A model generated the notes under the pieces. It had not been told where the DNA came from. It did no database searches and was given only the letters and a program-made list of their open reading frames with translations. A DNA stretch of 64,000 bases from Malachius bipustulatus (taxonomy: Eukaryota; Arthropoda; Insecta; Coleoptera; Melyridae). Positions 1 through 64,000 of this stretch are shown here, in pieces. The stretch spans positions 20,581,144 through 20,645,143 of the forward strand of contig OU342634.1 of assembly GCA_910589415.1 (NCBI GenBank), written 5' to 3'. Position 1 is the first letter of the stretch. Each line of letters starts with the position of its first letter. Made by a program: the position numbers and the translations under genes.

Positions 1-198
1 GAAAGGTCAGTTATTGCCATTTCGGCCTATTTGTCAGTTTTTTTCCCGAACTATGAATTAGCAGTTTTCTTTGCGGATGCATTAAGAAGCCTATTTCGGT
101 AATGTCTGTTAAAAGCATTTTTGAAACTGTGAATTCCAGGAGAACATTTTTCTATTATAGGAGACGTTTCAATTTGTAAATGCTGCAAAAGCTATTCT
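1..198. other. Non-coding AT-rich flank
   Basis: No gene or recognisable repeat boundary is visible. The stretch ends where the first large inverted repeat begins. Confidence 0.5.
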
Positions 199-1850
199 AA
201 ACTGCTCAACAAATGAAACGTTACATGATCAAATTTGCCCTAACTTTGGCACTGATAAAATTTGGATTGTTTCGAGCAATTCAATTTTTGTTTCGAGGGT
301 TCACTAGCTCAATCCCTTATTTATCAGTCCGTATGTTTGCAAGAACTTGGTACTTCACACAAAGTTTATATAGGGTGGTAAATAAAACAGTTCAAAATCT
401 CAGAAAGTTCAGCTTGCTCCCATTTGATCAAAGATTTTTCTTTTTGAATTTCAACACAAAGATCATGAAGATGGACCTCATATCTCGAAATGGTTTTCGA
501 ATTTTCCGATTATTTCTTTTATTTACAGGGTGATCTCAAAATAACTACTTTTTGGTGTGGCAATGATAACTTTGTTGCCCGTGACTCGATTTTCAAAATG
601 TAGGGCTCATTTTAAAGCTTAAGCTTCAAGCAAGAACACGCAAGATTTATAATCGCCTAAGGACAAAAATTGAAAATACAGGGTTGTATTAAAACTAACC
701 CAAACCTGAATGGCTTCGAAATCTGGTATTAAGGAAAATTTTAAATAAAGTCAAGTTGCTTTCAAACAAACCATTCATTCTGAATACTTCAAGATGTTCT
801 TCGCTTGCATGAGTTAAGAATTGTTGACATAAGAACAAAATTACAACTTCGTGTTTTCGAAGTGAAAATCGTCATTTTTCAAGTTCAAGGCCCTGTACAA
901 CGAAAACGGCTGAAGATAGAGAAAAACGGCTTACATGTCCATATTTTACTTTTTCATGTACTATTCTGTGGTATAGAAACATTTGTACTTTCTTTGATTT
1001 TTTTATTTGGCGACACGTGGAGAAATCTCAGAATTTTTTAAATTTTTTATCACCCTGTATAAACATTTTATCTACATCATGGGATAGTACATGAAAAGTT
1101 AAAATAGGGACATGTAAGCCGTTTTTCTCTATCTTCAGCCGTTTTCGTTGTACAGGGCCTTGAACTTGAAAACTTACGATTTTCACTTCGAAAACACGAA
1201 GTTGTAATTTTGTTCTTATGTCAACAATTCTTAACTCATGCAAGCGAAGAACATCTTGAAGTATTCAGAATGAATGGTTTGTTTGAAAGCAACTTGACTT
1301 TATTTAAAATTTTCCTTAATACCAGATTTCGGAAGCCATTCAGATTTGGGTTAGTTTTAATACAACCCTGTATTTTCAATTTTTGTCCTTAGGCGATTAT
1401 CAATCTTGCGTGTTCTTGCTTGAAGCTTTAGCTTTAAAATGAGCCCTACATTTTGAAAATCGAGTCACGGGTAACAAAGTTATCATTGCCACACCAAAAA
1501 GTAGTTATTTTGAGATCACCCTGTAAATAAAAGAAATAATCGGAAAATTCGAAAACCGTTTCGAGATATGAGGTCCATCTTCATGATCTTTGTGTTGAAA
1601 TTTAAAAAGAAAAATCTTTGATCAAATGGGAGCAAGCTGAACTTTCTGAGATTTTGAACTGTTTTATTTACCACCCTATATAAACTTTGTGTGAAGTACC
1701 AAGTTCTTGCAAACATACGGACTGATAAACAAGGGATTGAGCTAGTGAACCCTCGAAACAAAAATTGAATTGCTCGAAACAATCCAAATTTTATCAGTGC
1801 CAAAGTTAGGGCAAATTTGGTCATGTAACGTTTCATTTGTTGAGCAGTTT
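199..1850. repeat. Large foldback (inverted-repeat) element 1
   Basis: The left end (aaactgctcaacaaatgaaa from 199) is the reverse complement of the right end at 1850, and the two arms mirror around 1024.5. Matching 106-residue open frames at 213-533 (+) and 1516-1836 (-) are only the two arms read in opposite directions, so they are not genes. TACAGGGTG-type motifs near 529 and near 1515 in reverse suggest an inner foldback inside the outer one. The centre (about 966-1085) is asymmetric and holds another CACCCTGTA. The inner module (about 805-1245) recurs in the elements at 16875-17985 and 61341-62218. This looks like a composite, non-autonomous DNA transposon; no transposase is seen. Confidence 0.85.
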
Positions 1851-1915
1851 ATTTTTAATTGACATTAGTCTGTGCTGCGCTCCCATTTATAAATTAATAG
1901 AATATTGTTTATCTG

Positions 1916-2860
1916 TTATACCTAGAGGATGCAACATGTAATCCTCTATATTGGTATCTCGTAAACGCTAGAAGATATAGGATCAGTTAAATTCGTGAAA
2001 ACATGCCCTATTTTGTCGCTATCTGGAATCCGTGAAGACATACAAGATATCTGTGACCGTTCCTGAAATATCATGAAAAAACTGAAAAATCAAGATTTGT
2101 TATTTTAACCATATTATCTTTCATTTTATTGGAAATGAGTGGACTTTTTTTGCAGGCTTAGGTACATAAGACGCCAAGAACTATCCATCTGACACTTCAA
2201 ATATTTTCAAAGCTGGCTAGATCCCAGAGTTTTCATATAGTCAACCTTTATTTTTCTTACGGCCGCCATATTATTTTTTATGTTTTTCGGTATTTGTTTT
2301 TATTATTCTATTTTCGAAAAGAAAAACAAACATGCTTCACCGAATTATGTCAATATGAAGTCATACTGCTTGCTTTGTTTTTTTTTTAATTTCTGTACGA
2401 TATTCGGTCTAAAAGAATGTTTTTTTTTATAGAAAAGAAGAATGAATTTTTTTTTTTAAGTTCATTAATTTTTGGTTTCCATGATTTTTTTCATTCCGAA
2501 TGACATAAAAAAATAATACCGCGGCCATAAGAAAAACCAAAGTTGACCATATAGGTATAAAAACTCTGGGACCTAGTCAGATTTGAAATTTTTGAAACGC
2601 CAAATGGATAGCCGTTGACGACTTATGTAAGCCTACAAAATAATATTTATTTAGTTCTAGATATGGCAAAAATAAGAAATCTCGATTTTTCAGTTTTTCA
2701 GGATATTTCAGGAACAGAGGTCACATATATCTTGCAGGTATATGTTTTGACGGATTCGAATTGGCCACAAAATAGCCCATCTTTTATGTAATTTAACCGA
2801 TCATGTGTATCTCTTAGCATTTACGAGATAGCAATATAGATATATCGTGTACCTTGTATA
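1916..2860. repeat. Foldback element 2, diverged arms
   Basis: The left arm beginning ttatacctagaggatg matches, with mismatches, the reverse complement of the right arm ending near 2860. Shared blocks include the tatctcgtaaacgct / agcatttacgagata pair and the cccagagtttt / aaaactctggg pair. The arms are clearly diverged, so this is an old element. The middle contains a module around the gcggccat motif that recurs near 53940-54130 and 59820-59870. Confidence 0.7.
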
Positions 2861-5800
2861 ATAATCGAAAAAAGGGCTTGTTTTATTTAAAAATTGTTCA
2901 CTAGTTCAGATTTCTTAATCTTAATAGCTAAAATGAAAAAAAAACACATCTTTTTTGAGTCCTGAATTTATACTTTTGAAGTGACGTAATTTTTAAATTC
3001 GTTGGGTACGTAGGTATAGGTACCTACAAGTATTTTTTAAATATCTATTTTATAATTATGTATTATAATGAAATGTATTATGATTAGATATGTATAGATT
3101 ATAATATAATATAATGGATAATATAATACCATTAATAGATATTATTATCTATTAAATAAGTTTGGTTATCTATTAAGTTTTCCGAGAAGTCAGTGATAAT
3201 ATAATAATTAAGAATAATAAATGCAATTCAATAATGTTAAATGGAATTTGCTTCCCGCAGCCCTGTAAATGTTGAAATTCCTTGAGAACCATTTTCTTAA
3301 ACATGGTAAATGGTAAATATTATGGTAAACACAATTTGTAAATTGTTGGGGATTTTGAAGCAATTTACGAATTTTCCCATTTTTTTTAGAACATTTTTAG
3401 AACATATAAGTAAAATTGTTGTTATTTATTCAAGACAGGCCCATGATGTATCATTTTATTTATGTAAAAAACTTCACTTATCTAATTTTGAAAAGCGGAA
3501 ATGTATACTAACTTACCTAACTTAGCTGCTGCTTTTTTCATTTTATATAAGTGGAATTTTTTACACCATATAGCCCGGAAAATGTACACGCGCATGAAGT
3601 ACCTAATATGTAAGTTAGGATGAGCTGTATTTTTACGAATATGCAGGGTTGGAACTAATTAACAGGAAACTACACAGGGATATCCTAAACCATTGAAACA
3701 AATATTATGATTGTCATTTTATTAGTTTATAATATCCCTATTATAATTTCTAAAAAAAAAAAATTAAAGGCAGATCTTTGGTCTAAAATAAACAAAAATA
3801 TTATATCAACGTGTGTCTGCAAATGCACCGTTTTTGAGATACAGGGTGTCAAAAAAAGATAATTTTTCCTGTTTTTTGAAGTGTTATATAAGTTATATAC
3901 CTAATTGATATATTTAAGCTTTTTTTTAATATCAATTCAGTTTTTTTCATGTGCCATTTGCTGAGATCTCATTTTATTTTATAATTCATCCGTTGCACTG
4001 TTGCCATATTAAGTTTCACTAAAGATTGGACACTAAGAAACTAAGATATGATATCATTGATATCCGACTGTTGGAAGATTAGTTTTGAGAATATTCCAAA
4101 TATTTCCCTTACATGTTCACAATCGCTTTATTTTATTTTGTTTTCGAAGTTGAATTTTATGTGTACATGATGGCAATGAGATACATTATACGCAAGTCCA
4201 AAATGACAACGTCGTTTCCGTCAAAAGGGATTCCTACGATAATGTTAGATCTAATTTTACATCCAGCTAATGTTTTCCAAAAATTAGAATTCTCAGCATA
4301 TTTTTTAAGTTGTTCTTTAGTTCCAAAATATTGCTTTGAAAAAACATTCAAATTGTTTTGCAATGTGACAGCTGTTTTATTTCTACCCCATATATTAGCA
4401 ACGACTTTGTCGTAGATTTTTAATAAGTTATTAAGTTTACCCGACGTTGCATATAATGTTGCTTGGAAATTGTTGATAAATATAAATAAGAACATGAAAT
4501 TGAAATTATAAAACCTGTATTGCTAGTCTTAACTTTCCTAAGTTTTTTTTTAAGTTTTAATTTTACCTAGATTAATGTCATTAAGATAAAGTAGGTACCT
4601 ATGAGCAAAATGGTTGAATAATTGGTCTTAGCTGCCCAAGTAAGGTACACCTTTCACATTCTATTAAGTTGGAAAAAAATCACCTAATTGATTAAAGTTC
4701 TGATAATAATTAACTATAAAATTTGAATGAAAAAAACACTTGCACAACCTAACCTCCAACAATAGGATACTATTACCATAATACCTGAACTCTATACTTT
4801 TAGTTAAGAGCGCAACTAACGAAAGTAATATAGTTACCTCTACCAACCTTTACCTTTCAGGTAGGTATATACATATAGGTAAGCACGTACTTATAAAAAT
4901 CACGCATATAATGTAAGAGTAGAACAATAAATTTGATAAGAATCATGAATATCTTTTGCGATATTGCAAAATATTTTGTTTTGCCAGCAGCACCCGACAT
5001 TCGCTAATCACTAATATATAAAATGTTGAGGTAGGTTGTTTTGATACAGGTTACTTTTATATCTTTCTTAATAATTCAACCCCCATTTATATTATCAGAT
5101 TAAGACATTTATAAAAGTAATTTTATATTTAAAACTATATAGGTAGGTATATAATTTGTATTAAACGTTACTTACATTGTTGGATATACCTAACAACGAA
5201 AAATGTTACGAAACATAATTTATTCACTTAACATAACGTATACCTATATTACAAGGTAAATGAGACAGGGACAGGATTATGTATACACATATCTACCTAC
5301 ATACCTAATAAAAAAAAACAAAAAACACAACCTACAACCTACCTACACATCATATTATCGATCGCGAATTAAGTAAGGGCACGTTAGATATTACAGATTT
5401 CATCCCTTAGAGCTAGTACTTATGTATTTTATAGACCCCTAGACTCAAGAGTTCCGAGGTTTGAGCATGGAGGTCGCCACTGTATGCATTACTTATACAT
5501 ACAGTGCCCGCCAAAAAGTTCGCATCATATAAAATAAAACATTTTTTTGTTTTCTATCTTATTTGAAAAAAAAATGTCTCATTAATTCGTACTTGTCAAA
5601 AGATTTATTTTTAGCACAATACAACGGTGTGAGTTTTAGCTCCAGAGAAAATGGCGTTTAGCTACTCTTCGAAATTACAAAAACCATATTATTTCGAAAA
5701 TTAAAAGTGTTTTGCGGGACATTTGGGCAACACGCGCTAGAAGATATTCACCAAATGTAATGTCATTTTATAAGGAATGAAAAAGTTTATTTTTGAAGTG

Positions 5801-7559
5801 CGATGAGTATGTTTTCCGGTTAAATTGTCACAATGTCTTGTTTTTTTGAAATAGAGCTTCATCAAATTGAAGTGAAATATTATTATTGAGTATTCTAAGG
5901 CAATATAAATGATAAATGGTAATTTTTGTGACCTAATCGAATTCAAATGTTGCTGTATGTTCATTTTTGTTATGAAATAGAAAATAAACTTGAATTTATT
6001 GTTAGGTGGTTTCTTCGTATCGAATACCCTTTGCACCAAAAACATAAAAAAATGTAACAAAAATTCTATTAAATTCTAAAACGGTTATCTTTTGATGTTG
6101 AAGATCAATATTACTTCATTTCGCAATAATGAATATATCTTTAATATTTTAAGATAAAAAGCGAGATAAGTAGCGAACTCCACAACGAACTAGGCGTCAC
6201 ACTGATCAAACTGGCACAAAAATTAATGGTAAAATCGTTAAAATATACGAGCACGATCAACGTGACTTATGTGGCGCTCTGTTATCGAAACGGGTACAAA
6301 ATTATTCATACCGCAAAACGTCTATTCTGAAATTTCTACGTTCGTGAGTTTTGAATCTTTTATTATTTCGAAAAATAAATTTTAAAATGTCAACTTTGCC
6401 ACCCTGTATCTTTTTTTTTGTTATCAACAATTGGATAAAGCAAGTTATGTCGGATCGTAATATTTCGGAATGAAGAATTCCATTTCACCACTGACATTTA
6501 CTTGAGAAACAATCTCTGTATGGTACGTTGTGAGTAACCGTTAGTAGAGTCCGAAAAATATTAATAATATTCTTGGTTTTAAATTAATCCAGAATGAGGT
6601 GGTTAAGTTGAGAATAAAAAATACTCTTGAACGGAACTTAAAAAAATGGAACTAATTTATGCTATTATACCTAATACGCTGATAAAAATGCCTTGTATAG
6701 TTTGAGTCCCCTTCTCAAAAAACGTGTTGTCAAGAAGGAGTTTTTCACCACTGTAATAAGCGACAAAAATTCTTCATGTTTGCTAATTGAACCGACTTCA
6801 TTAAGATTAAAAATGAGGTTACTTAAACATTACACTAATGATATTTTGAATACACCCCAATTTTGAAAAATAATGATAAAATTCTTATTAAATTTTATAT
6901 TTGGCCTTGGCTGTCACGTCCCCTAGCGGTAATTTCAGAAGCTCAAAACTTTATTCCTCAAAACTATTTTTAGGATCACTTTCCTCGATAAAAATTTTTG
7001 TCTGAGGCTGTATGACGCTTAGTTTCTGAGATATTCCCGGTGACCATTCTTAATGACTCACCCGGTACATTTTCCAGACATGAAACATTCTCGTGATCAA
7101 TTTTTGATCCACAGAGAACTCAGGCTGAGATCAGTGATTGCATTTTTGTAATAATGTCCTTAGTGCTTTATACTCGTTACCTTACCCAGGTGATGATAAA
7201 AATTAAATGACCTACCATTACAATTTATGAAAATAACAATGAATATTTCGTATAACAATGAATATTTCGTATTACAATGCTGATCATTAATTAATGTAAT
7301 TTGAATTCATGTCATCCAATTCAGTACAAAAACCGGATATTAAACAATACACTGTCAGTTCGTGTTTCGACAAATAAAGATCGCTAATTTATTTTACATC
7401 CAGTAACCAGAAATCGTAAGTAGTTTACGTTAAAAAGTATTCTTTAACGAGCGAATGATGATGACTATGACTACTATTGAGGATATCAATAATGGCCATT
7501 ATTCGCGAATAGAAGACAAGATTTTCCCTACGACATTATAAAAAAAAACTCGCCACAGG
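2861..7559. other. AT-rich intergenic or intronic sequence with MITE remnants
   Basis: This is mostly low-complexity AT sequence with many short taggtacctac-like tracts. A short acagggtgtc block near 3840 and a block at about 6890-7080 (ending cacccggtacattttcc) resemble ends of TACAGGG-type MITEs. The latter is related to the blocks at 15960-16155 and 17440-17640. No convincing gene is seen apart from one uncharacterised open frame at 4157-4495. Confidence 0.5.
4157..4495 (-). CDS. Uncharacterised open frame, possible transposon remnant
   Basis: This is a 112-residue frame on the minus strand. Its composition is fairly protein-like (mixed charged and hydrophobic residues, a W-G-R-N-K-T segment, and a lysine-rich helix-like stretch around residues 57-75), unlike most open frames in this AT-rich DNA. 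I do not recognise a family. It has no visible partner exon, promoter or neighbouring gene. It could be a fragment of a decayed transposase, or chance. Confidence 0.2.
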   Translation of the reverse strand: MFLFIFINNFQATLYATSGKLNNLLKIYDKVVANIWGRNKTAVTLQNNLNVFSKQYFGTKEQLKKYAENSNFWKTLAGCKIRSNIIVGIPFDGNDVVILDLRIMYLIAIMYT

Positions 7560-8095
7560 GCTCTAAAAATTTTTGGAAAACGCTACTAGTACGTTTAAAA
7601 ATAAATTATTAACATTGTTATTGTCAATACATTTTATCAATTCGTACGTTTTACTGAATCCCCCCCACAGAATTCTAATGGCAATTGGCTCTAGGACAAA
7701 CTTGTAACTTTGGAGTTCGGTAGTAATCAATGAGTATAGATCAGAAGTCTCCACAGGCATAAGCCCAGAAAAATTGTTTTCACGAAATATTCACCTCTGC
7801 AGATTGAAATTTTCTCTCGCATGACGGTCACAAATAAGATCGCTTGCATTCACGCTCACGGGCATATTTTTGTGATATGTTAAGGTTGAAAATTTTCTTC
7901 TGATTTTGAAGTACCAAATTTAACCGTGATTGCAAGGGATCTTACTCAGAGGTGAATATCTAGAGAACGAGTCTTTGTGGGCTTCGGCCTGTGGAGACTT
8001 CTGATCTACTCGTCAAATACCACCGATACTCAAATAAGTTACGCAAGTATGTATGATCGGGAGCTAATTTCCTTAAGGCTTTGCGGGGTCCTTTA
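7560..8095. repeat. Short foldback element 3
   Basis: The block around 7690-7795 (including cagaagtctccacaggc and tattcacctctg) is mirrored by the block around 7935-8080 (cagaggtgaatat and gcctgtggagacttctg). The arms are imperfect. The open frames across it are only the repeat arms. The boundaries are approximate. Confidence 0.6.
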
Positions 8096-8469
8096 TAAGA
8101 CAATAATGGAAAATTATATTATTTTACTGCAATTAATTAATTTACTGCATAAAAATAAAAAAACATCGTTTAGGCATTTACATTTATAAAATAGTATAAT
8201 TTTGAGATTATAGATAATTCGTAAAAATTCAATAAATTGGTAATTATAGCCCTTGTGACGTCCCTTGTGACGTAGTTCAATATTTTTTATACGTAATGTA
8301 GTTCAAACCTAACGGAGATTCCTATGTCAGATTATTCAAAGTTGTATAATAATAAACCAGGATGACGTCATGCCAATAATAATTATTATTGTTGAGCGTT
8401 CATAGACACCTCGCTGAATACAGGTGATTTAAATTATAACCTGTTATTTATTATTATAGCCTGTAAGTT

Positions 8470-9153
8470 ATAACCTGAAATATCCATATACCTCGAAAAG
8501 TACGCACTCTGCGCAAAAAATGTTTTTTAGAAAAGTAGTTTTATTCAATGGGCGACGACACAAAAATCACTCTACATACCTCACTTCTTGCAAGGGAGTG
8601 GGGGTAACTTTGAAATTTTAAATAGTAACCCATATTTTTTATTTAAAATTAGTATTCAGCGACAAAAAGTATATACGTAAGATTTTACTGAAATCGAGCA
8701 AATGTTTTGATTTCGTTCATTCCTCCTAATATCTCAAAAAGTAAGTCCTTTGCGGAAAAATTGTTTCTACAAATTCGGTGGGGGACATCGTTGAAACACA
8801 AAAACCGTCCTACATCACCCATCTCTTGCGAAGGAGTGGTGATAACTTGGAAATTTTAAACAACAACCCATATTTTTTATTGCAAATTCGTCTTCAGTGA
8901 ATAGACATAATATGCGCAAAAAATGTTTCAGTAAGTCTTACGCAATTTTTGGCGCTGAATACGAATAGGCAATAAAAAATATGAGTTTATATTTAAAATT
9001 TCAAAATTTACCCCTACTACCTCGCAAGGGGTGAGGGGTGCGGGGTAGTTTTTGTTTTTAAAAAATGTACAAAACAATCGAACAAAACCACTTTTGTGAA
9101 AACATTTTCCCGCAGAGTGAGCACTTTTCGAGACATATGAAAATTCAGGTTAT
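8470..9153. repeat. Foldback element 4 with an internal direct duplication
   Basis: The left end (ataacctgaaatatccatat) is mirrored by the right end (catatgaaaattcaggttat). Inside the left half, a block of roughly 215 bp containing caagggagtggggg and caacccatattttttatt-like text is repeated in direct orientation (about 8500-8700 and 8710-8930). No coding capacity is seen. Confidence 0.7.
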
Positions 9154-9811
9154 TAGAATCATGCAGTATAAATTTGCACCAAAAAATTACGTCAAACTGC
9201 TATAATAAAAGCTTTAGAATTAAATATTTAAATTTAATTCTCGCCCGTAAATATTTTTTATCTACAACTAACACATAATGTGAGTTTTATATCTGTAATT
9301 TTTGTAATAAAATGCTTATTATCCTCTTAGGGATTAGTGATACGAGAGTAATGAAAACCAAGTCTACAGTAACCGAAGCTTCCACCTCAAACTCCACTGC
9401 TATTCGTAATAAAAATAAAACCATTACTATTGGAATAATAGTAGGTTCTAATAATGTTAACATTCCATTAAATTCGTCTTTAAGTAAAAACTTTAGAAAC
9501 AAAATTAATCTAAGGCAAAAAAATATTGAAATTCCCTTTTAAATTACAAAGTTGGAAGAAGTCTACTAATAACTGTAATACACACTTTAAAACATTTCAC
9601 AAAATGATTTTATTCTCGTCTTAATAGGTAGGCTACACTTGAAACAGTAGGAGAAAATATTGTGATTTGTACAATAAACAGTATGCAGTAAAATTATGAC
9701 TTTTATAAAATTATGACATCATAATAAATCGTATATTTAGAATTTTATGAGGATTATTGTTGCATTACTAAAGAAACAACTCGAAAAGAAAAGGAACCTA
9801 GAATCTCGAAG
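9154..9811. other. Non-coding AT-rich sequence upstream of the LINE
   Basis: Overlapping 71-76 residue frames on both strands (9287-9542) show no recognisable motif and were not called. The stretch ends at the target-site duplication of the LINE. Confidence 0.4.
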
Positions 9812-9825
9812 TAATTATACGAGCT
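9812..9825. repeat. Target-site duplication, left copy
   Basis: taattatacgagct sits immediately before the LINE 5' end and is identical to 15489-15502. Confidence 0.92.
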
Positions 9826-10346
9826 CCTGTGTGGTTGAGGTACCCATCAGGCGCGTCCCAGGTGGCGGATAGGGAACGGCCTCACAGTGATCGATAGTGA
9901 GTGAGGTTAGCAGCGGTGATAGAGCTCGTCGGATTTAAAACTCCAGACTGGCAGCTTAAAGCCCTGCCGCGGACCACCTCCCCCAACCTAGTTGTCGTGT
10001 CGTGACTAAAGGGTTTGCACAGGGGTTTCTTACGGCGCCGGAGAACGTCTAATTGTTGACTATCCGTTAAACCGTATCTCTCTGCTGCCGTGGACATGTC
10101 TCGCGAGCAGAGAGATGTGGGGGTTTTGGCTTAACCGCCTGAACCAAGAGGAGACAACCTCATCAAAAACCTAAATCCTAAAGCGGAGGTCCAGGCTGAT
10201 AGGATGCGTGGCTGGATAGGAGACCAGTCTCTACTGGACCTAACCTCGGGGCACCGGGCGAAACCCCGTTGTACATAGCCTCCCCATTCCATGCAGGGCT
10301 CTGGTTTCGGGGAACATCATTTTCCCTAGCTTCTCGTGGGAACCAC
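9826..10346 (+). promoter_or_regulatory. LINE 5' UTR, likely internal promoter region
   Basis: This is a GC-rich, roughly 520-bp leader ahead of ORF1. Positions about 9835-10020 are repeated, with mismatches, at 16158-16372 (shared ccgcggaccacctcccccaa and gttgtcgtgtcgtgactaaa). Full-length LINEs carry an internal promoter here, but I cannot identify specific elements. Confidence 0.5.
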
Positions 10347-11603
10347 ATGGAACCTAACAAGAACTTTAGCTCCGACGAGGGGAGCCATACCCTCGATCTC
10401 CCGGAAACGGAAGAACTATTGGAGATTGGTACCAATCCGACTCCAAATAACAGTCCGACCCCAGAAGATCGGGAAAGGGCGACGTTAAAGTCCCCAATCC
10501 CCGAATCTACGGGTCAGGAAAAGCTCTTGACTGAAGAGGGGTCCGATAAGACGGACCCTTCTTCAACAAGAAAACCGCGACTATCCGGAGCCGCAAGGAA
10601 ACGGCTTAGTCGTATGTTAAAAAGCGGGACTGACTACCAGACCGCTTTGAAAATAATCCTCGACGAACGTGACGCAGCCGGATCAATGGAGAGGGGCACA
10701 ACCCCCCCAGAACGATCCTTCACTGCGAAGCGAGGGAGGTCGGAGGAAAGCACTCCAACTGAACAGAGGCCAAAAAGGCCCTGCGAGGAAGGAGCTGCTA
10801 AGTTGTCATATGGGGACGCTGCCGCGGGTGTACGGGTTGGGATTATCCACCCGGACCATCCGAGGGCGTCCCTGAGTGACGAGCAACTGGGCGCTGTGCA
10901 GAGGTCAATCCTGACCGCTGTAGAGGAAATCCCAGACGGCGGGCCAGAGGTCAGATTCGAGCATTGCTCGAAACGGCCTGGATGGCTACTCATTACCTGC
11001 GCCGGGGAGAGGGCCGCCAACTGGTTGGAGGCTTCAGTTAATGACCTTAAGCCGTGGGAGGGCGCTCTCCTAAAAGCGGTGAGAGGTGATGAGATCCCCA
11101 AACCTCACATCTGTGTGGCCTTCATCCCGGATGATGACGAAAATCGTCTCACTCCGGATAGGGTGCTCACTAGGCTGAGGAAAATGAACACGGTTCTGAA
11201 CACGCGGGAGTGGATTGTTCTACACCGCGAAAATTCGGGACCAGGTCAAACATGGACCTTCGCCGTCGACGAAGCGTCCATGAAAGGACTTGAAGGGCTA
11301 GGGTTCCGACCCTACTTCGGTCTCAATGGGAGGGTGCTTTTCCGCCCTAAGATCCGAGGTGGGGGAATAGCCCAAAAAGCCCCTCCAAATGAAGGTCTGA
11401 TAAGAGACCGGGCCCCCCCGAAGGTGAGCGAAAAACCGCCCCTTCTGGCAGGGGAGCGCCCAAATCAAGCTGCCTTGGCAGGGCCGTCCGAGATGCGCGG
11501 GTTGCCCCAGATCAGAGCGGCCGCAAACCGCCTGGTAGGGGGACAGCCCCTCCTCGGCCTGGGCCGTCAGGGCACAAATACAAGGGGGGGAAGGGAAAAA
11601 TGA
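10347..11603 (+). CDS. LINE ORF1, gag-like protein with a DUF4780-type domain
   Basis: This is the RNA-binding, nucleocapsid-like protein of the LINE, expected to coat element RNA in the ribonucleoprotein particle. The first ATG of the open frame is at 10347; the frame upstream of it lacks an ATG. That gives about 418 residues. The N-terminal third is acidic and Ser/Pro/Thr-rich, followed by a basic stretch (R-K-R-L-S-R-M) and a K-R-G-R segment. The second half (about 11050-11360, with P-H-I-C-V-A-F-I-P and W-I-V-L-H-R-E-N) resembles the DUF4780 domain found in ORF1 of many insect LINEs. That assignment is recognition, not a search result. No CCHC knuckles are seen. Its stop TGA overlaps an ATG (ATGA at 11600-11603) that opens a short frame before ORF2. 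The frame is intact. Confidence 0.8.
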   Translation: MEPNKNFSSDEGSHTLDLPETEELLEIGTNPTPNNSPTPEDRERATLKSPIPESTGQEKLLTEEGSDKTDPSSTRKPRLSGAARKRLSRMLKSGTDYQTALKIILDERDAAGSMERGTTPPERSFTAKRGRSEESTPTEQRPKRPCEEGAAKLSYGDAAAGVRVGIIHPDHPRASLSDEQLGAVQRSILTAVEEIPDGGPEVRFEHCSKRPGWLLITCAGERAANWLEASVNDLKPWEGALLKAVRGDEIPKPHICVAFIPDDDENRLTPDRVLTRLRKMNTVLNTREWIVLHRENSGPGQTWTFAVDEASMKGLEGLGFRPYFGLNGRVLFRPKIRGGGIAQKAPPNEGLIRDRAPPKVSEKPPLLAGERPNQAALAGPSEMRGLPQIRAAANRLVGGQPLLGLGRQGTNTRGGREK

Positions 11604-11711
11604 ACCGCCCCCCCAGACAGAAAGAAAGCTCTGGTGCTACCGGGAAGGACAAATCCGCCCGGCCTGCACCAGAAAAGAAATAACCCCCCCCCCCCTCACC
11701 CCATACCCTTC

Positions 11712-14700
11712 ATGTGCCTAACATCCCAATCTACCACCCAATTTCCCCTCCACAATTCCCACATAAAATGTATACAACTCAACCTCCAACATGCCACAGC
11801 AGCAAGTTATGTTCTTGGCAGGAGGTTCATAAGAGAGCAATTTGAAATTGCGCTACTCCAGGAACCATGGCTGGACAAGTCTGGCAAAATAAGAGGCCTG
11901 GGAAACTTATCTGCCAAGGTGATAGCAGTCGGCTCAGAGCATTCGCCGAGAGCCTGCATCTTGGTCAAGAACAACCTAAACTTCTATGTCCTTTCAGACT
12001 ACTGCGCCCGAGACATTACGACAGTCAAAGTTACTCTCCCGGTGGGGAACAGCAGAACGGAATTAATCGTCTGCTCAGCATACTTCCCGGGAGATAGATC
12101 TGCCGAACAACCTCCTCCTACAATAGTGCGAAATCTGGTCGCCTATTGTCGTGGGAACAACCTACAACTTATCGTTGGATGTGACGCAAACTCGCACCAC
12201 CTAGCTTGGGGGAGCACGGACATCAACGAAAGAGGTGAGTCGCTCTATAACTTTATAATAGGTGAAAAACTTATTGTGAATAACATCGGCTCCAAACCAA
12301 CCTTCGTCACAAAAAATAGACAGGAGGTACTAGATATAACATTCAGCTCAAACTTTATAAGCAATAGGATAACCAACTGGCAGGTATCCTCTGAACCTTC
12401 CTGCTCAGACCATAGACAAATAGTGTTCGACATCGAAATAGGTCATAGACCTATTGTGGAATATCGTGATCCAAAAAGAACAGACTGGAGCGGATATGAA
12501 AAATCCCTCCAGACTGGACTTGAGACCGTTATCCCCACAATAAAAAATCGTGATGATATTGAAATTGCGGCGGAACAAGTCCGGAACGCAATAATATCAG
12601 CCTATCACGAAAACTGTCCACCAAAAACGAAGAGAAACGACAGGAAAGTCGACTGGTGGAACAAAGACCTAGAGAAAAGAAGAAAAGAAGTTCGACGACT
12701 CTTCAATCGAGCTAAAGAGATGGGTAACTGGGATGAATACAGAACTAAGCTAACGGAGTACTACAAAGAGATCAGACGATCTAAAAGAGAGTCCTGGAGA
12801 AGGTTCTGCGAGAGCATCCATGATCTGCCCCGCAGCGCCAGAATTCACAAGATTCTCTCAAGAGATCCGACACAGCCATTTGGCTCGATAAAACGACCAG
12901 ACGGTTCATTTACGGACTCAGAAAAGGAAACGTTAGAACTCCTAAAGGAAAATCACTTCCCAGGTAGCTCGCCTCTGTACAATCAGTGGCAGCTGAATTC
13001 CGGAGGACGTATAAATCGACCTCAAAAATCGGAATGGAAAGTCTGCCGCTCGATCATTACAGCCAAGGCAATTGAAAACGCTGTAAAAACTTTTCAGCCT
13101 TTCAAGACACCTGGAGAGGACGGCATCTTTCCTGCCCTATTACAAAGGGGCATAAAGATACTGACGCCCTCTCTTATAAAATTATTCAGGGCTAGTCTGG
13201 CATGGAACTACATTCCATCCAGCTGGGCGGCAACAAGGGTGGTGTACGTTCCCAAAGTGGGCCGTACAGAGCCACACCCTAAGTCATTCAGACCCATTAG
13301 CCTTACATCCTTTATACTGAAAAGTCTAGAGAGAATACTGGATGTACACATCAGGAGGAGTGTCTTAGTTTCACACCCTCTGAATGTGCACCAGTATGCC
13401 TATCAAGCTGGCAAATCAACCGATTTGGCACTTAATAACCTCGTGGGAAAGATCACCAAGTCTCTTGACAACAAAGAGATCATGGTGGGAGTCTTCCTCG
13501 ACATAGAAGGAGCATTTAACAATGCATTACCAAACTCACTGTATGAAGCAGCAGTTTCCAGAGGAATAGAACCGGTCATAAACGGCTGGATCCGTAATAT
13601 GCTAGATAGTAGGATGATAACGACCTCGATGGGAGGAGTTGAAGTCAGTTTCAGGCCGGGGAGAGGGTGCCCACAGGGAGGAGTACTCTCCCCCCTACTA
13701 TGGACCCTTCTTGTAGACGACCTGCTGGCGATCCTCTCCCTATGGAGAGTTGAGGTTCAAGCATATGCGGATGACCTTGTAATAATGATCAAAGGAAACT
13801 CCGAGAGGACAATATCCAATGTCCTTCAGGAAGTTCTTCAAGTCACGTATCAGTGGTGCGAGAGGGAGCAGATGTCTGTAAATCCTCGCAAAACTGTTAT
13901 AGTACCATTCACTAGACGAAAAAGGCTGGAAGACCTTATACCACCTACTCTTCAAGGAGTAGTTATACCATTTGCGGAGGAGGCTAAATATCTAGGTATC
14001 ACACTTGATAGGAAGCTACTATGGAACTCCCATCTGGAAAAGATTATCCACAGAGCAAAGCTCTCCCTATGGAGTTGCAAAAAGATCTGTGGAAGAACTT
14101 GGGGCACTGGTCCCAAGCAAATACACTGGATATATGTAACGATCATTAGACCAATGATCGCATATGGCTGTGTAGCTTGGTGGTCCAAAGGCTTACAAGC
14201 CTTGGCCAAAATGAAGCTGTCAAGTCTGCAAAGACAAGCATGCCTGGCAATCAGTGGAGCAATGAGCACCACACCGTCGGCGGCTATGGAAATACTTCTG
14301 GACCTTCCTCCACTCCATATATACTTGGAAAGAGAGGCCAGATGGACAACGTACAGACTACTACAGGTAGCACGAAGCACACAAATGGCTTGTGTCATGG
14401 AACGGACCAGTCTACTGGACGACACTCAAAGTCACAGTCTTCTGGGTATGCCCTCAGACATGATGCCATACACAACAAACCACTGCACTGCATACAACGT
14501 CCTCTTTCCAAGCAGAGACGAATGGGAGCGTAACTCAAACGACCTCCTCAAAGCAGACCTCACGTGGTTTACCGACGGTTCAAAGACTCCAACGGGAGTT
14601 GGATCCGGAGCGTACGACGCTGGGTCAAGACGAGAATTCTTTGCAAACCTGGGTCAGTACGCAACAATATTTCAGGCAGAAATATATGCCATTGTACTCA

Positions 14701-15062
14701 GCGCGCAGATGCTGGATGAAACGCACTGCACGCGGAAAACAATTAAAATCTTCTCAGATAGCCAAGCGGCCCTAAAAGCCCTTTGCTCCATTCGTTGCAA
14801 TTCCAAACTAGTATGGAACTGTCAAGCAGCACTCAATGAGGTAGCTAAAAACAATAACTTGACTCTGGTCTGGATTCCAGGTCACTCCGGCCTTGGAGAG
14901 AACGAAATAGCCGACTCTCTGGCTAGAAGAGCAACTGAATCCAAATTTACAGGAACCTGCTCTTGGCATATCCTCAAATACTGCCAAAACAACAATAGAC
15001 ACCTGGGCGGAAAACAAGGTACTTCGGTACTGGCAAACTCTACCAGGATTAACTCACTCTAA
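11712..15062 (+). CDS. LINE ORF2: endonuclease, reverse transcriptase, RNase H (frameshifted near its 3' end)
   Basis: This polyprotein nicks target DNA and copies element RNA into the break. The frame is open from 11634, and the first ATG is at 11712. Domains in order: an APE-type endonuclease at about 11760-12450 (L-Q-E-P-W, G-C-D-A-N-S-H-H and the S-D-H-R motif); a reverse transcriptase at about 13080-13990 with F-L-D-I-E-G-A-F (13492-13515), C-P-Q-G-G-V-L-S-P and Y-A-D-D (13763 on); and RNase H at about 14560-14935 with the acidic set in T-D-G-S-K, Q-A-E-I-Y, S-D-S-Q-A and N-E-I-A-D-S-L. Near 14950-14990 the reading frame slips by one base, so this frame stops early at 15062 with a non-homologous tail. 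The true C-terminus continues in another frame to 15393. Confidence 0.88.
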   Translation: MCLTSQSTTQFPLHNSHIKCIQLNLQHATAASYVLGRRFIREQFEIALLQEPWLDKSGKIRGLGNLSAKVIAVGSEHSPRACILVKNNLNFYVLSDYCARDITTVKVTLPVGNSRTELIVCSAYFPGDRSAEQPPPTIVRNLVAYCRGNNLQLIVGCDANSHHLAWGSTDINERGESLYNFIIGEKLIVNNIGSKPTFVTKNRQEVLDITFSSNFISNRITNWQVSSEPSCSDHRQIVFDIEIGHRPIVEYRDPKRTDWSGYEKSLQTGLETVIPTIKNRDDIEIAAEQVRNAIISAYHENCPPKTKRNDRKVDWWNKDLEKRRKEVRRLFNRAKEMGNWDEYRTKLTEYYKEIRRSKRESWRRFCESIHDLPRSARIHKILSRDPTQPFGSIKRPDGSFTDSEKETLELLKENHFPGSSPLYNQWQLNSGGRINRPQKSEWKVCRSIITAKAIENAVKTFQPFKTPGEDGIFPALLQRGIKILTPSLIKLFRASLAWNYIPSSWAATRVVYVPKVGRTEPHPKSFRPISLTSFILKSLERILDVHIRRSVLVSHPLNVHQYAYQAGKSTDLALNNLVGKITKSLDNKEIMVGVFLDIEGAFNNALPNSLYEAAVSRGIEPVINGWIRNMLDSRMITTSMGGVEVSFRPGRGCPQGGVLSPLLWTLLVDDLLAILSLWRVEVQAYADDLVIMIKGNSERTISNVLQEVLQVTYQWCEREQMSVNPRKTVIVPFTRRKRLEDLIPPTLQGVVIPFAEEAKYLGITLDRKLLWNSHLEKIIHRAKLSLWSCKKICGRTWGTGPKQIHWIYVTIIRPMIAYGCVAWWSKGLQALAKMKLSSLQRQACLAISGAMSTTPSAAMEILLDLPPLHIYLEREARWTTYRLLQVARSTQMACVMERTSLLDDTQSHSLLGMPSDMMPYTTNHCTAYNVLFPSRDEWERNSNDLLKADLTWFTDGSKTPTGVGSGAYDAGSRREFFANLGQYATIFQAEIYAIVLSAQMLDETHCTRKTIKIFSDSQAALKALCSIRCNSKLVWNCQAALNEVAKNNNLTLVWIPGHSGLGENEIADSLARRATESKFTGTCSWHILKYCQNNNRHLGGKQGTSVLANSTRINSL

Positions 15063-15393
15063 GACCTTCATTGAGGGACCCTCGAGAAACAGAGCTAAAA
15101 AGCTACTGAAACTCAAAAGGACTGACCTAAGGGCCCTAATAGGCCTATACACAGGACACTGCAAAGTGAACCACCACTTACACAGGATGAATCTAGCCGA
15201 TAACGCAGAATGTCGCCTGTGTTTGGAGGATGTAGAAACAGCAGAGCATGTTCTATGCAACTGCCCCGCCTTGGGAAGAACCAGGCACTCAACGTTCGGA
15301 AAAGTACTTCTCTCTCAGAGAGACCTGGATACATTCACACCATCTAAGGTCATTAGCTTTTTAAAAAGCAGTGGCCTGCTAGAGTGGATGTAA
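14960..15393 (+). pseudogene. Out-of-frame C-terminus of LINE ORF2 with a Cys/His knuckle
   Basis: In the +1 frame relative to ORF2, coding similarity resumes with T-W-A-E-N-K and continues through L-Y-T-G-H-C (about 15150) to a C-x2-C-x8-H-x4-C type knuckle (C-R-L-C...H-V-L-C, about 15212-15260). It ends at the stop after E-W-M (15393). This is the usual C-terminal domain of RNase H-bearing insect LINEs, so the shift is a mutation in this copy and not a separate gene. Confidence 0.8.
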
Positions 15394-15488
15394 AGTACTT
15401 AGGTATGAGCCACAATAGACCGCTTGGTCGCAGTGGAGGTGTCACTAATCGACCCACTCATTATATAACTAAACTAAACTAAACTAAC

Positions 15489-15502
15489 TAATTATACGAG
15501 CT
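15489..15502. repeat. Target-site duplication, right copy
   Basis: taattatacgagct sits immediately after the (TAAAC)n tail and is identical to 9812-9825. Confidence 0.92.
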
Positions 15503-15840
15503 GCATGATCAGCGAGCATGTAATGTGAGGGCAGATTTTTTAACACGATTTTTTGACACGCATATCAACTTGAGGCCTCTTTTGCGTTATTTTTCAACCT
15601 CCTGGCGTCGAATGTCACTCAACAGGCGATGCCCCCAAACAGGAGATTATTGTTTACGAGAAAAAAACAAACAATTTTGACGAAAATAATGAATTTCTCA
15701 GTTTGAGGATTTGCCTGAAGACGCATTTTTCAATTTTCAAAGCATCTCACATTGAAAACGGCTCAAGATATTTAAAAACGGCTTACATGTCCCTATCTTA
15801 ACTTTTTACAAGATATCCTACCATGTGGTTTAGATTTTTC
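15503..15840. other. Non-coding sequence with a foldback-derived fragment
   Basis: Positions 15765-15840 carry a diverged piece of the gaaaacggct...cttacatgtccctat module seen in the foldbacks at 199-1850 and 61341-62218. No gene is seen. Confidence 0.5.
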
Positions 15841-15881
15841 TACAGGGTGATGAAAAGTCTGTTAATTTTCATCACCCTGTA
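15841..15881. repeat. 41-bp mini-hairpin with TACAGGGTG ends
   Basis: tacagggtgatgaaaa is followed by a 9-base loop and then its exact reverse complement ttttcatcaccctgta. It looks like the two termini of a foldback element fused with the interior lost. Confidence 0.85.
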
Positions 15882-15959
15882 AACTACTCAACCTAAATTC
15901 CCATTATTGTGAAAACCATACCTGTATTCGATTTTTCCAGGCAATTTAAAAATGCAATA

Positions 15960-16157
15960 ATATAAAGGGTGTCCCCGTTAAAATAACGAAGCAGGTGTCA
16001 ACTTCCGGTATTTACGGAAGTGCGACCATCTTGATAATATTTTCATTGTATTTCTCATAGTCACTTTATGTCTGGAAAATTTTAATTTTAAAACTGTAGG
16101 ATCAATATTTCCCAAGATATGGCCGCTGTCCATTCTTAAATGCCCACCCGGTACATA
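15960..16157. repeat. MITE-like block ending in cacccggtaca
   Basis: The block begins agggtgtccccgttaaa and ends tgcccacccggtaca. It is similar to about 6890-7080 and, more loosely, to 17440-17640 and 19905-19970. This is a non-coding, presumably non-autonomous DNA-transposon remnant. Confidence 0.5.
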
Positions 16158-16372
16158 CAAAATTGCCATGCGGTTGAGAACCCATCGGGCGCATCCCCAG
16201 GTGGCGGATAGGGGGAAGGCCTTACAATGAGCGTAAGTGAGTAAGGTTAGCAGTGGTGATAAAGCTTGTCGGAGGTAAAATTCCAGACTGGTAGCTCAAA
16301 GCCCTGCCGCGGACCACCTCCCCCAACCTAGTTGTCGTGTCGTGACTAAAGGTCTGCATAGGGGTTATAGTA
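16158..16372 (+). mobile_element. 5'-end fragment of the same LINE family
   Basis: This matches about 9828-10030 of the LINE 5' UTR with scattered mismatches (shared ccgcggaccacctcccccaa and gttgtcgtgtcgtgactaaa). It then diverges into unrelated sequence. Retention of the 5' end without the 3' end is the opposite of ordinary LINE 5' truncation. Confidence 0.75.
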
Positions 16373-16740
16373 GCGTGTGTGAGTCGGAAAAAAACCCCGA
16401 AAATTGTGAATATTTTGAGCCGGAACAAGATTACTTCCCCCCTCCGTTTTCGAGGATGCTGAACACGATGACGTTGTCACAATTTCTCTTTGGGGTTGCG
16501 CAACCCCTCAAAACGGCCAAAAACCACCCCCTAGAGAGATAAACCGCGCTTCAATCCATTTCCCTGCAAAAAAACCTTCCCCCCATTTTCGAGGATGCTG
16601 AGCACAATGGAGGTGCTGGACATCGCGTGCGACCCCGACCAACCCCTCCACCGGCCAATACTCACCCTCGAAATGGGTGATTTTTTTTATGTATATGTAG
16701 GGCAAACGATGGACTTTTTCGAAAAACTTTTCGAAAATTC
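16373..16740. repeat. GC-rich block with an imperfect tandem duplication
   Basis: cgaggatgctgaacacgatg (about 16451) and cgaggatgctgagcacaatg (about 16590) are each preceded by a C-run and ttttc or attttc. Each is followed by a degenerate caacccctc-containing tail, which suggests two diverged copies of a unit of about 140 bp. No coding frame is supported. Confidence 0.5.
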
Positions 16741-16874
16741 AAGTACAGAATCACAATGGCCATAATTTAAAATTATTTTGGAGTATAAAGAGTGTCCCAT
16801 ATGACAGTGACATATCAAAGTTATGTTATTTAAAATGGAATGCTCCTATATATGTTATTGCATTTTTAGATTGT

Positions 16875-17985
16875 CTGAGAAGAGGAAATAAGATTGGCTT
16901 TTACAGTTGGTGTTTAAATTCAGAAGTTTTTGAGTTATAAGAAAGTGAAAATCGTAATTTTTCGAGTTCAAGGCCCTGTACATAATGGTGTAATGGCGTC
17001 TTTTTAAAATTTTATTATAACAAAATTTTCTTTCTTCGATATTTTAGGCTAGGAATAAGATATCGAGATAAGGTTTTCACTAGCCTATTTAGGTATCATT
17101 TCTCTACATTTCTATGGAAAAATAGTTATATTATTGCATTTAACTTTTCAGAGAATTTTGCAATCTTCTGTTATTATATCAAAAAACGCCCTCTAGCGGC
17201 ATCACTAAAAATCAGGCATATACTGGGTAAGATGGGCTTGATGGAGTAATAAATGCTTTTTCCAATGAGACCAAGTTTGTTAAAATCCGTTCAGTTGTTT
17301 AGGAGTTATAGCTGTTTATTTACAAAAACATTCAATCACCCCCCACCACTTCATTTTAGTAGATATTTCAAAAAGTGCCAGACAAAAATTACTCGAATAA
17401 AGCTTGGATTTAAAACGCATATATTTTTTTGATACATTTACTGGGTGGATTTCAGTGAAAGATCACTTTAAATGTTTTGGAGCGCGGCTACGCCGCCTGG
17501 CGGCAATCTTGGAAACCTGAAAATAATTTCCAGGATTTTTTTTTGCCCACTTTAATCTAAACATTTTTTAACGGAAGTCTCTATGACGAATAGTTTCCGA
17601 GATACAGCACTTTGCATTCTTATCTGCCCACCCTGTACAACGAAATCGGTTCAAGATAGAGGAAAACGGCTTACATGTCCCTATTTTAACTTTTTATGTA
17701 CTATCCTATGGTGTAGTTTGTACTTTCTTTGATTTTTTTATTAGGCGACGCGTGGAGAAATCTCAGATTTTTTCAAATTTTTTATCACCCTGTATAAATA
17801 TTTCATCTACATCATAGGATAGTACATGAAAAGTTAAAATAAGGACATGTAAGCCGTTTTTCTCTATCTTTAGCCGTTTTCGTTGTACAGGGCCTTGAAC
17901 TCGAAAAATGACGATTTTCACTTGTTTATAACTCAAAAACTTCTGAATTTAAACACCAACTGTAAAAGCCAATTTTATTTCCTTC
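16875..17985. repeat. Nested foldback element 5
   Basis: The outer arms at about 16880-16980 and 17895-17985 are reverse complements (ttggcttttacagttggtg against caccaactgtaaaagccaa). The interior at about 16982-17635 is unrelated and ends cccaccctgtaca, as if another TACAGGG element had inserted. The block at 17636-17900 holds the gaaaacggcttacatgtcc module in inverted pairs. No coding capacity is seen. Confidence 0.7.
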
Positions 17986-19404
17986 GCGACAGGGCGATTG
18001 TATCGAAATTCAATTGATTGTAAATGTAGCTTAAGCGTTAAAAGTTGCAAAATTGCGATTTTCTGATTGTTTGATGTGCTGTAGAAAGTGAGAACATCCA
18101 TAATCAGTGCTATATTTTCTTATCCCAATCGCATGAAATTTCAATTCAATTTTTGGTCATTATTTACATCTGCGGCTCCTACAGTTTCACTATGGAACTT
18201 ATATAGGGGTGGAGAACATACCTATAGTAACACCAGGAAGGTATTCATTTGCTGGGCAAATGAAAGGGAAAGCCACAAAACGGTGTAAAAAAATGGTTTT
18301 GAGAGTGCGGAGGGAGTGCGGTCCTGACAAGAGGCACCGATTAGATGCCGCGATCCCGGATAAAACCACTTCACCATAATTGCCAAGCATTCTATTCTGT
18401 GTTAGAGGTTCACAGAGGCGGACTGAGCGATATATCCGCTTTCATTACGTGTTCAGTCCACACAGGGATTGATGCAATGATTTTCGGATTATAAATTCAA
18501 AATAAATGCAAAATTCAAAATAAAAATCGTGGTACTGTTATTTTCGAAGATTTTCCTTGCCCTGAAAGTAAAAAAAAAATAGAAATTCGACCGTAGTGCC
18601 AAAGAGGCCTTAGTTGTGACCTTAATATTAGTTTGCCATGTCTGTTTTTACTTTCTTACCCACCCAGCACCCCTATTTCGCTCCTCGGTCCCGAAAAAAT
18701 TGATGAAACTTAGGAGCCGCGGATGTAAATTTTTTCTTTAACTTTTACCTAAATATTGTATTTCATTAAAATTTATGATAAAAAAGTAAACTACGTACTT
18801 ATAATTAAATTATGTATTTATTTTAAAATAAGTTTAAAATGCACATACATTCGGAAATTTATAAATACCTATAACAAAACCATAAATACAAATTAAATAT
18901 AACAACATCACACAGCCAAATCTACGAAAAATTTATAAATACAACACAACACGCAACAAAATAAAATAACTTACATTTTAATGACACTGCTTTATTTTAT
19001 AGTTTAATATATTGACTGATTTTAGACTAGCTTGTAAAAAATCTTACGCATCTAAATAAGTTTTTAATATACAAAAATGAATCATCCCTAACGCAAACAC
19101 GAAGGTGCAAAAGTCACATTTATCAACTAAAAATCGGTGAAAAATTGGTGAAACAATAAATTTATAGTCGGATGAAGATGAAGATGACTTGACTTTTACG
19201 TCAATCTATGGGCACCTATTTTTAACCCATAATCAGTAATTACTCATAATGAATCCAATATTAAATAAGTAATATTATAATATTTTAGGACTCCGAGTCA
19301 TAAATCCTACGACAATATAGGTACGTACAGTGAGTAATTATTACAATTATTATTATAATACAACAAAAATTAATTTACTTGAAGTTAAAATCTTATTTTA
19401 AAAT
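17986..19404. other. Non-coding region including the 3' flank of the ABCG gene
   Basis: A degenerate inverted pair (ttacatctgcggctcctac near 18165 against ggagccgcggatgtaaa near 18713) suggests one more old foldback at about 18160-18730. The AT-rich part from about 18740 to 19404 probably includes the ABCG 3' UTR, since the gene reads leftwards. I could not choose a poly(A) site. Confidence 0.45.
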
Positions 19405-19755
19405 TTATCGCACCGCCATTAACTTAACCCTTAACAAAACGTAAGACAGCATCCTCAAGAAAAATAGTATAATTAACAACGCTATGACGTCATTGTAAAA
19501 CTGATCGTTTTTCATAGCGACATCCCTTAGGAACTTCCTGGTATATCTGTAATAACAATATCTGCTGTCATCGTTGCACTCAATCTTGTCTCTGTTGTTC
19601 CCGTAGATTGCATGAACATATCCCTCCAAGGCGTATTTTAGGTATGATATATAACTTCCCCAATAGAGATATGGGGGCAGGTCTTTGAGGGTCACTCCGA
19701 AACCAGCAAACATCATGGCTGGAACTGCCAAAGCTGGACCGATAAATGTGCCATT
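19405..19755 (-). CDS. ABCG last exon, membrane segments 5-6 and stop
   Basis: This is 116 codons plus TAA. It begins N-G-T-F-I-G-P-A, then F-A-G-F-G-V, followed by the large extracellular loop with the [11 protein letters not shown] motif and three cysteines (C-N-D-D-S-R-Y-C-Y). It closes with a hydrophobic helix and a basic tail (L-R-V-K-L-M-A-V-R). Confidence 0.93.
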   Translation of the reverse strand, partial: NGTFIGPALAVPAMMFAGFGVTLKDLPPYLYWGSYISYLKYALEGYVHAIYGNNRDKIECNDDSRYCYYRYTRKFLRDVAMKNDQFYNDVIALLIILFFLRMLSYVLLRVKLMAVR

Positions 19756-22700
19756 CTGAAATGATATAAGCAGTGTGTTATATTATACACAAAATACTTT
19801 CTTCAAGATTTACCAATATCTCCTCGTTTATTTTAAAAGTATAAGAGATGAATGCTTTCTTCATTTTATTTGTTTATTCTATATATATATATTTTTTAAT
19901 TTTTTATTTCTAGGCCCATTAGTTTCCGAGATATAGCCGGTGGCCAGCCTTAAAGCAGACATCCGCCTGTATAAATACAGTTACCTACTTTTTTTAGATT
20001 TTTTAGATATCAAAATTTGAAGCGAAACGAATTACAAATTTTCTCAGTGTTATGAGCTCATGAGGTGGGGCGCTATAGTCCTTCCTTTAGATTAGAAGCA
20101 ACCAAAAACTGGAATTTATTACGTTAGACTGTTAGGCAGCCAACAAAACAATGCTGCAATCGATCTACCGTGTAAGATAATATTATAAACTGATATTAAT
20201 AATTTCAGGATGAAAATAAGTATAGGTACTTTAGAAATGCATCTTCCGTAGATTTTCTGAAAAAGACGTACTTTTTTTCATATTTTATGTAAATTACTGT
20301 CACAATTATTACAATAATAACAACAACAAAAAAATCACTCAATGTACCTACTTTTTCAAGATGCTTTTATACAAAAATGTACCTATTCGTTAGGCAAAAG
20401 CAAAAAAAATATCAAAGTCTTTTATTTATTTATTGATGTTTGAACCATGACCTACAAAATAGAATTTGTCACTTTTTATAAGTTTTAAAGATTTCGGGCT
20501 CTAAATTTTTCGGACTAAAATTGTGGGATTTTTTCATATCGCTCACTTATTTAAATGCGGTAATTTCAAGAGCGAACTGTGGGAGTTTCACCAGATGTTT
20601 ATTTAAAGAATAAAAAAATGGCAGTCATTTAGTTGATTCTGTTAACAATTATTATACTTTTAAAATTGAATATACTTAAAAACCTGAATCAACCTGTAAT
20701 CATAACTTAACCATGATGTGGCCATAAATTTCATTCCCAGTTTATGTCTATTTGCATAATAGAAGGATGAAAAATTTTATGACTGAATTAATTATTCATC
20801 TCTTTCATTTAGAAAATCCTTTTTGCCTTCTCTTATTTATTTACAATGAGTGTTTTATAACCTCGACACAAGCGACTGTCGGAAGGAAGCAGAACTACAA
20901 CTTGGAGCTTGTTAATAATAATTAACAACTGAATAAATAAAATAAAATTTTTCTGGAGTCTGTGTCCGTTAAAAAAATTAATTATTTTCAATACTCACCA
21001 TTTTTGAAGAGAACGAAGCAATAAATTAGATTAATATTGAGAAAATGAACTTACCACGACGCTGAATATGGCTCCAATTGCAAGTCCAAAGCTTTGTGCC
21101 ACGAAGCACACAAGCAAACTTATTGTTAAGAACATGACAAATCTTTCGGTTTCAATCGGTTGAGCTGTTAGGTAGTAAATTATCACAGAAAATACAGTGC
21201 CAGAGGCTATCTGAAAATGAAAATTTAACATGAATTTTTAAGAAACACAAACTAGTTTGTAAGGACAATTAAGCTTTTTATGAAGGTTTGACCAATGAAA
21301 AAAAAACTTACCGTTACTGGTAAGTCGATAAAATTTACAGATAGGAAGAATGTCTTTAGAGAATACCATCGGTTGAAATGCTCCTTGATAAGAATTAACA
21401 TTTCTGAAGGGACTGAAATAGAAAAAAATATAAAGTTACCTATACTAGTTATAGTTGTATAATTTTGTATGTTGGGTGTTCCTAAATATCAGGGACTTAG
21501 AAAAGGAGGCAATTCTTTGACTTATTTTACGCCGAACAGTTCATAACCGTCATATAACGGTCCACAACCGCTTCGTTACAGACAGTTACCGACTACAATA
21601 AAAAAAAAGTTGAAATTAAAAAAAAATTGTTTTTTCTTTATAGCTCTGTATACGCTGCAGAGATTACATCATTGGGAATAACAAATGGTTGCATGACTCT
21701 ACAGACAGATTTTTTTTCTGAATTTCTCTCATTTCGCCTCTATTTCTCCCCTTGAACTTTTTTGTGATGCGCCGCTGCTAGATTCTAAAATAGCTTATGA
21801 ATTTTCCTTTTTCATCTCATATGGTTTTTTCTGCATCTGCTTGGACGAAATTAATATTTTTGAAATGGTAAAAGAGGCTCTGGGTTAATTTTTGATAATT
21901 TCTCATTTGCATTATAACTCTGACAGTTTAGTCGTTACTGCCTATAAAAAATTAAGCTGGGATGACCTTCTGTGACTATTTTTTTGATAAAGTTTGACCA
22001 ACCTCAAGGAGCTATAAGGAAAAAAAAAGAAAAAAAATCTTGAAAATTCAACACCCTCACCCTGTAGATCGGTAACGAAGCGGTTGTGGTCCTATGTTTT
22101 ATATGAAGTTCTAGCCCTAAAATTAGCCAAAGAATTACAATCCTTTCGTATGTACCTGATACTTAGGAAGACCCTCTATGGAGGGTTATCCTAAATAAGT
22201 GCAAAACATTAGCGGGCGCTTCCTATGCTCATATCTAAGGAATTTCTTTTTTATAAATGTGGGTCCGCACATGCACCGATTTTGAGATATGGTGTCAAAT
22301 AATACTTTTTTCCAGTTTTTCGATGATATCTGAGGAACTGCTTGACTTTTAGAGCTCAACTTTTGTACATATCTTACCATTGATGTTAGCTATTTTTTTG
22401 TCCTCAATTTCTACGATATTGTGAAAATCGACATTTTAAAACCGCATTTTAAACCGCCAGTATGTTATACATAAAAAAGGTACCCTTGGTCATAATTGCT
22501 AACGTGAACCGTTTTCGAGAAAAACGGCCATTTACTATAAAAAGCTTACTTTGGATGTGTCGAAACATATGGGTTGAAAATTGAAGGGCTAAAAACTTCC
22601 CTCAATCCTAAAATATCCGTAAATGACATACGAAAAAAAAAATTTATTGATATTGACAAGGCAGCTAATATCAATGATATGTTATATTACAAAACCTGAG

Positions 22701-25700
22701 TTTTGTATCTCAAACGGTTCCCGTGATATTAAAAAAAAAACTGGAAAAATATCTTTTTTTGACACTGTATCCCAAAAACGGTGCATTTGCGGAAACACAT
22801 TATTGGGAACTTTTTTCCTTAGAATTAACTAATAAATCATCCCTAAAATTTTCGCATTTATTTAGGATAACCCTTTACCCTGTATTATAAACGTTTGATT
22901 AATTTGAAAAAAACTGTACCTATAAAACCTTTCAGGGAGTGCTTTAACATTCCAGAGGCCCTATTCCGCAATTAAAACGAAGCATACTTTCCTCTTTTCA
23001 CTTTGCATTTTTAGAAAACTTCCTGTTCAACAGTTCAAATGTAAAAATTGTCTTAAACTACTACCAAAAATTTACAGTCTTTGAAATTTTATATTGAACT
23101 GCAATGCTAAATTAACTTAAATGATGGTTGAACCCTAATTTTCTACTTAAAAAAAATCAAAATGAAAAGTACAAAGTACAAAGTTACAAAGTTTCTATTG
23201 TGGAACAGGCCCTGTGGAATAGGTATCCTTTCACTTCTAAACTTGGAAGGACACATAAAACACAAGGTTTTTATCAAAGGTTTAATTTATTTTATTAAGG
23301 TTTTGCTGTTGGTGATTTGAATGAGTGAACAAAGTAATAGAGATGTAATACGTATACCATAATGTAGAATAATATAAAAATATTGAACAGGAGGTATAAG
23401 AAAAATATAATTTGTTTTCTGAAATCAGTTCGGTAACGACGGGTTAGATAATTTTTTGTCCAATATTCATGAGGTCTTATAAATCTCTGCCAGAGATTTT
23501 TATTCCCATTGTGGTCGGTTATGGAAAGAACGACTTATTTTCTCTCAAATGGGACTTACCACTTTCAAGTAAATTTGATTTGATTGTATTAAAAATAACT
23601 GTTTGCTTCATTAAGAAAATCAAATCAAATTTACTCGAAAACAGTGCGTACCAAAGTAATTAAATAGCAGCACTTTCTTGCACGTAATTTTAAAAAAATT
23701 TGGGTGTCATAATAATCACTCCCTCACCACAGTTTGATTTAGTCCTGAACTGAATTATCAGTTTTTTATTATTTTTTATTTTTTTGACATAAAAATAACT
23801 TTCCATAATTTACTTTTGAAAGGTTCAGAAAATATTTAATAAAAACTGCGTTGTAGATCTCCCACATAGTTATAAGAGACTGGTATCTCCCGTGCGGGGG
23901 GCATTGTTGTATAAACAAGTCGTTAAATTTTCTTTCTTAATGACTTGCTCTGTGTACCTACTCCCAAACTTTGATCACCTATTTCAGGAAAACTCGTGCA
24001 TATACATAGACAAATTCGTGAATATAATAAATTCACTTACATGTCAATATTGTAAGCATCATTGTCGAAAATAAATGATGTATTAATATCGCAAATAATA
24101 AACTATAGTTGTCCAGCACTTTAGAACCGTCGTTTCCTGCTTGCCAATAAACGGAACTTAGTAGAAGAGCCACTAGCGCATTGACGCCTATTCGTAAATA
24201 CGTCAAAGTCTGAAATATGAAATAAAAAATTAATAAATGACCGAAATGTTATATTTTTTTTTGACATACCATATCTCTTTTTGCTTTAATGTATCCTCTT
24301 CGTAGTAACACTTTAAGCTGATTATAGGATGAGGTGGCTTGCATGCTTCCACTCGAGTTTTTCGAAAAAATGTCTTGTTTTTCTAAAATTAATGATCTAT
24401 AAATATTTTATCTATTTTTTAGAACATTAAAAGAAATAGTTATTACCTTGAAGGGCCTTCAAATTTGGCAACTGTTCGGGTTTCTCGTAATATTCTAGAC
24501 TTTTGCCATTGTAACTATTTCTGATCATGTCTTCTATTTTGTCATTTCCGTGTTCTCCACAAGCTAATTCGATTACTGAAAAAAAAAGATAATGAGTGAA
24601 ATAATTTTCCAACAAAAATAAGCAAAATATATATAAGAACCAGTAATGATATGAGAAAGAACAGCGCCCTTCTATCTATCCTTTAAATCAATTTCACGTT
24701 ATAATGCGAAGAACAGTGCTATTACACTGTTACCATAAAAGTTACCTAACTTTTTTATTTCCAATAATAATTACCCGGGCAATAATTTCTGCCGTTCATC
24801 AATAAGGTTAAAAAGGATAAGTCACATTGACACCGCTTATCATTTACCTTTTCCATTTTTATTTTCAAAACAACGTTATCTTAACTGCACCATATAAACA
24901 GATTCTAATTTCCCGAAATAGTAGTATCAGTTTCGTGTCGTAATATAGTTTCAAAATAAACTAAAAAGAACCAAGCATGTTTATATAATAGATATAAAAG
25001 TTTGTAAGCTGCGCAATTCTTTCCAAGGTATGGTATGATGAAATAAAAGAGAAAATAGATGAATCTATAGCCCCTAAGAAAACTTACCAAAATCTGCTGG
25101 ATTATGGAACTTCGGGCATGGACAGTTTATATCTTGTAAGAATTTGACTAAATTATTAGTCGTTCCTTGGTAGAGACAATTCCCACTTGATAGGACGTAG
25201 ACTATATCGAACAGTTGAAAAAGGGAAGCTGAGGGTTGATGAATGGTACAAATGATCGTTCTTCCTTGGTTCGCCAAAACTTTCAGAAACTGCACGCAGT
25301 CTTTACAGGACGAACTATCTAGACCTCTGAAATAAAAAATCAACATATTTTAATTTCTCTAATATCACGTTGTTTGACTCTTGTACTTGTTGATTAAATA
25401 ATTATTGATGATGACTATTAATTTAAGAGAGTTAACTTACGTTGTTGGCTCATCCAAAAACATGACGACAGGATTATTTATTAACTCCAAAGCAATGGAC
25501 AGTCGCTTTTTTTGACCTCCTGATAGTCGTAGCGCCTTTGTGTTAATTGTTTTTAGTAAACCTAATGTCAATAATATCTCCTTGATCTGAAATAATAACA
25601 AAAATAGTTGAGTATGGTGTAAGTAATGGTTTTAGTGTTTATGGTAATTAGGAAAGCAGGACTCGAAAAACTATTTAGTGAGACAATTTTTAAAACGTAG

Positions 25701-28700
25701 GTAGACGTGTAAAAATCCTTCTCAATCTTTATTAACAAGTCTCTGGGAGATTACAGAAAGTTTTGTATATGTATGGAACTCCCTTAATTACATCCCCATC
25801 TCATTTTTGGATTCATATTTTTATGGTGTTTTTCTACCCATAACACCTATAAGTAACAGGAGAGCAGTTTTTAATGAAGTCATTTCTTAGCAAAAACAGG
25901 ACGCAGTAGACCTCAAAATAATCGAGAAGTTCGTTGATCGCAGAGCTCGCAGAAAATAATTTCAGTACATTAATTTGACATCGATTCATGCAATACTTAT
26001 ACATTGCTCATTAATTAATAATAATTATATTTCAAACCTGTATTATTATAAGTGCCCTGACCTTCAGCAGCAATTTCGAAAGTATCTACACACTGTCAAG
26101 TTTGTTTTTATCATTTTGGCCCAATTTTTTACACGCAACAACACTACATGATCCCTCCATACACATTTATTTGGATGGTAAATGTGAGAAACAGGGTTTC
26201 GATGGTCAGCTAGTTTGTTTCGTGCTTCGTCATATCAAATAATAGGTATTGATAATACATATAAGAACTGATTTTTTTCAGTGAACAGATTTGTGTCACC
26301 TGCCATCCAAGACAAAGAGATTAGATATAACTTCTCGATTAAGTAACTTATGCACAGCTAAAATTTTGGTTTATGTATGTATATATGTATTTACAGCCAA
26401 GTAATTTTTGTATAATCATGATAAAAAAAAACTACTATCTGAGTCCCATATCACTTTTCAGAAAAACAATGAGTTTGGAATTGCTGAAGTTATTGCCCCA
26501 AAGCGTGGGAATATTATGAATATTTGAAAATAATATTTATACAGCTGTTGTTATCTGTTATTTATCAGAATGTTATCACTGAAGACGTCACTCAACTTCA
26601 ACTAAAACCTTTGGAATTAGAACTAGTTGAAGAACATAAATTACAAGAAACATGAAGAATGATTTTTATTGAATGAATTTTACTGAACATATTGAGCATT
26701 TAGGGTTGTTATATAAGCTATTTAAATTCTTATAGATTTCACTTTAGAATTTTTTTACTTTTATGTTGCTTGCTCATTCGGCCATCAAATAAGAATTATT
26801 TTTATTAAAAAAATATTACATAGGAGTAGAAAGGGCGCCACCTGGGCAGATTGGATTTCCCTAGATCTAGGGAAAAATGGCAGTCTAGGGAAATTTTACC
26901 TGAACTGACCTGGCCTCATGCAGAGCCGACGGGACCTGACCGGACCACATGCAGAGCCGGCGGGGTCTGACCCGGCCTCACGATAGCAATAAATCTGTCA
27001 ATTTAATAGCTTATTTATGTAAATTAGGGTCATTAATCATATACGGAAAGCAATACTAATGAGTTCTTTTGTTATCGGGGGTCATTAATCACGCCCACCT
27101 GTCACTCCTTTGTTCGGCGGCCCTTTGTCGGTGTTCCTTTGTGTGAAATACAATAGAATTAATTATGTTGTTATTTATAACCCTCACGTGTCACTGAATA
27201 TAAATTGTATAATTAAAAAAAACCTAATCCCTTAATGTCATTTTAATTGTTATTTATTATACCTATTATGACCCCACGGAGATAGCGGCGGTACCTATGA
27301 GGTGCACACCTGCACCATTAATCATATCCGGAATGCAATAAACCTATCAAGTTAATTGTTATTTATGTACATACCTGCATCAGAAACAGATAAGATCTCA
27401 GAGTGTTCAACGGAAACCAAGCTTCGACACGTCAGAAAACAGCGCACCTGCACCCTGTCCTTTGTTCGGAAACACAATAGACTAATGAGTTCTTAGAAAT
27501 CGGGGGTCATTAATCACGCCCACCTGTCACTCCTTTGTTCGGAGGCCCTTTGTCGGCGGTCCTATGTCTGGAACACAATAAAGCTGCCGGTCATTGCTAT
27601 GTGAACACAAAAGAGGAGTCAAGTTAATACATCCAATTCTACAAGCTTCGACACGTCTGAAAGGGACCACCAACATTGAAAACCGTTATTATGTTAATAC
27701 ATAGGTCCGTCGCACCCACCAGCATCGAAAACCGGTATTCACTACGAAGACCTACCTGCATACGTACCCACACACCTAGCCAACTACTACCTGCACCGAA
27801 AACCGGTATTATATGACTCACCACGGAGACAACAAGCTTCGACACGTCTGAAATTGAATTATATGAAGAGTTGGGGCATAGGTCCACTACTTGATGGACC
27901 AATCAGAATAAAGATAATCGAGGGGTGGGGGTAGAATATCGGGCGTATGATGTAGGGGAGGGGGTAACTACACTACTTGATGGACCAATCAGAATAAAGA
28001 TAATCGAGGGGTGGGGGTAGAATATCAGGTGTATGATGTAGGGGAGGGGGTAACTACTGAATATAAGTACCCAGATATGCAGCGTTACTACCATATAGTC
28101 TTCTGATTGAGTGCGCGAAGATACTTCTCAAGAGGTTGAAATTTGTGAAAAGATGGCTTTCTCTATTGTCGACGAATACACCAAGACAAACCAACGATAC
28201 AAGTTGAAACAGCACATAGTTGAGATTATACTGAACCCTCTGAAACGAGAGGTAGTCAATCCAGAGAAATGGCTCCAAGACGGGCTTCGGGGTGTGTTCA
28301 ATTATATTGTGGAAAATGTGAACCCCGAGGACAAAGTAGGAATGACGTTCACAGCCGATGAGTTTAACGGGGATTTCCACATACCGTTCAAACAAGTGGT
28401 GAATTTACGGTTCGAGGAACTCTGGAAGAGACTCCACATATTATATCAGAGTAATAAGGCCGGGGTAGAGGGTGATACCTTCAAAATTATAGCAACCAGT
28501 TTCACCCCGTATAAGGGCTCAGGGCGAAACACGCAAGTATCGTTGACATATGCCGAGGATTGTGCCATGAGAAAGGGGATAGTTACAATCAATAATAAGG
28601 ATAATTTGTGCTTGGTTCGTGCACTAGTGGTCGCTATGTCATACCTCCAGAACGTACCATATTTGAAGCAAGTGAGACAAAATATAGGAAAGAGACAGGA

Positions 28701-31700
28701 CGAGGAAGTGCAGAAATTAATACAAGAGTCGGGGATTAACGTACCACAGGAAGGAGCGGGGTTTGAAGAACTACAATTATTTCAGCGATATCTGAAGGAA
28801 TACAAGATTGTCGTGTATTCTTACGGAACAAAGGGAAGAGATGTGTTATTCGAAGGACCTGACACCCCACTCAGAATCAATCTTATCCATCATAACAACT
28901 ACTATAACGTTATAACAAGCCTGACTTCCGCGTTTTGTTGTCGTTATTTTTGCCAAGACTGCAATGTTCCTTATGACCACAAGGAAAAACATAGATGCAG
29001 AGCCCAATGCCCCTGCTGCACTCGTAGGCCCCCGTGCCCAAAGATAGGTAATGAGATAAGCTGTGAAGACTGTAGTCGGCGATTCAGAGGACAACAATGC
29101 TACGATAATCACAAAGCAGCTGGAAGGAACGGTAAATCACTCTGCGACAACCTAAAAAGATGTAAAGAATGCCTAAAATCGATTAAAGCAGGGCGCCAAC
29201 ATTATTGCGGGGAATTTTTCTGTAAAGTTTGTAAAAAACACATGCCCTCGAACCATCTGTGCTACATACAAAAAGACACAGGGAAGCCCAAGCTTGATGA
29301 TACGTTATTCGTATTCTATGATCTGGAAACCCGACAAGATCAAGTCAACAACCTAGGAGAGAACGTTCATATTCCCGTGCTATGTGTCTTCCAGCAACGA
29401 TGCAGCGAATGTTTTAGCTCCTACGGAGATAACGAGTGTGAGAAATGCGGTGTTCGGCAACATATTCTGCAAGGCGAGAATGCTGTTGAGCTCTTTTTCA
29501 ACTACCTATGGAGTCTGAAAATTTTTAAAAGTATCGTTGTTGTGGCTCACAATGGAGGGTCATTCGATCATCAGTTTATATTTAGACACGTGCTGGAGAA
29601 AACAGATCTGAAGCCTGAAATAATTAAACGTGGAAGCAAATTACTTATGCTGACGGCAGGGAAGCTCAAATTTATCGATTCGATCAATTATTTCCCTATG
29701 AAACTATCAGCCCTACCGAAGGCATTCGATTTGAAAGAATTGAAGAAAGGTTACTTCCCGCACCTGTTCAATACCAAGGCTAACGAAGACTACGCCGGTG
29801 CAATACCCGACGCCAAATATTACTCTCCAGATACCATGAAGCCGGCCGATCGCAGCGAGTTCATGGAGTGGTACGAACAGCAGAAAGGTAAATACTTCGA
29901 CATGTCTCGGGAAATAATCAACTATTGCGTGTCGGATGTCGATATTCTCACGAATGCATGCCTCAAGTTCCACAAGATGATGATGGAGCAGGGAAACGTC
30001 TCGCCATTCACCGAGGCAATTACTATTCCAGGAGCCTGCAACAAACTATTCAGACGTGGTTTTCTGAAACCGAACACAATCGGCGTTTTACCTAAGAACG
30101 GGTTCAGGAATGCAGACACACAATCCAAGATCGCTCTACAGTGGTTAATTTACGAAGAGGAGCAGAGGGGACTTGTAATACAACACGCCGGACGCCAGAG
30201 AGAGGTCAATATATGCGGTGTAAAAGTGGATGGCTTTTGTGATGGGCAGGTGTTTGAATTTCACGGCTGCTATTTCCATGGCTGCCTCACGTGCTACCCT
30301 ATTAATCGAGAGAAACCTAGTCACGAAGACCCCACCGATACTATGGAAGCAAGATATGAAAGGACAACGAAAAAGACAGAGAGACTAAGACAGAAAGGGA
30401 TAGAAGTTGTGGAGATGTGGGAGCACGAGTTCAGGCAGTTGTTGGACAACGATAAAAATCTCAAAGACGGGTTGGATAATCATCCTATGCTTAGGAGTCT
30501 GCCACTGAACCCTCGTGACGCATTCTACGGTGGACGGACTGGTTGCACCAAGAGTCACTATTGTGTTAAGGAGGGGGAGAAGATCAAATACGTCGACGTG
30601 TGCTCCCTTTATCCGTGGGTGTGCAAGTACGGCAAGTTTCCTGTGGGGCACCCAAAAGTTCTCTTAGGTGAGGAGCCCAAGGAGGGACTTATTAAATGCA
30701 AGATACTGCCACCTACAGACCTCTATCACCCCGTTCTTCCGATGAAGGCAAACGACAAGTTAATGTTCGCTCTCTGCCATACATGCACAATGGAGCTCAA
30801 TCAGAGCGACTGCAACCATACAGACGATGAAAGAGCATTGACAGGTACGTGGGTCATAGATGAAGTCCGGAAGGCCGTGGAGTGTGGCTACAAGGTGCTT
30901 GAAGTGTATGAGGGATGGGAGTATGACACCACACAGTATGATGGGAATTCAGGAGGCTTGTTTACTGAGTTTATGGACAAATTCATCAAAATAAAGCAAC
31001 AGGCTTCCGGTTGGCCTGCGGAGTGCGTCACCGAAGAGCAGAAAAACGCATACATAGTGGCCTTCATGAAGAGTGAAGGTATACAGATGGAGCAGGGGGA
31101 AATTGTAAAGAACGCAGGACTCAGATCGCTGGCTAAATTAATCCTCAACAGCTTCTGGGGAAAACTAGGACAGCGCGAAAATCAACCTAAATGTGTGATC
31201 GTACGTCAACCTCAGGAGCTGTATGATTTGGTCAGTAATCCAGCTATAGATGTCACCCATATGTCGATTATTAACGACACAGTGCTCCTGGTTAGCTACA
31301 CCCTTAAAGACGAAGCGGCAGATGTAATTCCAAGCGTTAATGTGGCGATTGCGGCATATGTGACAGCTCAGGCTCGACTCAAGTTGTACTCGTATCTGGA
31401 GAGGCTCGGCGAGAGAGTACTATATTACGACACAGGTAATTTTCGATTTTTTTTTCAATCCCCGCTGTATTCTCTAATATGATATAAATTTAGCATATGA
31501 GTTTAATAGGATATTTCAGAACATGTTTCTTCTTTTTTGTTTCAGACTCCGTTATTTATGTCTCCAGAACAGGTGAATGGGATGTACCTACGGGGTCGTC
31601 GCTGGGTGAAATGACAGACGAACTGGAAGAATATGGCCAGGGGGGATATATAGAAGAATTTACCTCTGCAGGCCCAAAGAATTACAGCTTTAGAGTTGTC

Positions 31701-34700
31701 TGTCCTACCACAGGGTATCGAAAAGAAATATGCAAGGTTAAGGGTTTTAACCTCAATTACCGCACTTCACAGCTAATCAACCCCCACAGCATGAAGAAAA
31801 TGGTATGTGGCCCCAGCGAACCGATCCTGATCGAAAACGATCAGATACGGAGAACAAATACCCACGAAATAGTGACTAAGACCGAAAAGAAGGTTTATAG
31901 ACACTGCTTGGAGAAGCGAAAATTTACCACTGATCATGACTCAACGCCGTATGGTTATAAAAAACCTCGAAATTAATAATTTTTTTTGTATCCAGCCCCA
32001 TATCCATACTACCATAATAAATGCAATGAGATTTATTTTAAGACAATTTGTAAAATATTAATGTACATATTACCTAATAAGGACAATTAAGTACTTGTAT
32101 TATAAAGATAATGATTGGCCTTGTTTAATATTAATGTAAAATATTCATATTTTAAATGTATGTGTTTCTTTTGATATAATTCTTACGCTTCTACTACTCT
32201 GAAAATAAAATTTTCAAATGATTTTTTTTATATATCAATCCATACTCATTCCTGAAGTAGTCGCATCCGAAGTCGACAAGTTTCAGCACGTCTGAAATTA
32301 AAGAGTTTCAGCACAAGTAGGTATCATCTTTTATTTAATAATATTACAGCTAAGTCAATATGCTATTATTTATCTAAGATAACCGCCATGTAGTCTAAGA
32401 CTGACAGCGGGATATCCAGCGAGGGAATTCCAAACATGACAGGTCTATTACACCCACCATAATTAACGACCCCAGACGGTAGTGGCGACCACCCTGTGTA
32501 TCGTTCGCCCGGAGCTCAGTCTGGAATACAATAGAGTTGCACACATGCATCCGGTCTTTTGTTCGACGATCCTTTGTTGGAATACAATAGGGTTAATTAA
32601 GCAGAGGTACGTCGACTTGTCGGCAGCCGCACACCTGCACCCTATTGCATAACTGCTCAGCTCGGACCAAGTCAAATCTGCTTGTTATCAAGTCTCGGAT
32701 ATCGCGGGTCAACGCTTGTTCATCTCCTATCGCATCTGACCATTGCCTTGCAGTTAGGCCTGACCAAATCTCATAGAGTTTGACTGTAGCGTCGCGCATC
32801 GGACTGGTCAACGTCTGATCGTCTCGTATCGAACTGGTCAACGTATGATCATCTCTTATCGGATCTGGCTGACGGTGGGGACCTGATCAGGGTATCCGGG
32901 TTTTGTTCTGCCACATATACTTATCGATTTTGGTTGACTATCACATCTCGGTTCTGACGGGGTATCTATGGCTTTATGGCTTGGTCATGTACGTAGGACT
33001 AGGGTAGGTAGCGGAAACGTGGTAGCTGAAACTCGATGAATGGCATAGACTGGTAGCTGAAACATAAGTGTAGATAAAATGACAGTTATAAAATTCTGTA
33101 AGATAACAATTATTAAGACTGTATGATTAGGTGGCAGTTGGCCAAAAATGACAACATGGCACTCGATAAGTGTGCAGGTTTATACCCATGTTATCAAGAT
33201 GCTAACAGGGAAACATTCGATTATTACCCTCAGCAACTTGAACAGCGTTGTCACATTGAGAAAACCGGTAGGCGATCACGGATTAACGGCTAGTCATATC
33301 TTATCGGATCTGGCCTACGGCGTCGAGTATTGCTTTCATGTGGCCGGGTCAGAGCCTGTCGGCTCTGCCTGAGCCCCGGTCAGCTCGGATAAAATATTAC
33401 AGAGTCCCGGTCAGCTAGATTAAACATTACAGACCCCAGGTCAGCTCGGATAAAATATTACAGAGCCCCGGTCAGCTAGATTAAATATTACAGACCCCCG
33501 GTCAGCTCGGATAAAATAAGTGCAGCTAGCGCTGCCCACTAATTGCCGCTAGCGGCCATATATCTGACCCGGCCACATGAAAGCAATACTCGACGCCGTA
33601 GGCCAGATCCGATAAGATATGACTAGCCGTTAATCCGTGATCGCCTACCGGTTTTCTCAATGTGACAACGCTGTTCAAGTTGCTGAGGGTAATAATCGAA
33701 TGTTTCCCTGTTAGCATCTTGATAACATGGGTATAAACCTGCACACTTATCGAGTGCCATGTTGTCATTTTTGGCCAACTGCCACCTAATCATACAGTCT
33801 TAATAATTGTTATCTTACAGAATTTTATAACTGTCATTTTATCTACACTTATGTTTCAGCTACCAGTCTATGCCATTCATCGAGTTTCAGCTACCACGTT
33901 TCCGCTACCTACCCTAGTCCTACGTACATGACCAAGCCATAAAGCCATAGATACCCCGTCAGAACCGAGATGTGATAGTCAACCAAAATCGATAAGTATA
34001 TGTGGCAGAACAAAACCCGGATACCCTGATCAGGTCCCCACCGTCAGCCAGATCCGATAAGAGATGATCATACGTTGACCAGTTCGATACGAGACGATCA
34101 GACGTTGACCAGTCCGATGCGCGACGCTACAGTCAAACTCTATGAGATTTGGTCAGGCCTAACTGCAAGGCAATGGTCAGATGCGATAGGAGATGAACAA
34201 GCGTTGACCCGCGATATCCGAGACTTGATAACAAGCAGATTTGACTTGGTCCGAGCTGAGCAGTTATGCAATAGGGTGCAGGTGTGCGGCTGCCGACAAG
34301 TCGACGTACCTCTGCTTAATTAACCCTATTGTATTCCAACAAAGGATCGTCGAACAAAAGACCGGATGCATGTGTGCAACTCTATTGTATTCCAGACTGA
34401 GCTCCGGGCGAACGATACACAGGGTGGTCGCCACTACCGTCTGGGGTCGTTAATTATGGTGGGTGTAATAGACCTGTCATGTTTGGAATTCCCTCGCTGG
34501 ATATCCCGCTGTCAGTCTTAGACTACATGGCGGTTATCTTAGATAAATAATAGCATATTGACTTAGCTGTAATATTATTAAATAAAAGATGATACCTACT
34601 TGTGCTGAAACTCTTTAATTTCAGACGTGCTGAAACTTGTCGACTTCGGATGCGACTACTTCAGGAATGAGTATGGATTGATATATAAAAAAAATCATTT

Positions 34701-37700
34701 GAAAATTTTATTTTCAGAGTAGTAGAAGCGTAAGAATTATATCAAAAGAAACACATACATTTAAAATATGAATATTTTACATTAATATTAAACAAGGCCA
34801 ATCATTATCTTTATAATACAAGTACTTAATTGTCCTTATTAGGTAATATGTACATTAATATTTTACAAATTGTCTTAAAATAAATCTCATTGCATTTATT
34901 ATGGTAGTATGGATATGGGGCTGGATACAAAAAAAATTATTAATTTCGAGGTTTTTTATAACCATACGGCGTTGAGTCATGATCAGTGGTAAATTTTCGC
35001 TTCTCCAAGCAGTGTCTATAAACCTTCTTTTCGGTCTTAGTCACTATTTCGTGGGTATTTGTTCTCCGTATCTGATCGTTTTCGATCAGGATCGGTTCGC
35101 TGGGGCCACATACCATTTTCTTCATGCTGTGGGGGTTGATTAGCTGTGAAGTGCGGTAATTGAGGTTAAAACCCTTAACCTTGCATATTTCTTTTCGATA
35201 CCCTGTGGTAGGACAGACAACTCTAAAGCTGTAATTCTTTGGGCCTGCAGAGGTAAATTCTTCTATATATCCCCCCTGGCCATATTCTTCCAGTTCGTCT
35301 GTCATTTCACCCAGCGACGACCCCGTAGGTACATCCCATTCACCTGTTCTGGAGACATAAATAACGGAGTCTGAAACAAAAAAGAAGAAACATGTTCTGA
35401 AATATCCTATTAAACTCATATGCTAAATTTATATCATATTAGAGAATACAGCGGGGATTGAAAAAAAAATCGAAAATTACCTGTGTCGTAATATAGTACT
35501 CTCTCGCCGAGCCTCTCCAGATACGAGTACAACTTGAGTCGAGCCTGAGCTGTCACATATGCCGCAATCGCCACATTAACGCTTGGAATTACATCTGCCG
35601 CTTCGTCTTTAAGGGTGTAGCTAACCAGGAGCACTGTGTCGTTAATAATCGACATATGGGTGACATCTATAGCTGGATTACTGACCAAATCATACAGCTC
35701 CTGAGGTTGACGTACGATCACACATTTAGGTTGATTTTCGCGCTGTCCTAGTTTTCCCCAGAAGCTGTTGAGGATTAATTTAGCCAGCGATCTGAGTCCT
35801 GCGTTCTTTACAATTTCCCCCTGCTCCATCTGTATACCTTCACTCTTCATGAAGGCCACTATGTATGCGTTTTTCTGCTCTTCGGTGACGCACTCCGCAG
35901 GCCAACCGGAAGCCTGTTGCTTTATTTTGATGAATTTGTCCATAAACTCAGTAAACAAGCCTCCTGAATTCCCATCATACTGTGTGGTGTCATACTCCCA
36001 TCCCTCATACACTTCAAGCACCTTGTAGCCACACTCCACGGCCTTCCGGACTTCATCTATGACCCACGTACCTGTCAATGCTCTTTCATCGTCTGTATGG
36101 TTGCAGTCGCTCTGATTGAGCTCCATTGTGCATGTATGGCAGAGAGCGAACATTAACTTGTCGTTTGCCTTCATCGGAAGAACGGGGTGATAGAGGTCTG
36201 TAGGTGGCAGTATCTTGCATTTAATAAGTCCCTCCTTGGGCTCCTCACCTAAGAGAACTTTTGGGTGCCCCACAGGAAACTTGCCGTACTTGCACACCCA
36301 CGGATAAAGGGAGCACACGTCGACGTATTTGATCTTCTCCCCCTCCTTAACACAATAGTGACTCTTGGTGCAACCAGTTCGTCCACCGTAGAATGCGTCA
36401 CGAGGGTTCAGTGGCAGACTCCTAAGCATAGGATGATTATCCAACCCGTCTTTGAGATTTTTATCGTTGTCCAACAACTGCCTGAACTCGTGCTCCCACA
36501 TCTCCACAACTTCTATCCCTTTCTGTCTTAGTCTCTCTGTCTTTTTCGTTGTCCTTTCATATCTTGCTTCCATAGTATCGGTGGGGTCTTCGTGACTAGG
36601 TTTCTCTCGATTAATAGGGTAGCACGTGAGGCAGCCATGGAAATAGCAGCCGTGAAATTCAAACACCTGCCCATCACAAAAGCCATCCACTTTTACACCG
36701 CATATATTGACCTCTCTCTGGCGTCCGGCGTGTTGTATTACAAGTCCCCTCTGCTCCTCTTCGTAAATTAACCACTGTAGAGCGATCTTGGATTGTGTGT
36801 CTGCATTCCTGAACCCGTTCTTAGGTAAAACGCCGATTGTGTTCGGTTTCAGAAAACCACGTCTGAATAGTTTGTTGCAGGCTCCTGGAATAGTAATTGC
36901 CTCGGTGAATGGCGAGACGTTTCCCTGCTCCATCATCATCTTGTGGAACTTGAGGCATGCATTCGTGAGAATATCGACATCCGACACGCAATAGTTGATT
37001 ATTTCCCGAGACATGTCGAAGTATTTACCTTTCTGCTGTTCGTACCACTCCATGAACTCGCTGCGATCGGCCGGCTTCATGGTATCTGGAGAGTAATATT
37101 TGGCGTCGGGTATTGCACCGGCGTAGTCTTCGTTAGCCTTGGTATTGAACAGGTGCGGGAAGTAACCTTTCTTCAATTCTTTCAAATCGAATGCCTTCGG
37201 TAGGGCTGATAGTTTCATAGGGAAATAATTGATCGAATCGATAAATTTGAGCTTCCCTGCCGTCAGCATAAGTAATTTGCTTCCACGTTTAATTATTTCA
37301 GGCTTCAGATCTGTTTTCTCCAGCACGTGTCTAAATATAAACTGATGATCGAATGACCCTCCATTGTGAGCCACAACAACGATACTTTTAAAAATTTTCA
37401 GACTCCATAGGTAGTTGAAAAAGAGCTCAACAGCATTCTCGCCTTGCAGAATATGTTGCCGAACACCGCATTTCTCACACTCGTTATCTCCGTAGGAGCT
37501 AAAACATTCGCTGCATCGTTGCTGGAAGACACATAGCACGGGAATATGAACGTTCTCTCCTAGGTTGTTGACTTGATCTTGTCGGGTTTCCAGATCATAG
37601 AATACGAATAACGTATCATCAAGCTTGGGCTTCCCTGTGTCTTTTTGTATGTAGCACAGATGGTTCGAGGGCATGTGTTTTTTACAAACTTTACAGAAAA

Positions 37701-40700
37701 ATTCCCCGCAATAATGTTGGCGCCCTGCTTTAATCGATTTTAGGCATTCTTTACATCTTTTTAGGTTGTCGCAGAGTGATTTACCGTTCCTTCCAGCTGC
37801 TTTGTGATTATCGTAGCATTGTTGTCCTCTGAATCGCCGACTACAGTCTTCACAGCTTATCTCATTACCTATCTTTGGGCACGGGGGCCTACGAGTGCAG
37901 CAGGGGCATTGGGCTCTGCATCTATGTTTTTCCTTGTGGTCATAAGGAACATTGCAGTCTTGGCAAAAATAACGACAACAAAACGCGGAAGTCAGGCTTG
38001 TTATAACGTTATAGTAGTTGTTATGATGGATAAGATTGATTCTGAGTGGGGTGTCAGGTCCTTCGAATAACACATCTCTTCCCTTTGTTCCGTAAGAATA
38101 CACGACAATCTTGTATTCCTTCAGATATCGCTGAAATAATTGTAGTTCTTCAAACCCCGCTCCTTCCTGTGGTACGTTAATCCCCGACTCTTGTATTAAT
38201 TTCTGCACTTCCTCGTCCTGTCTCTTTCCTATATTTTGTCTCACTTGCTTCAAATATGGTACGTTCTGGAGGTATGACATAGCGACCACTAGTGCACGAA
38301 CCAAGCACAAATTATCCTTATTATTGATTGTAACTATCCCCTTTCTCATGGCACAATCCTCGGCATATGTCAACGATACTTGCGTGTTTCGCCCTGAGCC
38401 CTTATACGGGGTGAAACTGGTTGCTATAATTTTGAAGGTATCACCCTCTACCCCGGCCTTATTACTCTGATATAATATGTGGAGTCTCTTCCAGAGTTCC
38501 TCGAACCGTAAATTCACCACTTGTTTGAACGGTATGTGGAAATCCCCGTTAAACTCATCGGCTGTGAACGTCATTCCTACTTTGTCCTCGGGGTTCACAT
38601 TTTCCACAATATAATTGAACACACCCCGAAGCCCGTCTTGGAGCCATTTCTCTGGATTGACTACCTCTCGTTTCAGAGGGTTCAGTATAATCTCAACTAT
38701 GTGCTGTTTCAACTTGTATCGTTGGTTTGTCTTGGTGTATTCGTCGACAATAGAGAAAGCCATCTTTTCACAAATTTCAACCTCTTGAGAAGTATCTTCG
38801 CGCACTCAATCAGAAGACTATATGGTAGTAACGCTGCATATCTGGGTACTTATATTCAGTAGTTACCCCCTCCCCTACATCATACACCTGATATTCTACC
38901 CCCACCCCTCGATTATCTTTATTCTGATTGGTCCATCAAGTAGTGTAGTTACCCCCTCCCCTACATCATACGCCCGATATTCTACCCCCACCCCTCGATT
39001 ATCTTTATTCTGATTGGTCCATCAAGTAGTGGACCTATGCCCCAACTCTTCATATAATTCAATTTCAGACGTGTCGAAGCTTGTTGTCTCCGTGGTGAGT
39101 CATATAATACCGGTTTTCGGTGCAGGTAGTAGTTGGCTAGGTGTGTGGGTAGGTATGCAGGTAGGTCTTCGTAGTGAATACCGGTTTTCGATGCTGGTGG
39201 GTGCGACGGACCTATGTATTAACATAATAACGGTTTTCAATGTTGGTGGTCCCTTTCAGACGTGTCGAAGCTTGTAGAATTGGATGTATTAACTTGACTC
39301 CTCTTTTGTGTTCACATAGCAATGACCGGCAGCTTTATTGTGTTCCAGACATAGGACCGCCGACAAAGGGCCTCCGAACAAAGGAGTGACAGGTGGGCGT
39401 GATTAATGACCCCCGATTTCTAAGAACTCATTAGTCTATTGTGTTTCCGAACAAAGGACAGGGTGCAGGTGCGCTGTTTTCTGACGTGTCGAAGCTTGGT
39501 TTCCGTTGAACACTCTGAGATCTTATCTGTTTCTGATGCAGGTATGTACATAAATAACAATTAACTTGATAGGTTTATTGCATTCCGGATATGATTAATG
39601 GTGCAGGTGTGCACCTCATAGGTACCGCCGCTATCTCCGTGGGGTCATAATAGGTATAATAAATAACAATTAAGATGACATTAAGGGATTAGGTTTTTTT
39701 TAATTATACAATTTATATTCAGTGACACGTGAGGGTTATAAATAACAACATAATTAATTCTATTGTATTTCACACAAAGGAACACCGACAAAGGGCCGCC
39801 GAACAAAGGAGTGACAGGTGGGCGTGATTAATGACCCCCGATAACAAAAGAACTCATTAGTATTGCTTTCCGTATATGATTAATGACCCTAATTTACATA
39901 AATAAGCTATTAAATTGACAGATTTATTGCTATCGTGAGGCCGGGTCAGACCCCGCCGGCTCTGCATGTGGTCCGGTCAGGTCCCGTCGGCTCTGCATGA
40001 GGCCAGGTCAGTTCAGGTAAAATTTCCCTAGACTGCCATTTTTCCCTAGATCTAGGGAAATCCAATCTGCCCAGGTGGCGCCCTTTCTACTCATAGGTAC
40101 TAGCTATCGTCATGATAATAATTAAAATCAACCAAGTATACTTATATTATACCTATTACACGAATGGGGGTTAAGTCACCATTTTGATTATTGTAAACAC
40201 TAAGGAGTATTTAACGTTTACTTATATAAATAACTAAGATAAAACATGTGTATAAAACAAAATTTCTATAAATAAATATTCAATACACATAATGTTAAAG
40301 AAGATAAATTTATAATTAAAAACAAATAACATACCGCAACGATAATCGACAAAAAGTTGCGTATGTTAACAACCCCGTGTTGAGATTTTAAGGTTACAAA
40401 ATAATTCCAGGAGATAAAGGTTGATTTTTTTGATTTAGGTTCATGTTAATTAATGTATAATATATTGAAAGTATGTGTAGATCGGCAAATGTGAGAATGT
40501 TTTTACTGATAGTGGTACATACGCGTGGTTTTTATCGTATTTATCAAGTGACCCATGCAAGATCACATACAAAGATGACGAACAACTAGGACAATAAAAT
40601 AATATAGTTTTGAAACTTATTCGCTACCACAGAAACAACAAATGTTCACTGGATCAAATGTTGTCAAGTTTAATGATAGTAGTTCCTGATTTGATAGTGG

Positions 40701-43700
40701 GTGATTTCATATTTGCTATTATTTACTGGAAAGTTTATGTTTTATTTCGCTGCGAAATTTATTAATACGTTCAACAAGATAATGAATTGAATTAGAGAAC
40801 TTTGGAGTCTCCCTTACTGATATATTGATACGCTACTCTTTGAATAATCAAAAAAGCAAGTTTCGTCACAAATTTATTGTTATATACGCATATTGTTATT
40901 GTTATTCATTTCTATGCATGCAATATGATATAAATTATACTCTTTATAGTATGTTAAACATGTAAATATTACGCCTTGACCAGAACACTATTTGTATTTG
41001 TATTAATTAATCTTACAAAAATCAATTTCTTCAACTTTACTTATAGCATTATTCTACTTGCATTATTAATATTAGGAGAATCGAACTATCCCTGTCTGCA
41101 TGATGGGTTTCCAGCTCTAAGAATCTATGGAAATTCTGTTCCTAATATCAGACATGAGAATAAAACTCTTTTTGAGCATTAGTTAAAATGTAGGTAATCC
41201 CTTTTCTTTAGGATTATTATCAAAATGTGGCCCTTATTCACATTCCTATAGATGGATAATAATAATTTTCACATACAATCATTATGACCAATTCTGGCCA
41301 AGATGGCCGGCGATGAAGTTGTTAAGTCGGGCGGGGTCTGTAAAAAATGTAAAAAACCGTGTACAGAAGGTGGATACAAGTGTGTGGTGTGTGGCAGTGT
41401 GTCGCACAACAGTTGTATTGCCCTAATTAAGAATAAGGTGAAGAAGGTGAGCGAGGGCGAGATAGTATGCTGCGAAAACGTCCAAGGGGAGTTCAGCGGT
41501 GTAGAAAAGGTGAAATCACCTGGTGGTGAAGTTAATTTTTGTCGGGAGAATGTGAGCGAGAAGGATATAGAGATAGCCTATTTAAAGGAATTGATTAAAC
41601 AAAAGGATGTTATAATTGAATATCAAGGTGATCTTATAAGTATTTTGAAAGAACAAAATAATTTTTTGAAAAAAGGAGAAAAGTCAGCCATTGTTCAGCA
41701 GACGTCATCATCGTCGAAAGTCGAATACGCCACGGTTGCCAGAGCGCCTGGTAAGGAACCTAAATCGGTCCCTCCTAGGTGTGCGCAAATAAATTTGGAA
41801 GTACCTGTTATTACTTGAAATATACCGACCCCTAGCCTCTACAGAATTTTTTTTTTTATCATTTCCTTCTATTCGAAGTCCATGATAACATGGATCAAGT
41901 ATTGAAATGTATATATACCTAAACTAGTTACGTGTGGAGATTTACAGAATTAAATAAATAAAAGTAATTTCACAGGCTGTCGAGGCTGAAACAGGAAGAA
42001 TGAAATATAAACATTTCTAAATTATAATATGAATGGCACGAGATCGACCTCTAGGAGTATCGAGTAAAAACTAAAATCGTTAATATAGAGTTATTGAAAT
42101 GTGAAATGTGAATTACTGTATTAGGATACAGGGAAAGAAAGGGAAAGATTTTACAACTAGATGGCTACAGCTATATCATAACAAACTTATTCTCGACATA
42201 CGCAAAATGAAGAATAGTGGGGATAAGTTCCGGAAAAAGGATCGAGTGAAGAGCGTCTGGAAGGCAAAACGCGCAATTGGAAAGGCACTTGGTATTAGGC
42301 GGTAAATTGAGTTAGACGTGGTCTATTTTTAGTTCCTGGAATATTATCGAATAAGTATAAGCGATTGCAATAATAAGAGACAATAATTAAATGAAAGTAT
42401 CCAAAACTTGTGTCATATCTAAATACGGGAATTTATTGGGTCATAATAGCTTAGTCAGTGTCGAAAGTTATGATAAGTCACTCAAAGTTGATGTGGGAAG
42501 ATTTTGAAGAGAGTCCATAGTACTAAAGTCAAAGAATTAAGTACCTACGGTGAACGACGCTGGATATATACAAGGTCAGATCTTTTCAATTAAAGTGAGA
42601 ACTTTATTTTCCAACTCCAGTTCAAATTGAAAAACGAATCAAACTATTTAATTGATTGAAAGGATTGTAATATCCAAAATTTGAATATTAAAATACTAAT
42701 ACAATTACTAATAAATAGAATTTTTCTAAAATAGCTAACATGAAATAAATGACAGTTGGAAGAAAAGTTACCACAAAATTATTATTTGCTCAGTGAATAA
42801 TTTGAATTGTTGATTTTCTTTTATTACTATAAAAGGTATGATTTTAAATGTTGTGTGGATTGATGGGCTAATAGATTTGAACTTTCATAATTAATAATTA
42901 AAACAGATCAGTGTATAATTATGCAATTAGAAATTATTACTACAAAATTATATTCTGAATGAGAGAGGCTTGCAAACAAAATACATTGACTAAACTTATT
43001 ACTCATTGGTGCTGCATAAAATTGTTACATATAAAATTTTATTACTAACTCTGTCTAGTGAAAAGACAAATTTAATTAATATTCTTTTGATTATCAAATA
43101 ACAATTAAATGACTAATAAAGTGTCTGATTTGAAATTTGTCTACATGACATTTAAGCATGGATAAAAAAATGAAATAAGCTTTGAGCTTTTATGAATAAA
43201 CATTTTGATAATAGAATGCACATGGGTACAGGGTGGGGCCTGTATGCTATGGCTGCATCTCTATCTTTACAAAATAATTATAACGACCTAGTTTTCCCAA
43301 GATAAAAGTCAGATATGTGATTTTTCTCTCATAGAAATCGCGACTGGGAGTTTGGCTTAATTGATCAACAATCATCATCACTAAAGACAAAACTCCTGTG
43401 AACGTATGTGTCTTTGTATATGACGCCAGGGGCTTTTCGCAAAGCAATTTGTGAAGAGCGTGTGTATAAAAAAGCCAATGATTGGAAAACCATAAACTAT
43501 AAATTAGAAATAGTTAGTTAAGATAAGAATAGGTAGGTAAAGTGTGACTGTGTGGCAATGAATGTAAAACACCTGTCCATATATGAAAAATATACGTTCT
43601 CGAAATGTTAGAAAACAATATTAATGGGTTATTTTTGGTCTTCTGCATTTTTGAAGGTTGGACAGTCAGATTTGTTGGAAACAAAGAGCCTCTGATTGAC

Positions 43701-46700
43701 TTGGATAGTTTGTCGCAAGTGCCGTAAGCATATTGCTGGGAACCTAGTTATTGGGTGAAAGGCCTTATTCCTTGAAATAGGTAAAACAAAGAATCAACGA
43801 ATACTTAACGAATATTTTTACCAAATTATTTAATCTTTAACTTCCAAGAAAACACAGAATGATCGATAATCTCGATCACAACGTAAAATACGTCGAAGAT
43901 GTTTTATCATGGATTGATACCTACCAGCAGACACCATAGGGGACGTTCGCCTCAGGGCACGATGACGTCGTTACTCATGTCAACTTTCTCAGTTTCAAAT
44001 GAGCTTTAAAATAAGCATCAAACAACTTCTATTATAATTCCTAATGCAGATCTAATACAGATCTACAAATTATTCGTCATTTGACAAGGAAGCAAAACCC
44101 AACAAATAAATAGAAACTGTCAAAATACACATTTCTAAGTCCAAAAGGATGATCAGTGAAAGAAATTGCTTTCCTTGAATTTCTAAAATACTTTCAAAAT
44201 ATTCTGAACTGTTATTTCAACAATAGGAAGAGTCACTCTTGACTTGCCACTTCCAATAAGACAATTTCTACTTTTCTACTCCCAGAGAAATTAGGACAAA
44301 TATGATAATTCCCGACCTTGTCATTTCTGCTAGCTGACAGTCCACGGAGTCCTGTTCTGAAAGACTTTTTCTAGGATGAGGATGAAACCTGAGCATTAGC
44401 CCTAGACGCTTTTGCTTTTGGGTAGCTCGGGTCCGCTTAGACTAGCTCTACGGCTCTCTAGGCGTGTAGCAGAGTCGTTATCTCCGAGAAAAACAATGTC
44501 TGTAAAAAGGGCTGAGCGCCGTGGATCAGGCAGGTTTCAGAAAGACAACGTCATAAACTCAGTTCAGATTTCAGAATCACAAAAAATCTTCTAGTAAGAA
44601 AGTAACACGCTTTGAAGTGCGTAGAAACTTTTTAGCGTGCTCTCGTCTTTCCGTTGTTGGGATTCTAGGCCCCGGCAGCGTGTGGAATTCGAGTCTTTCT
44701 TCCGAGTAACCTATATCTTAGCGTTTCCCTAGATTAAATCGTCATCAAGCTCCAACATAATTTAGGTATTCCGCCGGCGAGCGAAGTGTTACTGTGCCTT
44801 CGTGGGGAAGTAACAATATAAATATATATATAAAAAAAAAAAACAAACAAATAAATAAATAAATAATTAATTGATATACAAATAAATAAAAATACCGCCG
44901 GCGAGCGATGGTCTGGTTTGCTGTGCCCTCGTGGGGAGCAAAAATATAATAAAAAATTGTAATAAATAATATTCCGTTGACGAACGATGCCGCAAAGCGA
45001 TGCCGCTGACGAGCGAAGTTATACAAATTGTTCGAATTGGTTGAATTGGTCTAATTATGGGGAATTACGCCGTTGTGCGTATCTATAACTTGGTAAATAA
45101 AACAGTAACCCATTAATATATCTAAAGAGAGAAGGGAAAACTCGGCGTTGATAAATTTAACAAGTCAAATGAATCAAAATCACAAATATGTAAGGCAGTC
45201 TCAAAACTTGTCCAAAGGTGACACAAGCCTAAAATGGCAACATATTATAAATAATAATAAAACTTGTCCAAAGGTGACACAAGCCTAAAATGGCAACATA
45301 TTATAAATAATAATAAAACTTGTCCAAAGGTGACACAAGCCTAAAATGGCAACATATTATAAATAATAATAAAACTTGTCCAAAGGTGACACAAGCCAAA
45401 AGGACAACATATTATAAATAATAATAAAACTTGTCCAAAGGTGACACAAGCCAAAATGGCTACATATTATAAACTATCATTAAATTTGTCCAAAGGTGAC
45501 ATCAGTAAAAAACTGACATAAACAAAAATTAAACAAGTCCAAAGGTGACAAAAGCTAAACCGACCAACATTAGCCAAAACTGGCAATATCTTATGAGCAA
45601 ATAAAAGCTAAGTCAAAATTGACAACCAATACATAAATAATTTTAATTGATCAAATAACGCCGGTGAGCGTATTATGACATTGACCTATAAACGCCGGCG
45701 AGCGTATTGTAACAATTTATTAGATTTGCCCAAACTGGCAACACTTATTATGTCAGGAAATCTGACAAATTATAATAAAACAATCAAATGAAATAAATTA
45801 ATGAATTCAACCAAAATAAACGAGATGAGCCTAAAAGTGTGAAAATGAATATGACTAAATACTAAATTAATTAGAAAGCCATTTATTAAGAAATGAGCCA
45901 TAAAGTTTATTAAATCAGTAACAATCAAATCTTATATGCAGTCATCAACATAAATGTCCATGAATCAAATAAGCAAGCTTATCAATTTCAGAATGTGTAC
46001 AACAAAATGAAACTTTTATAAAATTCTTAAATAAACAGAAATAGACAAAGTATTTTGAATTGAGAGTCTTTAAAGTAACAATTTAGAAGCCGAAAATTGT
46101 TGTTTTTAATTAAGTGTATAATAAGCACTTGCATATTAAGATTTAGGTACTGTCTAATTTCGTATTTCTCTAGAAACTGAGGACAAATGGTAAAGGTCAT
46201 AATACCACAAGGGTCTCCAGATCAAGGGATAAATCGAACCAAGCCGAAGATTCAGATGAATTATTTTTATAAGTAAAGCCTAAAGTACCGCGAGAACTCA
46301 TTGAAAATTTCATATAAGATCTAGCAAAACACAGTTGACAGGAAAATTAGTACATTTCTGAAAGAATAGCAAATTGTAAATTTCTGATAAACAATCAAAG
46401 TCAAAACTGTGAATAATTATTAAAGAAATTATAATTCAGTCTAATCGAATAATATGAGCTGACAATTAAATAAGTAATCTAATAAATTAAAACATAAATT
46501 CCAATCGAACCAGATTTTAAATAAAAAGAAACTGTTAGTTGCTGTAAAATAGTGTAGACCCAGAAAATATTTAATGTTGAAAATATAATTTCATAAAGAC
46601 TAGATGAATAACTGTTGCTGTTGTAAAAATTCCGGTTCTTTCAATAATAAAATAATTTAAATCTCGAGGCAGAGAGTTTTGTAGTTTATGATCAATGCCT

Positions 46701-49700
46701 TCATTTCATAATATGTCGAAATCGACCGGACAAGTGCGTAATACGCCACAGCCCTGAAAAAGGATGTATTAATTCCTCTGGAATGTTTATTGAACTCTAA
46801 TAATACGATACAATACCGTCTACATTCTTGGATGTGTAAATAACTAGACTGACGAAATATCGACGGAAGGAATTTTATTTGAAATAATAAAAAACTGAGA
46901 TCTTTATTTTGCTCCAATACAAGCTATCTTTTTATTTATAATTTACCTACTGTTTCGTTAAGCAAAATCGAAACAAGACTGGGATTCTGTCTAATAAAAT
47001 GCAAAAGCATTTTAGCTACAAACAAAGGCGTTCTTGGAATGAATAGATTCAGGAGAATAAATCAAACCATCTAGTTATTATTTATACCAGGAGCATACAC
47101 AAAGTTTTAAACATCTGAAACAAACTGATGTATGATTATTAATAAATAAATTGCCATCAAATTACTGGAATAATTTGAAAGAGTAGATAATTTCATTCTC
47201 AATCAAGGACTTGGTCAACAAAATAGAATAAAATCAAGTTATCGCCATATAAAGGCCGAAACATAGATAAATGAGTTCTCTAGGTAACAAAGGTACAAAC
47301 ATGGAATAGGCAAACTCAAACAAAAGATTCGTATTTGAACGAATTCTCTTATTTAAAATGTTTTGTAAATAATTAAGCCCAGAAACGATTCTACAAGGTG
47401 AAGGCTCCTCTTCTATTGAATTAAATAGCATTAAGGCGAATTGTAAGTAATACCAACTGGATGTAAAATGTATAAAACTGGTAATATTGCCAACACCTTG
47501 CTAGACAATGTAATAATTCAAATAAATAAGGGCTAAGGAAAATTATTTTGTCTCATTGGTATCGTATCTCCTCCCATACAAAATTTTCCATCGTTCCGGA
47601 CTAAGAGACCGACTACAGAAATCAGGGAAGCACAGGGATATTTAACACAATCTGCAGGGACCCAGGTAAGCACCGTTACATACTGGCAAGGCTACGACCT
47701 CTAACACTCGATCTGCATCTACTAATGGCGGATCAGAGATTAGTGGTTATGAGTTGGAAGAAGCATTGACGAGGAGCAAAATGAAAGAAATAATAGGACT
47801 GAATGAAGATGAGGGATTTCATAAAGTTAGGACGAAGAAAATACAAGAAACCAATGACTGGTAGCAATAAGAACCACAGCAACATAAAAGCTGCAACTAC
47901 ACTTCATTATTTCCACATTTACAAAGTGGCACCTGAGGTAAAAAAAGAAGACATGGAAGCGTTCTTGAAACCTCGTTTTCCAGAGGCGCATAAGTAGAAT
48001 GTTTGCAGTCAAAACGTCCAAACGAGTACTCGTCATTCAAAGTTGGTGTTTATGAGAGTAACAGTGAAAACTTCGTTGATATGGACATCTGGCCTGTAGG
48101 TATAAAGATAAACCGATACTACGAACGGTTTTTCTCCGCGGGCAGGAAGATTTCCAGCGTAACCTGACAACCATGTCCACTGGTATCTCCAATGATAAGA
48201 GTGTGCAGAGTGTAACTGCCGACCGTTTCAACTTTTGTTTCAAAAATGGAGATGTAAATATTGATGATAATAATAACTTCGGTATATTTCATTGTAATAT
48301 TCAAGGACTTTTCCCTAAAACTGATGAGATGGATTTATTATTTAGTTCATGTCCGTATTTTAAGCTGGTAGTCGTATCCGAACACTGGCTTAATGAGATG
48401 GAGATACAGCAGGTAAAACTTTTATCTAATTATAACTTATCCACATTTTACTTATAGCCGAAAGGAAAGACGAAGGGGTGGTGTGGCAATTTTCACAAGA
48501 AAGGGTTGTCTAGTGGAGAGCATTGACTTGTCTCAATTCTGCTTGGAGTTTCATGCCGAATTTTGTGGTGTAAAGTTGCTGGACCCCGAGGTGGTAGTGG
48601 TGTGTATATACAGGTCATCGTCAAATGGTGACATTAATCGTTTCATAACGCAACTTGATCTAGTTCTAAGTTACATAACAGGTGAGTGCAATGGCCGGAC
48701 TGTTGTTGTTGGCGACTTTAATATAAGATTTAATAAAAATGAATCTATATCCAAAGATATTCTAATGCTTTTTAGTCAATATGGTCTTCATAGAACAATA
48801 TATGATGCAACAAGAATCACAAAAACAGGGGAAAATTGCATAGACAATATTTTTACAGACTTGCAACAGGGTTCATACGAGTCGGGGGTTATCGAGGCTG
48901 CCCTGTCTGATCATAACTCTCAGTATATTATGACACGGTGTTCAGCGAAAGTAGGAGATGAGGGGGGATTCAGGAGAAGAACGAGTGAGGCAGATATCCG
49001 CCGCTTGGTACAATACTTGTCAAGTTTGAACTGGGAGCCATTTTATGATGATTCAAGAGACATAAATGAACTTTTTGATAAACTGTGTTGGCTCTTCCAG
49101 AGCTATATATTCGATAATTTTCCAATGGTGAAATGTAAAAAAATTGATGACAATCCGATAAAATAGTTTACCAGTGAACTTAAGAATATGAGAGATACGC
49201 TTTCAGCATTAAAAGTTATCGCTGACTGTACCAAAGACATTCGCGATTGGGTTAATTTTAGAAACTGTAGGAAATTTTACAGAAAAGAGATTTCAAAAGC
49301 CAAAAAATCTGCCTACAATTTGTATATAAACAACTCGCGAAACAAAGTCAGGGATTTGTGGAAAATAATTAACTACCAGAGAGGGAGAATTCAGAAAAAT
49401 GTTACATGCCCTATTAAACCGGACGTAGTTAACGACTTCTTCGTGAAGTCTGTCGAAACTATTATGACAGAGTTGAAGGTAGGGGATGTTGGTGTTGGGA
49501 ATATTATGAGTTCTACCCGGAACACCTCTCACGGATCGTTCTTCATGGATCCTGTGCTAGCCGTTGATGTTCTTGATTCGCTGAACTCACTCAATGGTTC
49601 TGCTGTGACGGACTGCTATGGTCTTAATTTAAATATTTTGAAGTCGTCGATAACAACAGTTTTGCCTGTGTTAACTCACTTGTACAACAGGTGCCTGCTC

Positions 49701-52700
49701 GGAGGCATATTTCCTCTTGCTCTGAAATCGGCTAAGGTAATTCCTATATACAAGAATAAAGGAGATATTAACAATCCCCACAGTTACAGGCCAATTGCCA
49801 TTGTGCCACTGTTGGGTAAAATATTTGAAAATATTTTATGTAAAAAAATCACAGGATTTCTGACGGCAAATAATATCCTGGGTAGACAACAGTTTGGTTT
49901 CAGATCAGATAGGAGTACTGGGGATGCAATAAGGAAAATAGTTGAGGAGGTGGTGGAAGGTCTGGAGAATTCGCGGACCACAACGGCGGTGTTCTGTGAC
50001 CTCCAGAAGGCTTTTGACTGCGTCTCACATGAGATATTGCTAGACAAATTAAATAAGATTGGCATAAGAGGCGTAGCACTTAAATTGTTTCATAGTTATT
50101 TGGTGGGGCGAAGTCAATATGTGTCAGTAGATCAGGTTTCGTCGCGAGATTTGATGACGTGTTGTGGAGTGCCTCAAGGCTCAATCTTGGGGCCCACACT
50201 TTTCCTTGTTTACATCAACGATTTCGCAGAACACATGAAGGGAACTAACATTACGCAGTACGCAGATGACACTACTATGGTTATAACATGTTGTAATGCA
50301 GCGGAGACAGACCTTCGAGTTAGTGAAGCGATAAGAAAAGCTGAAAGCTGGTTCACACTTAATAAATTAAAACTTAATAAAGAAAAAACTCAAATTATGA
50401 CATTCTCAGTTGACCCAAAATATAAGCCACAACAAATTATCAAAGCACTTGGGGTGGTCTTGGACCACTCCCTTAAATGGGGACCCCACATAGACGAGGT
50501 TTGTTCGACCTTATCTCGTCATATATTTGTATTACGTCAGATAAGAAAATGTGCAGATGTCAATGCAGTCAAAACTGCATATTTTGGAGTGATCCACAGC
50601 TACCTTAGTTACTGCACGTTATTGTGGGGAGGTGCTAAAGACAGTATAAGAGTTTTTAAAATTAAAAAAAAAGCGGTCAGGGTTATAGCAGACAATGGTC
50701 CTAGAGATTCTTGCCGTGAGCTCTTCAAATCCTTCCAGATATTAACACTCCCGTGTATTTATATTCTGCAAAATTTGGTGTATATTCATAGAAACATTAT
50801 AAATTTTAGAACAAATTATCATATCAGCGGTATTGAGACAAGATATGCGGACCACATAGCGTCAAAAAAATACAGACTTGGCATGTCTTATAAAACAGTC
50901 TATTATTCAAATGCTACAATAAGCTACCACATGAAATAAAATCTCTGAATATTTACCATTTCAAGAGAAAAATTAAAGGATATTTGACTACCAATGTCTT
51001 CTATTCAGTGCAGGAATTTTTAAATGGACCATCTAATTGGTAATTCACTGCTGTGCCTCCATCTTTGATAGCTCGTTTCAAAGCGTTAGGCTGTAATTTA
51101 TAGGTATATTCTGTTGTTAATATTCACCTGACTTCCATAAATGTAATATCTATGTACATGACAAGTGGAAAATAAAATATCTATCTATCTATCTATCTAT
51201 GTAAAGAGCACTTATCCCACCCATTATTAGGTAATAATCAATATTACCGCACTAGTACGTTAAGAATTCTATTAACGCACAAGTGCGGTTATAATGTACA
51301 AAATACGCTAACAAGGCCTTTTAATTAGCGTCATTATTTACGTTTTTCTTGGCACGCACCATTTCTTGGATCTGCTATACGTCAACTGGTGTTTTACTGT
51401 TGACCTATCAGGTAAAAAGAGATACTTAGGAGATATCAGAATAACTTTTGTAGCGGCTTCTTTAAGATAATATGATGGAATATCTGAATCGAATATGACT
51501 TTGTTTTTGCTTATATTAGTTTTAATTAATAAACTTGCTACCACCAAACGTACTTAGTTACGCTGTAACTAATGTATTCATCCATAGACAACAAGTCACG
51601 AACCAGCTGGTTAAAACTTCCACCATTTCCGATCAAGACAAACGACAGATTATGAACACCGAAGCCAAGACACCCAGACTTTATGGACTGCCAAAGATAC
51701 ACAAGCTTAACGTGCCTCTTGGTCCAATTATCAGTGCCTTTGGTTCTCTGACATATTCTCTGGCCAAATATCTAACCAATCTGCTGCAGCCACACGTCGG
51801 ATATACAGCATCCCATATTAGAGACTCGGGTCACTTCATAGAAAAACTTGAATCTTTAACCCATCATTCCAATAATTACATTCTCGTCAGTTTTGATGTC
51901 GTTTCCCTCTTCACCATGGTGCCCATCGACGAGACTCTCCAACACATTCAGCGCATCTTTCATAGGGACATCTCCTATGTCTTCCACCACACCCTATTTT
52001 CAGTGGAATGGTGACTTCTATGAACAAAAGGATGGAGTCGTTATGGGAAGTCCACTGAGTCCTGTTGTCAACTTCTACATGGAATTCTTTGAAGCCAAGG
52101 CGTTAAGCTCCGCCATCAACAAACCGTCTTATTGGTACCGCTACGTAGATGACACTTTCGTCATTTTGCAGTATGGGAAAAAGGCCCTGGAGGAATTTCT
52201 TCACCATAGAAACAGTATTTACCCCCGCATTCAGTTCACGATAGAAATATAACAGGATGGAAAACTACCGTTTCTTGATGTCCTCGTTAACAGGAATGAA
52301 AATGGCACCTTGAGGAACAGGGTCTACCGAAAACCATCATCTAGGCCAAAAACGAGCAGTAGTAAAAACCCTGGTGAATCGTGCATCCAGAATTTTCCAG
52401 AACACCTCCAAGAAGAGCTAGCCCACCTAGATAATGCTCTGTAGGCGAATGACTACGCAGCTCAAGAAATCAGGAGAGGCTTACGATCCAGAACCCAACA
52501 TCACACGACACCCAGCGAACAACCACCAAGAGTTTTGGGAGCTACATTTCTCCGTTCAGCTAAAGACCTCATCGATACACTTTCTTCCGCTGAAGTTTAT
52601 AGAATACTTTGCTGTATGCATCGGAACCAACAAACGCAGCGTCAACAACTGCCGCCTGGGCCAGACAGACAAGTATACAGGCTGTTTTGTAATTGAATGT

Positions 52701-55700
52701 CAATATTTAAGGGAGTGATTTTTGGGTCTATTTTAACAAGAATACTTCATAAGAACGTATGTCCTAAAAGTCCTAACTTTTAAGATACAGGGTGGTAAAG
52801 TTTTTAAAAATAAATAATTTTTTCATAATATCTGTAACACCGCTCTGGATATTTTAATGAAATTTAATAGACAGGTATTACTCATCAAGAGGCATTTTTT
52901 CATGTAGCACATTTCGTTTCATTCCCACTAGTGACATCTTGCAGAATTTTACCTGCATGTTTTTATATTTTTTTTATTGTGACTTTAACGGTAATCTTGT
53001 GACCATGTAGAGAAACAGATTTTATTTTTTTAGGTGAAAACAGTGCATCGGACTGAAAAAAAATAGGTAATCAAATTTGCTTGGAAATGAATGGGAATTC
53101 CAAAAATGATTTCTATTTGAACAGAAATCAGTGGAGTACCATCAATGTCTGCTAAAATATACCGGTAAAATTCTGCACGATCGTGCAACATCGTCACTAG
53201 TGGAAATAAAATGAAACGTGGTACATGGAAAAATGCCCCTTGATGTGTAATACCTGTATACGAAATTTCAATAAAATATCCAGAGCGGCATTACAGAAAT
53301 TACGAAAAAATTATTTATTTTAATAAAACTTTACCACCCTGTATCTCAAAAGTTAAGACTCTTAGGACATACGTTCTTATGAAGTTTTCTTCTTAAAATG
53401 GACCCAAAAATCACCCCCTTAAATATTGACATTCAATTACATAACACCCTGTATAAGCTGTCACGGAGCCCACCGTGCTTCAGGATGATCACGCCAAATG
53501 CTTTGAAAAGACAAAAGTCCTGTTCACTACTTCACACTATTATACACCCGATTATAGCGTGAAGAAATTGAAATTTATAAACATCCAAATAATTTCAATA
53601 GGCAGGAGGAAGGAACGAAACTGAGAAGAATTTGGTATCCGGCATTACGTCAGATCCAAATGAGTCATCCTCTGACTCAGGAATCATCCGAGAGACCGGC
53701 CGTTGCTGTGGTGGAGATAGCCAGTGGAGGGGGTATGACGTCACCCTACATAAACAGGAGCGAGCTTCCTCCAGGGTAATCAGTTATCAGTGAATAAGAG
53801 GAGTGGAAGCATCGTTTGCGAACACGTAATCGCTGATGATGTCTACCGCAGCTCTAGACGAAACGTTCGGAGAAAATCGTCATGGATCACGGCACCACAG
53901 CCCAGAATCAATTACGATTTCAAAAACACAACTTTTTTTTACCGAATATCATAACAAAATTAAGAAACCATAACGCAAGTAATATGACTTCATATTGACG
54001 TACCTATTTTTATGAAAAATTGTTAAATTTTTTATTTTTTTTAATGTTATTAATTTTTGGTTTCCATGATTTTTTTATACCGAATGACATAAAAAACAAT
54101 ATGGCGGCCATCAGAAAAACAAAAGTTGGCTATATGAATTACAAGGGATCTAGTAGCGGTTCTGGATACATTTGGATTTATGATTTTTGTTTAGTAATGC
54201 ACTTTTGGATTATTCTTTTGTATAAAATGTGCTTGTTTATTGTTACGGCATACGACTTATTTATTTTTAAAAAGATATTTCCGGGCCATTAATTTGTTAT
54301 TATAATAACACCGCGGACTTATTAGTGCAGCTTCATAAATTATTATAAAAAATTAAGATTATACAAAAATTGCACACAAAAATCAAGAAGGTTGCATCAC
54401 ACTGTGCTGCATAGAAAAGGTAACATTATATTATGGAATACGTGTACAGCAAATTTCAACAATACTTTGAAAATAAATGACATCCTTTCAAATAATTGAA
54501 AACTATCAAGTTTCCTAGGATACTATGCAGTTTCCTAGGAAACTATCAGCTTTTAAACCAGAGTGGCTTGGATCTTTAATAATATTCACTGTAGTGTTTT
54601 CCCTATGTTACATTTCCTATGCAACACAGTGTAATAAGCACATGCACAAGATGCCCCAAATCGTTATGTTCAAATTTTGTGAACGCACAGTAGATTTCAT
54701 TCCAAAGCTTTCAGATAGGGTAGCTTCCCCAGAGAATGAACAGTACCCACTAAATGGACAAATTGACCGTTTTATTCAAATATTAAGGATAACTTCGGAT
54801 TGGCTCAATTCAAATTTACCGCTAATAAAAGCAGCACAATAATTGCTAAATAACGTTCATTCATTGGATTGTTGCTTTTGTGCTTCAGTTCGTTTCAGTC
54901 ACAGAGCATGTGTAGGAGTGTTGAGATTATCCGTCCTGAACGCCATTTTAATTGAGGATAGTCAAAAACCACCCCGGAAGAGATGATTTTCATACGAAAT
55001 CCAACGAATGAACAACGTGTTCATTCACCGGGTTTTTGCGCAGTTCCCAAAAATGAGCTAAAATGATCTTTAAAACGATCTAGCCAATGTTGATGCTTTT
55101 TTAAATCATCTAAAACCAGAATATGATGTCTATTTCCAGTAAATGAACATGGTTTTTCATTGTTCATTCACTGGTGTTCATTTACTAGATAGCGGAAGAA
55201 ATCATAAAAAAAAAATCATTAAAAGAAATCGGCTCATTCCTTTTTTCAAAGCTCAACTATAATACCTACCTATTTATTATTTTTAGGGACATAAAAAATA
55301 AGAAATTTACCTACCTTACATTATAGTTAGGTACCGGGGAAAGTATGACGTCAGAATAATCCCGCCGGTTCAATTCTGTATTATTTCAGAATAAAAAAAT
55401 AACTTGGTCAAAGCATCCCATTGAAGTCAATCAAGCACTACAAAAAAATTTAAAGAAGCTCTCAAACGAAATAAGTAGTTACGTTTGACGATGATCTGCT
55501 TGGTATTAAATAATGCTTTACAACTAACTGAAACAGGCATCCAGACATTCGCCTTTTACTCTTCTTCGGGAATTAAAAATAAATAATTAAATACTCTACA
55601 ATATGATGACAGATTCCGCGGAAATATTCAAGGATGAAAGACTGCACCTAGCCTCACCTAGCCTGACCTGCTTTTAGACAGGGAAGGTTGTAGCATGGCA

Positions 55701-58214
55701 AAAAATTTCAAAACCTCTTTGAAAACCTTATGTTCATTCACTAGCTTCATAACTGATCATCAAGGGATGCTAATGTTCATTTACTGGCGATATGGTAGTT
55801 TTTTCACATTTTTATTAAACTACAACAAATTTTTCTTGTTTTTTTTTATTGCATAAAAGATATGATTAATAAAAATGCTTCCAAGTAATAAATATAACTT
55901 TAAGCTAATTAATACTTTAATTTTTGTAACTTATGTAGGTATCCAAAGTGACAACATGCCTTATTTGTTCATTCACTACCCTACCCTACCATAAACTGGT
56001 GGTTCGTTGTTCGTTCTTTATTTGCTTCAAAGCTATGAGTTGATGAAACTAGACAACTAAAACATAAACAGTGGGTATTGTAAAGGCTGAATAAGTTAAC
56101 AGGCAGATTTCTGGGGCCGTTTCTAGAAAAGGTATCGACTCTGAGTGGAAAATATAGCAGTTTGGTAATTCTTGTCATGAAAGGGATTACAAAAATATTA
56201 ATAAAATTATTTTGACGTCGATATTAGCTATAAAAATTGTATCAGAAATCTGTCCGTTAGCTTAATGGGCCTTTATAATACTGGCTGAAGGTAATTTAAC
56301 TTAAAAAGTTAATAAAAACTTATCTGATTATAGAAAACCTTACTTGGTTTTAATAAAACTTGACGGTGTGGTACAGGGTGATTCATTATAATGTCGCCCC
56401 CCTTTAACTTTGTTATTTCATGTGTCTCAAAAAAATTAAAAGTAGGGTTATGTAGGTGCTAAAAAAGACTTTTTTATACGTATAACAAAAATTTGAAAAT
56501 AGATCAGTATACAGGGAAAACCAAAAATTTAATTTTTTTTTTCAATGGAACACCCTATATATGAATTTATTTTTCGATTCCTCGTAAAATTCTAAGCATA
56601 ATTTATATAACATACCGTATACCTAAACCTAAATTCAATAGTTTCTGAAATATTCGCATTTGAAACTATTTAAAAAACCGTGTGCATATAACTACCAAAT
56701 TGAAAACCTCGATCATCTAAAAGATTTGATACGGATTAAAATTAATAATTTAAATGAAAATAACCCAGAATTCATAACAGAATCATTGGAGAAAATGCGA
56801 ACAACTCTTATAAACCCTTATAAACCCTTATAAAATGTGTTGAAAAAAATGGAGGCCCAGTTAGAGTATTTTATTGTTAGATTTCTTGATTTGCAACAGG
56901 TGTTTTATAAAATATTTGATGATGTTTCAAATGCGAATATTTCAGAAGCCTTTGAATTTAGGTATACGGTATGTTATATAAGTTATGCTTAGAATTTTAC
57001 GAGGAATCGAAAAATAAATTCATATATAGGGTGATCCATTGAAAAAAAAAAAAATTTTTTGGTTTTCCCTGTATGCTGATCTACTTTCAAATTTTTGTTA
57101 CACGTATAAAAAAGTCTTTTTTAGCACCTACATAACCCCACTTTTAATTTTTTTGGGACACATGAAATAACAAAGTTAAAGGGGGGCGACTTTATAATGA
57201 ATCACCCTGTACATTATTCGTTTGAAAACATGTTTCGTCTCATAATAATTCATGGAACATTCTCTAAAAGTGGTGAGAGTTTTTTGACAAGAAAACGAAG
57301 CTAATTGCCTGTATTTTCTCTCGCAGGAAGATGAAATCAACCAATTAACAAATCATCGATTAGACCAGTCCTAGATGTTGATAGAAAATTCACGTTGAAA
57401 GCTAGACAATTGCGGATTTAAGGATTTCTGCAAAAGCAGGTTTTTCAGATTTATGACATCGGTTCTTGTGAGCGCAGCTTTTATATCCAGAGAACTATTA
57501 TTCTGCAGAAACTAGCTCGACTTTCTTACGATCCTGTTAGAATAAACTAGACGAGACTGGTAATCTGTAATCTGCCAGGGGCAAACCTTGCCCGTTAAGA
57601 TAATGACAAGGGTATTGGCCCTCGTGATTTAAAATAATTCGATCCCTGCAAGCTTATGACTTGTCTATCAACTCTGTATTCTGATTGGTTAAATTCTTTA
57701 AGTAACAATTGTTATTGTAAAAATAAAAATCCTAGTGCAGTGGTCGTAACACTCCCAAATTTTTATTTTTCCTGCCTCATAAATCATAACTTTTTTCCTT
57801 TTAACAAGCTAGTTTTATTTTTCGACATACTAATTACTAAAGCAATAAGTCGTCAAATTTCATATGATCCAGGCTAATATTGTTTATAATAAGAAATAAC
57901 ACTTACAATTTGCTGCTTTTTATTTTGACCGACGTCACATGGCAACTTTAAATCAGCGGCGATTTGCATATTTTCTCCAACAGTCAGCAAGGGTTGAAGT
58001 CGATCATCCTGCGTTATATAACAGGACGACTTCCTGAAGGCTTTAAGGTTTCGGGGAACACCGTTTGCTCTGACTACGCCGCTTACACCTTTTATCCTGT
58101 AACCACTAAGGACGTCGAGAAGTGTACTCTTTCCAGCCCCTGAAGGACCCATGATTGCTATAAGTTGTCCCGCGGGGAACCTTCCATTTACTTGGTGAAG
58201 GATTTCTTTCTGCT
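19405..58214 (-). CDS. ABCG half-transporter (ABCG1/ABCG4-like), nine exons, N-terminus missing
   Basis: This is a membrane ABC transporter of the G subfamily, which works as a homo- or heterodimer and moves lipids, sterols or other small molecules. Exons in gene order: 58214-57907, 25586-25441, 25326-25088, 24575-24447, 24382-24270, 24209-24041, 21412-21312, 21210-21055, 19755-19405. All junctions are GT-AG and the phases fit exactly: two bases of a split codon, 569 codons and the stop. The nucleotide-binding domain comes first (Walker [10 protein letters not shown], signature L-S-G-G-Q, Walker B F-L-D-E-P-T, and I-H-Q-P), then six membrane segments, which is the reversed ABCG order. The visible part matches the ABCG1/ABCG4 branch more than white/scarlet. 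No substrate can be inferred. Upstream exons (perhaps 50-100 residues) were not found to 64000. Confidence 0.9.
19756..21054. other. ABCG intron (last exon to exon 8)
   Basis: AT-rich intron. A weak MITE-like end near 19905-19975 (gagatatagccggtggccag) is related to the blocks at 6890-7080 and 15960-16155. Nothing else is seen. Confidence 0.6.
21055..21210 (-). CDS. ABCG exon, membrane segments 3-4
   Basis: The exon is 156 nt, 52 whole codons. It encodes [12 protein letters not shown] and [16 protein letters not shown], which includes the conserved A-Q-S-x-G-L motif. Confidence 0.9.
21312..21412 (-). CDS. ABCG exon, start of membrane segment 3
   Basis: The exon is 101 nt. It encodes [18 protein letters not shown] and then a hydrophobic stretch. 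The W-Y-S after the E-H-F/N-R is the expected ABCG arrangement. It ends in phase 0. Confidence 0.87.
21470..22180. repeat. Foldback element 6 in an ABCG intron
   Basis: The left arm (gttcctaaatatcaggg ... ggtccacaaccgcttcgtta) is mirrored by the right arm (aacgaagcggttgtggtcc ... cctgatacttaggaa). The interior is T-rich and non-coding. Confidence 0.7.
22178..22884. repeat. Foldback element 7 in the same ABCG intron
   Basis: The left arm begins gagggttatcctaaataagt; the right arm ends tttatttaggataacccttt. Inner pairs include gcaccgattttgagatatggtgtca against tgacactgtatcccaaaaacggtgc. A related single copy lies near 3650-3870. It abuts element 6 directly. Short open frames here are the arms. 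Confidence 0.75.
22885..24040. other. Remainder of the ABCG intron, with a hairpin
   Basis: AT-rich, with one perfect 18-bp inverted pair: 23568-23585 (agtaaatttgatttgatt) against 23618-23635, with a 32-base loop. No exon is seen. Confidence 0.6.
24041..24209 (-). CDS. ABCG exon, membrane segments 1-2
   Basis: The exon is 169 nt and contains two hydrophobic spans (about [14 protein letters not shown] and Y-S-L-L-F-A-I-L-I...M-M-L-T-I-L) separated by a short polar loop. It ends after the first base of a codon. Confidence 0.88.
24270..24382 (-). CDS. ABCG exon, pre-membrane segment
   Basis: The exon is 113 nt. It encodes a Ser-rich stretch, then [18 protein letters not shown], the amphipathic helix before the first membrane segment in ABCG proteins. 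It ends in phase 0. Confidence 0.88.
24447..24575 (-). CDS. ABCG linker exon
   Basis: The exon is 129 nt. It begins [12 protein letters not shown], completing the phase from the previous exon, and is charged and non-membrane. It is the linker between the nucleotide-binding and membrane domains. Confidence 0.88.
24576..25087. other. ABCG intron
   Basis: AT-rich intron between the linker exon and the D-loop exon. No repeat or gene is recognised. Confidence 0.6.
25088..25326 (-). CDS. ABCG exon with D-loop and H-switch
   Basis: The exon is 239 nt. It encodes G-L-D-S-S-S (D-loop), the [12 protein letters not shown] switch region, and N-P-A-D-F at its end, typical of ABCG1-type proteins. It ends after the first base of a codon. 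Confidence 0.93.
25441..25586 (-). CDS. ABCG exon with signature and Walker B
   Basis: The exon is 146 nt and starts in phase 0. It encodes [11 protein letters not shown], then [16 protein letters not shown] and V-V-M-F-L-D-E-P-T. It ends inside the following Thr codon. It joins directly in frame to the Walker A exon, so no exon is needed inside the giant intron. Confidence 0.93.
25587..26818. other. 3'-side flank of the giant ABCG intron
   Basis: Ordinary AT-rich intron sequence up to the insertion site of the palindromic element. No gene is recognised. Confidence 0.55.
26819..26824. repeat. 6-bp target-site duplication, left (CATAGG)
   Basis: catagg sits directly before the terminal AGTAGAAAGG and is repeated at 40092-40097. 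Confidence 0.9.
26856..26875. repeat. 20-bp perfect palindrome near the left terminus
   Basis: tttccctagatctagggaaa is self-complementary and lies 31 bp inside the element end. A half-copy (tctagggaaa) follows about 20 bp later. The mirror copy is at 40041-40060. It is a candidate protein-binding or replication-origin site. Confidence 0.6.
27100..27860. repeat. Subterminal repeated motifs, left arm
   Basis: Several dispersed motifs recur. gcttcgacacgtctga is at 27645 and 27836, with a variant at 27421 and a diverged copy near 32280. cctttgttcgg followed by a ggaa.acaatag box appears near 27111, 27460 and 27533, and again near 32550. aaaccggtatt occurs near 27730 and 27800. No reading frame is supported. 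The mirror set lies at about 39056-39816. Confidence 0.6.
27886..28070 (+). promoter_or_regulatory. Putative polymerase promoter, left arm (duplicated 86-bp unit plus TATA-like box)
   Basis: An 86-bp unit is present twice in tandem (ttgatggaccaatcagaa at 27891 and 27977), each with a CCAAT box and a ggggtgggggtag G-tract. TATAAG follows at 28062-28067, 86 bp before the ATG. The arrangement CCAAT-CCAAT-TATA-start fits a eukaryotic promoter. The mirror is at 38846-39030. Confidence 0.5.
28153..31976 (+). CDS. Protein-primed family-B DNA polymerase (Polinton-type), left-arm copy, two exons
   Basis: This is a replicative DNA polymerase expected to copy the linear element from a protein primer. 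The exons are 28153-31435 and 31546-31976, giving 1237 residues. The ATG at 28153 (context aagatgg) is the first in frame. The N-terminal region has an OTU-like D-N-L-C motif (150-153), then a Cys/His-rich zinc-binding region. The 3'-5' exonuclease motifs are D-L-E-T (390-393), A-H-N...F-D (465-472) and S-D-V-D (594-597). The polymerase motifs are A, D-V-C-S-L-Y-P (815-821); [10 protein letters not shown] (995-1003); and C, D-T-D-S (1093-1096). The 110-bp intron splits motif C. K-K-G-Y-F-P-H and the terminal Y-G-Y are typical of Polinton polymerases. The frame is intact, so the copy may be active. Bidnavirus and adintovirus polymerases are the nearest alternatives. Confidence 0.93.
31436..31545 (+). 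other. Intron inside the polymerase catalytic motif C, left arm
   Basis: The donor gtaattttcg follows 31435 and the acceptor tttgtttcag precedes 31546. It is a phase-1 intron of 110 bp lying between the D-T and D-S of the catalytic motif. Without splicing, the frame runs into the intron and stops at 31482, leaving a polymerase that lacks the second catalytic Asp of motif C and the C-terminus. Confidence 0.9.
32016..32021 (+). terminator. Poly(A) signal of the left polymerase gene
   Basis: AATAAA lies 39 bp after the polymerase stop codon. A second AATAAA is at 32204-32209. Mirror of the first: 34895-34900. Confidence 0.55.
32022..33352. repeat. Inner non-coding part of the left arm
   Basis: It holds diverged copies of the subterminal cctttgtt...ggaatacaatag motif (about 32490-32590) and short repeats of a gtcaacg.[ct]tg...tcatctc[gc]tatcg type (about 32700-32870). 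Open frames of 60-82 residues overlap these repeats on both arms and show no domain, so I do not call genes. The mirror is 33564-34894. Confidence 0.55.
33353..33563. repeat. Asymmetric palindrome spacer with tandem repeats
   Basis: These 211 bp are not shared between arms. Positions 33374-33525 hold about five alternating units of 30-31 bp: ccggtcagctcggataaaat followed by attacagag, and ccggtcagctagattaaa followed by attacagac. The left edge (gagcctgtcggctctgcctg) completes a motif that is also present at the outer termini. The right edge has gctagcg-type short inverted repeats. Confidence 0.85.
34895..34900 (-). terminator. Poly(A) signal of the right polymerase gene
   Basis: AATAAA on the minus strand, mirror of 32016-32021, 39 bp beyond the stop. 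Confidence 0.55.
34940..38763 (-). CDS. Protein-primed family-B DNA polymerase, right-arm copy, two exons
   Basis: This is a mirror copy of the left-arm gene, with exons 38763-35481 and 35370-34940 on the minus strand and the same 1237-residue product. All exonuclease and polymerase motifs are identical. The only coding difference I noticed is a third-position change in an Arg codon (g at 30537 against a at 36379, same sense), which leaves the protein unchanged. The two genes are transcribed convergently towards the palindrome centre, so their transcripts are non-complementary copies of the same sequence. Full-length read-through from either side would make a self-folding RNA. Both copies are open and neither shows decay. 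Confidence 0.93.
35371..35480 (-). other. Intron in motif C of the right-arm polymerase
   Basis: Mirror of the left-arm intron, with the same donor, acceptor and phase. Confidence 0.9.
38846..39030 (-). promoter_or_regulatory. Putative polymerase promoter, right arm
   Basis: Mirror of 27886-28070: TATA-like box at 38849-38854 and two CCAAT plus G-tract units of 86 bp. Confidence 0.5.
39056..40020. repeat. Subterminal repeated motifs, right arm
   Basis: Mirror of the left set. From about 39925 to 40011 a unit containing ggccgggtcag followed by cggctctgcatg occurs twice (second copy ggtccggtcag ... cggctctgcatg). One more copy, sharing ggccgggtcag and cggctctgc, sits at the palindrome apex (33341-33372). 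Confidence 0.65.
40041..40060. repeat. 20-bp perfect palindrome near the right terminus
   Basis: Mirror of the left site: tttccctagatctagggaaa, again 31 bp from the end. Confidence 0.6.
40092..40097. repeat. 6-bp target-site duplication, right (CATAGG)
   Basis: catagg sits directly after the terminal CCTTTCTACT and is identical to 26819-26824. Confidence 0.9.
40098..41279. other. Intronic AT-rich sequence between the palindrome and the LINE
   Basis: Part of the giant ABCG intron. No gene, repeat or exon is recognised. Confidence 0.5.
41303..41818 (+). pseudogene. LINE ORF1, N-terminal part with PHD-like zinc finger
   Basis: The ATG lies in a good context (aagatgg). Residues 13-58 form a Cys/His cluster ([16 protein letters not shown], later C-C) of the PHD/RING-like kind found in CR1-type ORF1 proteins. 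Residues about 85-130 are heptad-like ([10 protein letters not shown]...L-I-S-I-L-K-E-Q), a likely coiled coil for trimer or dimer formation. The frame ends at a stop at 41818, near where foreign sequence begins. The downstream part of the protein is found at 47690-48167. Confidence 0.7.
44760..45020. repeat. cgccggcgagcg box cluster
   Basis: cgccggcgagcg is at 44772 and 44896, with diverged forms near 44970-45016. Each is followed by text like tgtgcc[tc]tcgtgggga. Two further boxes lie at about 45658 and 45693. These GC-rich islands stand out in AT-rich surroundings. Confidence 0.65.
45203..45600. repeat. 56-bp tandem repeat array
   Basis: The unit starts aaaacttgtccaaaggtgac and ends aataataat. 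Copies begin at 45203, 45259, 45315, 45371 and 45426 and then degrade (45480-45600 keep only gtccaaaggtgaca). The first three are nearly identical, so the array is young at its 5' side. There are no unique spacers, so this is not CRISPR. Confidence 0.9.
47690..48167 (+). pseudogene. LINE ORF1, C-terminal part, frameshifted
   Basis: The segment begins around S-T-N-G-G and continues G-F-H-K-V-R. After a shift it reads [11 protein letters not shown] and F-L-K-P-R-F-P (about 47960). After another shift near 47995 it reads [14 protein letters not shown] and D-I-W-P-x-G, ending at TGA 48165-48167. This is the conserved C-terminal domain of CR1/Jockey ORF1. At least two frameshifts make it a pseudogene. 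The stop is 5 bp before the ORF2 ATG. Confidence 0.75.
48173..49166 (+). pseudogene. LINE ORF2, endonuclease part, broken
   Basis: This is an APE-type endonuclease domain of the CR1-like LINE. The first segment, 48173-48457, has F-H-C-N-I-Q-G-L and S-E-H-W-L. A frameshift at about 48457-48483 leads to the second segment with V-C-I-Y-R-S, V-V-G-D-F-N (about 48706) and S-D-H-N-S-Q (about 48906). It ends at an in-frame TAG (49164-49166), after which the same protein continues in frame or nearly so at 49167. Confidence 0.8.
49167..51043 (+). pseudogene. LINE ORF2, reverse transcriptase part
   Basis: The long open stretch 49188-50939 covers the reverse transcriptase: [13 protein letters not shown] (about 49784), F-C-D-L-Q-K-A-F-D (49992 on), [10 protein letters not shown] (about 50166), Y-A-D-D-T-T (about 50260) and the thumb [10 protein letters not shown]. 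The last about 40 residues (L-P-H-E-I-K-S-L, then F-Y-S-V-Q-E-F-L) are in another frame after a shift near 50920, stopping at 51041-51043. No RNase H is present. Together with the upstream breaks, this copy cannot make full ORF2. Confidence 0.85.
51178..51200 (+). repeat. (TATC)n tail of the CR1-like LINE
   Basis: About five to six TATC units directly follow aaataaaa. Microsatellite tails of this kind mark the 3' end of many CR1/Jockey elements. Confidence 0.85.
51201..51534. other. Sequence between the two retroelements
   Basis: AT-rich. Two short boxes related by inversion occur at 51245-51290 (taccgcactagtacgtta against attaacgcacaagtgcggt). No gene is recognised. Confidence 0.5.
51535..52330 (+). 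pseudogene. Penelope reverse transcriptase fragment
   Basis: This is the catalytic domain of a Penelope-like element RT, related to telomerase-type RTs. The frame starts mid-domain without an ATG. Motifs: [11 protein letters not shown] (about 51676), [10 protein letters not shown] (about 51886), then a frameshift near 52000, [15 protein letters not shown] (about 52019), [12 protein letters not shown] (about 52131) and, after a stop at about 52251, [10 protein letters not shown]. The catalytic Asp pair is retained, but the gene is broken. Confidence 0.88.
52331..52675 (+). pseudogene. Penelope linker and start of the GIY-YIG domain, decayed
   Basis: Similarity is spread over three frames. L-R-S-A-K-D-L-I (about 52555) and E-V-Y-R-I-L-C-C (about 52591) correspond to the region just before and into the GIY-YIG nuclease in other Penelope elements. 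G-T-N-K-R-S-V (about 52625) follows. The domain is cut by the foldback at 52676. Confidence 0.6.
52676..53453. repeat. 778-bp foldback element 8 inserted in the Penelope element
   Basis: The left terminus (tacaggctgttttgtaattg) is mirrored by the right terminus (caattacataacaccctgta). Flanking TA dinucleotides (52674-52675 and 53454-53455) look like a TA target duplication, as made by Tc1/mariner-type transposases. The arms contain further gatacagggtgg / ccaccctgtatc pairs. It interrupts the GIY-YIG coding remnant. No coding capacity is seen. Confidence 0.88.
53456..53640 (+). pseudogene. Penelope GIY-YIG endonuclease C-terminus remnant
   Basis: [10 protein letters not shown] (about 53501) and, after a frameshift, [13 protein letters not shown] (about 53566) through R-I-W-Y-P-A-L match the conserved end of Penelope proteins. 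It continues the domain cut at 52676 and lacks an intact frame. Confidence 0.75.
53830..53866 (+). ncRNA. Hammerhead-ribozyme-like core at the Penelope 3' region
   Basis: The CTGATGA box is at 53833-53839. A 5-bp stem (gtcta 53841-53845 with tagac 53855-53859) encloses a 9-base loop, and GAAAC follows at 53860-53864. This is the C-U-G-A-U-G-A / stem II / G-A-A-A arrangement of hammerhead ribozymes, known from Penelope terminal repeats. One extra T (53840) lies between the box and the stem, and stems I and III are not convincing, so self-cleavage is uncertain. Confidence 0.5.
53901..56371. other. AT-rich intron sequence with repeat modules
   Basis: Positions 53940-54130 match the middle of foldback 2 (shared ttaatttttggtttccatga and a cggccat box). 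Positions 54850-55980 contain recurrent gttcattcact-like words (near 55019, 55163, 55732, 55967). An unrecognised 105-residue frame lies at 54525-54842. Confidence 0.5.
54525..54842 (+). CDS. Uncharacterised 105-residue open frame
   Basis: The frame opens with ATG, has one hydrophobic stretch (residues about 16-31) and a C-terminal half with a balanced amino acid mix (F-I-P-K-L-S-D-R, then S-D-W-L-N-S-N-L). The second half faintly recalls P-element-type transposases, but I cannot support that. It lies in the sense opposite to the ABCG gene. It may be a transposon remnant or chance. Confidence 0.2.
   Translation: MQFPRKLSAFKPEWLGSLIIFTVVFSLCYISYATQCNKHMHKMPQIVMFKFCERTVDFIPKLSDRVASPENEQYPLNGQIDRFIQILRITSDWLNSNLPLIKAAQ
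56372..57211. repeat. 840-bp foldback element 9
   Basis: The left end tacagggtgattcattataa is mirrored by ttataatgaatcaccctgta at 57192-57211. Arms of about 330 bp are well conserved, through caaagttaaaggggggcgac-type text to tatacggtatgttatataa. The centre is unpaired and non-coding. No clear TA duplication was seen at the outer flanks. Confidence 0.88.
57212..57906. other. 5'-side flank of the giant ABCG intron
   Basis: AT-rich sequence leading to the donor site at 57906. No gene is recognised. Confidence 0.55.
57907..58214 (-). CDS. ABCG exon with Walker A (first visible exon)
   Basis: The acceptor tttttttcag precedes 58214 and the donor gtaagtg follows 57907. The exon starts with two bases of a split codon and ends in phase 0. 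It encodes the start of the nucleotide-binding domain: [11 protein letters not shown] (Walker A), the Q-loop region (C-Y-I-T-Q-D-D) and L-T-V-G-E-N-M. The next exon is 32.3 kb away. Confidence 0.92.
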
Positions 58215-61200
58215 CTGAAAAAAATATTATACATTTTATTGATATTGAATATGATTTCTTGTTTTTTTTTTGCAATAGATTGTTTCCTCATTAAAACATA
58301 AACATTACATGAATATTTAATAATAAGTGTTTTTATTCAAGATAGGTATATGATGATTCTTACAACAAATCCTACTGCTTGAATACTAAAGTCTGTAATT
58401 TTCAAAATCCAAAAGCATTAATAAATATTATGGCACACCTATTAATATACAATGTTAAGACATAAGCATAATAATAAGTTGTTTCATTTCATGTTATGTC
58501 ACCGGTCGCGCTTTTATGATATTATTTATCAATTCTTGTTGGAATTTATTGATTGTACTTAAAAATGTATGTGAGTATTATAAGAGCACTGAACAACTTT
58601 CGATCTTCGTGGCCTGGTTACCTACTCAGAGCCTAGATATTCTTACCAATATGGGAATATAATTCATCGGGTATTATTGCTTGATACGTTATGTAACAAC
58701 TGATCACTCCTTTATGTTCAGATTTTCATTAAATTTAAAATTTATGTCAATAAATACGCACAAATAATTGTGAGAGGTTTGAAAAACTCTCCTCGATCTT
58801 CATGACCTGATTGTCTTCTCAGAGCTTTTGAATACTCTCACCGATTATTTATATCAGCTATAAAAAAAGTTAAATAAAAAAAATGTCACAAATATGTAGG
58901 TGTAAATAATTATTGTTCTTTAATTCAGGATGGATTATTCTAAATTGCTATAGTAACTAATATTGTTTCCGTGAAATAGATTAATTATTATTGTTAGCAT
59001 GAACTATTTTTAATTCCTAATGCTTCATAATCGATAAGTTTAATAATTCCCATAAGTTTCTTATTGACATTATAAGTAGGTATAGGTAAGGTAACCCTGA
59101 ACTTATATTCGTAGTTCGTATTTATTTATCTGATCATATTGTTTCTAACATATTTTAACGTCTCTATTGTATAATAATTTAATTATTTGATTATTATATT
59201 ATAAAAGAATAATGCACTTAGTTTATAACGATTATCTTGTAAGATATATACAGATATAGAATTTATGAGTACGTACTTTGACATGTATGTAAAAATATGT
59301 ATGTTTTGAATCATCAGGTAGGTAGTTTCAAACTCGTGTCATTTAAACAATTAGTTATTTACATAATTTCTATCTCATGTTCAAAGTACATGCCTGCTTA
59401 TATTATTATCAATTATTATTCAATTAAAACTTTACTAAAAAAATGTATTTACCTGATTTCCTTCTTTGAATATCATGTAAAAACACTTCTTTAACTCATA
59501 TACATACATATCAGTTTATTTACTTCTCATAATTAATCAAAATTACAAGGACTAATATGTTGAAGAAATATAAATATGTATAAGAAATCGTTGAAAATTA
59601 TGAATAATTTAATACAATACATATTTCAATTATTGAGTAGTACATACCTAATTATTATAAACATTGTGGAGGTTGTTACTTATTAATTCCATTAATCAAA
59701 AGACTGTTTGTAAACAAGTTTTGAAAAAAAATTAAAGAAAACCTTAGAACTAATTAATGAGACATTAACGAGAGACATAATGAGCTATCCATTTTGACTT
59801 TTAAAAAATGTGCATAGCCAACTAGATCCTAGGGGGTTAGTAGTCAACTTTTTTTTGGCCGCCATATTGTTTTATCCTGTTGATTCAATTGATTAAAAAA
59901 CTCAAGTATCCCAAAAATATAACGTGCACACACAAGAAAATTATTTTCATTAAAAAAAAATAAAGAAAATTTTTTCGCACAGAATAGAATTTTCCCCCCT
60001 ATGTACCCTAAGTATTTCTAATCCCTATATATAGGTACCACATCTTATCTCGGACACCTGTATATAATATAATACAATAACCTAGTTACTTTTAAAAGTG
60101 ACTTTTAATCTGTTAATTATTATTACTATGTATTTAAAACGAGTTGGTATTAAATAATTCTTCATCTACTACCTGTTTTAATGGTATTATGTCCAAGGTA
60201 CATGTGCGTACATGTACATTATGTACGAGGATGATTGCAGGTCATGGTATAAAGTTTAATGGAAAAACAAACTCGAACGTAAAATTTTAAAGCTTTGACT
60301 TTCAGGAGAATGGATGTTAGTAAGTAACTATAACTTATATTTTTATCAACATAGAATATTATTGCTAAGTCATAAAATAACTTAAAAATTGAATCAAAAG
60401 CCCAACTAGACCGTAGCCCAACTAAACATACCATAAAAATAGACGATTAAAAAAAAAACAGCGAATAAGAGTAATTTGACAAACAAGAGATGTAGGATGT
60501 AGAACAAGAGATAACAAACAGTAGATCATTTATTTATTTAGATCAAATCTGCCCACCGGGAATCATCGCTTAACAAGACAGATATGCAAAAACAAAAATT
60601 ACACAACATTGAGGATATATTTAAACACAAGTAAAATCAGTAAAGAAATCATAAATAAAACAGCCCTAAAATAAATAAATATGCAGCTTAGATATTTTTT
60701 TTAATGAGCGCAACGACGTGCCAGTTTCAGACATTTAGAAAGTTACGCACAACAAAATAAAATTCAATAAAATATATCATACATATCAATATTATTAAAA
60801 ATAATAAAGAATAAAATATTTAAAATCTATAAATATTTATCTAAAGTTAAAACAGCAAGAAGAAATTCTTCAAATAATCCTGCATTAAAACAGAATGATA
60901 ATTTATTTCATCATCAGTTATTCAGTTAAGTGTAAGGGGTAAAATATGAGGCAAGTTGTCAAAATTCCTGTTAACGAAAGAAAGATGTTACCATTGGTAG
61001 GAGATGATGACTTTTGCATGAAGTTTGGAGGTTGTACCCATCAATTGAAGCTTATCTAAATTTTAGTAATAAAGATAAATCAAATCAAATTTAAAAAAGA
61101 AGCTACGATTATCACATGACCGGAGCATAGTAACATTTCCGTAATTTGAGATACAAGAGATATATAAAGTCTACTAGTATTTTTACTCTAATTAATTTTA

Positions 61201-61340
61201 CAAGAGCAGACAAAATACAAAAGATACAGCAACAGTAAATAAAATCAATTGAAAGAAAGTAACTACGTTTGATTTAATGAACTGCAATTTAGATTATAAA
61301 AAAACCCTATTGCGTTAATTTTATTAAAAATAATGCATTA
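58215..61340. other. Upstream intron (or 5' region) of the ABCG gene
   Basis: AT-rich sequence upstream of the Walker A exon. I searched the minus strand by eye for the missing N-terminal exon and found none. A short piece near 59810-59880 (ctagatcctagggggttagt, then ggccgccatattg) is related to foldback 2. Confidence 0.5.
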
Positions 61341-62218
61341 TACAGGGTGGGCCACGGTATACGAAACGGAAGATTATGGCCGTGTCTCTGGATTTTAGGA
61401 TCTTTTTATTTTTGGAGTGGATAGAGACCCGGCAGAGGTACGTTTTGAAATTATATTCATAATGTACAGGGTGTCCCAAAAGCATAAAACATATCAAAGT
61501 TATGTTTTTTTAAATGGAATGCTCCTATGTTATTGCATTTTTAGATTGTCTGAAAAGAGAAAATAAGATTGGCTTTTACAGTTGGTGCTTAAATTCAGAA
61601 GTTTTTGAGTTATAAACAAGTGAAAATCGTCATTTTTCAAGTTCATGGCCTTGTACAACGAAAACGGCTGAAGATAGAGAAAAACGGCTTACATGTTCCT
61701 ATTTTAACTTTTTATGTACTATCCTATGGTATAGAAACATTTGTGCTTTCTTTGATTTTTTTATTTGGCGACGCGTGGAGAAATCTCAGAATTTTTAAAA
61801 TTTTTTATTACCCTGTATAAACATTTCATCTACATCGTAGGATAGTACATGAAAAGTTAAAATAGGGACATGTAAGCCGTTTTTCTCTATCTTCAGCCGT
61901 TTTCGTTGAACAGGGCCATGAACTTGAAAAATGACGATTTTCACTTGTTTATAACTCAAAAACTTCTGAATTTAAGCACCAACTGTAAAAGCCAATCTTT
62001 TCTCTTTTCAGACAATCTAAAAATGCAATAACATAGGAGCATTCCATTTAAAAAACATAACTTTGATATGTTTTATGCTTTTGGGACACCTGTACATTAT
62101 GAATATAATTTTAAAACGTACCTCTGCCGGGTCTCTATCCACTCCAAAAATAAAAAGGTCATAAAATCCAGAGACACGGCCATAATCTTCCGTTTCGTAT
62201 ACCGTGGCCCACCCTGTA
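61341..62218. repeat. 878-bp foldback element 10
   Basis: The left terminus tacagggtgggccacggtat is the exact complement of the right terminus ataccgtggcccaccctgta, with TA on both sides (61339-61340 and 62219-62220). The arms are nearly perfect and contain an inner tgtacagggtgtccc / gggacacctgtaca pair and the shared gaaaacggcttacatg module. The centre is at 61779.5. All open frames across it are arm sequence. Confidence 0.92.
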
Positions 62219-62403
62219 TAGTAAGTTTCTTTTATATTGCGAAAAAATAGACAGATTCTTTGGTCAAAAATAAACAAAAAATCTACAAAGATATTTCGGT
62301 AACCTTTTGAGATTCTACTATTTCAGTTTTAGTTTAGAGACTCTTAAGCCATGTAGATGCTTTTTTCAATGGGTCTTGAACTGTTGATATAATTTGCCAA
62401 AAG

Positions 62404-62840
62404 TCTTTTGTTTTTTTCTAATGAGAATTGTTGTATTGTCTGCACAGTTAACACAAAGCGAATTCGTCGTGGATGATATTTCGGAACCTAAGTTGTACCA
62501 AGAACACTGCCCTGTGAAACCCCAGACGAGACATGAGCAAAAACGGACCTGGTCACTTGGCCACCCGATCCAGTCAATTCCACCGCCTTAGTTCTTCCCT
62601 GCAAGTAGCTGGAGAAGCGGGAAAGGGCAAGTTCGCGTATTCCTACACCCTCCAGTCTCAGCCAGTCTCAGAAGGAGGCTATCATCGCACACACTATTGA
62701 ATGCTTTGGAGAGATGACGGATGACGTCCCCCTTTCCCTCAGAAATGAACTACGTGAGTTGGACCCTTGCAGTCTCGGTAGATTTGTTTCTCAAGGATCC
62801 ATGCTGGGAGTCAGACGGAGTCCCAGTATTTTCAAGAAAG
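62404..62840 (-). pseudogene. Decayed LINE reverse transcriptase fragment
   Basis: On the minus strand, in shifting frames: T-P-S-D-S-Q-H-G, L-S-K-A-F-N-S-V-C (motif A region), G-Q-C-S-W / G-S-V-L-G (motif B region) and C-A-D-N-T-T-I-L-I (degenerate Y-A-D-D box). Stops and frameshifts interrupt every segment. It is a Jockey/CR1-type RT relic, unrelated in detail to the LINE at 48173-51043. Confidence 0.65.
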
Positions 62841-64000
62841 TCTTCAACGTTTTTTCCTTGTAAATAATGTCTTTTGTGTAGCAGAAATGTCAGAAATGTA
62901 AAAAAAACATGTCAGAACCATAATATATCCAGTGGCGTACAAATTGACGAGTAAAAAGTTGGAGCTTATCTACCGTACGTCCCTGGTTCAAATAACACAT
63001 ACGTAATTATCGCTGTTATATTACACTAAATAATAGAATAACAAACACAAAACATTTCATAAAAAAATATTAAGCCGTTTTGGAATTAATAATAGAAAAA
63101 ATAAAACTTTTTTGGAACATTGAATACCCTGTAGCTTCGTTAATACTCAATTTAGATGATAGGTTTGTAGAGACTTCTTGTCTTAAAATCAAGTAAAAAA
63201 TATTCTACCTTAGAAGTTCGTTCCCTTTATTCTGAGACATCCTGTATAAGAAGAAAGAGATATTACAAGGTAACAATCATAGCGGCTTTTTGAATTATGG
63301 TAATCTTGGCAGACTTTAAAACTTTGCTTTGCATATTAATGACCTCTATTTGTTTGTAGAAAAAATCTATCAAGGATACTTCCGCCATGTTTAATTTTTT
63401 ATTCTTAGCTATAATTTTTCAAGCGCTATCTCTTTCTGATCACCATCTGGATGTATTCCGCCACGAACTTTGCAAAATTTTCATTAGACAAAGAAATTAT
63501 TTAATGAATTTTGGTTATTTATTTAAATTGTTCAAATTAATTAAAGGCGCTCACGTAAGATCATAAAACTGTTCTGGTTGAAACTATTTTTGCAATGGGA
63601 GTAGGTAAACTTTATGGAATTTGGATGCTGTTCTCTTTAGATCTGTCTGAAATAATTATTATCATGCGATGGCGTCTAAGAATTCTTTCTAGAGAAAACG
63701 TTGAACGGTATTATTATATTACAAAAAATATTCGATCAACAGAGGAAAAATCGTGAAGTGAGTTAACCGACCAAAGACTAAAGAGAAGTCGGAAGACAAA
63801 GTTTAAGTCGCTTTAAACGTAATAAAAAATATTGATCCTGATATCTGCATAACTTCCAGTTCTTCATAAAACTAAGTGCATGGATGGAATGTTTCTGTAG
63901 GAGCCTGCTTACAAGCTGCTTAGAAATGATGTTCACTTTTGTACTTAGCGAGTGATAGTATAGTGAAAGAATCCGTACTTCAAGACAATCCTGACAGGTA
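62841..64000. other. Non-coding AT-rich end of the window
   Basis: No gene, exon of the ABCG transporter or intact repeat is recognised. Confidence 0.45.

Follow-up and report, generated by a model that had tools for sequence, protein, structure and literature searches.

The locus examined here raises the question of how an element whose only gene is a DNA polymerase, carried once in each of two long inverted arms, could arise and multiply in a genome, and whether it derives from Polintons (Mavericks) or represents a separate class. The window (the whole 64,000-nt stretch of DNA that was analysed) contains one such element, 13.3 kb in length. Its inverted arms (26825-33353 and 33563-40091) are 6,529 nt each, one more than given in the preliminary description. 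They align without gaps and have three substitutions (27242, 27764, and 30537); the one within the polymerase gene is silent. The element tips are AGTAGAAAGGGCGCC at the left end and GGCGCCCTTTCTACT at the right end (AGTAG...CTACT), and CATAGG abuts the element on both sides. Among lengths 4 to 9 tested, the flanks match at 6 only, and the chance agreement of two random 6-mers from the window is 5.6e-4. Outside CATAGG, the window flanks are unlike each other. The palindrome, its ends, and the flanking CATAGG are therefore confirmed. The arms had also been described as having one common centre; they do share an axis, but they do not meet, and an unpaired centre of 209 nt (33354-33562) lies between them. 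The features are as follows, with strand given where it applies.

26819..26824: left 6-bp target-site duplication CATAGG
26825..33353, plus strand: left arm, 6,529 nt, with left-type end AGTAGAAAGGGCGCC
26856..26875: 20-bp perfect palindrome TTTCCCTAGATCTAGGGAAA close to the tip (self match at arm 32-51)
26905..26972: 31-bp subterminal repeats, with a diverged copy at the centre
27885..28057: pair of 86-bp repeats that precede the polymerase gene
33328..33386: diverged 59-bp duplicate of subterminal sequence (81%), spanning the arm/centre junction
33354..33562: 209-nt centre, toward which the two polymerase genes converge, containing ~30-bp repeats and a hairpin tip
33563..40091, minus strand: right arm, the left arm inverted
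40092..40097: right 6-bp target-site duplication CATAGG

In the copy at C1:1.87M, 206 of the 209 nt of the window centre flank the axis on both sides, so one side of the centre was apparently lost from the window copy.

Each arm encodes one intact family B polymerase (Pfam DNA_pol_B_2, 4.2e-43), in agreement with the earlier reading. The gene has two exons, and the 110-bp GT...AG intron interrupts the catalytic YYDTD motif; four relatives have an interruption at that codon too.

28153..31435, plus strand: polymerase gene, exon 1
30226..30432, plus strand: Vsr-like nuclease insert in the polymerase, found also in Polintons with integrase
31436..31545, plus strand: 110-bp spliceosomal-type intron in motif C
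31546..31976, plus strand: polymerase gene, exon 2
34940..35370, minus strand: second polymerase gene, exon 2
35371..35480, minus strand: intron of the second gene, mirroring 31436-31545
35481..38763, minus strand: second polymerase gene, exon 1, with one silent difference

Exon 1 encodes an OTU-like domain, a cysteine-rich part, an exonuclease, a Vsr-like nuclease, and polymerase motifs A and B; a terminal-protein-like domain is also predicted in it. In structure comparisons, the best viral match is an adintovirus polymerase, and the best solved match is the phi29 polymerase. The putative OTU catalytic His is Tyr in the window copy and His in the 78 readable relatives (121 rows were surveyed, 42 of them unreadable with the motif used). 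Because Tyr replaces this residue, the OTU step may be impaired in the window copy. Selection on the polymerase gene is shown at the sequence level by a median dN/dS of 0.18 (range 0.14-0.33), calculated over the 114 pairs, out of 120, whose dS exceeded 0.02. Relatives with names, among the at least 120 listed, are from insects, including many beetles and leafhoppers. The lengths of contigs with protein matches were discounted as a guide to element size, because LINE matches have comparable ones. Scans of viral contigs found no relatives, and a search for homologues of ORF268 of a sibling family found none.

The polymerase had been proposed to be the only gene, and no other was found by Pfam frame scans and tblastn. 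At E 0.1, nothing in Pfam matched nine of the 12 stop-masked frames from the centre and the left-arm non-coding parts; Pfam coverage of the three minus frames of 26825-28152 was through two ORFs only. The integrase and the presumed capsid and protease frames of two stray Polintons had no tblastn match inside the element (positive control with the polymerase query, 9e-170). Thus neither a retrovirus-type (rve) integrase nor ATPase, protease, or capsid genes were found by these two methods, and the scanned frames contained no Pfam transposase.

Further two-ended copies were found when the host assembly (544 Mb) was searched. Scoring 41 of 330 first-look candidates gave 41 polymerase matches, a lower bound, and 24 of these form 12 convergent pairs; five partial matches and an unpaired copy at C16:27.68M were also noted. 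Perfect 6-bp duplications flank ten pairs, each a different sequence; of the other two, one matches at five of six positions and one (C13:21.38M) has unmatched flanks. The copies have the tip sequence AGTAGA. The ten pairs with both tips within the first loci, including the pair with unmatched flanks, range from 12.6 to 13.5 kb. Given 12 convergent pairs, ten of them with their own perfect 6-bp duplications, the palindromes form a multi-copy family; a unique rearrangement, one part of the case that had been named as refuting the element, is ruled out. The 12 paired loci, ten with individual duplications, also make chance or artefact a very unlikely origin of the layout. One match (L010) was considered as a truncated one-armed copy, and this reading was rejected because an integrase lies directly beyond it.

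The other part of that refuting case, a normal Polinton with the same end, does exist. The search for a full Polinton with the same termini found C16:10172401-10190200, which is similar at its left end only. This 17.8-kb Polinton has a 97% identical polymerase, and its left tip is 85% identical to the window tip over 40 nt; its right tip differs. It has a CTCCTC 6-bp duplication on both sides and encodes an rve integrase (2.8e-12), a Pox_A32 ATPase (4.6e-7), a phospholipase A2-like protein (8.1e-12), and a double-jelly-roll capsid protein (7.6e-73). A candidate protease is indicated by a tblastn match (E 1.8e-4) to a presumed protease frame of another Polinton (L002), without Pfam support. Its integrase match spans residues 56-232 of 375 only and lacks the C-terminal part, which is listed for many other copies, so this integrase may be truncated. 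Because the C16 Polinton shares one end with the family and the other end differs, the palindromes are best described as left-end/left-end Polinton derivatives. Apart from a 59-bp subterminal-like match, the C16 Polinton lacks the innermost ~790 nt of the arm, and on this comparison the founder is therefore no simple fold-back of the C16 copy. A separate polymerase-only class, the other option first offered, is not supported as to origin, given the shared left end and the 97% identical polymerase.

The same comparison bears on how the element is inserted. A polymerase-only class inserting itself through the Vsr-like nuclease would account for the lack of any detected integrase, and 111 of 121 proteins carry the nuclease motif. 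That motif also occurs in the polymerases of Polintons with their own integrase (L001 and L002), and the nuclease was set aside as a private transposase for this reason; the 6-bp duplication and left end also match those of the C16 Polinton, and self-insertion is very improbable. The integrase of other Polintons appears to be the candidate, borrowed, for acting on the palindrome ends. A Polinton integrase query gave 144 match rows in the assembly, many with open frames, some genes giving two rows. As far as sequence goes (C16 left end, polymerase identity, integrase rows), the earlier proposal of a foldback derivative with its own replicase and an integrase in trans is supported, with the trans action predicted.

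Within copies, the arms differ by 0-0.18% over the polymerase part (12 pairs), while between copies the divergence has a median of 3.18% (range 0.06-4.05%, 66 comparisons). This difference suggests that one arm was re-copied into both. For six of the 24 paired arms (L005, L006, L017, L018, L029, and L030), the nearest arm is that of a very close copy and not the partner. Imperfect axis hairpins of 80-103 nt occur in eight of ten centres. Once a copy is inserted, gene conversion could likewise keep its two arms nearly identical, as happens in palindromes of chromosomes, and incomplete homogenisation is consistent with the 150 nt beside the tip, which are 99-100% alike between arms in five of eight copies and 75-78% alike in three (L034, L036, and L042). 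However, the arms are almost the same within each of the 12 pairs even though divergence of the polymerase part reaches 4% from copy to copy, and conversion should act on the short axis tips too, yet their halves remain only 77-95% identical in seven copies; we regard conversion as unlikely. Assembly artefact, in which collapsed or mirrored reads turn one arm into two, deserves mention because long near-identical palindromes are difficult to assemble, and a flank 6-mer of C13:21.38M recurs, reversed, at C16:27.68M. Mirrored reads predict inverted flanks, but ten of 12 pairs show direct duplications, which led us to reject artefact as the main reading; the window flanks are otherwise unlike, each arm has differences of its own, and this explanation is extremely improbable.

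The likely explanation, in which we have good confidence, is a proliferating, replicase-carrying palindromic Polinton derivative whose arms are copied through a hairpin or snap-back step and whose integrase acts in trans. Mirror-image duplication of a Polinton left end and polymerase gene would have given a molecule of ~13 kb bearing a left end at each terminus, with loss of the integrase, ATPase, and capsid genes. The polymerase (terminal-protein-like, OTU-like, exonuclease, and polymerase parts) would initiate protein-primed replication from the AGTAG ends. A single strand of the palindrome, being self-complementary, can fold back as a hairpin of ~6.7 kb whose short tip is imperfect. Both arms would be remade from one, either by copying around this hairpin or by snap-back priming from its own tip. 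An integrase of other Polintons, acting in trans, would insert the resulting linear product and produce 6-bp duplications. Several observations weigh against this explanation: arm identity could stem from post-insertion gene conversion, and there are also the Tyr at the OTU His, the six arms nearest to a non-partner, the three unlike tip neighbourhoods, the inner ~790 nt absent from C16, the partial C16 integrase, and the unmatched flanks at C13:21.38M. A further reading is a self-maintaining hairpin replicon lineage, with the palindrome as its own genome form, an inherited imperfect tip, both arms remade each cycle, at least 12 loci, a selected replicase, and a borrowed integrase. It is plausible, though we lean slightly toward doubt; if true, it would be the chromosomal counterpart of defective-interfering genomes turned transposon family.

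Protein priming is the presumed mode of Polinton replication, and the passages of the literature examined describe no replication intermediate. The palindromes may record one, since their arms are apparently remade from one beside a recurring imperfect hairpin. A replicase-only derivative can evidently multiply: there are 12 palindromic pairs, against a Polinton with integrase, ATPase, and capsid genes and a two-ended copy of 10.5 kb, which occupy the two unpaired sites with surroundings that were read. On this basis, helper-parasite dynamics of virus-like transposons become testable within one genome. No palindromic or polymerase-only Polinton families were among the literature matches listed, in a search that lay outside most subscription papers and Repbase.

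Palindromic adenovirus derivatives are protein-primed replicons in which one end is duplicated in inverted orientation, and they are not transposons. Kikuchi reportedly described, in 1985, hairpin and inverted-dimer forms of yeast linear plasmids with inverted duplication of one replicon end; these, too, are not transposons. The palindromes resemble both in this inverted duplication. They also resemble foldback elements (FB, Galileo), in which long inverted arms fill most of the element. Those elements have a P-type transposase and duplication lengths other than 6 bp, whereas the palindromes have a Polinton left end, 6-bp duplications, and no Pfam transposase in the scanned frames. Galileo has been linked to the P-element.

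In adeno-associated virus (AAV) snapback (defective-interfering) genomes, one end is duplicated so that the molecule is self-complementary, either symmetrically or around a small loop, and replication takes place with helpers (PMC8235507). The duplication of one genome end is common to both, and by analogy the element is best read as behaving like a defective-interfering genome, a snap-back derivative integrated in trans. Unlike these genomes, which are in parvovirus particles, the palindromes are chromosomal insertions with duplications, and they carry an open, selected replicase gene and have multiplied in the genome.

Vertebrate Mavericks make 6-bp duplications, (AGT)2 is one of their two end motifs, and intact Mavericks have intronless ORFs (PMC8097293); a typical Polinton/Maverick length is 15-25 kb (PMC6431247). 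The palindromes differ in their polymerase intron, in length (13.3 kb in the window, 12.6-13.5 kb in ten copies), in 6.5-kb arms far longer than usual inverted repeats, in two identical left ends, and in the integrase, ATPase, protease, and capsid genes not found in them. Like Polintons/Mavericks of the adintovirus type, they have a family B polymerase of the protein-primed type (DNA_pol_B_2, motifs, and structural matches; priming is predicted), AGT-type inverted terminal ends, and 6-bp duplications, perfect in ten of 12 pairs. The end held in common with the gene-bearing C16 Polinton (85% over 40 nt), together with the 97% identical polymerase, fits a non-autonomous Polinton derivative.

The palindromic element in the window consists of two arms that differ by three substitutions and no gaps, separated by a 209-nt centre. 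It ends in AGTAG...CTACT, and CATAGG lies immediately outside both ends.

26825-33353: left arm, 6,529 nt, inverted copy of the right arm
33563-40091: right arm, 6,529 nt, inverted copy of the left arm

A polymerase is the sole gene found in the element, with one copy per arm oriented toward the centre. The two copies have a single silent difference and encode an identical product.

The preliminary description called for related copies to be tabulated in the host assembly (544,256,285 bases, 52 contigs; the window lies at C6:20581144-20645143), and this tabulation establishes a real, multi-copy family: 12 pairs, 10 of them with perfect 6-bp duplications. The polymerase search gave at least 41 matches (41 of 330 candidates scored). 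Twenty-four form the 12 convergent pairs, all plus then minus, tail-to-tail as in the window. Six resemble three broken pairs, and one is a fragment within a paired copy. The remaining 10 are the C16 Polinton and C4 copies, an unpaired copy at C16:27.68M, five partial or degraded copies, and two at 42% identity (C2 and C14). Palindrome tips were located by AGTAGA(A/T)AGGG. The perfect duplications are all different (CATAGG in the window, AATGTC, TACAAC, GACGAA, TGCTTC, TTCATT, CGGGAG, AATTAC, AAGGTT, and ATTGTA), and two random 6-mers agree by chance at 5.6e-4. The pair at C1:20.0M is flanked by AATGTA and AAGGTA (5/6 match), and the pair at C13:21.38M (L017/L018) by CTCTGA and GTCCAC, which do not match. 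The reverse complement of CTCTGA, its left flank, adjoins the unpaired C16:27.68M copy (L019). Because this 6-mer stands reversed at the other locus, either the two loci may have exchanged arms, within the palindrome, or they may be wrongly joined in the assembly.

The family looks recently active. In the polymerase part of the 12 pairs, arms diverge by 0 to 0.18% within a copy; between copies the median is 3.18% (range 0.06 to 4.05%, 66 comparisons). Of the 24 paired arms, 18 are closest to their own partner (one in a tie), and six are closest to an arm from another, very similar copy.

The family is also kin to a Polinton present in the same assembly, and a shorter copy on C4 has comparable ends.

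C16, 10172401 to 10190200: Polinton (L010), 17,800 bp, CTCCTC on both sides
C4, 1930641-1941180: 10.5-kb copy, TCCAGT on both sides, one left-type and one right-type tip

The C16 Polinton encodes matches to rve (2.8e-12), Pox_A32 (4.6e-7), a phospholipase A2-like protein (8.1e-12), and a double-jelly-roll capsid (7.6e-73); in addition, an L002 frame, taken for a protease without Pfam support, matches weakly (E 1.8e-4). A 965-aa reverse-transcriptase frame within it appears inserted. L010 had been read as a truncated copy; this was overturned when tblastn with a Polinton integrase matched DNA directly beyond it. Since the integrase match is limited to residues 56-232 of 375, and lacks the C-terminal part that is listed for many of the other copies, the C16 Polinton may itself be defective. 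For the C4 copy, the integrase search of L012 and L044 came back negative; L054 was covered by frame reading and arm matches.

A full Polinton sharing the element's termini, which the preliminary description had proposed to look for, was found for one end only: the left tip of the C16 Polinton is 85% identical to the window's left tip over 40 nt, but its right tip is only 38% identical. Because the C16 and C4 copies each have one left-type and one right-type tip, the palindromes carry twice the left end of a Polinton with two unlike ends. Similarity between arm and C16 Polinton ends at 10178097, 14 bases short of the integrase match start, and the C16 pieces lack the arm's inner ~790 nt, save for a 59-bp subterminal-like match.

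A sibling family is represented by two elements with tips AGTAGAAGTGG.

C14, 11188058-11200587: sibling element (L045), TACGTC on both sides
C2, 52217073-52229599: sibling element, ATTCAC on both sides
C14, 11196573-11197379 (L045:2373-3179): 268-aa frame in the C14 sibling copy

Their repeats are ~1.93 kb and 99.3% identical (measured in C14), and the polymerase is 42% identical to the window's, with one in-frame TAG. Parts of the sibling non-coding DNA match palindrome arms at ~80-95%. The 268-aa frame had no convincing Pfam match and no homologue in a protein search; the non-coding DNA flanking it resembles that around the palindromes' polymerase. The fetched flanks yielded no integrase.

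The inner region is self-complementary throughout (96.5-99.9%), with no unique centre, in six of the 11 pairs tested; the others have a 125-311 nt centre or an irregular one. Long palindromes are known to lose one side of the centre. The window copy has probably done so, as its nearest relative, C1:1.87M, has nearly all of this centre (1-206) on each side of the axis (forward 100%, reverse 98.5%). An imperfect 80-103-nt hairpin lies at the axis, between GATAAAATA and TATTTTATC, in eight of the 10 centres fetched (L035 is rearranged and L037 is without one side). Its halves are 77-95% identical within a copy in seven of the eight; L038 is nearly symmetric. They form two classes, with mean between-copy identities of 0.895 (A-A), 0.877 (B-B), and 0.815 (A-B), a partly circular contrast because the motif used to name the classes lies within the halves themselves. 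In the 150 nt directly beside the hairpin tip, arms are 99-100% alike in five of eight copies and 75-78% alike in L034, L036, and L042, where, as a guess, repeat units may differ in number. Unlike halves beside like arms are expected if the hairpin tip were inherited and both arms copied from one.

The polymerase frame, 1,237 codons when spliced, is interrupted within a catalytic motif by a 110-bp GT...AG intron. The DTDS/A motif is missing in 10 of 120 relatives among the matches listed. Four of these (P0003, P0027, P0040, and P0046) have DTG and then a stop or change at the window's intron codon, and all four fall in the window's 11-row clade (SH-aLRT 99 in a quick-method tree of 87 of the 120 relatives, the window, and the stray Polinton contig L001). 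At least four other rows of this clade continue without a break at that codon. The intron has thus probably descended within a clade of nuclear elements in which losses or multiple gains also occurred.

The Pfam match of the window polymerase is DNA_pol_B_2. Its predicted model (mean pLDDT 71.6) has an adintovirus polymerase as best viral structural match (E 1.1e-21), but the low TM-score of 0.28 means that the two agree part by part and not as a whole; phi29 polymerase is the best solved-structure match (E 1.1e-7), and an OTU domain (OTUD3) also matches (E 6.9e-3). A terminal-protein domain is described for Polinton polymerases in passages of PMC11071308. The window polymerase has a similar strand and helix order at its N-terminus, and Ser114 is invariant across 24 sequences; we infer that this part is a terminal-protein domain with Ser114 as candidate linking residue. 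A Vsr-like nuclease is located between the exonuclease and polymerase parts; the same passages describe diverse homing-endonuclease inserts in Polinton polymerases. At the putative OTU His position, both window arms have Tyr (P0001, residue 264 region), which argues that this copy may not be fully active; the residue is His in the 78 relatives with a readable motif (42 of 121 rows were unreadable). The polymerase has been under selection during the spread of the family: across copies, dN/dS ranges from 0.14 to 0.33 with a median of 0.18 (114 of 120 pairs, dS >0.02). The comparison took one stop-free arm from each of 16 copies, and its pairs share ancestry and are not independent.

Other repeats occur in the window. 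A LINE (10203-15062; GC ~0.45-0.55, surroundings ~0.3) has adjacent open frames for ORF1 (DUF4780) and a 1,152-aa endonuclease-RT-RNase H protein. An 87-nt unit occurs in five copies with 55-56 nt spacing at 45203-45511. Five further inverted repeats of the foldback type, 0.8-1.7 kb long, do not match the palindromic element at E 1e-3.

198-1851: foldback-type repeat, sharing sequence with 16883-17983 and 61325-62234
16883-17983: foldback-type repeat, same shared sequence
52674-53455: foldback-type repeat
56371-57212: foldback-type repeat
61325-62234: foldback-type repeat, same shared sequence

A Polinton integrase query from L002 gave 144 rows in the host assembly, with best matches 34-39% identical; some genes are represented twice, and the weakest matches fall within long retroelement-like frames. 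Many rows have an open frame at least 300 aa long, and the genome is therefore rich in possible integrase helpers. L001 and L002 are stray integrase-bearing Polinton contigs filed under bacterial metagenome genomes. Pfam supports only their integrases, polymerases, and one TBP-like frame, their capsid and protease labels being given by position and recall. The TBP-like frame (Pfam TBP 1.5e-27) adjoins the integrase in L002.

No report of a palindromic Polinton family was found in the literature matches listed, whose scope left out most subscription papers and Repbase. Passages of PMC8504770 describe Hessian-fly Maverick copies with a polymerase or integrase domain alone, as fragmented pieces. 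The element is Polinton-like in its polymerase, ends, and 6-bp duplications, but unlike Polintons in integrase, capsid, ATPase, protease, and size, and for these differences we file it as a Polinton derivative rather than a Polinton. It can be explained as a palindromic derivative that keeps its replicase: replication would be protein-primed, the palindrome would be copied as a hairpin, and integration would occur in trans. Its layout resembles the snapback genomes of adeno-associated virus, as described in passages of PMC8235507.
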